Origin: Hyphomonas neptunium ATCC 15444 | GTDB taxonomy: Bacteria; Pseudomonadota; Alphaproteobacteria; Caulobacterales; Hyphomonadaceae | Length of the DNA stretch: 64,000 nt | Reading direction: 5' to 3' | Assembly: GCF_000013025.1 (NCBI RefSeq) | Contig: NC_008358.1 | Span: 1,178,001-1,242,000 of the forward strand | Part shown: positions 1 through 64,000 of the stretch, in pieces | Layout of the letters: each line of letters opens with the position of its first letter | Position numbering within the stretch: the stretch's first letter is position 1 | Notes under the pieces: model-generated | The model's database searches: none | Seen by the model: the letters and a program-made list of their open reading frames with translations, nothing else | What the model was told of the DNA's origin: nothing | Made by a program: the position numbers and the translations under genes

Positions 1-1382
1 AAGAGGTGATCCTGATCAATGCGTCGGGCCATACGACCTCGGAGATCCACTGGTTCCCGGCCGATGAGCTGAACCCCACGCTGCGCACGATTGCGCCGCG
101 CCAGACAGATCACGAATATTCCGTGACCCAATGGGACGGAGAATTCTACATCGTCACCAATATTGACGGGGCGGTAGACTACAAGCTGATGAAGGCGCCG
201 ATGGAAGCGACCTCGCCGGCCGAGTGGGAAGAAGTCATCCCGCATCGTCCGGGTACGCTCATCATGGGCATCACGGCGCAGCAGGATTACCTGACGATCA
301 TGGAGCGCGAGGACGGCCTGCCGCGTATCGTCGTGCAGGCGCGCGCCGATGGCGCGTCTCACTCGATCAGCTTTGATGAGGCGGCCTATGAGCTGGGCCT
401 TGAGGGCGGGTATGATTACCAGACGCCGATCCTGCGCTATGAGTATGCCTCGCCCGCGACGCCGGATCAGGTGTATGATTACAATCTGATCACGCGTGAG
501 AAGACCCTGCGGAAAACCCGCGAAGTGCCCTCCGGCCATAATGCAGCAGACTATGTGGTTGAGCGGATCATGGCGCCGTCCTGGGATGGGGCGGAAGTTC
601 CGGTCACGCTGCTGCGCCATAAGGATACGCCGGTGGACGGCACCGCGCCGCTGCTTCTGTATGGCTACGGATCATACGGCATGTCGATGCCGGCGGATTT
701 CCGTACCGGCCGGCTCAGCCTCGTGGATCGCGGTTTCGTCTATGCCATTGCGCATATTCGCGGCGGCATGGAGAAGGGATACCAGTGGTATCTCGACGGC
801 AAGCTTGAGAAGAAGACCAATACGTTCAAGGACTTCGTGGCAGCGGGCGAGCATCTCGTCGCGCAGGGCTATGGCGCCAGAGGGCGCGTGGTTGCGCATG
901 GCGGCTCGGCCGGTGGTCTGCTTGTCGGCGCAGCGGCGAACATGGATCCGGAACTCTTCGGTGGCATCATTGCAGCCGTTCCGTTCGTCGATGTGCTGAA
1001 TACGATGTCGGATGAAAGTCTTCCCCTGACCCCGCCGGAATGGCCCGAATGGGGCAATCCGCTGACGGATGAAGCGGCCTATGAGACGATCCTGGCCTAC
1101 AGCCCGTATGACCAGGTGGGTAACAAGCCCTACCCGGCGATGCTGATCACCGGCGGCGTGACCGATCCGCGCGTCACCTATTGGGAGCCGGCAAAGTGGG
1201 CGGCGAAGCTGCGCCATGAAGCGCCCGAAGGCGGGCCGTATTTCCTGCGCATCAATATGGATGCCGGGCATGGCGGCGCGTCGGGCCGCTTTGAAGGCTT
1301 GAAGGAAGTGGCCACAGAGTACGCGTTCGCGCTGGCGGCAGTTGGCAAAGTCGATGGCCTGAGGATCGAGCGGGAGGAGTAG
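1..1382 (+). CDS. ptrB: Oligopeptidase B / S9A prolyl oligopeptidase family, 5' end missing
   Basis: Serine peptidase of family S9A, which cuts short peptides, after Lys/Arg in oligopeptidase B. The frame is open from base 3 to the TAG at 1380-1382. The roughly 459 visible residues are the C-terminal two thirds of a protein that is normally near 700, so the true start lies upstream; the GTG at 6 is not a start. The visible part holds the end of the beta-propeller and the whole alpha/beta-hydrolase domain. Catalytic residues can be read directly: Ser in HGGSAGG (codon 906-908), Asp in GVTDPRV (1164-1166) and His in DAGHGG (1269-1271). The next gene starts 6 bases downstream. The family is certain; oligopeptidase B over another S9A member is likely. 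Confidence 0.9.
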   Translation, partial: EVILINASGHTTSEIHWFPADELNPTLRTIAPRQTDHEYSVTQWDGEFYIVTNIDGAVDYKLMKAPMEATSPAEWEEVIPHRPGTLIMGITAQQDYLTIMEREDGLPRIVVQARADGASHSISFDEAAYELGLEGGYDYQTPILRYEYASPATPDQVYDYNLITREKTLRKTREVPSGHNAADYVVERIMAPSWDGAEVPVTLLRHKDTPVDGTAPLLLYGYGSYGMSMPADFRTGRLSLVDRGFVYAIAHIRGGMEKGYQWYLDGKLEKKTNTFKDFVAAGEHLVAQGYGARGRVVAHGGSAGGLLVGAAANMDPELFGGIIAAVPFVDVLNTMSDESLPLTPPEWPEWGNPLTDEAAYETILAYSPYDQVGNKPYPAMLITGGVTDPRVTYWEPAKWAAKLRHEAPEGGPYFLRINMDAGHGGASGRFEGLKEVATEYAFALAAVGKVDGLRIEREE

Positions 1383-1387
1383 GGCGC

Positions 1388-1849
1388 GTGCTCTACGCGC
1401 TCGACTGCGAGTTCAATGGTTTTGGCGGTGAGCTCATCAGTCTCGCCTTGTCAGGCGAGGCGGGTGAGCTTTACCTTTGCCGTCCGAATGCGGAGCTCGA
1501 CGGGCTGGAACTGCATCCGTGGGTCGAGGAACATGTGCTGGCGATCCTGGAAGTGCACGATGCGCGCCCCAGAGTGCTGCCGCTGACGGAGTTCGGGCGC
1601 GCTATACAGACATTTCTGGAAGATGATCCCGAGCCGTGCGTGATTGCAGACTGGCCGGAGGACCTGACGCATCTGATGCAGTGTCTGATCATTTCGCCGG
1701 GGCAGATGGTGCGGATACCGGACCTGTCGCTGAAGCTGATGCAGGTGTCTGCCTGGCCGACGGATATTCACGACGCGGTGCAGCACAATGCCCTCTGGGA
1801 CGCGCGGGCGCTCAGCCGGGCGCTGGCGCTGTCGCGCGGCGAGGTGTGA
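1388..1849 (+). CDS. 3'-5' exonuclease-like protein (DnaQ/DEDDh fold)
   Basis: A 153-residue protein that looks like a compact DEDDh exonuclease. The N-terminus carries a D-x-E pair (Asp6, Glu8 in LDCEFNGFGGE), a middle acidic site lies in ADWPEDL, and the C-terminus has the His and Asp of HNALWDARAL. These match the metal-binding and general-base positions of DnaQ-type nucleases. GTG at 1388 is the start, 5 bases after the peptidase stop, so the two genes probably share a transcript. There is no other domain. The substrate, DNA or RNA, cannot be told from sequence. Confidence 0.7.
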   Translation: MLYALDCEFNGFGGELISLALSGEAGELYLCRPNAELDGLELHPWVEEHVLAILEVHDARPRVLPLTEFGRAIQTFLEDDPEPCVIADWPEDLTHLMQCLIISPGQMVRIPDLSLKLMQVSAWPTDIHDAVQHNALWDARALSRALALSRGEV

Positions 1850-1850
1850 G

Positions 1851-1883
1851 CGCAACAAAAAAGGGAGGCGAAGCGCCTCCCTT
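1851..1883 (-). terminator. Rho-independent terminator between convergent genes
   Basis: A perfect 10-bp inverted repeat (1861-1870 with 1874-1883, loop AAG) is flanked on the left by six A residues. Read on the minus strand this is a GC-rich hairpin followed by a U-tract, correctly placed 24 bases after the MaoC hydratase stop. It may also stop plus-strand transcription from the exonuclease gene. Confidence 0.85.
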
Positions 1884-1906
1884 GATCGTGCGTTTGAAGC
1901 GCCGGA

Positions 1907-2362
1907 TCAACCGTAGAGAACGGTGATCGATTCTGCGACGAGCGCGGGGCGGTCCTGACCTTCGATTTCGATGGTGGCTTCCATCTTCATCTGCTTGCCA
2001 CCGGACTTTGCTTCGATCGAGAGGCATTTCTGGCGGAGGCGGACTTTCGAGTTCACCGGCACCATGTTGGTGAAGCGGACTTTGTCGGAGCCGTAATTGA
2101 TGCCGCGGGTGACGCCTTCAACGCGGAGGACTTCGGCGCCGAGCATCGGCAGCAGCGACAGGGTGAGGAAGCCGTGGGCGATGGTGGAGCCCATCATCTG
2201 CTTGGCTTTTTCCTCGTCGACGTGAATCCACTGATGGTCGCCGGTGGCGTCTGCGAACAGGTTGATGCGGGCCTGGTCGATGGTGTGCCAGTCGGACACG
2301 CCGACTTCCTGACCGGCCAGGGATTCGAGATCGGCGTAGGCAACTTTGCGCGGATTGGCCAT
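1907..2362 (-). CDS. MaoC family (R)-specific enoyl-CoA hydratase-like protein
   Basis: A 151-residue single hot-dog domain of the MaoC type. The hydratase motif is visible as FADATGDHQWIHVD, with the Asp and His that activate water, followed by the conserved GSTIAHGFLTLSL segment. Such proteins hydrate trans-2-enoyl-CoA to (R)-3-hydroxyacyl-CoA and feed beta-oxidation or polyhydroxyalkanoate synthesis. The start at 2362 has a strong AAGGAGG site on the minus strand. It is transcribed alone, divergent from the small membrane protein at 2499, and ends at a clear terminator. The exact substrate chain length is unknown. Confidence 0.9.
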   Translation of the reverse strand: MANPRKVAYADLESLAGQEVGVSDWHTIDQARINLFADATGDHQWIHVDEEKAKQMMGSTIAHGFLTLSLLPMLGAEVLRVEGVTRGINYGSDKVRFTNMVPVNSKVRLRQKCLSIEAKSGGKQMKMEATIEIEGQDRPALVAESITVLYG

Positions 2363-2498
2363 GGTATTCCTCCTTGAATGTATAGACTTCTTCTGGCGCG
2401 GCTTTGGCCAATCTGCAAGGTTAACTGGGCGTCAACCCGGCGCGGCCTAAGCGTGACTGCCGCCATGACCCATGGCTGGGCTGACGAGGGAGGCAGAA

Positions 2499-2858
2499 AT
2501 GGCCGAGTCGCCGCTGATATCGATTGATCCCGGAAGCCGGGGCAACGCCAATCTTATCTACTTTCTTTACATCGTGGCACCCGTCTTTTTCCAGCTTCTG
2601 GCCCTGGTGGGCGTCGTCATGGCGTATCTGGGCAAGGGCAAGGGCGACGCGCTGATCGAGAACCATTATCGCAATCAAATCAACATCTTCTGGAAGATGC
2701 TGCTGTATTGCGTAGTCTCGGCTTTGCTGACGTTTATCGTGATCGGCGTGTTGCTGTTTCTGGCGGCGCTGGTCTGGTACATCGTGCGGATCGTGAAGGG
2801 GCTTCAGGCCTTGTCGGCAGGAGAGCTTGTCGAGAATCCCGAGAGCTGGCTGCTCTGA
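2499..2858 (+). CDS. Small membrane protein, DUF4870-like
   Basis: A 119-residue protein with three likely membrane segments: LIYFLYIVAPVFFQLLALVGVVMAY, a central WKMLLYCVVSALLTFIVIGVLLFLAAL stretch and the adjoining helix. Between them is the hydrophilic HYRNQINIFW motif seen in DUF4870/Tic20-like proteins. I place the start at ATG 2499 because a GGGAGG ribosome site lies 6 bases upstream; an in-frame ATG at 2472 would add nine residues but has no such site. It is convergent with the aminotransferase-fold gene and only one base separates the two ends. Function unknown. Confidence 0.75.
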   Translation: MAESPLISIDPGSRGNANLIYFLYIVAPVFFQLLALVGVVMAYLGKGKGDALIENHYRNQINIFWKMLLYCVVSALLTFIVIGVLLFLAALVWYIVRIVKGLQALSAGELVENPESWLL

Positions 2859-2859
2859 T

Positions 2860-4002
2860 CTAGCCGAGATGGCGTTTGAGCGCGGCCAGGAAGCGGGCGA
2901 TGTCGTAGTCGCTGGTGTAGAGGTGGGGCGTGATGCGCAGGCGGTCGCCGCGGCGGGAGACGTGGATGTTTTCGGCCCTGAGGCGGGCAGTGAGATCATC
3001 CGGGGCGGACGCGGGCAGGAGGGCGGAGAGGTAATGCGGGCCGCGCTCGCTTTCCGGCAGGCTTGAGAGGCCCATTTCGGCCAGGTCCGCGGCGAGCTGG
3101 CGGTTGCGATGGCCGAGCGTTTCTTCAATGTTGGTAATGCCCCAGTGGAGGATCAGCTTCACCGCCTCTTCCAGCGCGGGCAAGAGGGCAAAGTTTGACC
3201 GTTCCCCCATATCGAAGCGTTCGGCGCCGGGCGCGTAGGCGTCGGTATAATCGATCAGGCGGGCGAAGTTTGAGGCGTTCTCGCGGGTGATCCAGTTCTG
3301 CTCCAGCGGGCGGCCCTGGCGGTGTTTCGGGGCGACATAGAGGAAGCCGGTGGCATAGGGACCGAGCAGCCATTTATAGCCGGCGGCGACCATGAAATCG
3401 GGCTCGATTTCGCTGGCATTGAACGACAGGGCGCCGGCGCTTTGCGTCAGATCAAGGACCAGAGCGGCGCCATTCTCGCGACATTTCCGGACAATCCGGG
3501 ACAGATCGAGACGCGCGCCATCCGTCCAGCGCACATGCGGGCACGCGACGATGCCGGTGGCCATGCCGATGGCGTCGAGCAGAGCTTCGGAGAGGGACTC
3601 GTTGCCGCCCGCTTTCACCGTGCGCAGCGTTGCGCCGGTGGCGGCGGCATGGGCGCGCCATGTGTAGACGTTGGACGGGAACTGGTCCTCCAGGATCAGG
3701 ATTTCCTGACCGGGGGACAGCGGCAGGTTGAGCGCGGCGGTGGCGAGGCCATAGCTGGCCGATGGGACGAAGGCGATGCCGTCTGCGTCTGCATTGATGA
3801 GCTGGGCCAGGAGGGGTCGCAGGCGGGCGGTATCGGAAAAGAACTCCGTATCCGGAATGGTCCAGGGGCGCAGCTTGCGGGCAAGGCCGCGCTGGCCTGC
3901 CTCAAAGGCCGCGATGGGAAGCGGGCCCATCGTGGCGGTGTTGAGGTAGGCGACATCGTCGGGGATGTCGAACAGGTGGCGCTGGTCTGGAAGCAGGGTC
4001 AT
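2860..4002 (-). CDS. Aminotransferase class V-fold PLP enzyme
   Basis: A 380-residue fold-type I PLP enzyme related to cysteine desulfurases and isopenicillin N epimerase-like proteins. The N-terminus has the family's YLNTATMGP segment. The cofactor Asp lies in LVLDLTQSAGAL and the Schiff-base Lys is most likely that of AAGYKWLLGPY. No IscS-type active-site Cys loop is obvious, so I do not call it a desulfurase. The reaction is unknown. The start at 4002 abuts the repeat-rich gap. The stop is one base from the convergent membrane-protein gene. Confidence 0.85.
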   Translation of the reverse strand: MTLLPDQRHLFDIPDDVAYLNTATMGPLPIAAFEAGQRGLARKLRPWTIPDTEFFSDTARLRPLLAQLINADADGIAFVPSASYGLATAALNLPLSPGQEILILEDQFPSNVYTWRAHAAATGATLRTVKAGGNESLSEALLDAIGMATGIVACPHVRWTDGARLDLSRIVRKCRENGAALVLDLTQSAGALSFNASEIEPDFMVAAGYKWLLGPYATGFLYVAPKHRQGRPLEQNWITRENASNFARLIDYTDAYAPGAERFDMGERSNFALLPALEEAVKLILHWGITNIEETLGHRNRQLAADLAEMGLSSLPESERGPHYLSALLPASAPDDLTARLRAENIHVSRRGDRLRITPHLYTSDYDIARFLAALKRHLG

Positions 4003-4204
4003 GCATAAGGGCTAACGCGAGTGAGCCGGGCAGGCCAGTGGAAAGACGCTTTTGGGGCGGGTTTTGCGCTTTGGCAGCGGTTGCGGCCGGAACGCGCGGG
4101 GGGCGCGGCCGGTGTGGGTGTGCTGGCGGGGTGAGAGGTTTTGGGACAGAGCGGTGAGAAGGTCCCAGATCGCGGCTTTGCCGCGTCCGGGATGACACGG
4201 GGTG

Positions 4205-4340
4205 TGAGACTAGGAGGTGTCGGCGATTGCCGCTCCCCCCTCCGACCCTCCGACCCTCCGACCCTTCGGGCCTTCTCGGGGCGTTTGCGGTGCAAACGCT
4301 TGTCCCTCGAAGCCCCCGCAAGCAGGGGAGGATGCAATTG
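4205..4340. repeat. Palindromic intergenic repeat element with tandem 8-mer
   Basis: The 8-mer TCCGACCC occurs three times in tandem at 4241-4264. A perfect 8-bp hairpin with a 3-base loop follows (4281-4288 with 4292-4299), then an imperfect CCCC/GGGG hairpin at about 4313-4329. The block has the build of a dispersed palindromic element. Whether it recurs in the genome cannot be seen here. Confidence 0.55.
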
Positions 4341-4379
4341 GTTGGGGCTGAGGGATTGCCAGCCAGAAGGGTTTTGGAT

Positions 4380-4648
4380 TCCTCCAGAAAAACGCCAACC
4401 ATGTTTGGCGGGATCGCGCTCTTCCAGACGGGATCATCCCAGCTGGCTTTCCGCGCTTCAAGTTTGCGATAGGCGCGCCAGTGGTCTCCGACCTGGACGA
4501 TGTGGACCTGGCCCCATCGGGTGACGGAGATCAGAAGCGTTCTTAGTTCCTTGTCCTGACGTTTGAAGATCCAGCGCAGCTGCAGCCAGAGGTATGGCCA
4601 GAAGACGGGCGATACGTGGGTGTAGAGGCGGGCGATCTGGGGTGTCAT
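4380..4648 (-). pseudogene. Possible hypothetical ORF remnant interrupted by the repeat element
   Basis: From the ATG at 4648 the minus strand encodes about 90 residues that read like real protein, rich in Trp and charged residues (PYLWLQLRWIFKRQDKELR, HWRAYRKLEARKASWDDPVW). The frame then runs straight into the palindromic block and turns into low-complexity Arg/Pro/Ser sequence, overlapping the aminotransferase gene before it stops. No ribosome site precedes the ATG. I read it as a small gene that lost its 3' end to the repeat, or a hypothetical gene that tolerates it. I do not recognise the family. Confidence 0.3.
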
Positions 4649-4742
4649 GGGAGGGAGTATAGATCCGTTCCCGGAGGGGGTGGATGAGATTTCTGGAAAT
4701 CGCGGAGTTGCTACAGGTTCAGCGGGAATATTGGTGGATAGG

Positions 4743-4800
4743 CGCCGTTGGAGTTTTTTCAAGAAAACTCCAACGATGCTCCAACAAAACTCCAACGGCG
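4743..4800. repeat. Three-armed inverted repeat with two alternative hairpins
   Basis: The arm at 4743-4757 is perfectly complementary to 4786-4800 (15 bp). Its inner 12 bases are also perfectly complementary to 4764-4775. Two mutually exclusive hairpins are therefore possible, a short inner one and a long outer one. The block ends 7 bases before the stop of the minus-strand truncated haemoglobin and could act as its 3' end structure, although no U-tract follows. Confidence 0.7.
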
Positions 4801-4806
4801 GGCTGT

Positions 4807-5256
4807 TCAGTCTGGGCGAGAGAGAGGGAGGCCGTCCATTCCGAAGAGGGCGTATTGGAGGCTTTGGGCGATGCGGTTTGCGCGGTCCAGGAAGAAGGGG
4901 ATCGCTTCGGGGGTTTTGGCCGTGTCGCGGAGGGTTTGTTCGAAGAGGGCGAGCCAGAGGTTGAAGTGGAATTGCTGGATGTGGCGGTGTTTGGCGTGGG
5001 CGGGGACGGGGCGGCCGGAATAGCGCCCCGTTCCGAGGGCGACCGAGGACCAGAAATCTTTCATGGTTTCAAGGTGCGGGGTCCAGTCTGTGATGGCGGC
5101 GCCGAAGACCGGGCCGAGGACGGGATGGGCGCGGATGCGGGTGTAGAAGGTGTCTACCAGGGTGGAGATGTAGGCTTCATCGATGCCCATTTCTGCGGCC
5201 TGAGCGCGGAGTTCCAGGCGGCGTTCTTCGGCGCTGCGGACGCGAAACTCGGTCAT
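4807..5256 (-). CDS. Group III truncated haemoglobin
   Basis: A 149-residue 2-on-2 globin. It matches group III by MKDFWSSVALGTGRYSGRP and the following VPAHAKH, whose first His is the likely proximal F8 haem ligand; the C-terminal part has NLWLALFEQTL. Group III proteins such as Campylobacter Ctb bind O2/NO and are linked to nitrosative stress or low oxygen. The start at 5256 has AAAGGAG 6 bases upstream. Just 5' of that ribosome site lies a four-copy 10-bp repeat array that may control expression. Physiological role here is not known. Confidence 0.88.
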   Translation of the reverse strand: MTEFRVRSAEERRLELRAQAAEMGIDEAYISTLVDTFYTRIRAHPVLGPVFGAAITDWTPHLETMKDFWSSVALGTGRYSGRPVPAHAKHRHIQQFHFNLWLALFEQTLRDTAKTPEAIPFFLDRANRIAQSLQYALFGMDGLPLSRPD

Positions 5257-5272
5257 GGCGGGCTCCTTTCCC

Positions 5273-5307
5273 GGACAGATCAGGACAAATCGGGACAGTT
5301 TGGGACA
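5273..5307 (-). promoter_or_regulatory. Four TGTCC repeats at exact 10-bp spacing before the truncated haemoglobin
   Basis: On the plus strand GGACA occurs at 5273, 5283, 5293 and 5303, which is TGTCC every 10 bases on the strand of the haemoglobin gene. The array ends about 5 bases before the ribosome-binding region. One repeat per helical turn suggests a direct-repeat operator for a regulator binding in tandem on one DNA face, or a leader RNA element. The regulator is unknown. Confidence 0.55.
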
Positions 5308-5356
5308 CTAAGCGGCCCATCCAGGTCACCCGATACGTAGATGTCCGGGGCGCGTC

Positions 5357-5878
5357 CTAAAGCCGCCTGGCCAGGACGATGTCGTCATAGACCTTCTCGC
5401 CGACCTGGAACTGGCGGGTGCCGGCGAGGGCGAAGCCGGCCTTTGTGTAGAAGGCGATGGCGCGGTGGTTGTCCTCATAGGTGCCGAGCAGGAGGCGGGG
5501 CGCGCCGCGCTGGCGGGCGTCGTCTATGGCGGCCTCCATCAGGCGCGGGCCGGTGCCCGAGCCATGGAAGCGGGAGAGGACGTAGATGCGTTTGAGTTCG
5601 ATGTCGCCCGGCTCCAGCGGGAGGGGCAGGTCTGGCGGGCAGTTGACCGCGTAGCCGATGGGGGCGCCGGTGGCGGCGTATTCGGCGAGCCAGACCGAGC
5701 AGGCCGGATCGGCGAGATATTTCGCATAGACCTTGAGGGAATGCTGGCCCGTGCAATGGGCGATGATGGCGTCGCCGTCGATGTCGAAGACATAGCTGTC
5801 GATGAAGGTGGCCACGCCAATATGGGCGAGACGCTCGGCATCGTGGGCCTGCGCGCGGCGGATCGTGATTTCGCTCAT
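5357..5878 (-). CDS. GNAT family N-acetyltransferase
   Basis: A 173-residue GNAT protein. It begins MSEITIRRAQAHDAERL, has the acceptor-side strand ELKRIYVLSRFHGSGTGPRLM with an acetyl-CoA pyrophosphate-binding Arg/Gly loop, and ends with the AIAFYTKAGFALAGTRQF motif. I start it at ATG 5878, which overlaps the stop of the upstream kinase gene by four bases (ATGA), rather than at an earlier in-frame ATG. Translation is therefore probably coupled to the nicotinamide riboside kinase. The acceptor is unknown. Confidence 0.85.
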   Translation of the reverse strand: MSEITIRRAQAHDAERLAHIGVATFIDSYVFDIDGDAIIAHCTGQHSLKVYAKYLADPACSVWLAEYAATGAPIGYAVNCPPDLPLPLEPGDIELKRIYVLSRFHGSGTGPRLMEAAIDDARQRGAPRLLLGTYEDNHRAIAFYTKAGFALAGTRQFQVGEKVYDDIVLARRL

Positions 5879-6462
5879 GGGGCGGGCAGAGCCTCGGCCT
5901 GGCAACGGGCGAGGAGGGCGTCGATGGCGGCGGTGGCCTGCTCGACGCGGCCTTCCCAGGGGCCGGTAATGAGCGTGTACGGAATACCTGCCTTCTCGAT
6001 CAGCTCGACGAACCGGTCGTGCATCCAGCCGCGGATCTTCTCGCCGTCGCGCACACCGTCCTGCACAAAGGGGACTTCCGGGGTGGGGATGAGGTAGAGA
6101 TCGACCTGGTCGCGGTCGCCTATCGCGTCCACCTCAGGGTGGCGCTTGCCGGCATAGCGTTCGTACCAGGTGGCGGTGGCGAAGGCGTTGGTGTCGGCGA
6201 AGAGGATACCGTTGGCGCGGGTGGCGGCTTCGTTTTCGCGGCGCTGCTGTTCCTGCGCAATGTGGATGAAATCCTCATCGGTCCATTCGGGAATGTCGCC
6301 GCCCTTGAGGGACTGGGCGGCGAGTTTCTGTTCCCAGAGTTCCCGGCCGAATTCGGCGACCCAGACGGTGTTGTAATGGGCGGCCAGCTCGATGCAGAGC
6401 GTGGTCTTGCCGGTGGATTCGGCGCCGATCAGGACGACGCGCAGGGGTTTGTTGCAGGTCAT
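5875..6462 (-). CDS. NadR-type nicotinamide riboside kinase-like ATPase
   Basis: A 195-residue P-loop protein resembling the C-terminal ribosylnicotinamide kinase domain of NadR. The Walker A motif GAESTGKTT is followed by VAEFGRELWE, as in NadR-like kinases, then FADTNAFATATWYE and the LIPTPEVPFVQDGVRD region. It lacks the NadR helix-turn-helix and adenylyltransferase domains. It would phosphorylate nicotinamide riboside to NMN after PnuC uptake. ATG 6462 overlaps the pnuC stop (ATGA) and is preferred to the ATG at 6483. Context makes the assignment strong. Confidence 0.85.
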   Translation of the reverse strand: MTCNKPLRVVLIGAESTGKTTLCIELAAHYNTVWVAEFGRELWEQKLAAQSLKGGDIPEWTDEDFIHIAQEQQRRENEAATRANGILFADTNAFATATWYERYAGKRHPEVDAIGDRDQVDLYLIPTPEVPFVQDGVRDGEKIRGWMHDRFVELIEKAGIPYTLITGPWEGRVEQATAAIDALLARCQAEALPAP

Positions 6463-7115
6463 GCATTCACCGATTTGCGCCATTCCAGCAGGCCCATGAC
6501 TGAGAGCGCCAGAAACACCGCATACAGAAGGGCCGTCAGGTAAAGGCCGTTAAACAGGCAGACGGGGATGTAGATAATGTCGGCAATGATCCACAGCCAC
6601 CAGCATTCGAAGATTTTCCGGCTCTGGGCCCATTGGGCGGCGAGGCTGATGGAGGTGACGAGGGCGTCCCAGAATTTGGTGGCCCCGCCGGCTTCATCCA
6701 GCAGGCGGTAGAGAAGGGCTGTGCCGCCTGCAATACCGAGGAGGGTGAGCGCCCATTCGAGGCGGGGCGCGCGGCGGATTTTCAGGGCGCTGCGGTTTTC
6801 GCCGCCATAGAGCCAGAGATACCAGCCGACGAGATTTATGGCGAAGAAGACGAGCTGGAGCCCGGCCATGGCGAAGAGGTCGGACAGGTAGAAGACAACG
6901 GCGTAGATGCCGACTGTGATCAGGCCGAGGGGGAAGTTCCAGATGTTCTGGCGGGTGACCAGCCAGACGCAGAAGACGCCGGTGACGAAGGCGATGGCTT
7001 CGAGGTAGCTCGCCGCGCCGGTGTACCAGGCGGCGGCTGCGATGGTCGCGGAGATGAGGAAGAGACCGGCGATGAGGGCCGTGCCGGGGCGGCGGGGGGC
7101 GGCTGATGCGGTCAT
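6459..7115 (-). CDS. pnuC: Nicotinamide riboside transporter PnuC
   Basis: A 218-residue inner-membrane protein with about seven hydrophobic segments. The PnuC core is clear: RQNIWNFPLGLITVGIYAVV, then LQLVFFAINLVGWYLWLYGG, and a late AQWAQSRKIFECWWLWIIAD segment. PnuC carries out facilitated uptake of nicotinamide riboside, trapped by phosphorylation, which fits the kinase encoded directly downstream with a four-base overlap. It is the first gene of a three-gene minus-strand operon (pnuC, NR kinase, GNAT). No riboswitch was recognised upstream, where only about 70 bases separate it from icd. Confidence 0.92.
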   Translation of the reverse strand: MTASAAPRRPGTALIAGLFLISATIAAAAWYTGAASYLEAIAFVTGVFCVWLVTRQNIWNFPLGLITVGIYAVVFYLSDLFAMAGLQLVFFAINLVGWYLWLYGGENRSALKIRRAPRLEWALTLLGIAGGTALLYRLLDEAGGATKFWDALVTSISLAAQWAQSRKIFECWWLWIIADIIYIPVCLFNGLYLTALLYAVFLALSVMGLLEWRKSVNA

Positions 7116-7146
7116 CTAATGCGCCTTCCCTGGGTGCCTGGTGGAG

Positions 7147-7171
7147 AGGCCCCTCCTTTGGGGAGGGGCCT
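7147..7171 (-). terminator. Hairpin after icd
   Basis: A 10-bp perfect stem (7147-7156 with 7162-7171, 5-base loop) lies 15 bases beyond the icd stop on the minus strand. No clear U-tract follows, so it may be a weak terminator or an mRNA-stabilising 3' structure. Confidence 0.5.
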
Positions 7172-7185
7172 GACCTGTATGTGCG

Positions 7186-8403
7186 TTACGCTTTGCCCAT
7201 CTCGATTTCGAGGTTCTGGGCGACTTTTTCGATGAAGCCTTCGGTCGTCAGATAGCCCTGGTCGGGGCCGACGAGGAGGGCGAGGTCTTTGGTCATGAAG
7301 CCGGCTTCGACGGTCTTGATGATGGTTTTCTCAAGCGTCTGGGCGAACTTGCGCACTTCGGGGGTCTCGTCCATGCGGCCGCGATGGTCGAGGCCCTGCG
7401 TCCAGGCGTAGATCGACGCGATCGAGTTGGTCGAAGTGGCTTCGCCCTTCTGGTGGGCGCGGTAGTGGCGGGTGACGGTGCCGTGGGCGGCTTCGGCTTC
7501 GACGGTCTTGCCATCGGGGCTGAGCAGGACCGACGTCATCAGACCGAGCGAGCCATAACCTTGAGCAACCGTGTCGGACTGAACGTCGCCGTCATAGTTC
7601 TTACAGGCCCAGACATAGCCGCCCGACCATTTCATGGCAGCCGCGACCATGTCGTCGATGAGGCGGTGCTCGTAGGTGCCTTTGAATTCGGCGAACTTGG
7701 CTTTGAACTCTTTGTCCCACTCTTCCTGGAAGATGTCCTTGAAGCGGCCGTCATAGGCTTTCAGGATCGTGTTCTTGGTGGAGAGGTAGACCGGCAGTTT
7801 GCGCTGGAGGCCATAGTTGAACGAGGCGCGGGCGAAGTCGCGGATCGAGTCGTCAAGGTTGTACATACCCATGGCGATGCCGGCGCTCGGGAAATCGAAG
7901 ATTTCCTTTTCGATGACCTTGCCGTCTTCGCCTTCGAATTTCATCGTCAGCTTGCCCTTGCCGGGGACGAGGAAGTCAGTGGCGCGGTACTGGTCGCCGA
8001 AAGCATGGCGGCCGATGATGACTGGCTTGGTCCAGCCGGGCACGAGGCGCGGGATGTTGGAGATGACGATCGGCTCGCGGAAGACAACGCCGCCAAGGAT
8101 GTTGCGGATGGTGCCGTTGGGCGACTTCCACATCTTCTTCAGACCGAATTCCTCAACGCGGGCTTCGTCCGGCGTGATGGTCGCGCACTTGACGGCGACG
8201 CCGTATTTCTTGGTGGCTTCGGCCGAGTCGATGGTGATCTGGTCGTCGGTCTCGTCGCGTTTCTCGATCGAGAGGTCGTAATATTTCAGGTCGATATCGA
8301 GGTAGGGGTGGATCAGCTTGTCTTTGATGAGTTGCCAGATGATCCGGGTCATCTCGTCCCCGTCCATCTCGACAATCGGGTTTTTGACCTTGATCTTCGC
8401 CAT
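7186..8403 (-). CDS. icd: NADP-dependent isocitrate dehydrogenase
   Basis: TCA-cycle enzyme converting isocitrate to 2-oxoglutarate with NADPH production. The 405-residue length and sequence match the dimeric, mitochondrial-like type II class common in alphaproteobacteria. Visible landmarks are [14 protein letters not shown] at the N-terminus, the substrate loop KSPNGTIRN, and the metal-binding segment [15 protein letters not shown]. The NADP region has [11 protein letters not shown]. It stands alone between pnuC and the divergent trmJ, with its own 3' hairpin. Confidence 0.97.
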
Positions 8404-8487
8404 TTTTTGGAATCCTTGCGCTGCATACGGTTGGGCGGGGCTATAGCAGACCCACAGGCCGCGTCAAAACCCGGAAACGAGGCAGTC

Positions 8488-9234
8488 ATGCAACGCGCTC
8501 CTGCAATCATTCTTCATGCGCCCCAATTGGGCGAAAATATCGGCGCGGCGGCCCGTGTGATGCTGAATTTCGGCCTGACGGACCTGCGGCTGGTGAAGCC
8601 GCGCGACGGGTGGCCGAGCGCGCCGGCAGAGGCAATGTCAGCGGGTGCGCTCGCGCAGGGGACGCAGGTTTCAGTGTTCGAGACGCTGGAAGAGGCGATG
8701 ACGGGACTGACCTACACCATTGCCACGACGGCGCGGCCGCGGGGGATGGAGAAGGCGGTGTTCGGGGCGCCCGACGCTGTGGGTGCGCTCAAGCGCCAGG
8801 CGGGGCAGAGCGCGGTGCTGTTCGGGGGGGAGAAATCGGGCCTGCCGAATGAGGCGGTGGCGCTGTGTGACGCGATCCTGACCTATCCGGTGAACCCGGA
8901 CTTTTCCTCGCTGAACCTGGCGCAGGCGGTCGGCGTGTTCTGTCACCAGTGGGGGGCGAGCGCGGGGCTGGAGGGGAAGTTTGACGGGACCACCGAGGGG
9001 CTGGGCGCGCCGGCGCTGCGCGAGGAGCTGATCGGTATGTTCGAGCATTTCGAAGCGGAGCTGGAGCGGGCGGGCTATTTCTATCCGCCGGAAAAAACGC
9101 CGGTGATGGTGACCAATCTGCGCAACGCACTGGTGCGCGCGCAGTGGACCCAGCAGGAGGTGCGGACTTTTCGCGGGGCCATCAAGGCGCTGGCGCTGGG
9201 GCGCGGGAAGGCGCGGGTTGTGCGGGAGGAGTGA
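8488..9234 (+). CDS. trmJ: tRNA 2'-O-methyltransferase, SpoU/TrmJ family
   Basis: A 248-residue SPOUT methyltransferase of TrmJ size, which methylates the ribose of tRNA nucleotide 32. The three knotted-fold motifs are present: LGENIGAAARVMLNFG near the N-terminus, VLFGGEKSGLPNEAV in the middle and FSSLNLAQAVGVFCHQW. The frame is open far upstream over icd, but the protein family begins at MQRAPAIILHAP, so ATG 8488 is the start. The last 70 residues are the usual C-terminal helical extension. It is divergent from icd. Confidence 0.9.
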   Translation: MQRAPAIILHAPQLGENIGAAARVMLNFGLTDLRLVKPRDGWPSAPAEAMSAGALAQGTQVSVFETLEEAMTGLTYTIATTARPRGMEKAVFGAPDAVGALKRQAGQSAVLFGGEKSGLPNEAVALCDAILTYPVNPDFSSLNLAQAVGVFCHQWGASAGLEGKFDGTTEGLGAPALREELIGMFEHFEAELERAGYFYPPEKTPVMVTNLRNALVRAQWTQQEVRTFRGAIKALALGRGKARVVREE

Positions 9235-9389
9235 GGGGGTGGTCACCGGGTTGTTGAATCGCAGATGGGATTGTGAATTATGCGGCTGTGGGAGCCCGGT
9301 CGAGGTGGCGGCGGAACGACCAAGCTCCACGGAGTAGGAAGGTCGGACCTCAAAGAGCAAAGCGCACTAACCTCGGAGGGATAGAGAAA

Positions 9390-10742
9390 GTGGGATTCAA
9401 AACCGGGTATCTGGCAGCCGCGCTGGCGTGCGCTTTTAGCGCGCTGTTCCTGAGCGCGGGGCCTGCGGCAGCAGAGATGACGGACGAAGCGGCCAGGGCG
9501 GCAATCGAGGCGGGGCAGTCGGCGATGCAGCGCCAGGATTGGACCAGCGCGTTTGGCCAGTTCGAGCGTGCATCCGCCAATGAGGACCTCGCGCCGGTCG
9601 CGCGCTTCTATACAGGTCTCACCCGGGAACAGATGGGAGATCAGGCTGCGGCCGTCGAGGATTACAAAGCCGTGCTGGAGATGAACAGTTACGCGCTGGG
9701 CGACCTGCGCAGCGTCACCTATGACCGGCTGACCGAAATCGGCCTGGACCAGCTGGAGAAGTCCGACCCCGTGGCGGCAATCGTCGCGCTTGAGGCCGCC
9801 GCCATCTCGGGAAGTTTTGATACGCTCTATTATTGGGGGGCGGCGGCTGTCCGCGTGCAGGATTGGACATCCCTTCAGCGCGCGGGTGAGCGCCTGCTCC
9901 AGCTTCAGCGGCATAGTGGCGAAGGCTGGCAGTTCACGTTGCACGCGCTGGAACAAATGGCCAGGGCCGGGGGCGCGGATGCATCGGATCTCCAGGACCG
10001 GATTTTGCGGACCCGCGATCAGATAATGGCCCAGCCCATTCTGCTGAACGAGTTGTCAGTGGGTGAGGAAGACGGCGCCCACGTCGTGACAGCGACGATG
10101 GTGGGCAATGCGGCGCCCGCTGGGAGCTGGTGCATCATAGATTTCTCTCTCAACATGGCGCAACGCAACTGGCGCGCGGGCGTCATGGTTACGGCGCCCG
10201 CGTCCGGACAGGCCGTGCAAATCAAAGCCCGGCCCGCGACCAATGACAACTCCAGCGCGCCGCCGCCGGTGTCGGAGCGTATCTACAATGTGAGGTACAA
10301 GGAGGTTTACTGCGAGTTGCCAGACGCGGCGGCCGCAACGCCGCCGGAGGCAAAGAAGGTAAAGCTGGACGGTTGCCCTGACACTGAACGAGAGGCGCGC
10401 CAACTGCTTGCCAATCGCCCGGAAATAGGCCGGCTCAGCGACGGCAGAGACGCAGAATACGCTTATCCGGCAGGCGGCCTCACCCTGTTCGGTTCGCCGG
10501 TAAGCCGTCTTACCGTCAAAGACGACCTTTACCGGTTTGGCCTGAGCGGCGCCTTTGCCGGTCACGAGAAAAAATTTGCGCAGCGCTATCGTACAGATTG
10601 CGCCGAAGACGGGATCAGCGACTATTGCCAGAAATCCCATGAGCGCAAGAATGGCTACATATCGTTTGCGACCCTGGCAGATTCCGATTGGCCAGAGGGC
10701 ATGCGCCCGCGGCAGACCTATCTGAGCTGTCTCTACAAATGA
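9390..10742 (+). CDS. Secreted TPR-like protein of unknown function
   Basis: A 450-residue protein. It opens with a signal peptide (GFKTGYLAAALACAFSALFL, cleavage near AAAEM). The next 200 residues look like tetratricopeptide helices, for example AIEAGQSAMQRQDWTSAFGQFERA and ARFYTGLTREQMGDQAAAVEDY. The C-terminal half is unrelated and contains six or more Cys residues, suggesting disulfides in the periplasm. GTG 9390 is chosen because GGAGGG lies 9 bases upstream; the upstream in-frame ATG at 9273 would hide the signal peptide. I do not recognise a named family. Confidence 0.7.
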   Translation: MGFKTGYLAAALACAFSALFLSAGPAAAEMTDEAARAAIEAGQSAMQRQDWTSAFGQFERASANEDLAPVARFYTGLTREQMGDQAAAVEDYKAVLEMNSYALGDLRSVTYDRLTEIGLDQLEKSDPVAAIVALEAAAISGSFDTLYYWGAAAVRVQDWTSLQRAGERLLQLQRHSGEGWQFTLHALEQMARAGGADASDLQDRILRTRDQIMAQPILLNELSVGEEDGAHVVTATMVGNAAPAGSWCIIDFSLNMAQRNWRAGVMVTAPASGQAVQIKARPATNDNSSAPPPVSERIYNVRYKEVYCELPDAAAATPPEAKKVKLDGCPDTEREARQLLANRPEIGRLSDGRDAEYAYPAGGLTLFGSPVSRLTVKDDLYRFGLSGAFAGHEKKFAQRYRTDCAEDGISDYCQKSHERKNGYISFATLADSDWPEGMRPRQTYLSCLYK

Positions 10743-10993
10743 GGGTGTTGCCCTCAAAGCCAGACACAGTGTCTCGGTCTTATCGGTGATGCTGCATCAG
10801 AATGAGCTTCGAGAGATTCGGTGGCCGGCCCGAAAGAGTTAGCGAGTTCTTAAGAAACTCGTGGGAATTTTCTATCCAATCATGAAGCAAAGAATTTGCG
10901 GAAACGGGCGGTCTGGCGGATGGCGCGCGGGCCGGTTTCTACTGTGTGGAGCGCTTCCTGATTGCCCCTTGCGAACAATGATGGAGATGACCT
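10743..10993. other. Intergenic stretch with an imperfect hairpin
   Basis: About 250 bases between the secreted TPR-like gene and the small acidic protein gene. A short inverted repeat CGAGTT/AACTCG sits at 10843-10861. No promoter hexamers or other genes are convincing. Confidence 0.4.
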
Positions 10994-11341
10994 GTGTCGC
11001 AAACTGCTTATCTGGTTTCCTGCGAAGTTCTGTGCGGCGAGGGGAGCGATGGCGCCCTGGAAGGCATGGACAGCGCGTATGTGATCGTTGGCGTCTATGC
11101 CGCCAATGAAGACGAAGCGATGACGAAGATCGAGGAGTCGTTCGAGGAAGAAGGCTACGCGCTGGTTGAGGCGGAGTGGATTTCGGCCGCGGGCGATGTG
11201 GAATGGGACGAGGCGGAAGCCGCCGCTGAGGCCGCCGACCTGGTGGCGCGTCTGGCGACCATTCCCGAAGAGGTGGTCTATGGCCCGCTCTATCCGGCGA
11301 TGGATGAAGATGACACCGAAGAAGTGGACGAGGCGGCCTGA
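10994..11341 (+). CDS. Small acidic hypothetical protein
   Basis: A 115-residue, very acidic protein with a GTG start at 10994. The first 60 residues (MSQTAYLVSCEVLCGEG..., then VIVGVYAANEDEAMTKIEES) look like one small alpha/beta domain; the C-terminus is Glu/Asp/Ala-rich and ends DEDDTEEVDEAA. There is no signal peptide or membrane segment. A strong Rho-independent terminator 40 bases downstream shows that this is a real transcribed unit. No function can be given. Confidence 0.65.
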   Translation: MSQTAYLVSCEVLCGEGSDGALEGMDSAYVIVGVYAANEDEAMTKIEESFEEEGYALVEAEWISAAGDVEWDEAEAAAEAADLVARLATIPEEVVYGPLYPAMDEDDTEEVDEAA

Positions 11342-11380
11342 GGGGCAGCCTGGGGTCCTAAGGATTGAATGGGGAAAGAG

Positions 11381-11412
11381 AAGCGGCCACTCCGGGGAGT
11401 GGCCGCTTTTTT
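11381..11412 (+). terminator. Strong Rho-independent terminator
   Basis: An 11-bp perfect stem (11381-11391 with 11398-11408) around a GC-rich loop is followed directly by a run of T ending at 11412. It ends the transcript of the small acidic protein gene. Confidence 0.92.
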
Positions 11413-11474
11413 GTTGGCTTGTTTCTTTCCGGGATGTTGAACTCAGAGGCGCTGTTGCGCGCCCTCACCCCCAC

Positions 11475-11498
11475 CCCCCTCTCCCAAGGGAGCGGGGG
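11475..11498 (-). terminator. GC-rich stem-loop after the crotonase gene
   Basis: CCCCC and CTCCC pair with GGGAG and GGGGG around a two-base loop, with one mismatch, just beyond the minus-strand crotonase stop. It has no U-tract. It resembles common GC-rich dispersed repeats, so a terminator role is only possible. Confidence 0.4.
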
Positions 11499-11510
11499 CT
11501 TTAGGCGGAG

Positions 11511-12275
11511 TTACTTACCCTTCCAGACAGGCGCGCGTTTTTCGATGAAGGCTTTGGGGCCTTCTTTGTAGTCTTCGGTGTTGATGATGCTGGCGAAGGC
11601 GACGCCGGAGTCTTTCCAGAGTTCTTCGTCGGTTTTGGCTGTCGCGCTGATCGCGACGGCGCGGCTGGCGGCGACGGCGAGGGGGGCGTTGGCGGTGATG
11701 CGGCCGGCGAGCTTTTCGGCTTCGGCCATCACGTCGGCTTCCGGGACGACCTTGTTGACCATGCCGAGCTCGTAAGCGCGCTGCGAGGAGAGCGGGTCAC
11801 CCGTGAGGATGGCTTCCAGGGCGACGGCTTTGCCGATCTGGCGGGGCAGGCGGAAGAGGCCGCCGGCGCCGGCGACGAGCGAGCGCTTGACTTCCGGCAG
11901 GCCGAAATTGGTGTCGTCGGCCGCCACGATCATGTCGCAGGAAAGCGCGATCTCTGTGCCGCCGGCCAGCGCCGAGCCTGTGATGGCGGCGATGAGAGGC
12001 TTGGTGCGCTCGCGCTTGGCGATGCCGGCGAAGCCACCCTTCTTGGTGGAGAGGGCGCCGCCATTGCCGGCGGAGATTTCTTTCAGGTCTGCGCCAGCGC
12101 AGAACGCTTTGCCGACGGCGGTGAGGATGCCGACCCAGACTTCCGGATCTGATTCCATCTGGTCGAGCGCAGCTTCCATGGTGGCGGCCATTTCGCCGTT
12201 GATGGCGTTGCGGGCTTCGGGGCGGTTCATCGTGATGATCGCGACGTGGCCTTTTTTGACGTATTCGACGGGCAT
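11511..12275 (-). CDS. Enoyl-CoA hydratase/isomerase (crotonase) family protein
   Basis: A 254-residue crotonase-fold protein that would act on enoyl-CoA thioesters. The oxyanion-hole and CoA-binding segments are visible: AFCAGADLKEISAGNGG and the later ITGSALAGGTEIALSCDMIVAA, followed by FGLPEVKRSLVAGAGGLFRL. The start at 12275 faces the acyl-CoA dehydrogenase gene across a 108-base gap holding a perfect palindrome, which suggests shared control of fatty-acid or branched-chain acyl-CoA breakdown. The precise substrate is unknown. Confidence 0.92.
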   Translation of the reverse strand: MPVEYVKKGHVAIITMNRPEARNAINGEMAATMEAALDQMESDPEVWVGILTAVGKAFCAGADLKEISAGNGGALSTKKGGFAGIAKRERTKPLIAAITGSALAGGTEIALSCDMIVAADDTNFGLPEVKRSLVAGAGGLFRLPRQIGKAVALEAILTGDPLSSQRAYELGMVNKVVPEADVMAEAEKLAGRITANAPLAVAASRAVAISATAKTDEELWKDSGVAFASIINTEDYKEGPKAFIEKRAPVWKGK

Positions 12276-12293
12276 TGTGGGTCTCTCCCTTAA

Positions 12294-12308
12294 CTGAGTG
12301 GCACTCAG
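12294..12308. promoter_or_regulatory. Palindromic operator candidate between divergent acyl-CoA genes
   Basis: CTGAGTG and CACTCAG form a perfect 7+1+7 palindrome at 12294-12308, about 19 bases upstream of the crotonase start and 76 bases upstream of the first acyl-CoA dehydrogenase. The size and symmetry suit a dimeric TetR-type repressor, which often controls such genes. No regulator gene is in the window. Confidence 0.6.
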
Positions 12309-12383
12309 CTAAGAGGGTTTCCGCAACGTCGCGCAAGAACCCCTCTTGCGCGACGTTGGGGCAAGGGGCGAGAGAGTTACGTC

Positions 12384-13577
12384 ATGAAGCTGACACTCGA
12401 CCCCCAATATGAAGCCTTTCGCGCAGAAGTCTCTGACACGCTGGCGAAGAACGCTCATCTCGCGCCCACGTCTGAGGACAAGGGCTACAAGAACGCCAAA
12501 CGCATCGCCTGGCAGAAACTGCTGATCGCGAACGGGCTGGCGGCGCGGACCATCCCCAAGGAATATGGGGGGTATGGCGCCGAGCCGGATATTCTCAAAG
12601 CGCGGATCATCGCCGAGGAGTTTGCGCGCACGCGTATTCCGGGCCCGATGGCCGGGCAGGGTATCTCGATGTTCGTGCCGACGCTGCTGGAGCTGGGCAC
12701 GGAGGCGCAGAAGCAGGCCTACATCCGTCCGACGATCGAGGGCGAGATGATCTGGTGTCAGGGCTATTCGGAGCCGGGCGCGGGGTCTGATCTTGCGGCG
12801 GTGCGCACCTCCGCGGTTGAGGACGGCGATGATTATGTGATCAACGGATCGAAGATCTGGACCTCGACGGCCAAGCAGGCGGACATGATCTTCTGCCTTG
12901 TGCGGACGGACCCGGCGGCGAAGAAGCATGAGGGCATCACCTACATCACCTTCCCGATGACGACGCCGGGCATTGAAGTGCGCCCGCTGGTCGATATGAC
13001 GGGGAGCGCGAACTTCAACGAGGTGTTCTTTACCGATGTGCGCGTGCCCAAGAGCGGCGTGATCTTTGCGCCGAACAAAGGCTGGCAGGTGGCCAACGCC
13101 ACGCTGACCCATGAGCGCGGGATGCTGGGCGATCCGAACGCGACCAAGGCGCGGCTGCTGGAGCTGATCACGCTGATGAAGGCGGAGACGGTGAATGGCG
13201 CGCGGCTGATTGATAATCCCGTGCTGCGGGACCGGCTGATGAAGCTGCAGGGGGAAGTCTATGCGATGCAGGCCAATGGGCTGCGTATCACGACGAGCCG
13301 GCTTCAGGGGCAGCAGGCGGGGCTGGCGGGCCTGGTGGTGAAGTTGCAGGGGTGTGATCTCAACCATGAGATTGCGCGCCTCGCGATCGACGCGCTGGGG
13401 GAGCTGGGCATCCTCTATGAAGAGGGCGAGCATCTGCGCGCCGATGGCAACTGGCAGTGGCGGTATATGTACGATCTCGGCCTGATCATCGGCGGGGGCA
13501 CCGCGCAGATCCAGAAGAACATCATTGCGGAACGCGGGCTCGACATGCCGCGTGAGCCGAAGCTGGCGAAGGTATAG
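12384..13577 (+). CDS. Acyl-CoA dehydrogenase (large partner)
   Basis: A 397-residue FAD-dependent acyl-CoA dehydrogenase that would introduce the alpha-beta double bond into acyl-CoA. Typical segments are present: CQGYSEPGAGSDLAAVRTSA (flavin contact), GSKIWTSTAKQADMIFCLVRT, and FFTDVRVPKSGVIFAPNKGW. Near the C-terminus GGGTAQIQKNIIAERGL is the family's FAD/CoA closing motif. The next gene is a second, shorter acyl-CoA dehydrogenase 4 bases downstream, so the two may form a heteromer, as known for paired ACADs in sterol and bile-acid breakdown. Confidence 0.93.
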   Translation: MKLTLDPQYEAFRAEVSDTLAKNAHLAPTSEDKGYKNAKRIAWQKLLIANGLAARTIPKEYGGYGAEPDILKARIIAEEFARTRIPGPMAGQGISMFVPTLLELGTEAQKQAYIRPTIEGEMIWCQGYSEPGAGSDLAAVRTSAVEDGDDYVINGSKIWTSTAKQADMIFCLVRTDPAAKKHEGITYITFPMTTPGIEVRPLVDMTGSANFNEVFFTDVRVPKSGVIFAPNKGWQVANATLTHERGMLGDPNATKARLLELITLMKAETVNGARLIDNPVLRDRLMKLQGEVYAMQANGLRITTSRLQGQQAGLAGLVVKLQGCDLNHEIARLAIDALGELGILYEEGEHLRADGNWQWRYMYDLGLIIGGGTAQIQKNIIAERGLDMPREPKLAKV

Positions 13578-13581
13578 GCTC

Positions 13582-14628
13582 ATGGAATTTGCACTTTCTG
13601 AAGACCAGCGCATGCTGCAGGACAGCCTCAAGGGCGTTCTGGGCGAGGCGGCACATCTTGATCGTATACGGAAAATCGCGGCGGGCGAGACCGGCGAAGG
13701 CGCGGCGCTGGACGCGGCGCTTTCTGAGTTTGGGCTTTCGGCGCTGATGGTGCCTGAAGCGGCGGGCGGGCTTGGGCTGGGGGCGCTGGACGCGTGCCTG
13801 GTGCAGGAGGCGCTTGGTTATGATGTGGCGCCATCGCGCTTTCTGGCGACGGCGGTGGCGGCCAAGCTGCTGGCGGGCAAGCCGGATGTGCTGGGCGCCA
13901 TTGCGGGCGGCGAGGCGACGTTTGGGCTTGCGCTGACGGAGCTGTTCTCGCGGCGCGACGGGGCGGGTGTTGAGCTGAAAGGCGGCAAGCTGAGCGGCAA
14001 GAGCCTGCTGGCACAGTCCGTAGACGGCGCAACGCATATCCTCGTGGCGGACACGGCCGGGGCGGTGCATTCCGTGGCGGTGGGCAAAGCCAGCGTTACC
14101 GTGATGCAGACCATTGACCGGACACGGACGTTCCATGAGGTGGCGTTTGACGGGGCTGAGCCGCTCGTCAGCGTGACGCCAGAGGCTGAGGCGATTGCCT
14201 TTGCGCGGCTGCTGGTGGCGGCCGATACGCTCGGGACGGCGCAGGCGATGATCGACAAGGCGGTCGCCTATGCCAAGGAGCGCCAGCAGTTTGGCCGGGT
14301 GATCGGTTCGTTCCAGGCGGTGAAGCATATGTGCGCCGAGATGGCCGCGAAGCTGGAGCCGGCGCGGGCGCTGATCTGGCATGCCGCGCATGCGCTCGAC
14401 ATTGGCGACGCCGAAGGGCCGATGATGGCGACCCTGGCCAAGGCGCATCTGGCAGAGGTGGGCACCTTTGTGGCGCGCACCTCGACCGAGGTGCATGGCG
14501 GGATGGGGTTCACCGATCTGGTCGGGCTTCATTACTGGTATAAGCGGATCGGGGTGAACCGGCAGTTGCTGGGCAGCCCGGAGCAGACGCGCCAGACCGC
14601 GGCAGAATTGCAAGGACTGGTTGTGTAA
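13582..14628 (+). CDS. Acyl-CoA dehydrogenase (small partner)
   Basis: A 348-residue acyl-CoA dehydrogenase. It opens MEFALSEDQRMLQDSLKGVL and keeps the C-terminal helical domain motifs YAKERQQFGRVIGSFQAVKH and EVHGGMGFTDLVGLHYW. The middle beta-domain is short and lacks the usual flavin-contacting Trp/Ser segment seen in the upstream partner, which suggests it works as half of an alpha2beta2 pair. ATG 13582 is the start, four bases after the stop of the large partner. No clear terminator follows. Confidence 0.9.
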   Translation: MEFALSEDQRMLQDSLKGVLGEAAHLDRIRKIAAGETGEGAALDAALSEFGLSALMVPEAAGGLGLGALDACLVQEALGYDVAPSRFLATAVAAKLLAGKPDVLGAIAGGEATFGLALTELFSRRDGAGVELKGGKLSGKSLLAQSVDGATHILVADTAGAVHSVAVGKASVTVMQTIDRTRTFHEVAFDGAEPLVSVTPEAEAIAFARLLVAADTLGTAQAMIDKAVAYAKERQQFGRVIGSFQAVKHMCAEMAAKLEPARALIWHAAHALDIGDAEGPMMATLAKAHLAEVGTFVARTSTEVHGGMGFTDLVGLHYWYKRIGVNRQLLGSPEQTRQTAAELQGLVV

Positions 14629-14648
14629 TCATCCGTAAAGCTGAATAA

Positions 14649-14701
14649 TGCAATCAAGCCGCGAGTTTTGACTTGTGGTTAACCCTGAGTTGTGCAATCA
14701 A
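14649..14701 (+). promoter_or_regulatory. Direct repeats upstream of the GNAT-like gene pair
   Basis: The 9-mer TGCAATCAA occurs at 14649-14657 and 14693-14701, 44 bases apart, in an AT-rich leader 45-97 bases before the ATG at 14746. TTAA-N7-TTGT at 14679-14693 is half of a CtrA-like site. These could be activator or repressor sites, but nothing here proves it. Confidence 0.35.
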
Positions 14702-14745
14702 ATCCATATTATACACGCACTGGTCGTATTTTGTGGAGGTTGCCC

Positions 14746-15300
14746 ATGTCCGAGATTCAGATTGATTACGCCCGTCTGGCGCAGCGCGCCGAGGAGTTCG
14801 GTTTCCGGCGCGGGGAATTTCTGGATCTGAAGGCGGGGCTGCAGCTTGCCGAGGAGCTGACCGGACAGGTGATGGCGACACCGGAGTCGATCACCTGGAT
14901 TGATAGCCTCACGGGCATGACCGGCTGGGTGACCGGGAGCCCCGTGGACGGGATCTTCATTTCGGTGCCGCTGTCGGTGGCGGGTGTGGCGGCGGTGCGC
15001 GATGGCAGCTTCGTGCCCGCATGGCCTTCGCTGGCGCACATCTGCGTGGAGGGGGAAGCCTGCGGGGGCGTTTACATCGGCATTTATGCGGGGTCGAACA
15101 AGGACGCGCGGCGTCGCGTGATGATGGCGGCGGCTGTTGTGCGGGTGGATATTTTCGGCGCGGTGCCGTGCTTCGCGCGCGGGGCGACGGAGGATGGGAA
15201 ACGCTCAATGGCGTCGCTGGGGTTCCAGCCGATTGAGGGCGGTCTCAGCGATCTGTGGGGGCAGGACCCGCTGCCGCAATCGCAGGAAGATGCAGCATGA
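14746..15300 (+). CDS. Hypothetical protein with GNAT-like C-terminus (pair member 1)
   Basis: A 184-residue soluble protein. ATG 14746 has a GGAGG site 6 bases upstream. The N-terminal half (YARLAQRAEEFGFRRGEFLDLKAGLQLAEEL) is helical, the middle has hydrophobic strands (GIFISVPLSVAGVAAV), and the end (AVPCFARGATEDGKRSMASLGFQPIEGG) looks like the last motif of a GNAT fold. The stop overlaps the start of the next gene (ATGA), so the two proteins are probably made together. It may be an acyltransferase; no substrate can be named. Confidence 0.6.
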   Translation: MSEIQIDYARLAQRAEEFGFRRGEFLDLKAGLQLAEELTGQVMATPESITWIDSLTGMTGWVTGSPVDGIFISVPLSVAGVAAVRDGSFVPAWPSLAHICVEGEACGGVYIGIYAGSNKDARRRVMMAAAVVRVDIFGAVPCFARGATEDGKRSMASLGFQPIEGGLSDLWGQDPLPQSQEDAA

Positions 15301-15926
15301 GCCGGTATCCGTCGATTGGAGAGCTGGTGCTGGCAAAGCCGTTGCCGCCTGGCGCGCTGGACGCGTTTTCGGCCCGGCCGGCGCGCACGCTGGAAGACTA
15401 TCAGCAGGCGATGGCGATCCGCGCGGCGGTCTATATGGCCGAGCAGGATTGCCCCTATGACGAAGAGTATGACGGTAATGATTTTACCGCGACGCATATG
15501 GTCGTCTATTCGGGCGTGCGGCCGGTGGGGACGATCCGGGTAAGGTGGTTTTCCGGGTTTGCGAAGGTGGAGCGGACCTCGATCCTGCCCGCGTTCCGGG
15601 GGACGCCGGCGCTGAAGGTGTTGCTGGCGGAGACGTTCGAGATCATTGCGCGCAAGGGATACCGGCTGGCGCTGGCGCAGATACAGGCGCGGCTGTGGCC
15701 GACCTGGGACCGGGTGTTCCGGTGCAGGCTGGTAAGCGGGCGGCCGGGCTTTGCGTTCTCGGGATTTGACTATGCGGAGATGGAAATCCCTGTGGCGCGC
15801 CATCCGGAGGTTTTGAGCGTGCGGGCGGACCCGCTGCTGGTGATCCGGCCGGAGGGGGCATGGGATGAGCCGGGGGTTCTGGATCGGTCCGCGGGGCGGC
15901 CGACAGATGGCGCGCAGGCCGCCTGA
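15297..15926 (+). CDS. GNAT-fold acyltransferase-like protein (pair member 2)
   Basis: A 209-residue protein starting at ATG 15297, which overlaps the upstream stop. The core AIRAAVYMAEQDCPYDEEYD, then THMVVYSGVRPVGTIRVRWF and VERTSILPAFRGTPALKVLL, fits the acyl-CoA-binding half of a GNAT or autoinducer-synthase fold. The conserved order Arg...Glu...acidic patch recalls LuxI, but the diagnostic LuxI residues are not convincing, so I call it only GNAT-like. A fixed two-gene unit with its neighbour suggests a heterodimer or two steps of one modification. Confidence 0.65.
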   Translation: MSRYPSIGELVLAKPLPPGALDAFSARPARTLEDYQQAMAIRAAVYMAEQDCPYDEEYDGNDFTATHMVVYSGVRPVGTIRVRWFSGFAKVERTSILPAFRGTPALKVLLAETFEIIARKGYRLALAQIQARLWPTWDRVFRCRLVSGRPGFAFSGFDYAEMEIPVARHPEVLSVRADPLLVIRPEGAWDEPGVLDRSAGRPTDGAQAA

Positions 15927-16084
15927 AGATGGCGTGGCGGGGTGAGCCGGTTTTTATGACACCGGGGGCATTTTGCGGGGGCGGCGCTTGTCATTGGGGG
16001 CGACACGGGCCACAACAACGTTGACAGCCGTATGGGCGGGCTTTCGCCCCGCCGACCGCACTCCTGACCTCCGGGGCCTTATCC

Positions 16085-16720
16085 ATGTCCGATATTGTTC
16101 AGAAACTTGATGCCGCCGCAAAACAGGCGCCGGTTGTGCCGGTTCTTGTGGTGGACTCAGCCGCTTCGGCTGGACCGCTGGCGAGCGCGCTGGAAGCGGC
16201 GGGCGTGACGATTGCGGAAGTGACGCTGCGCACCGCTGACGGGCTGAAGGTTATCGAGGCGATGCGCAAGGCGGCGTCGGGGCTGATCGTCGGCGCGGGT
16301 ACGGTACTCAGTGGGCGCGATGTTGAGGCCGCGCTGAATGCGGGCGCGGAGTTTCTGGTGTCGCCCGGCATGTCGCCTGGGCTGCGCGCGGCGCTGGGCG
16401 GACGCGAGCATCTGATGATCCCCGGCGTGGCAACCGCCAGCGAGGCGATGGCGCGGATGGAAGAGGGGTTTCAGCGGTTGAAGCTGTTTCCGGCCGCTGT
16501 GGCGGGAGGTGTCCCGGCGCTGAAAGCGCTGGCCGGGCCGATGCCGCATCTGCGGTTCATGCCGACGGGCGGGATTACCGAAGATGAGGTGAAGGCGTAT
16601 CTTGGCCAGCCGAACGTCTTTGCGGTGGGCGGTTCGTGGATCGCAAGCCAGAGCGATATAGCGGCGGGCAACTGGGCGAAGATTACCGAGACCGCGCGGC
16701 GCCTGCTGGCAATGGGGTGA
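16085..16720 (+). CDS. eda: 2-dehydro-3-deoxy-phosphogluconate (KDPG) aldolase
   Basis: Class I aldolase of the Entner-Doudoroff pathway that splits KDPG into pyruvate and glyceraldehyde 3-phosphate. The 211-residue length is typical. Glu45 in IAEVTLRT and the Schiff-base Lys133 in RLKLFPA are present, as are IVGAGTVL and the phosphate-binding FMPTGGI motif. No edd or other pathway gene lies next to it. A GC-rich hairpin (about 16035-16053) lies in its leader. Confidence 0.95.
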   Translation: MSDIVQKLDAAAKQAPVVPVLVVDSAASAGPLASALEAAGVTIAEVTLRTADGLKVIEAMRKAASGLIVGAGTVLSGRDVEAALNAGAEFLVSPGMSPGLRAALGGREHLMIPGVATASEAMARMEEGFQRLKLFPAAVAGGVPALKALAGPMPHLRFMPTGGITEDEVKAYLGQPNVFAVGGSWIASQSDIAAGNWAKITETARRLLAMG

Positions 16721-16741
16721 GGCGCGGGCCTGCTGGCGGTG

Positions 16742-18262
16742 TCAGCGGGCGAATTTCTGCTTCACCTTTTGCGCCACATTGATCACCGACTGTTCGACGC
16801 CTTCGGGCCGGCCGTGAATGCTCCACAGCAGGGCATGGCTCACCGCGTAGACCAGCGCGCCGGTGCCCGACAGCAGCGCGACCGTAAGGACGTTGCCGAC
16901 GGCGGTGTCAGGAAGGGGGAAGGTGTCGCGGACAGCCAGAACGACCCCGATCATGATGGCCGCCGACAGCAGGGACCGGCCAAAATTCTTGATCTGATCG
17001 ACGACGCTGATCTGAAGCAGGCTTTTCAGGAAGAACAGGTTGATGATCGTGGCGAGAACCGTGGAGACCACATAGCCGGCGAGGAAGCCGGTGAACCCGT
17101 AGAGCCAGATGCCGACCAGGAGGCAGGTGACCTGGACCACCAGGGCGATGACATCGCGGCGCAGCATCAGGCTGGTGCGGCTGAGGGACATGGCGACCGA
17201 CCGGATGGGGCCTGTGGCCAGCAGAAGGCCGGTGCACGGGGCATAGAACTGGACGATCAGCACGGCCTCTTCCCAGCCCGGCCCGAGGAGGAAGGGGATC
17301 AGCGGATCTGCGACCAGCGCGAGGCCGAAACCGACCGGCATGGCGAGCGCGACCGTGGCCGACTGGGCTTTGAGGTAAGCCGCGCGGAAGCGGTTGATGT
17401 CTTCAGCGAGGCGGCTGAAGGCGGAGAACAGCGACCGCATGATCGGGACGAGGAAAAGATAGGATATTTCCGAAGAGAGTTTGTTGCCGATGTGCAGCTG
17501 GCCCAGCGTGTCCTGGCCAAAGCGGCGGCCGGCGATGAGGTTTACGCTTTCGGTGGTGAGGCGGCTGACGATCATGCTGAGGCCGAGCCAGATGGAATAG
17601 TCCAGCAGCCGGCGCGGTGAGCGCAGCGACAGGGCGGGCAGTTTGCGGGCGGCAAAATAGGTGATGATCATGCTGGCGAAGGTGCCTGCGACCATGCCGA
17701 TGACGAAGGCCCAGTAGGACTGCCAGATCAGCGCGATGGCGATGCTGACGGCGACCTGGACGATCTTGGAGGTGATCTCGGCAAAGACATCCCAGGTGAA
17801 ATTGAGCGACCGGGCGAAGTTTTCAAAATAAGGGTTTCTCAGCCCAAAGATGATCATCTGGAGCGCGAGAACCATGATGACAGGCGCGACTTCCGGCATG
17901 CTGAACAGCTGGCCCATGGGGTAGGCAATGACCAGAAGCACCACCGAAACCAGAAGCGAGCGGATGATCGAGATGGTCCAGGCGGTGTTGAACTCGTCAT
18001 CGGTCGGGGACGGCAGCGCGATCAGGGCTGTGGTGACCGGGATGTCCAGAAGGGCTGCCATGATGCCCATGATGGCCATGGACAGGGCGATTACGCCGAA
18101 ATCGGCGGGCACCAGGATGCGCGCCAGGGCAATTGTGCCGCCAAAAGCGAGGGCATAGCTGGCCAGCTTCGCGAACGCCAACCAGGCCGCCGCGCGAACA
18201 ACCTGCCGGGAAGAAACATCTTCGCCTGGCACCTGCGCCGTCAGATTCTGGTCGTGTGTCAT
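16742..18262 (-). CDS. Wzx-type polysaccharide flippase
   Basis: A 506-residue inner-membrane protein with about 12-14 hydrophobic helices and the layout of the MATE/Wzx oligosaccharide flippase group. The first helices (AWLAFAKLASYALAFGGTIALARIL, then DFGVIALSMAIMGI) are typical of O-antigen/teichoic-acid exporters. It would move undecaprenyl-linked repeat units to the periplasmic face. It is transcribed away from the NRPS gene, but the polysaccharide locus at 32-42.8 kb has no flippase of its own, so this is the likely partner. Confidence 0.88.
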   Translation of the reverse strand: MTHDQNLTAQVPGEDVSSRQVVRAAAWLAFAKLASYALAFGGTIALARILVPADFGVIALSMAIMGIMAALLDIPVTTALIALPSPTDDEFNTAWTISIIRSLLVSVVLLVIAYPMGQLFSMPEVAPVIMVLALQMIIFGLRNPYFENFARSLNFTWDVFAEITSKIVQVAVSIAIALIWQSYWAFVIGMVAGTFASMIITYFAARKLPALSLRSPRRLLDYSIWLGLSMIVSRLTTESVNLIAGRRFGQDTLGQLHIGNKLSSEISYLFLVPIMRSLFSAFSRLAEDINRFRAAYLKAQSATVALAMPVGFGLALVADPLIPFLLGPGWEEAVLIVQFYAPCTGLLLATGPIRSVAMSLSRTSLMLRRDVIALVVQVTCLLVGIWLYGFTGFLAGYVVSTVLATIINLFFLKSLLQISVVDQIKNFGRSLLSAAIMIGVVLAVRDTFPLPDTAVGNVLTVALLSGTGALVYAVSHALLWSIHGRPEGVEQSVINVAQKVKQKFAR

Positions 18263-18828
18263 GTACGCTTCTTTTTTTGTGTGTCACTTCGAGACGGAAT
18301 CCGGAAGGCGGTCTTGCTATGAGATTCCCGTGCCATGACACATTCCTGTGGCACGGCGCAGCCAGTAGAGGCCAGCCAAGTATTTCGGAATTCTGAAGAT
18401 TTCCGGCCCCCGCCTTCCGCGGGGCAAAGGGGCCGGGATGGTGGCCGTGATTTGGTTTAATTCCTGCATGGATGTAAGTTGCCGACTGGGGAGTGAGGCA
18501 AGCGTGACATATTATAATACGACGCAGGAATCCCGATTAAGCGATGCAGAGTGCTTCGGCCGTGTGACCCGTCATGGAACACCGGTGGCAGAGGCGCGCC
18601 TGAACCCCGGTGCCATTCTGGTGGGCCGGGCGTGGCGGCGGCGATGCGCGTTGAAACGGGCTGGCAGGCGAATTCCACGGGGTTCGTGTGAGTTTCAACT
18701 TATAATTTTTACAAAACGTGACCGAAACTCGCCTAAGCACCAGAGTGGCTGGCTTGATCGCGCATTGGCGCCGAGTTAGCTTGGGGTGGGGACATGTATT
18801 CAGTAAATAAACGTATAGTGGGTGGCTC
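18263..18828. promoter_or_regulatory. 566-base divergent control region of flippase and NRPS
   Basis: This gap separates the minus-strand flippase from the plus-strand NRPS and is more AT-rich than its surroundings. Two perfect TATAAT hexamers lie at 18513-18518 and 18701-18706, but neither has a recognisable -35 box at 16-18 bases. No coding frame in it looks real. The length and AT content suggest complex regulation of the NRPS-PKS genes. Confidence 0.45.
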
Positions 18829-21800
18829 GTGAACAATATTACTGCGCTTATCGTCGGCGATGGACCGCTGCTGTTGCAATGCCTTGAGGCATATATGGCA
18901 TCGGGCGGGCAGGTTACTGCTGTCGTTACTCAGGACAGCGCGATTGCCAGCCATGGTGACGCCATCGGCGTGCGTGTGCTGAACAAAAGCTCGGTCGTCT
19001 CGGGCGAGCTTGAGGCGCTTGAGTTCGACTATCTGCTGAGCATTGCCAACCTCGACATGCTTCCGGAGTCGCTGCTGAAGCGCGCCCGCAAGATGGCGAT
19101 CAACTTTCACGATGGCCCCCTGCCACGTTATGCGGGCCTCAACGCGACGTCCTGGGCCATCCTTCAGGGCGAGACCGCGCATGGTGTCACCTGGCATGAG
19201 ATGACCGGCAAAGCCGACATGGGCGGTATTGTCGAAGCCGCACCATTGACGATTGACCCGAATGATACGGCCTTCAGCCTTAACGCCAAATGTTTCGAGG
19301 CGGGGCTGGCATCCTTCAAGGCGATGATCCCGTCGCTGCTTGCCGGCAATGTCACGGTCCGGCCGCAGGACGGCGCGCGGACCTATTTCGGCCGGTACAA
19401 ACGGCCGGACGCCGCGGCGACGCTGCGGTTTGATGTTTCTGCAGACGACACGCTGGCGCTTTCGCGGGCGATGACGTTCGGGCCTTACACCAATACACTG
19501 TCTTTCCTGAAAGTGTGGACCGGGCAGCGCGTGCTGCTGGTGAGCGATGTCGAGGCGGCGACGGGTGCGGCGTCTCTGGCGGCACATGGCACGGTGATCG
19601 CGCACGACGCGGATGGCGTTGTTGTGGCAGCGCAGGGCGGCCAGTTGCTGCGCCTGAGCGGGCTGACGGACAGTTCGGGCGCGGCGGTCGATCCGGCGCA
19701 GTCGGGCGATCTCGCACTTGGCGCGCGCCTGCCGGATCTGGCCGCCAGCGATGTGGCTGAGCTGGACCGTCACACGGTTGCGGCGGCAAAGGCGGAAAGC
19801 TTCTGGATGGCGCATAGCGCGCGGGCGGTCGCCAGCGAAGCGGCGCCGTATCCCCGCGCGCTGAAGCCGGCGGCGGGCGTGCATACATTCCCGCTGGATG
19901 CCGGCGCGGAGCTGTCGCTTGGCTTGGCGGCGGTTGCGGTTTGGTCTGCACATGTGGGCGGGGCGTCTTCAGCAGCGATTGCCTTTCATGACGGCGCGCA
20001 ATGGACCGGGCTTGGCAAATATGCGGCGTGGTTTGCGCCCTGGCGCCCGCTGGCGCTGGATGTGGCCGGTGACGCGCAACGCGGAGAGCTGGTTGCGCAC
20101 GCGCGCGCCCTGGTGGACGCGGCGCGGGATAAAGGTCCCCTGGCCTGCGACGCTTATATGCGCCGGCCACGCGCCGAGCGCATGCAGGGGCGGGCGGATG
20201 ATTTCTCGCTGGCTGTCGCCATCGGGGGAGACGCTCCAAAACATCCGAATGCGGATATTATTCTGCGCGCAGGCGAAGCCGGGCTGACGCTGGAGATTTC
20301 TGCAGGCGCTTACGACGCAGATGTGGCGGGCGTGATCGCCGGACATATCGCGTCAGCGCTCGCCGGCCTTCGGGATGCGCCGCAAGAGGCTGTATCCGGG
20401 CTTGACGTTCGCCCGGCAGCTGAGCGTGGCGCACTGGCCGCGTTTGAAGCAGGCACAGCCACCCGCGTTCCCTTTGTGTCGATGCATCAGGGCGTGACCG
20501 ATCAGACCGCCCGCTCGCCCGACCGGTTGGCACTGCGCACGCGTGACGGCGCGATGACCTATGCCGAGCTGGACGCCGCGTCGAGCCAGGTCGCCGAGCA
20601 GCTCATGGCGCGCGGCGTTCGCGCCGGCGAGACGGTTGGCGTCTGCATGAACCGGTCGATGGACCTGGTGGTGGCGTTGCTGGCCGTGCTGAAGACCGGC
20701 TGTGCCTATGTGCCGCTTGACCCGGCCTATCCGGCCGACCGGCTTGATTTCATGCTGGAAGACAGCCAGTCGCATTTTGTCATCACGGATGCGCCCGGCG
20801 CGCAGGAGGGTGTGCGGGCCCAGCGGCTGGCATTTGGCGAGCTGCGCGGCGGCTCTGCGGGCGGATGGCGCGCGCCGGAGGTTGGCCCGCAGGATCTGGC
20901 CTATCTGATTTACACTTCGGGATCGACGGGCCGCCCCAAGGGCGTGAAGGTTCAGCATGGCGCGCTGGCAAACTTCTTTGCGGCGATGGATGTTCGCCTT
21001 CCGTATAAAGAGGGTGATACCTGGCTGGCGGTGACCAGCCCCAACTTTGACATCTCCGTCCTTGAGCTGTTCTGGACGCTGTCGCGCGGCCTGACTGTGG
21101 CGCTGCATGGCGCGGAAACGCAGAAAACCAAGCCGTTCAGCCTGTTCTATTTTGCGGCGTCCTCTGCCGCGAATGCCGATCAGTACAAGTTGTTGTTTGC
21201 GGGCGCGCGCTTTGCCGATGAAAACGGGTTTGAGGCGATCTGGACACCGGAACGCCACTTCCATGATTTCGGCGGTTCCTATCCTAACCCGGCCGTGACG
21301 AGCGCTGCGCTGGCGGCGATCACGAAGAATGTGCATATCCGTGCGGGCAGCTGCGTGCTGCCGCTGCATCACCCCATCCGGGTGGCGGAAGACTGGTCGG
21401 TGATCGACAATGTGTCCCGCGGCCGGGTCGGTCTTGCCATTGCGACGGGCTGGCAACCAAATGACTTTGTTCTGGCGCCGGACAATTTTGCGACGCGCCG
21501 TGATACGCTCAGCGAGCGGATCGACACGCTGAAGCGCCTGTGGCGCGGCGAGGCCGTGCCGTTTGTGAACCCGAACGGCGTTGAGGTGCCAACGCGTATT
21601 CATCCCCGCCCGATCCAGAAGGAACTGCCGATCTGGCTGACGATTGCCAAGGCGGCCGAAGCATTCGAGAGCGCAGGGCGGCAGGGCTTTAATGTGCTGA
21701 CCCACCTGCTGGGCATGTCGGTAGCTGAGCTTGGCGGCAACATCGCCAGGTATCGTGAGGCCTGGCGGAAAGCCGGGCATCCGGGCGAAGGACGTGTGAC

Positions 21801-23379
21801 GTTGATGTTGCACTCGTTTGCCGGCGAGACCGATGACGATGTTTGCGAGACCGTCCGTGAGCCAATGAAAGCGTATCTGCGCACCTCGGTTGATCTTGTG
21901 CGCGATGCGGCCTGGACTTTCCCGACGCTGGTTCAGAAGGGCGAAAAGACAGGCCGCACGGCGCAAGAGGTGATGGACGCCGAGCCGCTGACGGACGAAG
22001 AGATGGACGCGCTGCTTGACCATGCGTTCGAGCGCTATTTCCAGACGAGTGGTCTTTTCGGATCGGTTGAGACCTGCGCCGAGATGGCGCGCCGGGTGCA
22101 TGGTATTGGCGTGGACGAGATCGGCTGTCTGGTCGATTTCGGGGTGGATCAGGACCTGGCGATTGAGCATCTGCCCTATCTGAAACGCGTGATGGACCGT
22201 GCCGGAGCTTCGCCGTCGCATGAAGGGCGGCACACGGTTGCCGAGGATGTCGAATTTTTTGGTGCCTCACATCTGCAATGCACACCGTCCATGGCGATGA
22301 TGCTGGGCGGCGAAACCGAGAAGCTGGCCGGGCTGCAGGTGCTCTGCGTGGGCGGGGAAGCGCTGCCGATGGAGCTGGCCCGGTCGCTGCGCACGGCGGC
22401 GCCGCAGGCAAAACTGTTCAACATGTATGGGCCGACCGAGACGACGATCTGGTCGACCATGTGTCATATCGATGAAGTGGGAAATTTCATTCCGCTGGGC
22501 GAAGCCCTGCTCAACACAACGCTGCGCATCGATTCGCCTTCGGGCCGGCCCCAGCCGGCGCTGGCTGCCGGAGAGCTGCTGATCGGCGGCGACGGCGTGA
22601 CGCTGGGATACTGGAACCGGGAAGATCTGACGGCAGAGCGTTTTGTGACGCTGCCGGACAGGCCGGGTGAGGTGATGTATCGGACTGGTGACCTTGTGCG
22701 CCGTCATTCCGATGGGAAACTGGAATTCCTGGGGCGGATCGATCATCAGGTGAAGCTGCGCGGGCACCGGATCGAGCTTGGCGAGATCGAGGCGGCGCTG
22801 ATTGCCGAAGCGGCGATCGCGCAGGCGGTGGTTGTTGCGCTTGGCGACAGCAATGAAAATAAGCGGCTTGTTGCCTATTGCGTTGTCAAACCGGGCGCCG
22901 AGCTTGATACCAAAGCGCTGAGATCGCAGCTGTTGCAAAGCCTGCCGGAAATCATGGTGCCGGCGCACATTGTTGTGCTGCCGAGTTTGCCGCTGACGCC
23001 GAATGGCAAGATTGACCGCAAGGCATTGCCTGCGCCGGAAGCGGCGGTTCAGGGCGCGGTTGAGACGCCCAGCGATGAAGTGGAGCAGAAGCTTGCCTCC
23101 ACATGGAGCGATCTGCTTGGGCTTCCAGCGGTGGATGTGAACGCCAATTTCTTTGACCTTGGCGGGCACTCCCTGCTGGCATTCCAGATGCTGCGGCGCG
23201 TGCAGAGCGACTTCTCGCGGGATGTAACCATTACGGATGTCTTCCGTTTTCCGACCGTCCGTACACTGGCTGAGCGTATCCGCAAGGGTGGCAGTGATGA
23301 CAAGGACAAGCCGAATGCGGGGCTCGGCCGGGCGCAGGCGCGCCTGGCTGCGCGCCGCCGTGATTCTGCAGGGGCCTGA
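18829..23379 (+). CDS. NRPS: formyltransferase, adenylation split by luciferase-like monooxygenase, carrier
   Basis: A 1516-residue NRPS starting at GTG 18829. Residues 1-310 form a methionyl-tRNA-formyltransferase-like domain with the catalytic Asn92, His94 and Asp130. Residues about 320-545 resemble a decayed condensation domain without HHxxxDG. The adenylation domain starts near 552 (A3 TSGSTGRPKG at 697-706; Asp741 in FDISVLE). It is interrupted between motifs A4 and A5 by a luciferase-like flavin monooxygenase (about 768-1125) and resumes near 1130 (NMYGPTE at 1198, Lys1394 in NGKIDRK). A carrier domain ends it (Ser1448 in LGGHSLL). The insertion is of the MupA/Atu3671 kind. By eye the binding-pocket code is close to that for glycine. 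The PKS follows 5 bases downstream. Confidence 0.93.
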   Translation: MNNITALIVGDGPLLLQCLEAYMASGGQVTAVVTQDSAIASHGDAIGVRVLNKSSVVSGELEALEFDYLLSIANLDMLPESLLKRARKMAINFHDGPLPRYAGLNATSWAILQGETAHGVTWHEMTGKADMGGIVEAAPLTIDPNDTAFSLNAKCFEAGLASFKAMIPSLLAGNVTVRPQDGARTYFGRYKRPDAAATLRFDVSADDTLALSRAMTFGPYTNTLSFLKVWTGQRVLLVSDVEAATGAASLAAHGTVIAHDADGVVVAAQGGQLLRLSGLTDSSGAAVDPAQSGDLALGARLPDLAASDVAELDRHTVAAAKAESFWMAHSARAVASEAAPYPRALKPAAGVHTFPLDAGAELSLGLAAVAVWSAHVGGASSAAIAFHDGAQWTGLGKYAAWFAPWRPLALDVAGDAQRGELVAHARALVDAARDKGPLACDAYMRRPRAERMQGRADDFSLAVAIGGDAPKHPNADIILRAGEAGLTLEISAGAYDADVAGVIAGHIASALAGLRDAPQEAVSGLDVRPAAERGALAAFEAGTATRVPFVSMHQGVTDQTARSPDRLALRTRDGAMTYAELDAASSQVAEQLMARGVRAGETVGVCMNRSMDLVVALLAVLKTGCAYVPLDPAYPADRLDFMLEDSQSHFVITDAPGAQEGVRAQRLAFGELRGGSAGGWRAPEVGPQDLAYLIYTSGSTGRPKGVKVQHGALANFFAAMDVRLPYKEGDTWLAVTSPNFDISVLELFWTLSRGLTVALHGAETQKTKPFSLFYFAASSAANADQYKLLFAGARFADENGFEAIWTPERHFHDFGGSYPNPAVTSAALAAITKNVHIRAGSCVLPLHHPIRVAEDWSVIDNVSRGRVGLAIATGWQPNDFVLAPDNFATRRDTLSERIDTLKRLWRGEAVPFVNPNGVEVPTRIHPRPIQKELPIWLTIAKAAEAFESAGRQGFNVLTHLLGMSVAELGGNIARYREAWRKAGHPGEGRVTLMLHSFAGETDDDVCETVREPMKAYLRTSVDLVRDAAWTFPTLVQKGEKTGRTAQEVMDAEPLTDEEMDALLDHAFERYFQTSGLFGSVETCAEMARRVHGIGVDEIGCLVDFGVDQDLAIEHLPYLKRVMDRAGASPSHEGRHTVAEDVEFFGASHLQCTPSMAMMLGGETEKLAGLQVLCVGGEALPMELARSLRTAAPQAKLFNMYGPTETTIWSTMCHIDEVGNFIPLGEALLNTTLRIDSPSGRPQPALAAGELLIGGDGVTLGYWNREDLTAERFVTLPDRPGEVMYRTGDLVRRHSDGKLEFLGRIDHQVKLRGHRIELGEIEAALIAEAAIAQAVVVALGDSNENKRLVAYCVVKPGAELDTKALRSQLLQSLPEIMVPAHIVVLPSLPLTPNGKIDRKALPAPEAAVQGAVETPSDEVEQKLASTWSDLLGLPAVDVNANFFDLGGHSLLAFQMLRRVQSDFSRDVTITDVFRFPTVRTLAERIRKGGSDDKDKPNAGLGRAQARLAARRRDSAGA

Positions 23380-23384
23380 AACTT

Positions 23385-26300
23385 ATGGCCGATGAGAACA
23401 GCATCGCCATCGTTGGCATGGCTGGGCATTTTCCCGGCGCACGGTCGGTTCGGGAATACTGGTCGATGCTTGAGGCTGGCCGGGACGCGACCCGCTGGCT
23501 GACACCTGAGGAACTCGTGGCGGCCGGGGAGTCGTTCGCGGCGATTCAGGACCCCCGCTATATCCGGGCAACCATGGCGCTGCCGGACATGGAAATGTTC
23601 GATGCCGGATTTTTTGGATTCAGCCCACGCGAGGCGGCAATCCTTGATCCTCAGCATCGCCACTTTCTGGAATGCTGTTGGGAAGCGCTGGAAGATGCCG
23701 GTCATATGCCGGCGGATGAATTTGACGGCGCTGTCGGGGTATTCGGCGGCTGCGGGATGCAGGCCTATCTGGCGTTCAACCTGCTGAGCAATCCGGAGCT
23801 GGTTGAGAGTGAGGGCATGTTCCTCCTGCGCCACACGGGCAATGACAAAGACTTTCTCACGACGCGGGTGTCTTATCTGCTGAACCTTCACGGGCCGAGC
23901 ATTGGCGTGCAGACCGCGTGCTCGACCTCACTGGTTGCCATTCACATGGCGTGTCAGAGCCTGCTTGCGCGCGAATGCGATATGGCGCTGGCGGGCGGCT
24001 CCAGCATCGATCTGCCTCATGGCAGGGGTTATCGGTATGCGGAGGGTGAAATCCTCTCATCGACCGGGCGCTGCCGCGCCTTTGATGACGAGGCGGACGG
24101 CACCCTGTTTGGCAGTGGTTCAGCTGTGGTTGCGCTGCGGCGGCTGGATGATGCCCTGCGGGACGGGGACAACATACATGCCGTGATCCTGGGGTCGGCC
24201 ATCAACAATGATGGCGCGCGCAAGGCCGGCTATCTGGCGCCCAGCATTGACGGGCAGGCGATGGCCGCTGCCGAAGCCCTGGCGATTGCCGGGGTGGAGC
24301 CCGGCAGCGTGGACTATATCGAGGCGCACGGCACCGGCACGCTGGTCGGTGATCCGATCGAGCTTTCGGCCCTGCAGCAGGTTTATGGAGACGCCCCGGC
24401 AGGATCAATCGGGATCGGCTCGGTGAAGACCAATATCGGTCACCTTGATACGGCAGCTGGCATTGCCTCGCTGATCAAGGTGGTGCTGGCGATGCGCGGA
24501 GAAAAGCTGCCCGCAACGCTCAACTTCTCAAAGCCCAACAGCCGTTTTGATTTTGCGCGCAGCCCTTTCAAGGTTGTCGGTGAACAAAAGGATTGGCAGC
24601 GGGGCACCAAGCCCCGCCGGGCGAGCGTCAATTCGCTGGGCGTGGGCGGAACCAACGCGCATGTCGTGCTGGAGGAGGCCCCCATACTTCCGCCGGCGTT
24701 GGCATCCGGCCCGCAGGTGATCACGCTTTCGGCAAAGACGAAGGACTCGCTTGAGGGACTCGTGGCCAAGTGGCGGGGTTTTGCGGCGGCGCCGGACGCA
24801 GGGTTCTGTATCGCAAACGCTGCCTTTACGGCGCAGACCGGCCGCAAGATCTTTGCGCATCGGGCAACGGTGGTGGCTTCCAACGCTCAGGAACTGGCGG
24901 AGAGGCTGACGCCCAATGGCGCCTGGCGGCGCACGTCAGCGACGGCGAAGGACACCAAGCCACGCATCGTGTTCATGTTTCCCGGCGGCGGCGCGCAATA
25001 TCCCAATGCTGCCCGTTCGCTGTATGAGAACAATACGGAGTTCCGCGCGGCGGTAGAAGCGTGTTTTGCCGTCCTTGAGCCGGGACTGGCAAGGGATCTC
25101 CGCGCACTGATGTTTGAGGCGGTCGATTTCAAGGCCGGTTCGGCGGCGCTGGAGCGGCCGACTTATTCGCTGCTTTCCGTGTTCATCGTCGAGTATGCGC
25201 TGTCGAAGCTGTGGGAAAGCTGGGGTGTTACGCCCGATGCCGTGATCGGCCACAGCGCAGGCGAGTATGCGGCAGCTGTGCTGGCCGGCATCATGTCGCT
25301 TGAGGACGCGATTGGCGTTGTGCTTGAGCGCGGCGAGATATTCGAAACGGCGCCTGCGGGCGGCATGATCAGCGTTCAGGACGATGAGGCGCGCGTGCGT
25401 GCGCTGGTTGGGGATGATCTCGATATTGCGGTTCTCAATTCTCCGCAGGTGACAGTGGTATCCGGCGCGGATGAGCCGCTCGCGGCGTTTTCCAAACGTC
25501 TGGAGGCGGAGGGTATCAAACATGCTCCGGTGCGTATCAAGGTGGCGGCACATTCGCGCATGCTGGACGGCGGGTTGGCCCGCTTCCGTGCGCGGCTCGA
25601 CCGGGTGAAACTTTCGCCGCCGAAAATGGAATTCATCAACAATCTTGTTGGCGCGCCGGCCAAGCCGCAGGAACTGGCGACATCCGATTACTGGGTGAAC
25701 CATCTGCGCGGCGCGGTGCGATTTGCGGACGGACTTTCAGCGGCGTTGTCGACACCTGACACGGTGCTTGTTGAGGTCGGACCGGGGCAGGCGCTGTGCG
25801 CGCTGGCGGGGCTGGCGCAGGGCGCGCATGCCCTTCGCGGTGTCGTGGCGAGCCTGCCGACAGCTGTGGAAGATCATGACGCGGAAGCTTATGCGCTGTC
25901 CGCGTTTGGCCATCTCTGGGCGCTTGGCGCATCCGTTGATTTTGCCCGTGTACGGAAGGGTGAAGGCCAGCGCAGGGTGTCGGTGCCGACCTATGCGTTT
26001 GAGCGCCAGCGCCACTGGATCGAGCCCGGCAAAGGCAAAGCGGCGGCAGATACCGATACGCTTCAGATTTTCCGCAGCGCGGACGTCAAGGACTGGTTCG
26101 AAACGCGCGTGTATGAACCGGCTCCATTGGAGCAAGAGACACACAGCGCGCGCACGCATGTCATATTCAGCGATGGCAGCGACTTAGCCGCCGAGACGAT
26201 CAAGCGTCTCCGCGCGCGAGGGGATGCATGTGTCGTGGTGAGCCACGATCCGGCAGCGGGCGAATTGCAGACTGCGGATGGCGCCTTCAGCTTCGACGCC

Positions 26301-29300
26301 AGCGCGCAGGATTATGCGCCCCTCATTGATGCGGTATCTCAAGAATGTGCAGAGCCCGATACGCTGGTTTTCCTTTGGCCGCTTCTTTATGCGTCTGCGG
26401 ACGAAGCATTCCAGGCGTTTGATGCCGCTTTCAAGCTCGGCAAGGCGTTGCAGCTTTCCGGCTGGGCTGAGCGGACCCTGCTGGTTGCGGCCACGCAAAA
26501 TGCCCTCGCAGTTGAGGCAAGCGAAGCGAGCGACGCCATGCAGGCGGGTGTGTTCGGCCCCTGGCAGATGCTGAGCGCAGAACAGCCCGGCGTGCGGGCA
26601 AGAGTTGTGGATTTCGGCGCTGCGGATGACATCAGTATGCGTGCCGGCGAGATCATCAGCGAATTGGATGCCGCAGGCGATGCGCCGGTTGCCGCCTGGC
26701 GGGATGGGCAGCGGTTTGTACCGGGGCTCAAGCGAGGCGTAACGCCGCCGGCGAACCAAACGTTGCGGGAAAAGGGCGTATATCTCATCACCGGCGGCCT
26801 GGGCGGTATCGGGCTTGAGCTGGCGCGATACCTGGCCGGCGCGGTCAAGGCGCGGCTGGTTCTGACAGGACGCACCCCGGCGCCGCCGCGCGAAAGCTGG
26901 GACCGGCTTGCTGCCGGTTGGGGCGCGCCGGACGATGTTGTGCGGGCACGGGAACTTATCGCGCTCGAATCGCTGGGCGCCGAAGTGCTCGTTATGGCCG
27001 CGGATGTTGCAGACACTGCGGAGATGCAGGCTGTCGTGGACCAGGCGCGCGCACGCTTTGGCGCCGTGAACGGAATATTCCACGCTGCGGGCGCGATTGA
27101 CGATACGCCTATGGCGATGAAAACCTTGGAGGAAGCCCACAGGGTGCTTTCCGCCAAAGCCCAGGGTGCACGCGTGCTTGATCGCCTGGCGCCGGATGGC
27201 ACGCTGGATATGTTCGCGGTCTTCTCATCGACCAGTGTTCTCATCACGCCGCCGGGACAATCCGATTATGTGGCGGGCAATGCGATTGCCGAGACGGTGG
27301 CTGCTTCCCGGAGCGATGGGCGCGTCATTACCTGGGGTATCTGGGCCGACATCGGCATGGCCAAGCGGGCGGCGGACGCGGGCGCGGTTGGAAATGCGGG
27401 CGCGATGCATCCTCTGCTGGGTGTGCGGCAGGAAACCCGAGACGGCACCGTGCAGTTTGCCGAAACCTATTCCGAAGCAACCCTCTGGACACTGAGCGAA
27501 CACCGGATTGGCGATATTACTGTTCTTCCCGGCGCCGCCTATGTGGAAATTTCCAGCGCGGCTGCGCTGAGTGTAGGTCTGGGGGACCAGGTGGACATCA
27601 GCCAGCTGAGCTATGTCGCGCCGCTTGCCATCCGGCCGCGCCAATCGCGCCAGGTGCGCACCACATTGACGCCGCTGGAAGGCGATGGTTTCCGGATTGA
27701 AGTGGAAAGCCGCGCGCATGCGGGCGAAGGCTGGCTGCTGCATTTTGATGCGCAGCTCTCCAAGAGAACATCGGCGCCAGACCCCGTTTCCGCAGTGGCG
27801 TGCGAGACGGAGATTGATGCAGAACGTCTGACTTTGACAGAGCGCGGGGTTGGATTTGGCCCACGCTGGAGCAACGTTTCGCGGGCAAGGGTTGGAGACG
27901 GCGCTGTCAGCGCAGACTTTGTTTTGCCCAGGGATTTTGTGGACGATCTCGAAACCTACCGCATTCATCCGGCCTTGTTTGACACCAGCTTTGCTGCGGG
28001 GCTGTTCCTGCTGGAGAATGATGCAGAGCGCGGCGTGTTTGCGCCCGTATCGATCGGGTCCGTGCGGGTGTATCGTACACTGACGGAACGGTTTTCAGCC
28101 GAGGGCCGGCTGACAGCTGAAGGGGACGACACCGCCACATTCGATGTCGATATAAAAGACGCCTCTGGCACGCTGTTGCTTGAGGTTCGCGGGGCTTGCT
28201 TCCGCCGGGTTGAGTTTGGCGGAGACATCCCCGCAATTCCCGAACCTTCCGCCAGCGCCAGGGACCGGTTGCTTGCCGAGGGTATCCGTGCGGCAGAGGC
28301 GCACGCTATGTTTGAGCAGCTGTTCACGCAAGGCGCTCGGTCCTTTGTCGTATCGCCCGTATCGGTCGCGCAGGCAAAGCTGGTCATCCGGGGGCCGGCC
28401 GCCGCAGCATCCAGCGCCTCATCGGATCGCAAGGCGGTGACAGGTGGTGATCCGGTCGAGCAACGGCTTGCGGAGATGTGCGCGGAGATACTGGGCGTTG
28501 ATACGCTGGGGCTCGACGAGGAGTTCCTGTCCTATGGGGGTGGCTCTCTGACGGGCGTTCGTCTGTTTGCGCGTATCCGGCGGGATATGGGTGTGGAACT
28601 GGCGCTGAGCGCGCTGCTGCAAGCGCCCACGATCCGGCTGCTTGCCGTTCTGGTGCGAGAGAAGTTGCCCGAGCCATTGGAGGGCGCGCCGGCGGCTGAA
28701 GATGTTCCGGTAACGGAAAAAGAGACGGCAGCGCCCGACGCGGCTCCCAAAGCAGCCGTGGCAGCCGCCCCTCCCGCCAAACCAGCCGCAGCAAAAGCGC
28801 GTTGGTCGCCGCTTGTGCGCATGGCGCCGGGCGCGTCAGGCGGCAAGCCGGTTTTCCTGATCCATGGCGCGGGTGGAACCGTTCTGGTGTTCAAGCCACT
28901 GGCCGATCGCCTGCGCAGCGAAGCACCGGTTTACGGGATTGAGGCGCAGGGCATCGACGGGACACAGCCCGTATTGGAAACCATCGAGGAAATGGCCGAT
29001 CTCTACGTCCGCCATATTCTCACGCTCGATCCGAAGGGGCCTTACCGTCTGGTCGGATATTCCGGGGGCGGAGTAATCGCCGTGGAGATGGCACACCAGC
29101 TGCGCCGGAGTGGACGCGAGGTGGAGTTCCTCTGTCTGCTGGACACCCTGGCGCCGCAGGAGGCAGAGCGGCCGGTACGTTTCGACAAGGAAGTGGCCCG
29201 CTTTGGCCAGAAGCTGCAGGAGTGGGTGCAGCTGGGGCCAGCGGAAATCGGCGCTCGTATCCGCAAACGCGCAAATTCCGTGAAAGACGCCCTTCGCGCC

Positions 29301-29642
29301 CGTGTGGAGCCAAAGCCTGAGGTGGCGCCCAAATCGCATATCGAGATCCTCTCTGATCTGGTCGAAGAGGGGTACATGAAGGCGCAGCGGAATTATCATC
29401 CGCCCCAGTATGATGGCGACGTGCTGTTGTTCCGGGCGGAGCACGCCTTGCTGCCATTCTTGCGGGCTGGCGAGAAGCTGGGCTGGGATGACATCCTCAT
29501 CGGCAAGATGGACATCATATTCCTGGACGCCGATCATTTCAGCCTGATCAGAACACCAACGACCGAGAAGATTGCGGACGAAATACTTTCAAGGCTGAAT
29601 GCATTGAAGGCGAAGGCGGAAAGCAGGCTGGAAACCGTATGA
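23385..29642 (+). CDS. Type I PKS: KS-AT-KR-DH-ACP-TE
   Basis: A 2085-residue single-module polyketide synthase. The ketosynthase spans about 1-430 (Cys179 in TACSTSL, His315 in EAHGTGT, His353 in NIGHLD). The acyltransferase is about 520-830 (Ser624 in GHSAGEY, His723). A linker leads to a ketoreductase (NADPH loop TGGLGGIG from 1136, active Tyr in QSDYVAGN). A dehydratase comes after it (His1373 in EHRIGDITVLPG, Asp1533 in HPALFDTSF). The carrier has Ser1721 in a GGGSL context, and a Pro/Ala-rich linker precedes a thioesterase (Ser1893 in GYSGGG, His2051). It would extend the NRPS-bound aminoacyl unit by one ketide, reduce and dehydrate it, and release it. No enoylreductase is seen. Confidence 0.95.
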   Translation: MADENSIAIVGMAGHFPGARSVREYWSMLEAGRDATRWLTPEELVAAGESFAAIQDPRYIRATMALPDMEMFDAGFFGFSPREAAILDPQHRHFLECCWEALEDAGHMPADEFDGAVGVFGGCGMQAYLAFNLLSNPELVESEGMFLLRHTGNDKDFLTTRVSYLLNLHGPSIGVQTACSTSLVAIHMACQSLLARECDMALAGGSSIDLPHGRGYRYAEGEILSSTGRCRAFDDEADGTLFGSGSAVVALRRLDDALRDGDNIHAVILGSAINNDGARKAGYLAPSIDGQAMAAAEALAIAGVEPGSVDYIEAHGTGTLVGDPIELSALQQVYGDAPAGSIGIGSVKTNIGHLDTAAGIASLIKVVLAMRGEKLPATLNFSKPNSRFDFARSPFKVVGEQKDWQRGTKPRRASVNSLGVGGTNAHVVLEEAPILPPALASGPQVITLSAKTKDSLEGLVAKWRGFAAAPDAGFCIANAAFTAQTGRKIFAHRATVVASNAQELAERLTPNGAWRRTSATAKDTKPRIVFMFPGGGAQYPNAARSLYENNTEFRAAVEACFAVLEPGLARDLRALMFEAVDFKAGSAALERPTYSLLSVFIVEYALSKLWESWGVTPDAVIGHSAGEYAAAVLAGIMSLEDAIGVVLERGEIFETAPAGGMISVQDDEARVRALVGDDLDIAVLNSPQVTVVSGADEPLAAFSKRLEAEGIKHAPVRIKVAAHSRMLDGGLARFRARLDRVKLSPPKMEFINNLVGAPAKPQELATSDYWVNHLRGAVRFADGLSAALSTPDTVLVEVGPGQALCALAGLAQGAHALRGVVASLPTAVEDHDAEAYALSAFGHLWALGASVDFARVRKGEGQRRVSVPTYAFERQRHWIEPGKGKAAADTDTLQIFRSADVKDWFETRVYEPAPLEQETHSARTHVIFSDGSDLAAETIKRLRARGDACVVVSHDPAAGELQTADGAFSFDASAQDYAPLIDAVSQECAEPDTLVFLWPLLYASADEAFQAFDAAFKLGKALQLSGWAERTLLVAATQNALAVEASEASDAMQAGVFGPWQMLSAEQPGVRARVVDFGAADDISMRAGEIISELDAAGDAPVAAWRDGQRFVPGLKRGVTPPANQTLREKGVYLITGGLGGIGLELARYLAGAVKARLVLTGRTPAPPRESWDRLAAGWGAPDDVVRARELIALESLGAEVLVMAADVADTAEMQAVVDQARARFGAVNGIFHAAGAIDDTPMAMKTLEEAHRVLSAKAQGARVLDRLAPDGTLDMFAVFSSTSVLITPPGQSDYVAGNAIAETVAASRSDGRVITWGIWADIGMAKRAADAGAVGNAGAMHPLLGVRQETRDGTVQFAETYSEATLWTLSEHRIGDITVLPGAAYVEISSAAALSVGLGDQVDISQLSYVAPLAIRPRQSRQVRTTLTPLEGDGFRIEVESRAHAGEGWLLHFDAQLSKRTSAPDPVSAVACETEIDAERLTLTERGVGFGPRWSNVSRARVGDGAVSADFVLPRDFVDDLETYRIHPALFDTSFAAGLFLLENDAERGVFAPVSIGSVRVYRTLTERFSAEGRLTAEGDDTATFDVDIKDASGTLLLEVRGACFRRVEFGGDIPAIPEPSASARDRLLAEGIRAAEAHAMFEQLFTQGARSFVVSPVSVAQAKLVIRGPAAAASSASSDRKAVTGGDPVEQRLAEMCAEILGVDTLGLDEEFLSYGGGSLTGVRLFARIRRDMGVELALSALLQAPTIRLLAVLVREKLPEPLEGAPAAEDVPVTEKETAAPDAAPKAAVAAAPPAKPAAAKARWSPLVRMAPGASGGKPVFLIHGAGGTVLVFKPLADRLRSEAPVYGIEAQGIDGTQPVLETIEEMADLYVRHILTLDPKGPYRLVGYSGGGVIAVEMAHQLRRSGREVEFLCLLDTLAPQEAERPVRFDKEVARFGQKLQEWVQLGPAEIGARIRKRANSVKDALRARVEPKPEVAPKSHIEILSDLVEEGYMKAQRNYHPPQYDGDVLLFRAEHALLPFLRAGEKLGWDDILIGKMDIIFLDADHFSLIRTPTTEKIADEILSRLNALKAKAESRLETV

Positions 29643-30583
29643 GTGTACGGATGATCTTTCTGACGGGCGGCGCCTTGCTTGCGGCGGGCGCGGTGTTGAT
29701 TGTTCTGATCGTGGCCTGGCTTCAGTCAAAAGCCCTCACCAGCCCGCCGGGATACGCCCAGCCAGATCCCGAGACGTTTACATTCGCCGAAACACCGCAG
29801 TCTGCTGCCGGGCTGGATTATGAGGATGTGAGCTTCTCCGTGCCCACGGGCGAGACGCTGCGGGGATGGCTGGTGCCGGCGGCGGAGCCGTCGGATATTG
29901 CCATAGTCACGCTGCATGGCCGCGGGAACGACCGCCGGGCCTTTCTGAGACATCTTGGAATGTTTCATCAGCTGGGCGCCAGCGTTCTGATGTTTGATCT
30001 GCGGGAGAATGGCCTCAGCGACGGCGCCGGCCGGGGCACGGGTCTGTCAGTGCGGGAAGCAGAAGACGGCGTTGCGGCGGCGGCGGAGATGCGCCGGATG
30101 GGGTATCAGAGAATAGTCGTGTACGGTTGTTCACTGGGCGGATCGGCAGCCATCATTGCCGCCGCGAAAGACCCGTCGATTGATGGCGTTGTCGCGGAAT
30201 CGTCGATTGCCAGCTTCGAGGCCTTTGTGGCCGACGGAATAGATCAGCGTCTCAAAGGGCGGGGCGTGAATGCCTCCTGGGTGGCGGCGCTTTGGGGCGA
30301 GACTGTTGTTGGCCTCACGCGGTGGCGGATAGGGCTGAAGTCCTATGTCAGCGCCGAAGATGCCATGCCGCAGATTGCGCCGCGCCCGGTTCTCATCCTT
30401 CACGGGACGGACGACTATGTGGTGCTTGAACAGCACGCCCGGTCTCTGGTGGAGCGGGGCGATGCGCATGTCAGCTATTGGCCGATCGAGGGGGCCGGTC
30501 ATTGCGACGGGTATGAGGTTGCCGGGGACGCGTATCGTGCCCGCTTGGCAGAGTTCCTTGCCACTCTACCCCCGGCCAAGTGA
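29639..30583 (+). CDS. Membrane-anchored alpha/beta hydrolase
   Basis: A 314-residue hydrolase. The first 25 residues form one membrane anchor (IFLTGGALLAAGAVLIVLIV). Then comes the alpha/beta core, with oxyanion segment VTLHGRGNDRR, nucleophile Ser in YGCSLGGSAA, Asp in LHGTDDYVVLE and His in GAGHCDGYE. ATG 29639 overlaps the PKS stop (ATGA), so it is made with the assembly line. It may hydrolyse, acylate or cyclise the product at the membrane, or serve as an editing esterase. The role is inferred only from context. Confidence 0.85.
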   Translation: MSVRMIFLTGGALLAAGAVLIVLIVAWLQSKALTSPPGYAQPDPETFTFAETPQSAAGLDYEDVSFSVPTGETLRGWLVPAAEPSDIAIVTLHGRGNDRRAFLRHLGMFHQLGASVLMFDLRENGLSDGAGRGTGLSVREAEDGVAAAAEMRRMGYQRIVVYGCSLGGSAAIIAAAKDPSIDGVVAESSIASFEAFVADGIDQRLKGRGVNASWVAALWGETVVGLTRWRIGLKSYVSAEDAMPQIAPRPVLILHGTDDYVVLEQHARSLVERGDAHVSYWPIEGAGHCDGYEVAGDAYRARLAEFLATLPPAK

Positions 30584-30621
30584 GCCATTGCTCAAGCCGG
30601 CAAGGGCTTGAGGCGCCGCGT

Positions 30622-31788
30622 TCAATCCGTGGGCGATAGCAGACCGGGCGCCGCTTCCGTCACTTGGGTGATTCCGGTCAACGCCATGGAAACGGTCAAC
30701 TCGCCTTTCATGGCCGCCAGAAGGTGGGCGAGGCCTTTTTCGCCGCCGCCTGCGAGCGCGTAAACCCATGGGCGGCCCATCATGGCAAGGTCGGCGCCGC
30801 TGGAAAGCGCCTTGAGGATGTCCTGCCCGGAACGAATGCCGCCATCCATGAGGATCAGGGTTTTCCCGGAAACAGCCTCGGCAATCGGGGGCAGCGCCCG
30901 GATGGACGAAGCAACGCCGTCAAGCTGGCGGCCACCATGGTTGGACACCACGATGCCATCAGCGCCGCAGTTGACCGCTTCAAGCGCGTCCTCGCGGTCC
31001 AGAATTCCCTTGATGATGAGCGGCCCGCCCCATTGGGCCTTGATCCATTCAATATCTTTCCAGCTGACGGAGGGGTCGAGCGAGGCATTGGCCCATGCGG
31101 AGAAATCTGCCGGGGTGGCAGCATCTGGCACATAAGGCGCGACATTGGCGAGAATATGCGGCCCGCCACGCAGGCCGACATCCATACTCCATCCGGGATG
31201 CATCATGTAGGAGAGAAGGCCGCGGCGCAGCCTGGCCCAGGCGCCGCCGCCGCCGCTCATGGTATTGCGCACATCCCTGTACCGGGTGCCGACCACCGGG
31301 AGGTCAACGGTCAGAACCAGCGCCGAGGCGCCAGCGGCCTTCGCGCGCGCGATCAGATCGGCCACCGAACCGCGATCCCGGATCATGTAGAGCTGAAACC
31401 AGAGCGGCCCCTGGGTTGCGGCAGCAACCTCCTCGACCGAGCAGATCGACAGCGTGGAAAGACAATAAGGAATGCCGAACTCGCCCGCCACCTTTGCGGC
31501 ACTCGCCTCGCCGCGGCGTGCCATCATTCCGGACAGACCGACGGGTGACAGGGCCAGCGGCATGGTCAACGTGTTGCCAAGAAAGGATTTTTCGGTGGTC
31601 AGCGCCGAAACATCGCGCAGAATGCGTTGGCGAAGTTCAATCGCTTCAAGGTCCGCCACATTCCGTCTGAGCGTCAGTTCGGCGTAAGCGCCGCCGTCCA
31701 GATAGTCGAAGAGGAAGCGCGGGAGGCGCTTCTCGGCCCTCAGGCGGTAGTCAGAGGCGCAGGCGGGAGCAAGGGTCAGGGTTGGCAT
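30622..31788 (-). CDS. FMN-dependent alpha-hydroxy acid dehydrogenase (LldD-like)
   Basis: A 388-residue (S)-2-hydroxy-acid oxidase/dehydrogenase fold. Typical landmarks are FLFDYLDGGAYAELTLRRN, the FMN/substrate segments LALSPVGLSGMMARRGE and LWFQLYMIRDRG, and the active-site His/Arg of VSNHGGRQLDG. It oxidises lactate, mandelate or another 2-hydroxyacid to the 2-oxoacid. It is convergent with the hydrolase gene and divergent from the polysaccharide locus. It could serve the assembly line, for instance on a hydroxylated unit, or be plain lactate metabolism. Confidence 0.9.
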   Translation of the reverse strand: MPTLTLAPACASDYRLRAEKRLPRFLFDYLDGGAYAELTLRRNVADLEAIELRQRILRDVSALTTEKSFLGNTLTMPLALSPVGLSGMMARRGEASAAKVAGEFGIPYCLSTLSICSVEEVAAATQGPLWFQLYMIRDRGSVADLIARAKAAGASALVLTVDLPVVGTRYRDVRNTMSGGGGAWARLRRGLLSYMMHPGWSMDVGLRGGPHILANVAPYVPDAATPADFSAWANASLDPSVSWKDIEWIKAQWGGPLIIKGILDREDALEAVNCGADGIVVSNHGGRQLDGVASSIRALPPIAEAVSGKTLILMDGGIRSGQDILKALSSGADLAMMGRPWVYALAGGGEKGLAHLLAAMKGELTVSMALTGITQVTEAAPGLLSPTD

Positions 31789-32145
31789 GCGCGCCGTTGT
31801 AAGGGAGCAGGGCAGGGCTTGGCAAAGCTATTCTGAATCAAAATTGCTCGCATTTTCTGAGCGTTCTGACTCATATTTCTAAAATTACATGAAATTGCAA
31901 AGCAGTCGTTTAGACCTTGTTAAGATTAACGGCGCGCGCCATTAGGGCGAGGTGCGCGGACGAAAGACCTCCCGACAGGAGAAATCTACGGGATCGTGAT
32001 ATTCATTTGTAATCCATTTCCGCGTAAACAACCGTCAGCAAATCCGTTGACGTAAATCTGTTCAAAGTCCGCCTGGCGGGGTGGCGCTGAACTTGCAGGG
32101 AACCGCCAAAGACCGGGCCTAACCGGCCTCGCAATCAAAGTGAGA
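31789..32145. promoter_or_regulatory. Divergent leader of the exopolysaccharide locus
   Basis: About 357 bases between the hydroxyacid dehydrogenase and the beta-barrel gene, AT-rich at 31835-31930. A weak promoter candidate is TTGCAA at 31895 with TGTTAA 17 bases later at 31918. The latter overlaps TTAAGATTAA. No gene is seen here. Confidence 0.35.
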
Positions 32146-33444
32146 ATGGTAAACAGCATGACTGATCTGAAACGCCTGAGCCTGACCAGCGTTGCCGTGT
32201 GCGCCGTTGCAGCTTCAGTGGCCAATGCACAAGGCTCCGATTACTACAGCCGTGACAAGTACACAGCCGTACTTGACCGCCCGCAGCCGGAGTTCGATCC
32301 CGAACCGGTTCGCCTTGGCACATTCAGGGTCAACTCCGCGGCCGAACTGGGTGTCTCATATACCGACAACGTTTATGTGATCTCGGCCAACGAAGAGTCC
32401 GGCGCCATCGGACGGGCCGGCCTGCGGGCATCGGGTGACACCACCTGGAGCGTTCACTCGCTCGGCTTTGATGTTTCGGCCCGCCGCAACGAGTATTTTG
32501 ACCAGGGCGACGAGTCCAATAACGACCTGCGCGCGCGTCTGCGCGGCCGTGTCGATGTTTCGCGCAGCTTCTCGATCGGTGGCTCGGTCTTTGTGGAAGA
32601 CCGTGTTGAACCCCGTACCGACATTTCCAACATCTTCAGCTCTGACAAGCCGATCGGCGTGTCCGTTCAGGGCGCAACGGTTGATGTGAACTATGTGAAT
32701 GACCGGGTGCGCTGGACCAACGGTCTGGGCATTCGCAACGAAGACTATGAAAACGGCCGCCAGATCGGCACGGGTCTTCCGATTGATCAGAGCTACCGTG
32801 ATCGCACGGTCCTGGATGGCCGCACGCGGGTTTCCTATGCCGTATCGCCTAACTTCGCCGTATTCGGCCAAGGCACCTATGAGCAGCGCGACTATGATGC
32901 AGAGCAGATTTTCGGCGGTCTGCCACGGTCGCGCGACTCTGCAGGATATACGGTTGCGGGCGGTGTGGACTTCGAACTCAACTCCCTGATCCGCGGCGAT
33001 GTCGCCGTGGGCTACCTCAAGGAAACGAAGGATGATGATTTCTTCGAAGAAGTCAGCGGTCTGTCGTTTGATGGGCGCATTCAGTGGTTCCCCACACAGC
33101 TGACCACGCTGACATTCAACGGGAACCGCCGCGTCAGCGACACCGGCCTGTTTGAATCGCCCACGGCGATTGAAAGCCGGGCTGGCGTGCGTGTCGATCA
33201 CGAGCTTCGCCGCAATATCGTCCTTTCTGCCAGAGCGGACTATCTGTCTTACGAGTTCGAGGAAATCGACCGGAAAGACGAGGGCACTGACCTGGAAGTT
33301 TCCGCGATCTACAAGATGAACCGCCGCGTGCATTTTGATACCTTCGTGACGCGCGCAGATCGCGACGTGTCGGGGGTCGATGTCTTCGGTGATCCTTCCT
33401 ACGGCGTAACGACCATCGGCGTCGGCGTCACTCTCTTCCCGTAA
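32146..33444 (+). CDS. Outer-membrane beta-barrel protein of exopolysaccharide locus
   Basis: A roughly 432-residue secreted protein. A signal peptide (LKRLSLTSVAVCAVAASVANAQ) is followed by many alternating amphipathic strands and ends in a beta-strand with terminal Phe-Pro (GVTTIGVGVTLFP). It resembles the outer-membrane beta-barrel proteins commonly encoded just before Wzc-like proteins in alphaproteobacterial polysaccharide loci. Start choice is uncertain: GTG 32140, ATG 32146 or ATG 32158 are in frame and none has a strong ribosome site. It probably takes part in polymer export, since no Wza is visible. Confidence 0.8.
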   Translation: MVNSMTDLKRLSLTSVAVCAVAASVANAQGSDYYSRDKYTAVLDRPQPEFDPEPVRLGTFRVNSAAELGVSYTDNVYVISANEESGAIGRAGLRASGDTTWSVHSLGFDVSARRNEYFDQGDESNNDLRARLRGRVDVSRSFSIGGSVFVEDRVEPRTDISNIFSSDKPIGVSVQGATVDVNYVNDRVRWTNGLGIRNEDYENGRQIGTGLPIDQSYRDRTVLDGRTRVSYAVSPNFAVFGQGTYEQRDYDAEQIFGGLPRSRDSAGYTVAGGVDFELNSLIRGDVAVGYLKETKDDDFFEEVSGLSFDGRIQWFPTQLTTLTFNGNRRVSDTGLFESPTAIESRAGVRVDHELRRNIVLSARADYLSYEFEEIDRKDEGTDLEVSAIYKMNRRVHFDTFVTRADRDVSGVDVFGDPSYGVTTIGVGVTLFP

Positions 33445-33505
33445 CACCTGCTAATCCGGAGGCCTGCATCCTGCGGGCCTCCAACAGTTTTCCAGAGGCA
33501 CTGCC

Positions 33506-35911
33506 TTGTCCAAGTCGTATACTGTAGAAATTCCATCCAATGCTGACATCGGCGGAAGCTCCGGTGGCATAGACACGAGCGCGTTCGACCTGAAATCGCT
33601 GATAACGATGGTCTATCGGCGATTCTGGTTGATCTTTACCGGTTTCATCACCGTGCTCAGCCTGGTGGTTTTCATCACATTTACGCAGACCCCGACCTAT
33701 CGGTCGCAGGCGATCATTCAACTCGATACCAATCAGATCAATGTCATTGATCTGGGCGCGCTGTTTTCCGGCGCGGGCGGCGCGACGACATCTGTCATCG
33801 ATACCGAGGTGCGCGTCATTGCATCCAAGACGCTTCTCTCGCGCGTGGCAGAGGAGCAGAACCTTATCGAAGATCCGGAGTTCAACTGGACGCTCCGTCC
33901 CAAGAAGGAAACGTTCATATCGTCTTCGCAAAAGGCGGTAGTCGGGCTTATGGGCGGGGATACATCCGAGAAAGACCCTTTTGCCGGCATGACGCCTGAG
34001 CAGAAGGAAGCAGAGATATTCGAAGCGGTTGTCGGCACATTGATGTCGAAGGTGGCGGTTGGCCGTGTGGGCGCAACGTATCTTCTGACCGTTGATGTCA
34101 CCAGCACTTCACCTGCGACGGCCGCTCGTCTCGCAAACGAAGTTGCCGAGCAGTACCGCGTGCAGCAGCTTGAAAAGAAATACGACGCGACCCGCAAAGC
34201 TACCGAGTGGCTTCAGGAACGTGTCTCCGGCCTTCGCGAAGAGGTCGAGGAGAAAGAACAGGCTGTTGAAACCTTCCGCGCTGAAACCGGCCTTCTCGAG
34301 GCACAAGGGACGACGCTTACAGAACAACAGATCGCTTACCTTACATCCCAGCGCGGACAGGCGCAGATCGAAGTGGATCGCGCCCGCGCCCGCTATAACA
34401 GCATGCGCCGTCAGATCGACAGTGGGGCCGGTGTCGAGGGCGTCTCTGAAGTCATCAACTCGCCCCTGATCAATGATCTGAAGACACAGCGGTCAGAACT
34501 CCTGCGCCGTGTGGCCGAGCTGGAAACCCGCGTTGGCGATCGCCACCCCGACCTTATCAGTGCCCGCAACGAAGTTGCCGACATTGACCGCCAGATGAAT
34601 TCGGAAATGAACCGCATTGCGGCAAACCTGGAGAGCGAACTGAACGTTGCCCGGGCGCAGCTCGGCTCCATTCAGGGTGAAATTGGCCGGTCGACTTCAC
34701 AGCTTCGCGGCAACAACGTAAACCTTGTCCGCCTGCGCGAACTCGAGCGCGATGCGCAGACCAGCCGCGTCATGCTTGAAGAATTCCTTGCCCGGTCCAA
34801 ACAGACGCGGGAGCAGGATGCTCTGATTACGGCAGATTCCAGCATTCTCTCGACTGCCTCTGTGCCGTTCCGTCCGGCGTCTCCGCGCAAGGCGTTCAAC
34901 CTGATCATCGGTTGCGTCCTGGGCCTTGTCGTCGGCGTATTCCTCGCAATTGTCGCCGAACTGTTCGACTCCAACATCAGTTCTTCGGAAGATGTTGAAA
35001 ACAAGCTCGGGTCCAATCCTATCGGCTCTGTTCCCCTTATCCGTACTGCGGGCCTTCTGGGGCTCGGCCAGACGAGCCCGGCTGACTTCCTCGTGGAGAA
35101 CCCGCTCTCGGCGTATGCAGAAAGTATCCGGTATCTCAGGGCCGCCATTGCCTTCTCTGATCTCGACAGCGAGACCAAGACCGTGGCGATCACCTCTTCG
35201 CTTCCTGATGAAGGCAAGACCAGCCTCGCGCTCAGCCTGGGCCGCATGTCGGCAATGTCGGGGTCGCGTACTCTGGTGATCGATGGCGACTTCCGCCGCC
35301 GTCAGCTGACCGAAATGGCAGGTATGAAGCCGGAGATCGGTCTTGTGGAGCACCTGTTTGGTGCGGGTCAGCTTTCGGACGCGATCGCCAAGGACCACAA
35401 GACGATGCTCGACGTCCTGCCGCTTTCGCTCAACGGTCACACGCCTCACGATGTCTTCGGGACGCGCGCCTTTGACGAGCTGTTGTCGCGCCTGCGTGCA
35501 ATGTACGATCTCATCCTGATCGATACTGGCCCATTGTTGCTTATGGCCGAGGCACGCGTTGTCGCCGGCAAGGTGGATAAGGCGATCCTCGTTGTTCGCT
35601 GGCGTCAGACGACGCGCTCGGCAGCCCGCCAGTCGCTGACGCTGCTGCGCAACTTCAAGGCCGACGTGCTGGGCGTTACGCTCAACATGGTGGACCTCAA
35701 CCGCCGCCGCCATCACCGTGATCCTGGCGCGACCTACAAGGCCTACCGCAAGTATTATCAGATGGAAGCAAAGCCGGGAATCTTCGGCTGGACGAAGCCA
35801 AAGAAACCCAAACCGAACAAGCAGGGTCCCAAGTCGTCCATTGCCACTCAGGTGCCGCCGTCCAAGGCGAGCGGGCGTCCTGAAACCATTGAGCGTATCT
35901 CTGCCGAATAG
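33506..35911 (+). CDS. Wzc-like polysaccharide co-polymerase with tyrosine-kinase domain
   Basis: An 801-residue inner-membrane protein from TTG 33506. A first TM helix lies near residues 45-68, a Wzz-type chain-length domain follows (TYRSQAIIQLDTNQ) and then long coiled coils at about 215-430. A second TM with the Pro-rich PFRPASPRKAF motif precedes it. The cytoplasmic BY-kinase domain has Walker A around Lys571 (SSLPDEGKTS), Walker A' VIDGDFRR and Walker B LILIDTGPLL. A short Tyr cluster (YKAYRKYYQ) at the start of the basic tail may be autophosphorylated. It would set polymer length and couple synthesis to export. Confidence 0.92.
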   Translation: MSKSYTVEIPSNADIGGSSGGIDTSAFDLKSLITMVYRRFWLIFTGFITVLSLVVFITFTQTPTYRSQAIIQLDTNQINVIDLGALFSGAGGATTSVIDTEVRVIASKTLLSRVAEEQNLIEDPEFNWTLRPKKETFISSSQKAVVGLMGGDTSEKDPFAGMTPEQKEAEIFEAVVGTLMSKVAVGRVGATYLLTVDVTSTSPATAARLANEVAEQYRVQQLEKKYDATRKATEWLQERVSGLREEVEEKEQAVETFRAETGLLEAQGTTLTEQQIAYLTSQRGQAQIEVDRARARYNSMRRQIDSGAGVEGVSEVINSPLINDLKTQRSELLRRVAELETRVGDRHPDLISARNEVADIDRQMNSEMNRIAANLESELNVARAQLGSIQGEIGRSTSQLRGNNVNLVRLRELERDAQTSRVMLEEFLARSKQTREQDALITADSSILSTASVPFRPASPRKAFNLIIGCVLGLVVGVFLAIVAELFDSNISSSEDVENKLGSNPIGSVPLIRTAGLLGLGQTSPADFLVENPLSAYAESIRYLRAAIAFSDLDSETKTVAITSSLPDEGKTSLALSLGRMSAMSGSRTLVIDGDFRRRQLTEMAGMKPEIGLVEHLFGAGQLSDAIAKDHKTMLDVLPLSLNGHTPHDVFGTRAFDELLSRLRAMYDLILIDTGPLLLMAEARVVAGKVDKAILVVRWRQTTRSAARQSLTLLRNFKADVLGVTLNMVDLNRRRHHRDPGATYKAYRKYYQMEAKPGIFGWTKPKKPKPNKQGPKSSIATQVPPSKASGRPETIERISAE

Positions 35912-35994
35912 CGGCTTTCCGGAAGCTTACGGGTGCAGGTCACCAGGAGTAGGGGACGCGCAGGCTCTGCCGGCCCGGTCCACAGGGAATGGAA

Positions 35995-37134
35995 ATGACG
36001 CGAATTGCCTTCTTCGGTCATGACGCGGCAGATGCGGCTGTGCGGCGACGCGTGCGCAGTTTCCAGGGCGACGGGTTTCAGGTTACCGGCTTCATGATGC
36101 GCCGGCGTGAGCCGCTCGCTCAGGAGTGGGAAAATGTCGATCTCGGCCAGACACAGGACGGCGCCTTCCTGCAGCGCATACGTCAGGTTTTCCGCGGTGC
36201 CCGCATAGCGGCAGCGTCCGGTGACCGGCTCCGCTCGGCGGATGTCATCTACGCGCGAAACCTGGACATGCTGGCCTGCGCCTTCCTGGCCAAACGCCAT
36301 GCAAAGCTGGCAACGCCGGTCATCTACGAGTGCCTCGACATTCACCGCTTGCTGTGCCGGACGGACATTATCGGCAAGGGATTGCGCGCGCTTGAGGGCT
36401 GGTTGCTTAAACGATCAAAAGCGCTGGTTGTCTCGTCGCCCGCGTTTCTCAGCCAGCATTTCGAGCGGTACTATCCCGGCGTGGCCAACGCCTACCTCGT
36501 TGAGAACCGCCTGGCAGGGCAATTCGATTATGGCGCCCGGCAATCTCCCGCAAAGGGGCAGGTGGACGGACATATTCGCCTTGGCTGGGTGGGCAATCTG
36601 CGGTGCCGCCGCTCGCTGGATCTTCTGTGCGCACTGGCAGATCAGTTTGGGCCTCGGATCGAAGTGAAGCTGCACGGCGTTCCTGCGCTCACTGAAATCC
36701 CCGACTTTGAAAGCAAGATCGCTGCCCGGAATAACATGTCGTATCACGGACGGTACAGGTCGCCTGAAGACCTGCCGGAAATCTATGCCGGTCTGGATGT
36801 TGTCTGGTCGGGGGATTTCATGGAGGCTGGCCTCAACTCCACCTGGCTTCTGCCAAACCGTATCTACGAAGGCGGGTATTACTGTGTTCCCCCCATCGCG
36901 CCGGCTGGCACGGAAACCGCGCGCTGGATCGCCCGGCATGAATGTGGCTTCCTACCCGGCGAGCCACTGGAGCAGACGCTTCCGGACCTGATCGAGCGCC
37001 TGCTGCGGGACGCCTCGCCCATCGCGGCTAATGGCAGGGCGCTTGAAGCCCTTCCGGAAGAAACCTTCGTACAGCCGGTGGGATTCCTGCGTCAGATCAT
37101 TGAATCTATCGTGAAACCCAGGGTGGCTTCATGA
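35995..37134 (+). CDS. Glycosyltransferase, GT-B fold
   Basis: A 379-residue cytoplasmic glycosyltransferase that resembles family 4-type enzymes. The N-terminal Rossmann half reads TRIAFFGHDAADAAVRRRV and VIYARNLDMLACAFL. The C-terminal half has the sugar-nucleotide site region RLGWVGNLRCRRSLDLLCALA and LPNRIYEGGYYCVPPIA. ATG 35995 is preferred over 35989 because AGGGA lies 6 bases before it. It would add one sugar to the lipid-linked repeat unit. Donor and acceptor are unknown. Confidence 0.85.
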   Translation: MTRIAFFGHDAADAAVRRRVRSFQGDGFQVTGFMMRRREPLAQEWENVDLGQTQDGAFLQRIRQVFRGARIAAASGDRLRSADVIYARNLDMLACAFLAKRHAKLATPVIYECLDIHRLLCRTDIIGKGLRALEGWLLKRSKALVVSSPAFLSQHFERYYPGVANAYLVENRLAGQFDYGARQSPAKGQVDGHIRLGWVGNLRCRRSLDLLCALADQFGPRIEVKLHGVPALTEIPDFESKIAARNNMSYHGRYRSPEDLPEIYAGLDVVWSGDFMEAGLNSTWLLPNRIYEGGYYCVPPIAPAGTETARWIARHECGFLPGEPLEQTLPDLIERLLRDASPIAANGRALEALPEETFVQPVGFLRQIIESIVKPRVAS

Positions 37135-37203
37135 TCTGTCCAGTATTGCCCGTTATGGTAATCAGACGCGCGCGCGAGAATTGCCGGATCGCGGAGGTTT
37201 CCT

Positions 37204-38487
37204 GTGTCTGATTACGCACAATCCCGCAAAAGCGCGACCATCGAGCCCGCGTATGTGAACGTATACTCCGTCGACAAGGGGGCCGGCCCGCTTGAGATGG
37301 CGTTCGTCACGCTCTGGATGTTCATTATCTACCTGCCGCTCGATATGTTTTCACCGCTGCGGTATCTTTGCATCCTCGGCTTTGTAGCGCTGATCGTTCA
37401 TGACAATCAAAAGCTGCTTCCATTGATGGCGAAGTCCTGGCCGCTATTTGCGTTGCCGATATTCGGACTATGGTCCGTAGGCTGGTCAAACTATCCGTCT
37501 GAAGCCTTGAGAGCAGGCATATTGCTTTTGCTGACGCCGATTGTGTCCTTGGTCATCGCGGGCCGCCTCACACCCCAACAGTTTCTTCGGACCGTGATGT
37601 TTGCAGGCATGATCGCGACGGTATGCTCAGTGCCCTATATGGCGTTCTTTAACTTCGGTGGACTCTACGGAAGCAAAAACCTCTTTGCGATCCAGATGTT
37701 GTTCTGTTTTATTTTGTGTTTGATTGCAGTTCTGAACCAAGATGAGTCGCCATTCATCCGTATTCTTGCTTTGCCTTTTGTTCCGGTATGTTTTTACTTT
37801 CAGTATTTAGGTGAATCTGCAACCACACTCGTTTTTGCGATTGTCGGTGGCGCTGCGCTCATCGGTATAAAACTGTTCTGGATGCCCGTCACCAAAGTGA
37901 AAAGCCTGCCGACGCTCACGCTTCTGCTCCTGGTGGCGGCATTGCTTGCGGCCAGTTTGATCATACTCAACATGCCAGACAATCAGTTTATGGCGAAATT
38001 CCTGTCTCTCGTAGGTAAGGACGCAACACTTACGGGGCGTACGGAGCTTTGGGATGGGGCGCGCATGGTTTCAGATGAGCACCCTTGGCTTGGGGTTGGC
38101 CTCGAGGGCTTCTGGCAGGCAGATACCGGATTGGCTCAGACGCTGAATGAAAACAACTTCAAGCCTATCGGCACAAAGTTGGGCTTTCACAACTCTTTCT
38201 GGGACGTGCGCGTGCACCTTGGCCTGATAGGGTTGTTGTTGTTTATCTGGTTCATCATGTGGACAAGTATCCGCATGGTTCATCTATGGTTCGTCGACGG
38301 CTCTCTTTTGAACTCGGCGTTGCTGATTATTCTTGCTGTAAATCTGACAATGGGCTTCACGGAATCCTATCTTTGGGGCACGTTCACGACCTCTTTGGCC
38401 ATACAGACGCTGGCTGGCATCGCGCCGTTCCGGCTGCACGATCCCAAGCTCGTAGGGCGTGCCAAAATCAGAGAGAAAATCGCGTGA
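37204..38487 (+). CDS. Wzy/O-antigen ligase-like polymerase
   Basis: A 427-residue inner-membrane protein with about 11-12 hydrophobic segments and a large periplasmic loop (LVGKDATLTGRTELWDGARM, then WLGVGLEGFW) that matches the O-antigen ligase/polymerase family loop. GTG 37204 has GGAGG 7 bases upstream. It would polymerise flipped repeat units. Base composition is visibly more AT-rich than in neighbouring genes, common for wzy genes and a hint of transfer. The stop shares one base with the start of the SGNH gene. Confidence 0.88.
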   Translation: MSDYAQSRKSATIEPAYVNVYSVDKGAGPLEMAFVTLWMFIIYLPLDMFSPLRYLCILGFVALIVHDNQKLLPLMAKSWPLFALPIFGLWSVGWSNYPSEALRAGILLLLTPIVSLVIAGRLTPQQFLRTVMFAGMIATVCSVPYMAFFNFGGLYGSKNLFAIQMLFCFILCLIAVLNQDESPFIRILALPFVPVCFYFQYLGESATTLVFAIVGGAALIGIKLFWMPVTKVKSLPTLTLLLLVAALLAASLIILNMPDNQFMAKFLSLVGKDATLTGRTELWDGARMVSDEHPWLGVGLEGFWQADTGLAQTLNENNFKPIGTKLGFHNSFWDVRVHLGLIGLLLFIWFIMWTSIRMVHLWFVDGSLLNSALLIILAVNLTMGFTESYLWGTFTTSLAIQTLAGIAPFRLHDPKLVGRAKIREKIA

Positions 38488-39215
38488 TGTTTTCGCAAGT
38501 GCGGATTTTGGCATTGGCCTTGGCTTTGGTTGCCTCCGCAGGGTGCTTCAATGCGGGGGCCGCTGGCCCCCAGGCTGACACATCAGCGGAGGCCGGCGCA
38601 GTGACCGTCGGCCAGGTCATGGTAATCGGAGACTCCATATCATTGGGCTACGGGGTCCTTGGCGAGGGGCCATATTGTTCCGGGGCCGCTGAATTTGATG
38701 ATCCCGGTCGGGCGTATCCGGCAATATTCACACGCAGTTTGGGCGCTGAACTTCACCTGCGGGCCAGATCCGGAATGGGGCTTGTCAGGAATTTCAACGG
38801 GTCTGGAGGGGTAACCGCATTGGAGTTACTTGATCAGACGGAATTTCCCGTAGACCTCGATCTTGCAATTATTCATCTGGGGACGAACGATTTTTACGCA
38901 CACGATCCCGGTATCCTGTTTGAGAACACATATGATCTGCTGCTGGACGACCTGCGTCGCAGATATCCGGATGTATCGATCCTGGTTTTATCCGGCCCCA
39001 TGTTGAGCGGTGACGATCGGGAAAACTTCGACAGTGCCGTTTCCAGAGTTGCCGAAAGGCAGCACTCAAAGGGAGCCTCTGTGACGCACATTCTTCTTTC
39101 CGCGTCGCAGAAAGAGGAAGGCCGCTATGGCTGCGATTGGCATCCTGGGATCGCTACGCAACAGCAAGTCGCAGAAGTTATTCTGGAGCGAATATTGCAT
39201 GAGAAGAAACGATAG
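38487..39215 (+). CDS. Secreted SGNH/GDSL hydrolase
   Basis: A 242-residue SGNH esterase. The N-terminus MFSQVRILALALALVASAGC looks like a signal peptide, possibly a lipoprotein with lipidated Cys. Catalytic blocks are visible: GDSISLGYG (Ser), GTND (Asn) and CDWHPG (Asp-x-His). ATG 38487 shares one base with the stop of the polymerase gene. Placed beside an acyltransferase in the polysaccharide locus, it probably removes acetyl or other acyl groups from the polymer in the periplasm. Confidence 0.85.
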   Translation: MFSQVRILALALALVASAGCFNAGAAGPQADTSAEAGAVTVGQVMVIGDSISLGYGVLGEGPYCSGAAEFDDPGRAYPAIFTRSLGAELHLRARSGMGLVRNFNGSGGVTALELLDQTEFPVDLDLAIIHLGTNDFYAHDPGILFENTYDLLLDDLRRRYPDVSILVLSGPMLSGDDRENFDSAVSRVAERQHSKGASVTHILLSASQKEEGRYGCDWHPGIATQQQVAEVILERILHEKKR

Positions 39216-39238
39216 TTGGCCGGATAGACCCCAGAGAC

Positions 39239-40318
39239 ATGTCTTTACACGCTACCCCTTCTGCGACGCCCAGCCGTCAAATTGACTCTCTTCAGATCCT
39301 GCGGGCTGTGGCTGCGTTGTTCGTGTTCGTCTTTCACTATTTCGGCGCGCTGCAGAACGATTTCGGAATTTTCGATAATAACCCTTTTCCCTTAGGGGCC
39401 TTCGGGGTCGACATATTTTTCGTCGTCAGCGGTTTTATCATTTGCTTTGCCTCTCAGAACGAAACCTCCGCCGGTGACTTTTTTCTCAAACGGCTTTGCC
39501 GGATTGTGCCTTTATACTGGTTGCTGACGCTGGGCGTCTTCGCAGTTGCCCTGGTGGCGCCCTCGTTGTTGAATTCAACGACGGCAGACTGGGGTAACCT
39601 GATGAAATCCCTGGCCTTCATCCCCTATCAAAAGGAGAATGGCTTGCTTCAGCCGATCCTTTATCTGGGGTGGACGCTGAACTATGAGATGTTCTTCTAT
39701 CTCATCTTTGCACTGTCCATTTATTCCGGCCGCTACCGGATCTGGATTTGCATGTCAGCCATAATCGGACTGGTGCTGCTGGGTGTGATTTTCAGACCGG
39801 AGTCGGACATTGGACGGTTCTACACGTCTGGCGTGATGCTCAACTTTGTCTGGGGGTGCGTCGCTTATTTGATTTGGTACAACGCGCCGGCACTCACCAA
39901 CAGACTGACCTGGCTTTGGCCGGTAGGGGCGGCGTTGCTGGTTTTGCAAAATTTCCTGCAGCTGCCGATCCCGCGCGAGTTTGCCTATGGCCTCCCCTCG
40001 ATGCTTCTGCTTTTGGGGCTGTTGACGGTGCGGTTGCCAGAGGGGGCTATCTGGCAATTCGTGAAGGAGACAGGGGACGCATCCTACTCTCTCTACCTCG
40101 TGCACCCGTATATCATTCAGCTGGTAGTCAAGCTCGTTCTGCCGGTTCTGGGCGTCACAGTCCTTTCAATCGCCATCTCATCGGTCGTCGTGACCGCGCT
40201 GACGGTAATTGCATCGCTGCTGCTGTTCCGGTTGTTTGAGAAGCCTTCCAACGTGTTTCTCCGAAATATGCTGATAAAGCAGAGAGTTCGGTCCCTGGCG
40301 GCTCAAGCAGGTAAATAA
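39239..40318 (+). CDS. Acyltransferase family 3 membrane protein
   Basis: A 359-residue protein with about 10 membrane helices. It opens with the family signature: IDSLQILRAVAALFVFVFHY (Arg and His of the active site) and continues GAFGVDIFFVVSGFIICF and RIVPLYWL. It would O-acetylate, or otherwise acylate, sugars of the exopolysaccharide at the inner membrane. It follows the SGNH esterase by 23 bases, giving a write/erase pair for polymer acylation. Confidence 0.92.
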   Translation: MSLHATPSATPSRQIDSLQILRAVAALFVFVFHYFGALQNDFGIFDNNPFPLGAFGVDIFFVVSGFIICFASQNETSAGDFFLKRLCRIVPLYWLLTLGVFAVALVAPSLLNSTTADWGNLMKSLAFIPYQKENGLLQPILYLGWTLNYEMFFYLIFALSIYSGRYRIWICMSAIIGLVLLGVIFRPESDIGRFYTSGVMLNFVWGCVAYLIWYNAPALTNRLTWLWPVGAALLVLQNFLQLPIPREFAYGLPSMLLLLGLLTVRLPEGAIWQFVKETGDASYSLYLVHPYIIQLVVKLVLPVLGVTVLSIAISSVVVTALTVIASLLLFRLFEKPSNVFLRNMLIKQRVRSLAAQAGK

Positions 40319-40380
40319 TTCTTCATACTTTATTCAGCTAGTCGCCAATTTTAGGCGGTATTTGTGCCTTATTCGACAGA

Positions 40381-40404
40381 CATTCTCCTTCATACGGGAG
40401 AATG
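40381..40404 (+). terminator. Stem-loop after the acyltransferase gene
   Basis: CATTCTCC at 40381-40388 pairs perfectly with GGAGAATG at 40397-40404 around an 8-base loop, 63 bases after the acyltransferase stop. There is no T-run, so termination is possible but unproven. It separates the first polysaccharide transcript from the CtrA-type site. Confidence 0.45.
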
Positions 40405-40414
40405 CTGCGCGACT

Positions 40415-40429
40415 TTAAATCGCTGTTAA
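40415..40429. promoter_or_regulatory. CtrA binding site candidate (TTAA-N7-TTAA)
   Basis: TTAA, seven bases, TTAA, a perfect match to the CtrA consensus known from Caulobacter. It lies 25 bases upstream of the ATG at 40454. A further TTAA lies at 40442-40445. This suggests cell-cycle control of the small membrane protein and possibly galE and the following glycosyltransferase. Confidence 0.65.
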
Positions 40430-40453
40430 GTCTTCACCGCTTTAAATGAAGTC

Positions 40454-40657
40454 ATGTCGCGTTCGAGCCAAATGATGCCAATGAAAACAGGCGCCTTCTC
40501 AGACCCCGTTACGGGAGTACTCGAAAGTGATCGTTCTCTGATGAACGAATTCAGTGGAGAAAAGCTGCCCGTGTGGCTGCGTTTGCTGACCATTGTTGGT
40601 CTGAGCGCTGGCCTGTGGGGCGCGATCATCTGGGCATTCGTCCTGGTCTTCGGCTGA
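40454..40657 (+). CDS. Small single-TM protein behind a CtrA-type site
   Basis: A 67-residue protein with a polar N-terminus and one membrane helix near the end (LLTIVGLSAGLWGAIIWAFVLVFG). ATG 40454 is used; an in-frame ATG at 40472 is possible and neither has a strong ribosome site. The helix and the CtrA-type site just upstream support it being real. It may be a membrane adaptor for the polysaccharide machinery or a cell-cycle regulated envelope peptide. No family recognised. Confidence 0.6.
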   Translation: MSRSSQMMPMKTGAFSDPVTGVLESDRSLMNEFSGEKLPVWLRLLTIVGLSAGLWGAIIWAFVLVFG

Positions 40658-40767
40658 AGAATTCCGCTCGCCGGCGCTGACGCGCGGTTAGTTTCTTGCA
40701 TGTATCTGGTGCGTACCGTTGCCTCTGTTATGCAGGGGCACAGTTCATTTGAGTTGAGGGGCCAGAA

Positions 40768-41775
40768 ATGCCGGGAAAAGTGCTTGTATTGGGCGGTGCG
40801 GGCTATGTGGGCAGTCATTGCTGCCGGGCGTTTTCCGAAGCAGGCTGGGATGTCACGGTTTTTGACAACCTCTCCACCGGCTGGCGGGACCTGGTGCGCT
40901 GGGGCAAGCTGATCGAAGGCGATCTCAACAGCCCCGGTGACATCGAGGCGGCTTTCAGCGCAATCAAGCCGGATGCCGTTGCGCACTTCGCGGCGTCCAC
41001 GCTGGTCGGAGAGTCGGTCACGGAACCGGGCAAATACTATCGCAACAACACCTTCACGACGCTCAACGTGCTCGATGCCATGCAGCGCCACAACACGCGC
41101 GCGATCATCTTCTCGTCGACCTGCGCGATTTTCGGTCATGCGCAGACGGAGTTTCTCGCCGAGGACCATCCGAAGAACCCGATCAACCCCTATGGCATGT
41201 CGAAGCTGATGGTGGAGCAAATGCTCGCCGGCTTCGATCATGCCCATGGTATTCGCTCTGCCTGCCTGCGGTATTTCAATGCAGCCGGGGCCGACCGCCA
41301 GGCCCTCACAGGTGAACGCCATGCCTGCGAAACGCACCTGATCCCCTTGGCCCTCAAGGGGGCGTATGATCCAGGCTATTCCTTCACCATCACCGGTACG
41401 GATTTCGATACGCCCGATGGCACGGCCCTGCGAGACTATATCCATGTCGAGGACCTGGCCGAGGCACACCTCCTTGCCTTGAACGCGCTCGAACAGGGCG
41501 CGCCGTCAAATGCGTTCAATCTCGGCACCGGCCGGGGCACCAGCGTGGCGGAGATCGTCGACGCCGTTGAGCGCGCAACGGGCCGGCGCTTGCCCCGCAA
41601 GATCGGACCGCGCCGCCCTGGCGACGCCGCCCGTCTGATTGCGGCGCCGGGCAGGGCGAAGGATGTGCTTGGCTGGACGGCAAAACGTTCCGATGTCGAT
41701 AACATCATCACCTCGGCGCTGGCCTGGCACCAGAAAGACTGGGCGCAGCACAAGGAAGACAGCCTCCAGGGCTGA
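40768..41775 (+). CDS. galE: UDP-glucose 4-epimerase
   Basis: A 335-residue extended short-chain dehydrogenase. The NAD-binding GGAGYVGSHCC opens the protein; the catalytic pair lies in SSTCAIFG and NPYGMSKLMVEQ (Tyr-x3-Lys). RDYIHVEDLAEAHLLAL and AFNLGTGRGTSV complete the GalE pattern. It interconverts UDP-glucose and UDP-galactose, or the N-acetyl forms, supplying polysaccharide precursors. The start has GAGGG 7 bases upstream. It is followed by a glycosyltransferase on the same strand. Confidence 0.93.
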   Translation: MPGKVLVLGGAGYVGSHCCRAFSEAGWDVTVFDNLSTGWRDLVRWGKLIEGDLNSPGDIEAAFSAIKPDAVAHFAASTLVGESVTEPGKYYRNNTFTTLNVLDAMQRHNTRAIIFSSTCAIFGHAQTEFLAEDHPKNPINPYGMSKLMVEQMLAGFDHAHGIRSACLRYFNAAGADRQALTGERHACETHLIPLALKGAYDPGYSFTITGTDFDTPDGTALRDYIHVEDLAEAHLLALNALEQGAPSNAFNLGTGRGTSVAEIVDAVERATGRRLPRKIGPRRPGDAARLIAAPGRAKDVLGWTAKRSDVDNIITSALAWHQKDWAQHKEDSLQG

Positions 41776-41816
41776 CAGTGCGATGGAAATCGTATGGGGG
41801 CTGAGGAACTGAATTC

Positions 41817-42815
41817 GTGGAAAAAGTAACCGTCATCATTCCCTGCTACAATGCAGAAGGCTTTATCGAGACGGCGGTGCGCAGCGCGCTTGATCAGACG
41901 ATCCCTGCTCAGGTGATCGTTGTGGATGATTGTTCGAGCGATGGCAGTTTTGCGCTGTTGCAGGCTATCGCGACCACCGAACCTCGCCTCACGGCCGTGC
42001 GTCAGCCTCAAAATGGCGGGCCATCAGCGGCGCGCAATTCGGCCCTGCGTTTGGTAAAAACGGATTGGGTCGCAAATCTGGATGCGGATGACTACCTGCT
42101 GCCAGACCGGCTGCGTGCGATGGTGGCGCATGCCGAGGGCCGCGCGCTCGACTTCGTCGCGGATGATGTGATCCGGGTCGAACCGGGACAGGCTCCAGCC
42201 GAAGGCATCCGCGTATGGAAAGATGAGCTTATCGGGTCCGTCCCGATGGGGCTGGCGCGGTTTGTGCAAGAGAATCTGGCGAAATATTCCGGTCCGCGCC
42301 GGGAAATCGGATACCTGAAGCCATTGATGCGCACTGCGTTCCTGCGGGAAAAGAACCTCTTCTTCAGAGAAGATATGCGCCTGGCCGAGGATTACGAATT
42401 CTACGCCCGCTCGCTCACCCTCGGCGCGCGCTGGGAGATCATTGATCCGTGTGGGTACATCGCTGTCAGCATGCCGGAATCTCTCTCCAAGGCATATCCG
42501 ACTTCGGCCATCGAAAAGCTGGTGCTGGCTGACCGAGAATTCCTCAAACAGCCAGGCTTGTCGCGGGGTGAGCGCGCCGCAATCGGGGAGCACCTTCACC
42601 ACACGGCCACAGACTATGCCTGGCGCACCATGATTGATGGTGTCCGGACGAAAAATCCGGCACTCATGATGCGCGCGCTGATGCAGCCGCCGGCTGTTTC
42701 AGGGAAAGTTGTCCTGCGCATGGCAAAACACCTTCTGAGGATGCCCATCCTGCCGGAAGTTCCCGAAGAGGCACGCAAACCTGCCCGCGAGACGGCGGGG
42801 CTCGGACTTACCTGA
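41817..42815 (+). CDS. Family 2 glycosyltransferase
   Basis: A 332-residue GT-A enzyme starting at GTG 41817 with GAGGA 9 bases upstream. The family 2 pattern is complete: VTVIIPCYNAEGFIETAV, VIVVDDCSSDGS, GGPSAARNSALRL and the metal-binding LDADDY. The later AEDYEFYARSLTL carries the likely catalytic Asp/Glu (ED motif). No membrane helix is seen. It would add a sugar to the exopolysaccharide repeat unit and closes the locus, convergent with the RDD gene. Confidence 0.92.
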   Translation: MEKVTVIIPCYNAEGFIETAVRSALDQTIPAQVIVVDDCSSDGSFALLQAIATTEPRLTAVRQPQNGGPSAARNSALRLVKTDWVANLDADDYLLPDRLRAMVAHAEGRALDFVADDVIRVEPGQAPAEGIRVWKDELIGSVPMGLARFVQENLAKYSGPRREIGYLKPLMRTAFLREKNLFFREDMRLAEDYEFYARSLTLGARWEIIDPCGYIAVSMPESLSKAYPTSAIEKLVLADREFLKQPGLSRGERAAIGEHLHHTATDYAWRTMIDGVRTKNPALMMRALMQPPAVSGKVVLRMAKHLLRMPILPEVPEEARKPARETAGLGLT

Positions 42816-43761
42816 CGTCGAACTTGTCGGCCTTCCGGTCGCCCAGCAACATCCGCTGCTCCAGCCGGCGGCGGAGCGCTGCGTAATAGCCTTCAAGAAA
42901 GGCCAGGTCGGTTTCCCCTGGCTGCCGGGTCCAGCCGATCTTTGACCGGATGCGGGCCGCCACCTGCTGTTTGATGTCCGGTGTGGACTGACGCAGCACA
43001 TCCTCCAGAACATGCAGCTCATGGATGCCATAGGCATCGGCCTGCGCCGTGGTGAAGTTGAAGCGGGAGGATGTTTCCTGATTGCCGGGCGCAGACGTGA
43101 TGTCATGCATCAGTTTGGTTTTGGGCGTGCGGATAACCCAGGTCCCCGCAATCAGGTCGCCCACGCGCATCTTGTCCTTGTTGAAGATCGGGAACAGCAG
43201 GAACACGCTGGACCAGAGAATGCCAAGCAGCGCCATCCAGCCGCTGGCTCCGTCTCCGCCCATCATGGCAAACTGGAAGGGCAGGCCGACCTCGATTTCG
43301 CGAATGAAATTGCGGGCGAGCACGGAATTGGCCGTCAACCGGCCGCCATCGCGCGCAGCAACCCGCAGACCCAGCGCGCGCTTGCCCGGTGTGGCGGCCC
43401 GCTGCCCGATCTCGAAGAAGATGTAATAGAAGTTGCGGACGAAAAAGAAGAAGACCAGCCAGAAGGCAAAGGCAATGTTGGCGCTTCCCTCACCGAAGCC
43501 GGACATCGCAAAGTTGAGGCCAAACAGTGTTGCAATGACAATGGCCCACTGAATGGCAATGTCGATGAGGAAGGCGCCCGCGCGCTCAGCCGCTGTCGCA
43601 AGCTTCAGCCGGATCGCTGCGCCCTCGGGTGTGATCAGGCGCCGGATGAGTTTTGACTGGCGTATCTCTTCTGCCATACGCGCGCGCCGCTGCGTCGCCG
43701 CCTCAAGGCTGACGGGCAGGCGTTTGGCTTTGGTGGGCAGGGGCGCGGCGGGTCTGGTCAT
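42808..43761 (-). CDS. RDD family membrane protein
   Basis: A 317-residue protein with an RDD domain: helices around ERAGAFLIDIAIQWAIVIATL, AFWLVFFFFVRNFYYIFFEI and a third near MALLGILWSSVFLL, plus the TPGKRALGLRV motif. A soluble C-terminal tail of about 100 residues follows. It is the last gene of a six-gene minus-strand operon and starts with a four-base overlap with the SpoIIM-like gene. RDD proteins are often transport or assembly accessories. The 3' end overlaps the convergent glycosyltransferase by 8 bases. Confidence 0.88.
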   Translation of the reverse strand: MTRPAAPLPTKAKRLPVSLEAATQRRARMAEEIRQSKLIRRLITPEGAAIRLKLATAAERAGAFLIDIAIQWAIVIATLFGLNFAMSGFGEGSANIAFAFWLVFFFFVRNFYYIFFEIGQRAATPGKRALGLRVAARDGGRLTANSVLARNFIREIEVGLPFQFAMMGGDGASGWMALLGILWSSVFLLFPIFNKDKMRVGDLIAGTWVIRTPKTKLMHDITSAPGNQETSSRFNFTTAQADAYGIHELHVLEDVLRQSTPDIKQQVAARIRSKIGWTRQPGETDLAFLEGYYAALRRRLEQRMLLGDRKADKFDVR

Positions 43762-44756
43762 ACGCTGCGTTCCTGCCGGGACATGTAAAAGTACACCATC
43801 CAGAGAACGCCGGTCGTGCCGGCAATCACGTAGCGGACCAGATCCGAATTGATCAACTGCCGGCCGAAGCCCTCAAGTATGGCGGCAATAATGAGCATGA
43901 TAATGCAGCCCATCGCGATGGTGGCCGCTTTCTGCCCGGCCGAGCGTGCCGAGGCGAGCCGTGTTTGTGCGCCCGGAAAGGCCACAGCGCCGCCAATGAT
44001 GAAACCCGCCGCGCCGGCCAGCACAATGGCGAATATCTCTGTGACACCATGGATCATCAGCCAGCCGGTAAACTCATAACCCAGCCCCTTGTCCCAGAAG
44101 ACGGCATACATCGAGCCGATCATCACCCCGTTATATACAAGCAGCCAGGCGGTCGGGATACCGAACGCAAAGCCGAGCGCAAACGCGAACAGCGCGATCT
44201 GGGCGTTGTTGTTGAACAGGAAGCTGGAAAAGGCCGTCAATTGCCCGTCGCCATGCCCATCCGTGTAGATCGTACTTCGCAGATACTCGACCGTGGCTTC
44301 CGGATTGCGCCCTTCAAAAAAGCTTTGTCCGTGGAAGGTCCAGTACCAGTCCATATCCTGCAGGCACAGAAAGAAGGCGAGGCCCCATCCGCCGAAGAAG
44401 AACAGGGCAGACAAAAGTGTTGGCCACACCGCCCCGCGCACGGCAGCGGGCCAGTCCTTGCGCAGGAAGGTCATCATCCGCTCGCCGATCGTCGTGCGGG
44501 CGCCATAAACAAAGAAATAGGCGCGCGTGCACAGGCTCTCGAGATACGCAATCACGTTCTGGTCGAGCGAGATCGAGCGGGCCACGGAGAGGGAAGAGAC
44601 GGCCTGCCGATAAAGCCGGGGCAGCGCCAGCATCTGCTCATCGCTCAGACTTTTCACGCCGCCATTTTCTGCCCGCGTCAGGATCAGGTCCAGCTTCTGC
44701 CAGTCGGCCTGGCGTTCCTCGCGGAAGCGGTAGGATTTGAGAAGGTCGCCGCTCAC
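43758..44756 (-). CDS. Stage II sporulation protein M-like membrane protein
   Basis: A 332-residue SpoIIM-domain (DUF95) protein. An N-terminal cytoplasmic helical part (YRFREERQADWQKLDLILTR) is followed by about six TM helices, with NNNAQIALFAFALGFAFGIP and GWLMIHGVTEIFAIVLAGAAG as the most typical segments. This organism does not sporulate as far as the window shows; in this operon type the protein accompanies MoxR/DUF58. It overlaps both neighbours by four bases. Confidence 0.87.
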   Translation of the reverse strand: MSGDLLKSYRFREERQADWQKLDLILTRAENGGVKSLSDEQMLALPRLYRQAVSSLSVARSISLDQNVIAYLESLCTRAYFFVYGARTTIGERMMTFLRKDWPAAVRGAVWPTLLSALFFFGGWGLAFFLCLQDMDWYWTFHGQSFFEGRNPEATVEYLRSTIYTDGHGDGQLTAFSSFLFNNNAQIALFAFALGFAFGIPTAWLLVYNGVMIGSMYAVFWDKGLGYEFTGWLMIHGVTEIFAIVLAGAAGFIIGGAVAFPGAQTRLASARSAGQKAATIAMGCIIMLIIAAILEGFGRQLINSDLVRYVIAGTTGVLWMVYFYMSRQERSV

Positions 44757-46062
44757 AGCATGTCCCTCTGTTTGATCTGAAGGTAACGGGAAACAAGCTC
44801 CGCGCCGAAATGTTCGGGCCGGCTCTCAATGATCTGGACCCCCATCCGTTGCAGCCGGCGGAACACCAGGTCGCGCTCGGACAGCAGCGTATCGGCGATC
44901 ACCGCGCGCGCCACGTCTTCGGCCTTCTCCGGCGGGGCATCGGCCATCGTACTCAGCGCTTCATCTTCGAAGGTTGCGAAGAGGACAAGGTGGCGGTCGG
45001 TCAACCGCTTTACATTTTCCAGCATCAGTTCGGCGGAGATCGTGTCGACAAAGTCGGAGAAGATGATCACCAGGCTGCGCCGCTCCAGCCGCCCGGCCAG
45101 ATTGGTCAGCGCCAGGGTGAAGTTTGCCTCCTCATCGGAATAGTCCATCTCCGCCACGGTGGCTTGCGCTTTGGGGAAGCTGCTCGTTCCAGTGAGGAAG
45201 CCGCTGGTGACACCAGGCTTTGAGGCAAAGCCGTAGAACATCGTCCGGTCGCCCGCGCGCAGCGAGACATAGGCCAGCAGCAGTCCGGCCGTCACCGCGC
45301 GGTCAATCTTGGCCACCCCGCACAGCGGCTCGCTCATCAGGCGCCCGGTGTCGAAAGCGAAGACGATATTATGATTGCGCTCGGTCTTGAATTCCTTGGC
45401 CAGCAGATGGCGGTGGCGGGCAGAATGTTTCCAGTCAATCGCGCGCCGGTCCATACCGGCGGTAAATTCGCGCAGCGCGTCAAACTCGCTGCCATCGCCG
45501 CGCTCGATCTGTGTCTTGATGCCGAATTCAGCGTCGCGCGAGAACAGCCGGATGGCTTCGTCCCGCACCCAGCGGACATTGGGCGTGACCGGTACGTCCA
45601 CGCCAATCTCCTGCACATGCCGCTTCTGCACCAGCCCCATCGGCCCGCGCCAGCGGCTCCACAGGCGCACGATGCGCGCCATGCCGCGCCGCGCAGGCGC
45701 CACCCTCAGTTCGTAATGCCGCTCCCGCGCTTCCCATCCGCGCAACCCCTGCGGCTCTGGCTGGGGAATGAATTCATTGGTTTCCAGCTGTATCTCTATC
45801 CGCGCAGGCAGGGGGCCCTTCGCAAAGCGCAGGCGGATCGGCAGTGGATCGTCCTCACCCACATAAAGCAGAGGCGGTATATCCACCTCCGGCTCATACG
45901 CCCGGATCTGAGCGCCCATCAGCCCGTCCATCAACACAATGCCGCACACGCCCGCGATCCATCCCGCCGAGAGCACCCAGAGCTGCGGCGCAAACAGAGC
46001 AATGGCGATGAGCAACGGCATGCCCATCAGCATAAGGAAGATCGCGCGGGGCGTCGGTGAAA

Positions 46063-46066
<4 letters not shown>
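44753..46066 (-). CDS. DUF58 (vWA-like) protein
   Basis: A 437-residue protein with two N-terminal TM helices ([20 protein letters not shown] and the adjacent [18 protein letters not shown]) and a DUF58 core [20 protein letters not shown] von Willebrand A-like section follows, from [18 protein letters not shown]58 proteins are the usual partners of MoxR ATPases; the pair is thought to act as a chaperone for metal loading or envelope complex assembly. It overlaps moxR and the SpoIIM-like gene by four bases each. Confidence 0.9.
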
Positions 46067-47005
<939 letters not shown>

Positions 47006-47019
<14 letters not shown>

Positions 47020-48226
47020 GCATCGTTCTCCTGATGATTGCCTTGCGCCAATGGTAGAGGTCGCGTGCCTTGTGCACGAGATCGTCCCGGTTGGCGGCTT
47101 GCCCCTTGAGGGCGGTTTCGAGTTCCGAGAAGGATTTTCCGCCGCTTTCGGCAGGTCCCATCCGGTCAAACATTTCCGTCAGCTGACTATCCGGCAGCGT
47201 TCGCGGCAAGCCGAGCGCCCGCGCCAGACGGCGGCGGATCAGGCTCGCATAGCCCGGCGCCATCCGCATCTCACGGCGCGCCATGGTCACCAGGCCGGCT
47301 GAGTTGTCGGCCAGTGCCTGTTTGCCAAGCGCAATGGCGCGCGTCTCCCGGGCTGGCGGGCCAAACCGGATGAGCGCGGCCCAGCCCAGCAACAGCGCGC
47401 TCGCCAGCGCCACCAGCGTCGCCCCGATATAGGGAACGCTGAACAGCATCTTGAGCAGGTTTTCCGAGCGTTCAAAACCATGCAGCGTCGCGTCCATCAG
47501 GATCGGTTCGGCGTCCGACGTGCGCAAATAGTTGACCAGCCGCGTGGCAAAGATGGCGTTCTCCAGCCGGGCCAGGCCGAATGTGTTGATCATGTCCGGA
47601 TCGCTGAGGATATAGATCCCCCGGCCGGGATCATAGGACACCAGCGCGCCTTGTTCGTTCCCGATGACGGTTTCAAGAATGTCGGACCGGATCAGCTGCA
47701 GACGCACATCCGGCTTTACGGCGCCGGGCTCGAAATCACCCTCCAGCTCCAGGGAAACACTGACGCGTGCCACTTCCGCGTCCGGATAAACCTCCCGCAA
47801 GCGGTCGTTCAGGTTGCGCGCATCAAGGAACCGCGTGTCGATCTGCCGTGTCCGGTTCAGCGCATCGGGGCTGCCATACCATTTGGGCAGGACAACGAGC
47901 GCGGGTAGCTGGAAGCTTGTTTCCTCCAGAATATCGAGATTGCCATAGGCTGGCAGGGTGAGGATCATCAGTCCCCAATCCCGCGTCTCAAGGCTGCGCT
48001 CCAGCCGGGAGACGCTGACGGGATAACCCTGCGCCTCCATCAGGCGCACAAAGCCGTTATATCCCAGCGCAGATGTGGAGTAGGGATGATCGCCCGCCTG
48101 ATCGCGCTGGCGCAGCTCGGGCGCCCAGCCCGCCAGCACCATCACGCCGCCAAACGAGATCACGGCGATTGCCACCATGATGGCCACCGCGCGGGCCGAA
48201 AAGGGGGAGTCGCTTGCCCCACTCAT
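47006..48226 (-). CDS. DUF4350 domain membrane protein
   Basis: A 406-residue protein with one TM helix near the start ([22 protein letters not shown]), a periplasmic DUF4350 region ([25 protein letters not shown]) and a second helix ([19 protein letters not shown]). A cytoplasmic helical tail follows. DUF4350 often neighbours MoxR and DUF58 genes. It overlaps the DUF4129 gene by four bases. No enzymatic motif is visible. Confidence 0.82.
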
Positions 48227-49038
48227 GCCCAGCCCTCCCCGAAGGCGAAGTCTTCATAGCTGCGCCGCGCGCTCTGCCAGCCGTCAGCATCGACATCCCG
48301 CCCGCCGAAGAAGCTGCTCTCAACGATCTGAATGATAGGCCTCAGCGCCCGCCGGGCGCGGTCAGGCAGGCTGCCAAGCCCGGCAATCTCCCGCGCGGTC
48401 AGCGAGGTGGGCACGCCGCCATCCAGCCGCTCCTGAACGTCTTCAATAGACCGGAACAGCAGCAGGTGAACCGCCTCTGCAAACCGCCCCTCCCGTGCCA
48501 GCGCGTCGGCTTCCTCCAGCAGGGAGCGGGCACGGTCCGCGTCGGGCCGGATGTCGGTCAACACATCATCTGTGGGCTTATCCTTGGGTTTGCGCGAGAA
48601 ACCGAGGCGCATCCGGATGGCTTCGCCGAACAGGAAATAAACGAGGCCTGCCACGACGAGCACCACGCCAGCCCAGAAAATGATCTTGAAGACGGGCGCT
48701 AGCGATTCAATGAACCGGGCAAACGCCTGCAACCAGTCTGGCGGTTCTGTCGGTTCTATTTCAATGTCTTCCTGCTCCGGACGGGTCAGTTGCAGGTCAT
48801 TGTCTCGCAGATAAGCCTCATGCGCCTCTTCCACGAGGCCAGTGTCGGTCTCCAGCCCGCCCCCGGAGAAGGTCTCGTCAAACTCGGCATCGTCGTAGAA
48901 TTCAGGCGCGGGATCGTAGGTGTAGTCAGGTTCCGGCGCCTCAAATGGCGGGGTGTTCTGCGCATGCGCCAGCGCTCCCACACACAGGAAGGCACATGCG
49001 GCCAGTGCAACTGCGCTGGACCTGACGAGTGGCGCCAC
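48223..49038 (-). CDS. DUF4129 domain membrane protein
   Basis: A 271-residue protein and first gene of the operon. A signal peptide (LVRSSAVALAACAFLCVGAL) is followed by an acidic, Tyr-rich periplasmic stretch, one TM helix (IIFWAGVVLVVAGLVYFLFG) and a cytoplasmic DUF4129 domain (GRFAEAVHLLLFRSIEDVQE, TSLTAREIAGLGSLP). It starts at ATG 49038 with a purine-rich site upstream. Probably an assembly partner of the MoxR system. Confidence 0.83.
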   Translation of the reverse strand: MAPLVRSSAVALAACAFLCVGALAHAQNTPPFEAPEPDYTYDPAPEFYDDAEFDETFSGGGLETDTGLVEEAHEAYLRDNDLQLTRPEQEDIEIEPTEPPDWLQAFARFIESLAPVFKIIFWAGVVLVVAGLVYFLFGEAIRMRLGFSRKPKDKPTDDVLTDIRPDADRARSLLEEADALAREGRFAEAVHLLLFRSIEDVQERLDGGVPTSLTAREIAGLGSLPDRARRALRPIIQIVESSFFGGRDVDADGWQSARRSYEDFAFGEGWA

Positions 49039-49202
49039 TCAACAACCCTCCTGCCGACATGCCCCGGATGTCGTTTCGGCAACTATTTCAGAGCTTACCG
49101 GTGGCTTCAATGTCTCTTTCCATCCCAGTTGGTTCAACGGGCCTATCCGGCAAGGCTGGCCGTTTCCGGGCAGAGAGAAGGCGGTTTGCAGCCAGCGCGC
49201 CA

Positions 49203-49219
49203 GCCCCCGATCCGGGGGC
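49203..49219 (-). terminator. Hairpin after the GMC oxidoreductase
   Basis: GCCCCCG and CGGGGGC form a perfect 7-bp stem with a 3-base loop, 7 bases beyond the minus-strand GMC oxidoreductase stop. No U-tract follows. Confidence 0.45.
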
Positions 49220-49225
49220 ATGCGG

Positions 49226-50785
49226 TTATATCCCGCGTGACGCACCCGAACCGGTGACATGCGCGCAGGCCCGCGCCGTCAATGCCATGATGGTAAGCGT
49301 CGGGTTCTGGATGCCCTGAGAGGGCAGCGCCGCGCCATCGGTGACGTAAAGCCCCGGCATGGCCCAGCATTCATTGTGCGGCGTCAGAACCGATGTCGTC
49401 GCGTCCGTGCCCAGCCGCGCGCCGCCGCATTCATGGACGGATGTTCCAGGGCGCGCCGGCCCCTCCGGTCGCACCAGAACTTTTGCCCCGAGCGCTGCAA
49501 ACAGGTCATCCAGCGCGCGTGACATGGAGGCGGCCAGCGTCCGGTCCGCGTCGCTCCACTGCATCTCGATGCGCAGGGCAGGCGCGCCCCATTTGTCGGT
49601 CTTGTCGCTTGAAAGGGATACGCGGTTTTCGGCGGTCGGGGCAGATTCGCCAAAAGCCACCGCCGTGATCCACGCGCCGGCCGGGTTTACCGTCGGATAA
49701 AGCTGAATGCCCATCCCGCGGGTGTGAGCATCGCCGCCATCGCGCAAATCAAACCGTGGCAGGTACACACAGCGTCCGGCTTCGGCCTGCGCCGATGCGG
49801 GCAGGGCGGCGCGGATACCTTCAGCCTTCACCATCACATGGTCGGTCAGATAGCGCCCCAAGGCGGGCAACTGGTCTCCCAGAGGCCCAGACGCTGTACT
49901 GGAATTGAGCAGGATGCGGGTCGATTCCAGCGCCGATGCGCACAGGAACACCACAGGCGCCTCGGCGGTCTCCCGCTCGCCCGTGATCGGGTCCAGCCAT
50001 TCGGCGCCGCGTGCCCGCCCGTCAGGGCCGGCCAGAATGCGTTGCACCAGCGCGTTCGTGCGCAAAGTCAGGCGCCCGGTCGCTTTCGCCATCCCGGCAA
50101 AATCCACAGGTGGCGCGTACCGGCTCAGCATCGTGGACGCCTGCGGCCATTCGGCGTGAATGGTTTCCAGCAGCACCGATTCCGACGCATTCGGCGAAAT
50201 CGGCCGGGCCACCACGCTGTCAGGTATGTAGTCGATACCCTCCTGCGCGCCTGTCAGGTCAAGACGGCGCTCGACCTGCTCATACCAGGGCTCCAACTCA
50301 TCAATGCCGAATGGCCAGGGGCTCGGCGCGCCGTCTTTCGGGCCAATGTCTGTCGCCCCGAAACGGTAATACTGGCGGCCATGTCCCGGCACCACCATGC
50401 GGCCGCCGACCCCATGTGAGCGTATCCAGGTAAACGGCTTGTCGGCGGGCGTCTCGTAGGGGTGATCGCGGTCATCCACAAAAATGCCGGGCTTCTGGAC
50501 CCAGGCGAAGCATTCGGTCTGCACCGGCTGGCGGATGCGCCCGACGCCGCGCAGCACTTTCGTCCCCGCATTGATCAGCCGCGGATGCAGAACATTCGCC
50601 AGGCGCGGGTCCGAGACGGCACCGATGGCGGCCGATACGGTTTTGCTGAGGGGCTTTTTCCAGAACGGATAGCTGCTGCCCGCGTCCAGCAGAAGGACCG
50701 ACATTCCGCGTTCGCACAACAGCGCTGCCGCGAGCCCGCCCGAGGCCCCGGCGCCCACCACGATCGCGTCATGCTGCCTGGTCAT
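49226..50785 (-). CDS. GMC family FAD-dependent oxidoreductase
   Basis: A 519-residue flavoprotein of the glucose-methanol-choline type. It opens with the dinucleotide motif AIVVGAGASGGLAAALLCE; FAD/substrate segments include GHGRQYYRFGATD and the C-terminal HECGGARLGTD, NECWAMPGLYVTDGAALPS and NPTLTIMALTAR. It would oxidise an alcohol or polyol. ATG 50785 is preferred over 50821 because GAGGGCGG lies just upstream. It is divergent from the aldo/keto reductase gene, with about 100 bases between them. Confidence 0.93.
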   Translation of the reverse strand: MTRQHDAIVVGAGASGGLAAALLCERGMSVLLLDAGSSYPFWKKPLSKTVSAAIGAVSDPRLANVLHPRLINAGTKVLRGVGRIRQPVQTECFAWVQKPGIFVDDRDHPYETPADKPFTWIRSHGVGGRMVVPGHGRQYYRFGATDIGPKDGAPSPWPFGIDELEPWYEQVERRLDLTGAQEGIDYIPDSVVARPISPNASESVLLETIHAEWPQASTMLSRYAPPVDFAGMAKATGRLTLRTNALVQRILAGPDGRARGAEWLDPITGERETAEAPVVFLCASALESTRILLNSSTASGPLGDQLPALGRYLTDHVMVKAEGIRAALPASAQAEAGRCVYLPRFDLRDGGDAHTRGMGIQLYPTVNPAGAWITAVAFGESAPTAENRVSLSSDKTDKWGAPALRIEMQWSDADRTLAASMSRALDDLFAALGAKVLVRPEGPARPGTSVHECGGARLGTDATTSVLTPHNECWAMPGLYVTDGAALPSQGIQNPTLTIMALTARACAHVTGSGASRGI

Positions 50786-50890
50786 ATATGTACCGCCCTC
50801 TTTGCGGTTACAGCTTTGCACGATTTATGCATGTTGGATGCCTGGGAGGGATCGTGAACGGCGATTACCCCCAATAATTGACAGATCGGT

Positions 50891-51862
50891 ATGGTAAAGA
50901 ACACGCAGCTCCCCTCAGATGCCGTTACGCGGCTGTTGTCCAAATCATCCGGCCCGCTGGGTTTTGGAACCGGCCTCCTGCATTCCGTCAAGGACAAAGC
51001 GTCTGCGGTTCGCGTCCTGCGCCAGGCGCAGGATGAAGGGGTGACATATTTTGATACGGCCCGGCTATATGGCGAAGGGCGCTGCGAGGGCATGCTGGGA
51101 GAGGCGTTTTCCCACATGCGCGATGAGGTGATCCTTGCCACCAAGGTCGGCATTTTGCCGTCAGCGCGAGATCTGGCGACGCGCGTGAAAGCCAAGGCCG
51201 CCGCGACCCTGCGGCGTCTTCCCATGCTCCGGCCCCTGATCCCCGAGCCACCGGTTCAATATCCCCAATTTGGCGTCTTTGATCCTGCCCGGATGCAGGA
51301 GAGCTTCGAAACCAGCCTGAAACAGCTCCGCACCGATCATGTCGACCTGCTCCTCCTGCATGAGTGTACGCTCGAAGATGTGCAGCGCACGGAAGTCCTG
51401 GAGTTTCTCGATCAGATGGTCCGCCAGGGCAAAGCGCGCGCTTACGGCGTTGCCCCGCGCGCCGAAGATATGCTCTCCATTGCAGCCAGCTGCGCGCCCT
51501 ATGGCGATGTGGCCCAGTTTGACGCCGCGCTGCGGAGCGCTTTCCCACCCGCGGGCGCTGACACGCCCCCCCTCATCGCGACCCATTCCTGCCTGGGGCA
51601 AAGGTTTCGGGATCGGGTCGTGCAACTGAAAACAGATGACCAGTTGAGGGACAGCTGGTCCTCGGCGCTCGGCCGGGAAGCGGGTGATCCCGCCACCATC
51701 GCCCAGGCATTTCTCGCACACGCCATTCAGCAGAACCCTGGCGGCATCGTCCTCTTCTCGACCACGCAGCCAGACCGCCTGCGGACCAATCTGGACGCCC
51801 AGGCCCTGCTCAACTCTCCGGAGACGTCTGCAGCGCTCGCCCAGCTGATGGCGGCGGAATGA
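50891..51862 (+). CDS. Aldo/keto reductase family protein
   Basis: A 323-residue NAD(P)H-dependent AKR barrel. The active-site set is visible: Asp and Tyr in YFDTARLYGEG, Lys in VILATKVGI and His in LLLHECTLED. The C-terminal part has GGIVLFSTTQPDRLRTNLDA, the cofactor phosphate segment. It reduces a carbonyl compound or sugar. The start at 50891 is divergent from the GMC oxidoreductase, suggesting related alcohol/carbonyl chemistry. Confidence 0.9.
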   Translation: MVKNTQLPSDAVTRLLSKSSGPLGFGTGLLHSVKDKASAVRVLRQAQDEGVTYFDTARLYGEGRCEGMLGEAFSHMRDEVILATKVGILPSARDLATRVKAKAAATLRRLPMLRPLIPEPPVQYPQFGVFDPARMQESFETSLKQLRTDHVDLLLLHECTLEDVQRTEVLEFLDQMVRQGKARAYGVAPRAEDMLSIAASCAPYGDVAQFDAALRSAFPPAGADTPPLIATHSCLGQRFRDRVVQLKTDDQLRDSWSSALGREAGDPATIAQAFLAHAIQQNPGGIVLFSTTQPDRLRTNLDAQALLNSPETSAALAQLMAAE

Positions 51863-51922
51863 TTGGACAAGCGCCCCGCAATACATATCTAAGGCCCTCG
51901 AAACCGATCAGAGGGTGCCCGA

Positions 51923-52390
51923 ATGGACAAGGCTGAAGCCTATCGCCAGCTCAAGGAAGAAATCGACAGCGTCGTCGCCGGGGAGACCTCCGACACGGCG
52001 CGCTACGCCTCGGCGGCCTGCCTGCTGGCCCAGGCCTTCAAGCCGCGCTTCTTCTGGACCGGGTTCTATCTGGTGGACCCCCTGAAACCGCAGGAGCTTG
52101 TCGTCGGCCCGTACCAGGGCACCCTCGGCTGCCTGCGTATTCCGTTCGGCAAGGGGGTCTGCGGCCATGTTGCGGCGACCCAGGCACCGGTCATCGTCCC
52201 CGATGTCCATGAGTTCCCCGGCCACATCGCCTGCGACTCTGCTTCAAATTCCGAAATCGTCCTGCCGGTATTCCGCGCAGATGGCAGCCTTGCCGCCGTA
52301 CTGGACGTGGACTCGACGCAGTTCGATGCCTTCGACGCGGTTGACCAGGCGGGGCTCACCGCCATCTGCGAGAGCTTACTGACCGTCTGA
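51923..52390 (+). CDS. msrC: Free methionine-(R)-sulfoxide reductase (GAF domain)
   Basis: A 155-residue GAF-fold enzyme that reduces free methionine-(R)-sulfoxide with thioredoxin. Three Cys residues needed for catalysis are present at positions 70, 80 and 104, with the 10- and 24-residue spacing of the E. coli enzyme (84, 94, 118). Other landmarks are FFWTGFYLVDP, GKGVCGHVAATQ and NSEIVLPVF. The 3' end overlaps the convergent carboxylesterase by 15 bases. Confidence 0.93.
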   Translation: MDKAEAYRQLKEEIDSVVAGETSDTARYASAACLLAQAFKPRFFWTGFYLVDPLKPQELVVGPYQGTLGCLRIPFGKGVCGHVAATQAPVIVPDVHEFPGHIACDSASNSEIVLPVFRADGSLAAVLDVDSTQFDAFDAVDQAGLTAICESLLTV

Positions 52391-54400
52391 GGCAGGCTGC
52401 GGCAACGGTTCGGCAACAGGTTCGGTAGCTGGCTCGGGCGCTGGCAGGTTCGCATCATCTTCCGCTGGCACCTCCGCCGGCGCTGTTTCCGCAGGCGGGT
52501 AGAGCGGCCGCAATATCGGTTCGGGCAACACTTCCTTCGGCTCAGTCCGCGGCGCGGGCGCAGGTGCCGGCACCGGCGCCGTCTTCACGGGCGCCGCTGC
52601 AGCGGGCTGGCGGGGCGCTATTACTGCGGGTGCAGTCTCTTCCAGGCCCGCAGGTTCAGCGTCAGGCGCCACGGGTTCGGGCAGGTCCGGCACAGGCGGC
52701 GCGCCGGCCATCTGCTCGATCCGGTTCAGCAGCGTCTCTTCCAGAATATCCAGCCTGCGCGCCCGCAAACCATCGATCACCCGGATGGAGTGGTTGAGGT
52801 CCAGCCAAACATCCCGCTCCAGCGAATAAGCGGGCCATTCAGGCACCCCGGTGCCATTGGGATCACCGGTCCGCGCAAAATTGGTCCAGTAGGTCATCAT
52901 CGCTTCGGTCAGCGCCAGGTCTCCGTCCGTAACCTTCAGGCCGGGCAGGTGGCTGTTGAACACGAACGGGATTTCTGAGGCATGGAAGGCGCCAATCGTC
53001 TGGCGCGGCGAAGGCGAAACGCGGGTGAAGTGATAGAGGTAGGTCGGCTCCCCGCCTTCCACATTGCGCCGGCCCACATAGCGCATGTGTACGCCGAACA
53101 TGTCATCGCCCAGCATGTCCACCGCGCCTTCGTCCCAGCTCTCCAGCGTATTCATGCCGTAAAGGGCCTGCAGCGCTTTGGCCGGGTTCTGGCCAAATAC
53201 GGCGGCCAATGCCGCTTCGCGCTCCTCCAGCGTGCCGGAAATCTGGGGCCTCAGAACCGTGGGCGAATAAATCTCGTCATAAAACAGCGATCCCTCATCC
53301 GCGTTGAACCCCGCAAGCAGCGGCACGCGCGGCGTCTGTCCATCGCGGAACGCGGCGCCAATCGGCCGGGGCAGCACCTTGCCATCCACAACCGGCAGGA
53401 AATAGGGCGCCAGATCGCGCCGCGCTTCAGACCGGGCGATTATCTCCGCCGCCGGAATAGTGCGCAGGTCGTCCGCCCTCGCATCATCAGGCACGAGGCC
53501 GGAGAGAAATTCGGTCCCTGCATCTTCCGCACTTTTCACACCGGGTATGGCCGAGCGTTTGAGATGCAGCGCGTTATAGGTGCTCGCCCCGCTTTGCAGG
53601 ATGGCCTTGTGGAACAACCCGTCTGACAGCGGGCTCGCCATCAGCTCGGTCACCGATTGGGCGCCCGCGCTTTCGCCAAATACCGTCACATTGTTCGGAT
53701 CGCCGCCGAAGACCGCAATATTCTCGCGCACCCAGTTCAGCGCCGATACCTGGTCCAGCAGGCCATAGTTCCCGGATGTGCCGGCTTCTTCGCTCAATGC
53801 GGGATGGGCGAGATAGCCGAACGCGCCAAGCCGGTAGTTGATGGTAACCAGAACTGCGCCTTTTTCCACCAGCCCATTGGCCTGATAGATCGATTGCGAC
53901 CCCGATCCGAACTGGTGAGAGCCGCCATGTATCCAGACCATGACGGGCTGAAGCTCGCGCCCCCCCAGATTGGCCGTGCGGATATTCAGCGACAGGCAGT
54001 CTTCCGCTTCCGGCGGCGGCTTCTGCAAGGAGATCGCCGTGCGCGCCATCATCCGCTCGAAGCCCGACAGCCCCACGCCTTCCAGGATCGCATCTATAAA
54101 CGCGCCGGATCGCCCCCGGCTCTGCAGGCATTCGGGACCATACTCGCGTGTATCGCGCGAAATCGCGCCCCATTGCGGCGGCGCGGCCGGCGGGCTCCAG
54201 CGCTTGGCGGTGCCATAAGGAATGCCGTTGAAAACAATCACATCGGGATTGTCGCGGTCCACCCCGCCGATCACGACGCCCTGATGGATGCGCACCGGTT
54301 CGGACATGTCCATGGGCTTGGGCGGCTTGCGCAGCGTGTACCAGCCAAACGCCGCCCCCGCGAGCAGGAGCAAGAGAACAACTATACCAAAACGGCGCAT
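52376..54400 (-). CDS. Type-B carboxylesterase with Pro/Ala-rich C-terminal tail
   Basis: A 674-residue exported esterase from ATG 54400 (MRRFGIVVLLLLLAGAAFGW), longer than usual for this family. The N-terminal helix is a signal anchor or signal peptide. The catalytic Ser is in FGESAGAQSV, the acid in DEGSLFYDE and the His in GAFHASEIPFVF. The last 115 or so residues are Pro/Ala/Glu/Thr-rich low complexity (for example PVPAPAPAPRTEPKEVLPEP), perhaps a surface or wall-spanning linker. Substrate unknown. Confidence 0.9.
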   Translation of the reverse strand: MRRFGIVVLLLLLAGAAFGWYTLRKPPKPMDMSEPVRIHQGVVIGGVDRDNPDVIVFNGIPYGTAKRWSPPAAPPQWGAISRDTREYGPECLQSRGRSGAFIDAILEGVGLSGFERMMARTAISLQKPPPEAEDCLSLNIRTANLGGRELQPVMVWIHGGSHQFGSGSQSIYQANGLVEKGAVLVTINYRLGAFGYLAHPALSEEAGTSGNYGLLDQVSALNWVRENIAVFGGDPNNVTVFGESAGAQSVTELMASPLSDGLFHKAILQSGASTYNALHLKRSAIPGVKSAEDAGTEFLSGLVPDDARADDLRTIPAAEIIARSEARRDLAPYFLPVVDGKVLPRPIGAAFRDGQTPRVPLLAGFNADEGSLFYDEIYSPTVLRPQISGTLEEREAALAAVFGQNPAKALQALYGMNTLESWDEGAVDMLGDDMFGVHMRYVGRRNVEGGEPTYLYHFTRVSPSPRQTIGAFHASEIPFVFNSHLPGLKVTDGDLALTEAMMTYWTNFARTGDPNGTGVPEWPAYSLERDVWLDLNHSIRVIDGLRARRLDILEETLLNRIEQMAGAPPVPDLPEPVAPDAEPAGLEETAPAVIAPRQPAAAAPVKTAPVPAPAPAPRTEPKEVLPEPILRPLYPPAETAPAEVPAEDDANLPAPEPATEPVAEPLPQPASDGQ

Positions 54401-54466
54401 CGCCGGACCCCGCAACAACTCGAATCTGCGGCCATCATAACGGCCCTGCCAGCCTCTGGCTAACCC

Positions 54467-55588
54467 CTAAGCACCGCGAAGGTTAAGGGAATCCAGCGTC
54501 CGGATCGTTGCGCCGGTCAGGTCAGCCACAGGCTCTATCCCGCACGCCATGCGGATGAACCCCGGCGCCACATGATCCCCCCAGCGCACCCGGCATTCGG
54601 CCGCCGAATGCACACCGCCAAAGCTCGTGGACGGCGTCAGCAGGGGGTGGCGCGCGATGAACGCTTCAGCCAGCTCCCGGCTCGGCAGGCAAAAGCTCAC
54701 AATTGGTCCGTACCCGCTCATTTGCTTGCGTGCGATGTCATGCGCGGGGTCCGTCGCCAGCCCCGGATAGCGCAGGCCCGCCACCCCCTCGATGCCCGCC
54801 AGCGCATTGGCAACCGCCAGCGCATTGGCATTCGCCCGCGCCACGCGCAGCTCCAGCGTGGCGAGCCCCCGGTGCAGCAGATAGGCATCAAACGGGCTGC
54901 AGATCGCCCCGCCCAGTCGCCGCCAGGTCTTCACCGGCGCCATCAGCGCCGGGTCACGGCTCGCCACATGTCCGGCCAGAATGTCCGAATGCCCCGCCAT
55001 CGCCTTTGTATCGGCCATGATGGCAAAGTCGGCCCCCAGGTCCAGCGGTCGCTGGCACAGCGGTGTGGCCGTGGTGTTGTCCACCGCCAGCAGCGCGCCT
55101 GCATCCTTCGCATTGCGCGCCAGCTTGGCGAGGTCGCACACCTCCAGCCCCGGATTGGACGGCGTCTCCGCCAGCACCAGCTTCACGCCTGTCAGATCGG
55201 CTTCCGCCATGTCCGCCGTCGGGCAGGTGGCAATATCCACGCCCAGCGGCGCAAAATACGCCTCCAGCAGCGCGCGGGCATTGTAATAGCCGTCCGCATG
55301 CACCAGCACCCGGTCACCCGGTTTCAGATGGGCGTAAAACACCGCCGCAATCGCCGCCATGCCGGACGGAAACAGCACCGCCTCGGCCCCTTCCAGCAGG
55401 CCGATCTCGGCCTCCACTTCCTCCACCGTCGGGTTGCCATAGCGGCCATACACATGGCTCGCCTGCGGGTCGCCCGGCAGATGAAACGTCGTCGACGCCA
55501 CGATGGGCAGGGCGACCGGATCACCTTTTTGCAGGCTTTCACCCCGCCGGTGCAGCAGGCGCGAGATGGGGGAGAGTTCGTCAGCCAA
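54467..55588 (-). CDS. Cys/Met metabolism PLP-dependent enzyme (cystathionine gamma-synthase family)
   Basis: A 373-residue fold-type I PLP enzyme of the trans-sulfuration group. SHVYGRYGNPTVEEVEAEI, the LVHADGYYNARALLEAYF segment and LAETPSNPGLEVCDL match; the Schiff-base Lys is in MADTKAMAGHSDI. No upstream ATG fits: I use TTG 55588, which overlaps the stop of the GST gene by eight bases and has GGAG about 9 bases upstream. Gamma-synthase, gamma-lyase or another activity cannot be separated. Confidence 0.88.
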   Translation of the reverse strand: MADELSPISRLLHRRGESLQKGDPVALPIVASTTFHLPGDPQASHVYGRYGNPTVEEVEAEIGLLEGAEAVLFPSGMAAIAAVFYAHLKPGDRVLVHADGYYNARALLEAYFAPLGVDIATCPTADMAEADLTGVKLVLAETPSNPGLEVCDLAKLARNAKDAGALLAVDNTTATPLCQRPLDLGADFAIMADTKAMAGHSDILAGHVASRDPALMAPVKTWRRLGGAICSPFDAYLLHRGLATLELRVARANANALAVANALAGIEGVAGLRYPGLATDPAHDIARKQMSGYGPIVSFCLPSRELAEAFIARHPLLTPSTSFGGVHSAAECRVRWGDHVAPGFIRMACGIEPVADLTGATIRTLDSLNLRGA

Positions 55589-56576
55589 GTATGTCTGCTC
55601 CGGGGCCAATGAGGCGCGCAATTGCGCCGCGTGTGTTCTCGTCCAGCCGCTGCCACTCCTCGCGCAGGCTCGCAAGACACTTCACCTGATATTTGAACAC
55701 ACCCTGCTCATAACGTCCCCCTTCAATCGTCAGCGAGAAGGTCTCAGCCCCCGCCTCAATCGCCTTGGCGTTCGCCAGCAGGAAGGGCAGGTAGGTGTCG
55801 CCCGCCTGCGCCAGCAGCTTGGTGATTGCGGGTGAGGCCAGCGCTGCCTCCGCGCTCCCCCAGTCCCCACCAATCCCGCTCGCATCATCGGCATGGTCCA
55901 GCCAGCGATAAAGGTAAGGCGTCGCCTCGCGCATCCACGCCATCGGCGTCGGGTCATAGCTCATAACTTTAAGTTGGCCATAGAACGCCAGATCCGCCAG
56001 CGAAATCCGGTCCCCAAACAGAAACCGCCCCGGCCCCAGCGCCATCTCCTGCAACGCCGCGCAGCTGCGCTTCCAGCTCGCCTCGATCAGCGGCGCTGTC
56101 TGCGGCGTGCACCCCACCAGCGCCATGCGGGAAATCTGCCGGGCACGGATCGTGGCAGCGTTCTTCTCCACCTTCTCCAGCCCCGCATTGGGCATCGAGT
56201 CATACATCAGCCAATTGGCGCACCATTCCTGATCCGCCTCATAAAACCAGCGATAATGGAACATCGCCTTCATGAACCATTCGTCCGCCATATCCTCCAG
56301 CAGCAGGCATACAAAGCGCAGCGCCGTGTCCTCTGGCACCAAAGCGCGGCCTTCGCTCTCAATCGAGAGAAGAAAAGGCGTGGAATCATTCGTCCAGCTG
56401 CCATCGGGCCTCCGGATCACCGGGATCACCTGCGCCTTCACGTTCGGCATGAACACCGCGCGCTCTTCGCCCGTCATCCCCGTCCAGCTGTTGGCCAGCC
56501 TTTTTGCCCGCAACGCGGCGCGCACCTTCAGAGAATAGGGAGACCCCAATGCTCCGTAGACTTCATATCCGCTCAT
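55581..56576 (-). CDS. Glutathione S-transferase family protein
   Basis: A 331-residue GST-like protein. The thioredoxin-like N-terminal domain reads YEVYGALGSPYSLKVRAALR and VIPVIRRPDGSWTNDSTP, the latter carrying the cis-Pro and Asp/Ser glutathione site. A helical C-terminal domain follows (DRISLADLAFYGQL). It is about 100 residues longer than common GSTs. ATG 56576 has GGGAG 6 bases upstream and is preferred to 56615. It is coupled to the PLP enzyme downstream. Confidence 0.8.
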   Translation of the reverse strand: MSGYEVYGALGSPYSLKVRAALRAKRLANSWTGMTGEERAVFMPNVKAQVIPVIRRPDGSWTNDSTPFLLSIESEGRALVPEDTALRFVCLLLEDMADEWFMKAMFHYRWFYEADQEWCANWLMYDSMPNAGLEKVEKNAATIRARQISRMALVGCTPQTAPLIEASWKRSCAALQEMALGPGRFLFGDRISLADLAFYGQLKVMSYDPTPMAWMREATPYLYRWLDHADDASGIGGDWGSAEAALASPAITKLLAQAGDTYLPFLLANAKAIEAGAETFSLTIEGGRYEQGVFKYQVKCLASLREEWQRLDENTRGAIARLIGPGADILG

Positions 56577-56666
56577 GTCTTCTCCCGGTCCGGCTTTTGA
56601 CAGCCACATCACCATATCCCGCGTTGTCTGTCACGAGGGCGGGCTCGAAGCCATCCGGTCAGAATA

Positions 56667-57488
56667 TCAGCCCAGCGCCGCCTTCACCGCGCGAACCGCG
56701 TCAGCCGTGTGGGCGTCCAGAAACCCATGCCCCCATTCGGGATGATCCTCCACCACGCCATTGGCCAGATAGGCGGGCGCCCGCAGCGTCTGTTCGCGCA
56801 GGTCATCCTCCGGATTAAACACCGTGATCCTGTGCGCCAGGCTCGACAGCACCTCCGGAAACCGGCGCGCATACGCAAACGCTGCCCGGTGCCCCCATTC
56901 ATACGCCTCGCCCGCGCGCAAATTCTCTGCGAAGGACTCCGCCATCATCTCCAGCGTCATGCCCGGCCCGCGATGGGCCACCACGCTCGCCCACATCCGG
57001 CTGAACCGCGTGCCGTCAACATCAAGGTCCACATGGCTGTAGGTCGCGTGCATCGCGTCCAGCTCCTGCGCCGTGAAGATAGGCGTCCCGATCAGCACAA
57101 TCGCGCCCACGCCCTCCGGCCGCTGCCGCGCCGCCTCCACCGCCACTTCCGATCCGGTGTGATAGCCCATCAGGTCAATCTGCCCGAGGCCCAACTCGTC
57201 CACCACATCCCACAGGCTGCGGGCATAATCCTCAATGCTCACCGGCGGCTCGGCGGGTGGGGCGTCTGACTCGCCAAAGCCCGGATAATCATGCGCAATC
57301 ACCATCCGGTCAGCGGCCATCGCCTGCATGAAGCGGGCATAGATGCGCCCCGATTTCGGGCTCATATGCAGGCAGGCCAGCGGGCGCGCCGTTTGCGTCT
57401 CAGGCGCCGCAATGCGCACATGGATTTGCCCGAACGCCCCATCCACAAACTGGCGGACGACCTTCAGGGCAGGGGCAGATACGATCAT
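56667..57488 (-). CDS. Alpha/beta hydrolase with His at the nucleophile position
   Basis: A 273-residue alpha/beta-hydrolase fold protein. The oxyanion region LACLHMSPKSGR and VIAHDYPGFGESD are normal, but the nucleophile elbow reads MGYHTGSE, placing His where Ser, Asp or Cys should be. The Asp may be in FNPEDDLRE and the late His in PEWGHGFLDAH. Either the family uses another mechanism or it is non-catalytic. ATG 57488 has GGAG 8 bases upstream. Stands alone, function unknown. Confidence 0.83.
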   Translation of the reverse strand: MIVSAPALKVVRQFVDGAFGQIHVRIAAPETQTARPLACLHMSPKSGRIYARFMQAMAADRMVIAHDYPGFGESDAPPAEPPVSIEDYARSLWDVVDELGLGQIDLMGYHTGSEVAVEAARQRPEGVGAIVLIGTPIFTAQELDAMHATYSHVDLDVDGTRFSRMWASVVAHRGPGMTLEMMAESFAENLRAGEAYEWGHRAAFAYARRFPEVLSSLAHRITVFNPEDDLREQTLRAPAYLANGVVEDHPEWGHGFLDAHTADAVRAVKAALG

Positions 57489-57568
57489 GAAGCTCACTCC
57501 AGCTAGGGGATTTAAAAGGATATATCATTTGAAATCCCGGCCCAGCAAGCCGCTTCACGGACAGGCGA

Positions 57569-57991
57569 TTAAACCTTTTCCCCATTCACCCATGTCGGCC
57601 GCGTCACGATCAGATCCTGACACAACAGGCCCGCATCGCGGTGGCGTGACATATCCTTGTAGTCCTTATGGTTCAGCGTCGCGATAAACGCCTGCCGGTT
57701 GGGGAAATGGTTCACCAGCACCGCGTCCCAGTCGCCCCCGCCAATGAAAAACCGCTCCGTATCCCCCAGCAGCAGCGTCGTCCCGCCCACTTCGGCTGCC
57801 GCCACCGTAAAGGCTTCCGAATAGCGCATATACGCGTCCCGCCCGCTGATTGCCTCGCCATGCTCGGGATCTTCCGGCCTATACTCCGCCTTCACCCTGA
57901 ACTTCAGAATATTCACCTGCGCCACCGACCCATCATACGGATCATCCCGGAACGCGCGGAACTGGTCAGCAGTCGGTTGAAAGGCGGGCAT
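57569..57991 (-). CDS. DUF1330 domain protein
   Basis: A 140-residue ferredoxin-like fold protein of the DUF1330 type. VAQVNILKFRVKAEY, DAYMRYSEAFTVAAAEVGG and FPNRQAFIATLNHKDYKDMSRHR are the recognisable family segments, the last being the dimer-interface strand and helix. It lies 4 bases after the Nudix gene stop on the minus strand and is probably co-transcribed with it and the DPP-IV peptidase. Function unknown. Confidence 0.8.
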   Translation of the reverse strand: MPAFQPTADQFRAFRDDPYDGSVAQVNILKFRVKAEYRPEDPEHGEAISGRDAYMRYSEAFTVAAAEVGGTTLLLGDTERFFIGGGDWDAVLVNHFPNRQAFIATLNHKDYKDMSRHRDAGLLCQDLIVTRPTWVNGEKV

Positions 57992-57995
57992 GGCT

Positions 57996-58565
57996 TTACT
58001 CCTTGGGGCGTTGGTCAGGGTGCTTCAGGAAATACCGCTCGGCATAAAACAGCCCCGCGGCGTGAAGTGCGTGCTGAACCTTCAGGCTGCCATAATCGAG
58101 AAACTCCGAATACGGCATTTCGAGAACCTCGATCTCCTCATTCGGATCAAGCGACTGATCGGCATCCTGCGTGCAGCCCAGCGCGAGGTAATAGTGCAGT
58201 CGGTTATCCTGCGTCGCGGGATTGGGATAGCACGTACCCACCCACACCATCTCGCGCGCCACATAACCCGTCTCCTCGCGCAGCTCCCGCGCGCCAACGT
58301 CTGCCCAATTCGTTTCGCCCGGATCAGCCACGCCGCCCGGCAGCCCCGTCAGGATCACCCCCGCCGCATGGCGATACTCCCGCACCAGCACGATATTGCC
58401 CGCATCCGTCACCGGGATCACCGTCACCCAATCGGTCAGCTCGGTCACATGATAAGCCTCGACGATATGCCCATCCTCCCGCCGGCACCGGTCGGTGCGC
58501 AGGCCCATGAAGCTGTCCTTCATCACCTGCTTCGAAGATAGGATCGTCCAGGGCCGGATGCTCAT
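57996..58565 (-). CDS. Nudix hydrolase, ADP-ribose pyrophosphatase-like
   Basis: A 189-residue Nudix protein. The Nudix box is complete: GGVADPGETNWADVGARE continuing LREETGY, i.e. G-x5-E-x7-REUxEExGU. The upstream VLVREYRHAAGVILTGLPGG is typical of ADP-ribose pyrophosphatase-like enzymes. The substrate, ADP-ribose or another nucleoside diphosphate sugar, is inferred. ATG 58565 overlaps the stop of the DPP-IV-type peptidase (ATGA). Confidence 0.93.
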   Translation of the reverse strand: MSIRPWTILSSKQVMKDSFMGLRTDRCRREDGHIVEAYHVTELTDWVTVIPVTDAGNIVLVREYRHAAGVILTGLPGGVADPGETNWADVGARELREETGYVAREMVWVGTCYPNPATQDNRLHYYLALGCTQDADQSLDPNEEIEVLEMPYSEFLDYGSLKVQHALHAAGLFYAERYFLKHPDQRPKE

Positions 58566-60931
58566 GGGGCGGGCGCCTTCAGGTGCCGCTCCAGAAACGC
58601 CATCCGTGTGCGCATCAGATGCACCTGCAAGGCTTCCCCCTGAATGCCATGCCGCTGGCCGGGATAGGCCATCAGCTCGAAAGGCTGGCTGCGCGCCTGC
58701 AATTCGGCCATCAGGCGCGTGGTATTGTCAAACGTCACATTATCATCCGCCATCCCGTGGATCAGCAGCAGCGGCCCTTTCAGCCCGTCGATATGCGCAA
58801 ACACGCTGGAGGCGTGATAGCCCTCGGCATTGTTCTCCGGCGTGCCCATGTAACGCTCCGTATAGAACGTATCATAAAGCGACCAGTCGGTGACCGATGC
58901 CCCGGCAATTGCCGCTGCAAACGTCCCCTCCGGCGCCTGCGCCGCCGTCATCAGCGCCATATACCCGCCATAGCTCCAGCCCTGAATGGCAATCCGCTCC
59001 CCATCCACAAAGGGCTGCGCTTTCAGCCATTCAACCCCGCGCAACTGATCGCGCACCTCCGGCCCGCCCGTCTGCCGGTGGATCACATCCTCAAACCGTT
59101 TGCCCCGGTTCCAGGTGCCGCGATTATCCAGCCGGAACACGATATAGCCCGCATGGGTGAAGAACTGATCGCCGAGCGGCCGCCAGTCATTGGCCACCCG
59201 CTGCACATGCGGCCCGCCATACACTTCCACGATCACCGGATACTTCTTCGCCGGATCAAACCCCGGCGGCTTCTGGATCGAATAGTAAAGCGTTTGATTA
59301 TCCTCGGCCGGGATCGTCCCGAACTCGGGCGCGGTGTGCGCGGTCAGGTAAGGCGCATACGGATGGCCTTCGTTCAGCGCATTCTCGTTGATCCAGGCAA
59401 TGCGCGTTCCGTCCGCCTTGTAAAGCGCCGTCTGGGGCGGCTGATCTGGAGAAGAAAAGGTGCCAACATAGCTTTTCGCGCCTGCGCCCATCGACACTGA
59501 CCAGCTCCCGCCCTCTGGCGTAATCCGCCGCACTTCAGGGCATTCCTTGTGCAACCGCGCTGCGCCCGGATTGACATCAATACAGGCAGAATCGGGCAGT
59601 CGCCGCGCGCCAAGTGAGGCAACTTGCTGATCGCTCAACCCCAGATGCACTGCATAGAGATGCTTCTCCAGCGGCGTATCCTTGAAGCCGGTAAAATAAA
59701 TCTCCCGCGTCTCGGGATCAAACCCGGCAATATCGCTCACCACCCAGTGCCCGAATGTCACCTGCCGCATTTCTCCATTGGAGGCGTCGCGCCAATAGAT
59801 ATGCCGGTATCCGTCCCGCTCATGCGTCAGCAGAATGCCGCCATCAGGCAGCGCAATGAAATCGTTTGACAGGTTCACCCAGCGGCCCTGTTCCTCCGTA
59901 AACGGAGCCCATACCCGCCAGGGCAGGCCGTCCGTGCGGTTGTAACGGATTTCCGTCTGCGCCCGGTTCACGGTCTGGAACCAGAGGCTACCATGCGCCC
60001 AGTTCACGCGCGCCAGGTAATCATCCGGCCCCACGCTCGAAATGCGGCTGGTGCGCTCTTCCTTCAGGTCGGCCACATGCAGCGCCACCTTCGCATTCGG
60101 CCGCCCCGCGCGCGGGTAGCGCTGCTCGATCACGGTCACCTGATCGGCGGCAATGTCAAAGCGCGGAATGATGTCCACGCCGCTCTCGTCAACTTCCGTA
60201 AAGGCAATGTAGCGCTCGTCCGGGCTCCACCAGTAGCCGGTATACCGGTCCATCTCCTCCTGCGCGACAAACTCGGCCACGCCATAGCTGAGGGCCTTTT
60301 CCGGCTGCGCCTCAGGCGAAATCCGCGTCTCCGTGCCGGTGGCCAGCTCGATCGCATAAAGCGCCCCGTCGCGGATAAAGCTCACATGCGTGCCGCGCGG
60401 CGAGACCTTGGCGTCATATTCAAAGGCGTCCGTATGGGTCAGCCGCCGTGTCTCCGGCCCACCTTTCTTCAGCGTCACAAGATGAATGTCCCCGCCCGCC
60501 GGAACGATGATCGTGTCGGCTGTGCCCCAGGCATAGTCTGCAATCCCGCGCACATTGGCGATTCGCTTGCGTTCCCGCAGCGCCTTTTCCTCTTCGGAAA
60601 GTTCAGCGTCCGCCGGATCAATCACGCTGGAATCCACCAGCAGGGACTGCGCCCCGCTTTCCACGTCAAACTGCCAGAGATCGTACCGGGCGCTCTCCTC
60701 GGCCCGCGGCTTCAGAAAGGTCACGCGCCGCCCGTCGGGCGAAAACCTCACAGCGCGCGGGGCGGTGCCGGAAAGGGAAGGGGAGGCATACAGGCGTTCG
60801 GGCGTCAGCCGCAAAGCGTCAGTCATGGAGGCGGCGTCCTTTGGTATTGCCGGGGGCGTGTCTGCACGCGCCATACAGAAAGTCAGCGCCAGTGCGGCCA
60901 AGAGTGCCATGCAGAGTGTCCGGATCATCAT
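58562..60931 (-). CDS. Dipeptidyl peptidase IV family serine peptidase (S9B)
   Basis: A 789-residue exported peptidase. The signal peptide (MMIRTLCMALLAALALTFCM) is followed by a beta-propeller and a C-terminal alpha/beta-hydrolase. The nucleophile is Ser653 in GWSYGGYM, Asp lies in GMADDNVTF and His in PGQRHGI. The double-Glu motif for N-terminal amines is present in EFVAQEEMDRYTGYWW, so it should release dipeptides after Pro/Ala. It is coupled to the Nudix gene. A second S9 peptidase opens the window. Confidence 0.95.
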   Translation of the reverse strand: MMIRTLCMALLAALALTFCMARADTPPAIPKDAASMTDALRLTPERLYASPSLSGTAPRAVRFSPDGRRVTFLKPRAEESARYDLWQFDVESGAQSLLVDSSVIDPADAELSEEEKALRERKRIANVRGIADYAWGTADTIIVPAGGDIHLVTLKKGGPETRRLTHTDAFEYDAKVSPRGTHVSFIRDGALYAIELATGTETRISPEAQPEKALSYGVAEFVAQEEMDRYTGYWWSPDERYIAFTEVDESGVDIIPRFDIAADQVTVIEQRYPRAGRPNAKVALHVADLKEERTSRISSVGPDDYLARVNWAHGSLWFQTVNRAQTEIRYNRTDGLPWRVWAPFTEEQGRWVNLSNDFIALPDGGILLTHERDGYRHIYWRDASNGEMRQVTFGHWVVSDIAGFDPETREIYFTGFKDTPLEKHLYAVHLGLSDQQVASLGARRLPDSACIDVNPGAARLHKECPEVRRITPEGGSWSVSMGAGAKSYVGTFSSPDQPPQTALYKADGTRIAWINENALNEGHPYAPYLTAHTAPEFGTIPAEDNQTLYYSIQKPPGFDPAKKYPVIVEVYGGPHVQRVANDWRPLGDQFFTHAGYIVFRLDNRGTWNRGKRFEDVIHRQTGGPEVRDQLRGVEWLKAQPFVDGERIAIQGWSYGGYMALMTAAQAPEGTFAAAIAGASVTDWSLYDTFYTERYMGTPENNAEGYHASSVFAHIDGLKGPLLLIHGMADDNVTFDNTTRLMAELQARSQPFELMAYPGQRHGIQGEALQVHLMRTRMAFLERHLKAPAP

Positions 60932-60983
60932 CCTTCAGGACACTAACCCCGAATTCGCACATGTCATCAGGCCAAGGCGCCGC

Positions 60984-61754
60984 TCAGCCCGCGCTGGCAT
61001 ACAGCCATGTCACGGCCCAGAGCGATGAGAGCAGGCTGACGGCCATGTCCCCGCCGAACATCACCCCCGCGCCCAGTCCGCTCCGCCACATCCGGCGCCG
61101 CGCAGACGGGTAGACCGGCTTCAGCCCACTCATCAGCACAGCCCCGTAGATGCCCAGAACCATCAGAGGAACGATCAGGATCGACGCATTCAATTGTTCC
61201 ACCGTCATCACGGCGTAGAGCAGCGTCGAAACCACCCCTGTCAGCAGCACAGGGATCAGCGTCACAAAGTACAGCCGGATGCGGACCGGCAGCGGCGTGC
61301 CCTTGCCCCAGATATTCACGAACACCGACACAAGGGCGTGAATGCCGAAATAGGTGAAGGGATAGGTCACAAGCAGGATCGCAAGATATTCGCGGGTGGC
61401 GCCGTCCAGATCCCGCCCCGGAAACTCCAGCGCCAGATCCTCAAACATCTGCCGGGACGTGGCAAACAGGGCGGAGGCATCATTCGTCCAGAGGAATTTC
61501 AGGAACACGACCACCGCGATCAGCGAAAACACCAGGCGGATGGAGGGCGTATATCTGTCCAGCCAGTTCTGGTCCCGCGCCGCCGTGAACAGCTTTGAAG
61601 GCTGCGTACACGACACCCACAACGTCGCCAGCGCCCGCACATTCAGCCCGAACAGATCGTCCAGTAAAGCGTCCCAGCCTGACGCCCGCGTCATGTCATC
61701 ATCGCCATAGCCTGCGGGCTTGGCGGCCGGACTTGAAGGAGGCGTGTCGTCCAT
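60984..61754 (-). CDS. Multi-pass membrane protein of unknown function
   Basis: A 256-residue protein from ATG 61754. About 50 soluble residues (MDDTPPSSPAAKPAGYG) lead to five likely helices, for example SIRLVFSLIAVVVFLKFL, YPFTYFGIHALVSVFVNIW and LYFVTLIPVLLTGVVSTLL, in a pattern like DUF3667/Yip1-type proteins. The family link is weak. It is divergent from ettA and independent of the DPP-IV gene. Confidence 0.7.
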   Translation of the reverse strand: MDDTPPSSPAAKPAGYGDDDMTRASGWDALLDDLFGLNVRALATLWVSCTQPSKLFTAARDQNWLDRYTPSIRLVFSLIAVVVFLKFLWTNDASALFATSRQMFEDLALEFPGRDLDGATREYLAILLVTYPFTYFGIHALVSVFVNIWGKGTPLPVRIRLYFVTLIPVLLTGVVSTLLYAVMTVEQLNASILIVPLMVLGIYGAVLMSGLKPVYPSARRRMWRSGLGAGVMFGGDMAVSLLSSLWAVTWLYASAG

Positions 61755-61951
61755 GCGGGACCTGTAATAAGGAGGGCAAGGACGGTGTAGAGCGGGTTGC
61801 GCGCCGCTGAAAGGGGCTGCTGACCCGGAAAACGCCCGCCCATCAACGCGCATCTGCCAACGAACGCTGCGTATCGCTTGATCTTCTGCCCGTGGCAGGC
61901 CACATCGCGCCCAGACAACCCATTTCCAGCTTCGCAAAGGAACCACAGCCC

Positions 61952-63616
61952 ATGGCCGGTCCCCAGATCGTTTACCACATGCAGGGCCTCACCAAGGCCT
62001 ATCCCGGCGGCAAGAAGGTGTTTGAAAACATTCACCTGAACTTCCTCCCGGATGCCAAGATCGGTGTGGTCGGCGTCAACGGCTCGGGTAAATCGACCCT
62101 GCTGCGCATCATGGCGGGCGTGGACAAGGATTTCTCCGGCGAAGCCTGGGCCGCTGAAGGCATCAAGGTCGGCTATCTCCCGCAGGAGCCAAAGCTCGAT
62201 CCCAAACTCACCGCGTTTGAAAACGTCGCCGCGTCCTGCCCGGAAAAGCAGATGCTCGACAAGTTCAACGAGATCTCCGCCAAGCTCGGCGAAGATTACA
62301 CCGATGAACTCATGGAAGAGATGACCAAGCTGCAGGAGCAGATCGACGCGGCCGATGCGTGGGACATCGACTCCAAGATCGAAATGGCGATGAACGCCCT
62401 GCGCTGCCCGGACAACGACGCCGACGTCACCACCCTCTCGGGCGGTGAAGTCCGCCGCGTCGCGATCTGCCAGCTCCTGCTGTCCAAGCCCGACATGATC
62501 CTGATGGACGAACCGACCAACCACCTCGACGCGGAAACCGTCGCCTGGCTGCAGAACTACCTGATCAACTTCCCCGGCTGCGTCATCCTCGTCACGCACG
62601 ACCGTTACTTCCTCGACGACATCACCAGCTGGATTCTCGAGCTCGATCGCGGCCGCGGCGTGCCCTTCCAGGGCAACTATTCGGGCTGGGTCGAACAGAA
62701 AGCCAAGCGGATGGAGCAGGAAGCGCGCGACGATGTCGGCCGCAAGCGCACCCTCGCCAAGGAACTTGAATGGGTCCGCTCCGGCCAGAAGGCCCGCCAG
62801 GCCAAGTCCAAGGCCCGTATCACGGCCTATGAGAAGATGGCCTCGGAGGCTGAGCGCGAGAAGGTGATGACCGCGCAGATCCGCATTCCCCCCGGCCCCC
62901 GCCTCGGCGGCGTCGTGCTGGAAGCAGAAAACCTCGGCAAGGCATTCGGCGACAATGTGCTGATCGAAAATCTCGACTTCAAACTGCCCCCCGGCGGTAT
63001 CGTCGGCGTGATCGGTCCAAACGGCGCGGGTAAATCCACGCTGTTCAAGATGATCCTCGGCCAGGAAAAACCCGATACCGGTGCCCTGCGCGTCGGCGAA
63101 ACGGTCAAGATCGGCTATGTCGACCAGAGCCGTGACAAGCTCGACCCCAACAAGAACGTCTGGGAAGAAATCTCCGGCGGCACGGACCTCATCGACCTGG
63201 GCGGCGTCTCGGTCATGTCGCGCGCCTATGTCGGCGCCTTCAACTTCAAGGGCACCGACCAGCAGAAGAAAGTCGGCATACTCTCGGGTGGTGAGCGCAA
63301 CCGCGTCCACCTCGCCAAGATGCTTCGCGGCAGCCACAACCTCCTCCTGCTCGATGAACCGACCAACGACCTCGACGTGGAAACCTTGCAGGCCCTCGAA
63401 GAAGGTCTCGACAACTTCCCCGGCTGCGCCGTTATCATCTCGCACGATCGCTGGTTCCTGGACCGTATGGCCACCCACATCCTCGCCTTCGAGGGCGACA
63501 GCCATGTCGAATGGTTCGAGGGCGACTTCTCGTCCTACCTCGAAGACAAGAAACGCCGCCTCGGCGAAGATGCCGTCAATCCAAAGCGCCTCAAGTTCAA
63601 GAAGTTCTCGCGCTGA
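61952..63616 (+). CDS. ettA: ABC-F translational throttle ATPase EttA
   Basis: A 554-residue ABC-F protein with two nucleotide-binding domains and no membrane domain. First Walker A is GVNGSGKST, second GPNGAGKST; signature and Walker B blocks are LSGGEVRRVAICQLLL/MILMDEPTNHLDA and LSGGERNRVHLAKML/LLLLDEPTNDLDV. Length and the linker KAKRMEQEARDDVGRKRTL match EttA, which gates the ribosome's first elongation step by energy state. ATG 61952 is the family start; an upstream in-frame ATG is rejected. Confidence 0.95.
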   Translation: MAGPQIVYHMQGLTKAYPGGKKVFENIHLNFLPDAKIGVVGVNGSGKSTLLRIMAGVDKDFSGEAWAAEGIKVGYLPQEPKLDPKLTAFENVAASCPEKQMLDKFNEISAKLGEDYTDELMEEMTKLQEQIDAADAWDIDSKIEMAMNALRCPDNDADVTTLSGGEVRRVAICQLLLSKPDMILMDEPTNHLDAETVAWLQNYLINFPGCVILVTHDRYFLDDITSWILELDRGRGVPFQGNYSGWVEQKAKRMEQEARDDVGRKRTLAKELEWVRSGQKARQAKSKARITAYEKMASEAEREKVMTAQIRIPPGPRLGGVVLEAENLGKAFGDNVLIENLDFKLPPGGIVGVIGPNGAGKSTLFKMILGQEKPDTGALRVGETVKIGYVDQSRDKLDPNKNVWEEISGGTDLIDLGGVSVMSRAYVGAFNFKGTDQQKKVGILSGGERNRVHLAKMLRGSHNLLLLDEPTNDLDVETLQALEEGLDNFPGCAVIISHDRWFLDRMATHILAFEGDSHVEWFEGDFSSYLEDKKRRLGEDAVNPKRLKFKKFSR

Positions 63617-63665
63617 ACCGGCCAAAGCGCCCCGCGCAATTGACCCGGACCGACACCCCGCTACT

Positions 63666-63704
63666 CTCCCGGTCACTGATCAGTCCCTGATCAGCGACCG
63701 GGAG
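63666..63704 (+). promoter_or_regulatory. Long hairpin overlapping the amidase ribosome site
   Basis: An 18-base inverted repeat (63666-63683 with 63687-63704, one mismatch, 3-base loop) lies just before the amidase gene. Its right arm contains the first half of the GGGAGGGGG ribosome site. It could shield translation, bind a regulator, or simply be the 3' structure of ettA. Confidence 0.55.
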
Positions 63705-63714
63705 GGGGCATCCC

Positions 63715-64000
63715 ATGCTACGCCACATCACCGCCGCGCTCGCCGCGTTCACACTCGCCGCCTGCGCCACGCCGGCACCCGCCCTTGAGGGAGCCGCGCC
63801 CGCCGTGCCCACACCGCCAAATTACGAAGCCGATGCCACGCTGGCACAAACCCTGCCTGAGCTCTCCGCCGCCCTCGCCAGCGGCGCGCTGACCTCCCGC
63901 GATCTCACCGCCGCCTATCTCGCCCGCATCGAGGCGGTCGACCGCGCCGGCCCGCGCCTGCAATCGATCATCGCGCTCAACCCCAACGCCCTCACCCAGG
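63715..64000 (+). CDS. Amidase-family lipoprotein, 3' end outside the window
   Basis: The first 95 residues of a protein. It opens MLRHITAALAAFTLAACATP, a signal peptide with a lipobox (LAAC), so it should be a lipoprotein. The mature start TLAQTLPELSAALASGALTS, then RDLTAAYLARIEAVDRAGP and LQSIIALNPNAL, matches the N-terminus of amidase-signature family enzymes. The catalytic Ser-cisSer-Lys triad lies beyond the window. A Gly-rich ribosome site precedes the ATG within a hairpin. Confidence 0.8.
   Translation, partial: MLRHITAALAAFTLAACATPAPALEGAAPAVPTPPNYEADATLAQTLPELSAALASGALTSRDLTAAYLARIEAVDRAGPRLQSIIALNPNALTQ

Follow-up and report, generated by a model that had tools for sequence, protein, structure and literature searches.

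Related NRPS-PKS assembly lines of one type are found among polysaccharide genes in many bacteria, a hint, though no proof, that their unusual small product decorates the sugar coat. One such line lies in the window, by which we mean the whole 64,000-nucleotide stretch of the marine bacterium Hyphomonas neptunium ATCC 15444 analyzed here. We tentatively propose that this NRPS-PKS pair makes a glycine-derived, oxidized short acyl unit that decorates an exopolysaccharide (EPS); taken as one chain, with the biochemistry drawn from homology and the attachment from gene context, the proposal stands somewhat below an even chance. The initial annotation had presented the NRPS module as a stand-alone oddity; the architecture is not singular but conserved in many genera, often among polysaccharide genes.

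The NRPS gene (18829-23379, + strand) is a single open frame of 1516 amino acids with a GTG start; no promoter or terminator was found in a scan of 18200-18900. The domains run in the order formyltransferase (FT), C-terminal half of a condensation (C) domain, adenylation (A) domain split between motifs A4 and A5 by a flavin monooxygenase, and carrier protein. The FT domain (residues 1-300; 18829..19728, +) is matched by Pfam Formyl_trans_N at residues 57-158 (8.7e-15) and carries N92, H94, and D130, the triad on which the initial annotation had based a formyltransferase start. This triad is kept in 84 of 85 compared sequences, the window included, a set made up of 76 named-genome loci with all four NRPS domains in one frame, the window itself, and 8 plasmid loci (the motif counts exclude four of the best 80 loci, L068, L072, L088, and L090). 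Shinella and Paracoccus (H12 and H16) also carry the FT, although the BLAST alignment missed it there. The nearest solved sequences are those of ArnA (E 3e-16), LgrA being weaker (E 1e-3), and with a structure model of residues 1-550 (pLDDT 94.8) the best 50 Foldseek matches were all formyltransferases or 10-FTHF hydrolase domains. As the FT part filled these matches, the assignment of the following segment (residues ~310-545; 19756..20463, +) to the C-terminal lobe of a C domain rests on a sequence profile and not on the fold search. Built from 42 sequences over residues 301-550, the profile aligns only with the second half of solved C domains (residues ~197-479; for Txo2, residues 197-473, E 2.8e-25), and the half with HHxxxDG is thus absent, in agreement with the earlier reading of a condensation-like segment without this motif. 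The segment of the window protein has no Pfam Condensation match, and a search for HHxxxD across residues 1-700 of the 85 frames gave three strings that all lack the subsequent G (two sit immediately ahead of the FT domain, and the third is HHTIAD). The peptidyl carrier domain (23086..23280, +; Pfam PP-binding 1420-1484) has its conserved serine at Ser1448, a position occupied by Ser in 83/83 readable sequences among the 85. The module has an FT at its start, no full C domain, and no TE, and the PKS gene lies downstream.

Pfam AMP-binding matches the A domain in two stretches (5.2e-72), and AMP-binding_C follows at residues 1319-1394. The first part (20500..21123, +; AMP-binding 558-765) ends just past A4 (FDIS, residues 740-743), and the second (22261..23028, +; A5-A10) is picked up again by the NCBIfam A-domain model TIGR01733 at residue 1145, with A5 at residues 1198-1204; the initial annotation had placed both ends of the break correctly, after Asp741 in A4 and before A5 at Asn1198. 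Between A4 and A5 sits the luciferase-like flavin monooxygenase (residues 770-1121; 21136..22191, +). The domain search that had been suggested for this insert bears the assignment out, with 509.4 bits (E 4e-153) for TIGR04020, the MupA/Atu3671 type, against a curated cut-off of 244.45, and a Bac_luciferase match at residues 781-1097 (3.3e-45). Its closest solved relative is 6ket, the OX domain of PuwE (E 5e-101, 44% identical; Foldseek TM 0.90 by target length).

The specificity code of the A domain, DILQCGMIWK, was read from alignments, with code positions mapped from PheA numbering as generally known, and the specificity is a prediction. It equals DILQLGMIWK at 9 of 10 positions; DILQ and the G after it are invariant in 85/85 sequences, 8 of which read exactly DILQLGMIWK. 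In the available part of one report, four glycine domains with an inserted monooxygenase all have the code DILQLGMIWK (PMC12283262). Because the window code matches that of published glycine modules with such an insert, for example myxothiazol, the substrate is very probably glycine, which sharpens the previously unspecified amino acid of the proposed starter. According to excerpts of two further papers, myxothiazol and melithiazol have the monooxygenase inside a glycine A domain, and the C-alpha is hydroxylated (PMC10204066, PMC11342130); the first places the insertion between a4 and a5 (PMC10204066).

The neighbor of the NRPS is, as previously described, a single PKS module, of type I and in the order KS-AT-KR-DH-ACP-TE (23385..29642, +; by Pfam, sequence, and catalytic-residue counts), whose gene begins 5 bases past the NRPS gene. 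Its domains, all on the + strand, are KS (23397-24527), AT (24969-25799), KR (26775-27350), DH (27408-28214), ACP (28461-28646), and TE (28848-29585); Pfam finds no ER domain. The main catalytic residues are present and largely kept across the compared PKSs, and the TE has Ser, His, and Asp. The start of an alpha/beta hydrolase gene (29639..30583, +; Pfam Abhydrolase_1) overlaps the PKS stop (ATGA), and hydrolases 54-61% identical stand beside the PKS in other Hyphomonas carriers. We rejected the hydrolase as a conserved third component: in pairwise comparison the window protein showed no similarity to the hydrolases of Myxococcus L079 (E 0.21) and Comamonas L101 (E 0.15), and we claim no homology. 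The Aliiroseovarius PKS has an extra C-A-T ahead of the TE (A-domain code DTIWIGGVTK), so the end product differs among lineages.

These domains allow a pathway to be proposed. The A domain would put glycine on the carrier, as its code strongly indicates; the FT would N-formylate the glycyl carrier with 10-formyl-THF, judging by fold and triad; and the inserted monooxygenase would hydroxylate the alpha carbon, as in the precedents that share its insertion site and code. The product would be N-formyl-alpha-hydroxyglycyl-PCP or, on collapse of the carbinolamide, glyoxylyl-PCP. In broad outline, we consider glycine loading, formylation, and alpha-hydroxylation quite probable from the sequence. 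An N-formylated, oxidized amino-acid starter had been suggested for this NRPS; the formylating start and the oxidation are supported by the domains, but the passing on of an N-formylated starter may be only half right, since in myxothiazol and melithiazol the A4/A5-inserted monooxygenase is described, in the portion of the source at hand, as cleaving the carbinolamide to leave a glyoxyl thioester (PMC10204066). The PKS would then add probably one extender unit and, by ketoreduction and dehydration, give an approximately C4 unsaturated acyl unit that the TE would release or transfer; we lean toward a single, non-iterative extension. It is conceivable, if improbable, that formylation and monooxygenase work together on-line to generate a two-carbon aldehyde starter. 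In that case, N-formylation would make glycine the N-acyl substrate cleaved by a monooxygenase of the MtaG type (we take MtaG and MelG to be the gene names of the myxothiazol and melithiazol terminal modules), formamide would leave, and extension, reduction, and dehydration of the glyoxylyl-PCP would yield a 4-oxo-butenoyl unit. Mounted on the EPS, this electrophile would give an aldehyde-bearing, cross-linking or sticky coat, and bacterial EPS would have a dedicated assembly-line decoration across several phyla.

The genes around the pair in the window include those of a Wzx/Wzy-dependent EPS locus: a Wzx flippase, Wzy, a Wzc-type kinase, and glycosyltransferases. The Wzx-type (MOP) oligosaccharide flippase (16742..18262, -; Pfam Polysacc_synt_3 1.7e-56) is divergent from the NRPS. 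On the other side, an FMN-dependent L-lactate dehydrogenase-like gene (30622..31788, -; NCBIfam PRK11197, Pfam FMN_dh) marks the border of the EPS genes; it is context rather than cassette and adjoins the BBP2 and Wzc genes also in relatives without the cassette. It is followed on the + strand by a putative outer-membrane beta-barrel (BBP2_2) of the EPS locus (32140..33444; Pfam 1.1e-82), a Wzc-like chain-length determinant/tyrosine kinase (33506..35911; Pfam Wzz, GNVR, AAA_31), a GT4-like glycosyltransferase (35989..37134; Glyco_trans_4_4 1.5e-4, its 22.6 bits being below the Pfam cut-off of 29.7), a Wzy-type polymerase/O-antigen ligase family protein (37204..38487; Wzy_C 1.1e-11), a GDSL/SGNH hydrolase (38259..39215; Lipase_GDSL_2 9.7e-15) whose true start is probably later, as this longest frame overlaps the Wzy gene, an acyltransferase-3 family protein (39239..40318; Acyl_transf_3 3e-27), a GalE-like NAD-dependent sugar epimerase (40768..41775; Epimerase 4.2e-56), and a GT2 glycosyltransferase (41817..42815; Glycos_transf_2 2.9e-30). 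With the models used, neither an initiating sugar transferase nor a Wza export protein was found in the window, where the BBP2 barrel is present.

Within Hyphomonas, the EPS locus is near-universal, and the cassette is a part of it that varies. The Wzc gene is matched in 41 of 42 genomes and the FT-NRPS in seven, six of these at the same locus as in the window; relatives of the flippase at 66% identity or more occur only in the genomes with the syntenic cassette (6/42, its own included). As these carriers are close relatives, the co-variation with Wzx/Wzy is partly shared ancestry. The GDSL gene was not detected in the stretches read of five other Hyphomonas carriers, nor was the acyltransferase-3 gene found there at comparable identity (the sole match, in G030, is 24%).

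Beyond Hyphomonas, we surveyed the best 80 of at least 567 confirmed matches in named genomes, a set that is rich in Rhodobacterales and includes MAGs whose names are possibly wrong. FT, first A part, and monooxygenase share one frame in 78 of these best 80 loci, all four NRPS domains do so in 76, and the PKS is present in 72. NRPS and PKS distances are strongly correlated (Mantel r 0.962 for 75 pairs and 0.948 for a thinned 41, with none of 999 permutations reaching the observed value in either case). Since common descent by itself would also yield a high r, the agreement says only that the two genes move together. Among the 62 of these loci with at least 19 kb, at least one EPS gene class lies near the cassette in 44, at least two in 36, and at least three in 32; for 40 control stretches of 20 kb, drawn from five genomes that carry the cassette, the corresponding counts are 4, 0, and 0. 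The frames used to build the EPS models came from the window and from plasmid loci that likewise have the cassette, so that close relatives are favored. The counts are unchanged without a wrong GT2 seed (L014, annotated hypothetical, whose single EPS class in the tree is this seed matching itself), and when a doubtful Wzc seed (L016, annotated YhjQ/BcsQ) is also left out they become 44, 36, and 30 of 62 against 3, 0, and 0 of 40. After thinning to 30 long loci, 21 have at least one class and 19 at least two. EPS neighbors are found in both large clades of the tree and in several gene orders; by lineages taken from genome names, at least one class occurs in 40/48 alphaproteobacterial, 3/8 betaproteobacterial, 0/3 myxobacterial/deltaproteobacterial, and 1/3 other loci. 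In the portion of the results covered by searches of the open-licence literature, we found neither a paper on this NRPS-PKS pair in EPS loci nor a characterized cluster with the same domain order.

In EPS-embedded lineages, Hyphomonas among them, the acyl unit would be put on the exopolysaccharide repeat before or during its export by the cognate Wzx/Wzy system, a step proposed from gene context, to which we give about even odds. Lineages without such neighbors, namely the three Myxococcus-type loci and 5/8 beta loci, call for caution. The product could instead be a free diffusible small molecule (a signal, antibiotic, or metallophore) that the TE sets free and the MOP flippase carries out of the cell; the pair would then lie close to EPS genes through shared regulation or island effects rather than through a common product. 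The Ser, His, and Asp of the window TE are compatible with this, and by the models used the EPS classes are all missing from 18 of the 62 long loci. These 18 include three long Myxococcus/Pyxidicoccus loci, Comamonas, Rhizobium, Phenylobacterium, Sneathiella, and two Hyphomicrobium; of the 173 families that Pfam returned for 118 of their 119 listed flanking frames, the 25 commonest include neither a glycosyltransferase nor a flippase, although ten frames scanned singly gave one glycosyltransferase (Aminobacter L106) and one polysaccharide deacetylase. In Myxococcus L079 and Comamonas L101, PKS, alpha/beta hydrolase, and NRPS stand in a row with no EPS classes, and Streptomyces L052, considered as an LLM-NRPS only, is annotated with amino-acid-pathway rather than EPS neighbors. 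However, 34 of the best 80 loci have PKS and NRPS separated by a GT2 gene on the same strand, EPS classes are far commoner near the cassette than in the controls, and the Hyphomonas cassette adjoins a near-universal EPS core. We regard a free molecule as a real but rather doubtful possibility.

A lipid-like carrier or anchor role has been proposed for RkpA and WcbR in capsule clusters. A similar PKS product, with the NRPS module supplying a head group, would have a precedent in the type I PKS genes wcbR/rkpA of capsular polysaccharide clusters, as described in the available text (PMC3908369), but the lack of an ER domain and the amino-acid starter make it unlikely here. Still less probable is that the FT formylates, instead of glycyl-PCP, a sugar nucleotide or an amino sugar belonging to the polysaccharide, with the NRPS half acting separately: the closest sequences to the FT are those of ArnA and other sugar N-formyltransferases, yet in 78 of the best 80 loci, EPS-less lineages included, FT, A domain, and monooxygenase form one fusion, and the fused FT of LgrA is known to formylate a carrier-bound amino acid. 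A siderophore, by analogy with Atu3671, was rejected, as no TonB receptor or iron-uptake gene was present among the scanned window frames or the annotated FT-bearing loci read. If EPS decoration by the acyl unit is correct, a bacterial glycan receives a custom-made non-sugar component from an assembly line, with bearing on the adhesion and biofilms of marine and plant-associated bacteria; to our knowledge, the polysaccharide decorations described so far come mostly from simple acyl-, pyruvyl-, or amino-acid transferases.

Several known systems resemble parts of this cassette. Atu3671, which names the LLM family (TIGR04020) matched by the window monooxygenase, belongs to the fabrubactin cluster, which, unlike the window cassette, is a siderophore cluster. 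Like the formylating initiation module LgrA of linear gramicidin, the window NRPS has an N-terminal FT with the N/H/D triad, of the same fold class and fused to A-T. In the LgrA type the FT is directly followed by the A domain with no C-domain sequence between, whereas here half a C domain intervenes, the A domain contains a monooxygenase, and the FT resembles ArnA more than LgrA in sequence. RkpA and WcbR share, by description only, a type I PKS gene among polysaccharide genes, and the sections of the source available name no NRPS partner (PMC3908369). The OX domain of PuwE (puwainaphycin), the closest solved relative noted above, is flanked by a PKS and an NRPS module and, according to the part of the report available, is proposed to take part in forming a 3-amino-2-hydroxy acyl chain rather than to act on glycine (PMC4219810). 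By description and code, in excerpts of the papers concerned, the terminal modules MtaG and MelG have the same insertion site, the same glycine code class, and the C-alpha hydroxylation expected here (PMC10204066, PMC12283262, PMC11342130). Those modules release the chain as an amide and are followed by a TE; the window NRPS is not such a chain-ending, amide-releasing module but an initiating one, with a formyltransferase, that hands over to a PKS. The window NRPS thereby places a glycine monooxygenase of a chain-cleaving type at the head of an assembly line, where either formyl-hydroxyglycine would be kept or a glyoxylyl starter would be made.

The gene at 18829-23379 (+) is an open frame of 1516 aa in which Pfam and NCBIfam place, in this order, a formyltransferase (FT), a split AMP-binding domain, a luciferase-like monooxygenase (MOX; TIGR04020, E 4e-153) and a carrier protein. 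The initial annotation had read the formyltransferase, the split adenylation (A) domain and the luciferase-like insert from the sequence alone; the domain search bears out all three, and the residue numbers given for the protein are correct. Five bases past this NRPS gene begins a PKS gene of 2085 aa (23385-29642, +) with KS, AT, KR, DH, ACP and TE domains (Pfam). The start of the following alpha/beta hydrolase gene overlaps the PKS stop, and the next gene, LldD-like, lies on the opposite strand. The H. neptunium genome consists of a single contig of 3,705,021 bases. Elsewhere in the window, Pfam gave no match for a 489-aa open frame at 9273-10742 (+).

The FT-NRPS was found in 7 of 42 Hyphomonas genomes (5 of 36 others, 1 of 5 and its own) and, at class level, in 6 of 384 other genomes. 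The best 80 of 567 confirmed matches include loci from Rhodobacterales, Methylobacterium, Hyphomicrobium, other Hyphomicrobiales, Comamonadaceae and Myxococcus, and from MAGs named Acidobacteria, Planctomycetes and Verrucomicrobia. Among these 80, the FT, first A part and MOX share one frame in 78 and the second A part joins them in 76; a PKS match lies within 72 loci, and seven of the eight loci without one are shorter than 19 kb. In a Terricaulis MAG (L090, 10013-20771), NRPS and PKS are split across several frames, through either sequencing error or gene decay.

Aligning 85 sequences (the window's, those of eight plasmid loci and the 76 with four NRPS domains in one frame) showed the FT triad N92/H94/D130 conserved in 84. 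The sole exception, Sneathiella L030/L083 (motif NFFDGPL), is the only FT of the 85 with the catalytic His replaced, here by Phe; its reading frame is open. The solved sequences nearest to the window FT are ArnA (3e-16) and sugar N-formyltransferases, with a weaker match to LgrA (1e-3). Residues 1-550 were modeled by AlphaFold with a mean pLDDT of 94.8, and all 50 Foldseek matches shown for this model are formyltransferases or 10-FTHF hydrolase domains. The condensation-like segment that follows had been noted to lack HHxxxDG. A profile of residues 301-550 built from 42 sequences matched Txo2 (2.8e-25), McyB (8.5e-22) and EntF (3.5e-15), but aligned with these solved C domains only from about residue 197 on; the segment is therefore the C-terminal lobe of a C domain, and the lobe bearing HHxxxDG is missing. 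Pfam Condensation matches 5 of the 42 profile members and gave no match in the window protein. With our own model, the lobe was located between FT and A in 84 of 84 loci listed, where this remnant may act as a spacer.

Across the 75 sequences that have a long PKS (the window's among them), the catalytic residues are largely retained: KS C 73, H 74 and H 75; AT S 75 and H 75; KR Y 75 and N 75; DH H 75, P 72 and D 74; ACP S 74; and TE S 72, H 67 and D 73. The KS, DH Asp and ACP positions not counted are gaps. The DH Pro is V or C in three sequences, the TE Ser is L or A in two and the TE His is E or D in two, the remaining TE shortfall being gaps; the presumed KR Ser position holds S in 62 sequences and A in the other 13. 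The window PKS has the expected residue at every scored position. Its DH motif has D in place of the usual G of HxxxGxxxxP and its AT motif is AAH, which differs from both textbook AT motifs, so DH activity and malonyl-CoA use are only likely. Its KR precedes its DH (Pfam); the usual module order is DH-KR. NRPS and PKS distances correlate closely (r 0.962 for 75 pairs, 0.948 for a thinned 41), which indicates that the two genes travel together. In the Aliiroseovarius sp. M344 plasmid locus (L014, 22495-31743), an additional C-A-T precedes the TE of the partner PKS (A-domain code DTIWIGGVTK); this lineage therefore probably attaches an amino acid once the polyketide step is complete.

The window cassette is flanked on one side by a flippase and on the other by a series of genes encoding Wzc, GT, Wzy, GDSL, acyltransferase, GalE and GT2. 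We scored eight EPS gene classes in the 62 loci of at least 19 kb from the best 80 of 567. At least one class was present in 44, at least two in 36, at least three in 32 (30 without one doubtful Wzc seed) and none in 18, whereas 4 of 40 control stretches of 20 kb had one or more (3 if that seed is left out) and none had two. PPTase genes occur in 32 of the 62 loci versus 0 of the 40 controls. Among the best 80 of 567, a same-strand GT2 gene between PKS and NRPS and a same-strand PPTase gene 3' of the NRPS were each seen in 34. The window frames scanned contain no PPTase; its genome has two PF01648 (PPTase) matches. EPS neighbors occur in both large clades of a midpoint-rooted FastTree of the 85 sequences, in several gene arrangements: flippase<NRPS>PKS in Hyphomonas; PKS>GT2>NRPS>PPTase, mostly in Rhodobacterales; PKS<NRPS>PPTase in Aminobacter, Shinella and Mesorhizobium; and, in Caenimonas L055 and Ramlibacter L061, NRPS>PKS downstream of Wza/sugar transferase. 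The EPS class models found no such neighbors in the Myxococcus/Comamonas group or in five of eight long beta loci. A live alternative to attachment to a polysaccharide is that the cassette product is a free metabolite, above all at Myxococcus-type loci.

Wzc was matched in 41 of 42 Hyphomonas genomes, and all three genomes examined without the cassette retain the order LldD-BBP2-Wzc-GT4. Flippase matches at 66-77% identity were confined to the other five genomes that have a syntenic cassette (further matches at most 47%). The Wzy of these five is 58-70% identical to the window's and, in carriers with GalE, lies between GT4 and GalE; no Wzy match was found there in any of the three cassette-free genomes. 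GT2 is 73-85% identical in four of the five and was not found in the stretch examined of the fifth (G030); acyltransferase-3 and GDSL genes are not common to the carriers examined. Since the carriers are close relatives (Wzc 84-91% identical), this co-variation of cassette with flippase and Wzy is only suggestive. In another Hyphomonas genome (G014), the cassette is divergent (NRPS at 41%, PKS at 40%, hydrolase at 54%) and lies some 54 kb away from Wzc. In the genomes examined, the LldD-like FMN dehydrogenase gene (30622-31788, -) adjoins BBP2/Wzc whether or not the cassette is present; it was matched in 20 of 42 Hyphomonas genomes at E 1e-100.

Judging by homology, the NRPS would load glycine and both formylate and alpha-hydroxylate the glycyl unit; the PKS would extend it to a C4 unit, which presupposes one turn, and gene context suggests that the product may be attached to a polysaccharide. 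The window A-domain code is DILQCGMIWK. DILQ and the next G (position 301) are invariant across the 85 sequences, two of which end before the last code positions; at position 299 the residues are M (50 sequences), L (15), F (10), C (5), Y (3) and H (2). Hydrogenophaga pseudoflava (L125, 16600-20964) has a further NRPS frame downstream with another A domain, whose code, DILQ-GMVW, is glycine-like. The closest solved relative of the window MOX is the PuwE OX domain (6ket, 5e-101). The A-MOX-A model (pLDDT 86.5) has a pTM of 0.60, so its relative placement of the parts is unreliable.

Every domain type of the cassette is already known. The order FT-halfC-A(MOX)-T beside one PKS module, which recurs across many genera and frequently lies within EPS loci, is one of which we found no description in the literature searched. 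In PMC12283262, every MOX module described sits in a glycine domain, four such domains share the code DILQLGMIWK, and the inserts are placed between A8 and A9. According to PMC10204066, the a8-a9 insert of solanimycin SolF leaves hydroxyglycine retained. That source places the myxothiazol and melithiazol inserts between a4 and a5, the same site as in the window; there the glycine C-alpha is hydroxylated and the carbinolamide then breaks to give a glyoxyl thioester, and PMC11342130 concurs for both compounds.
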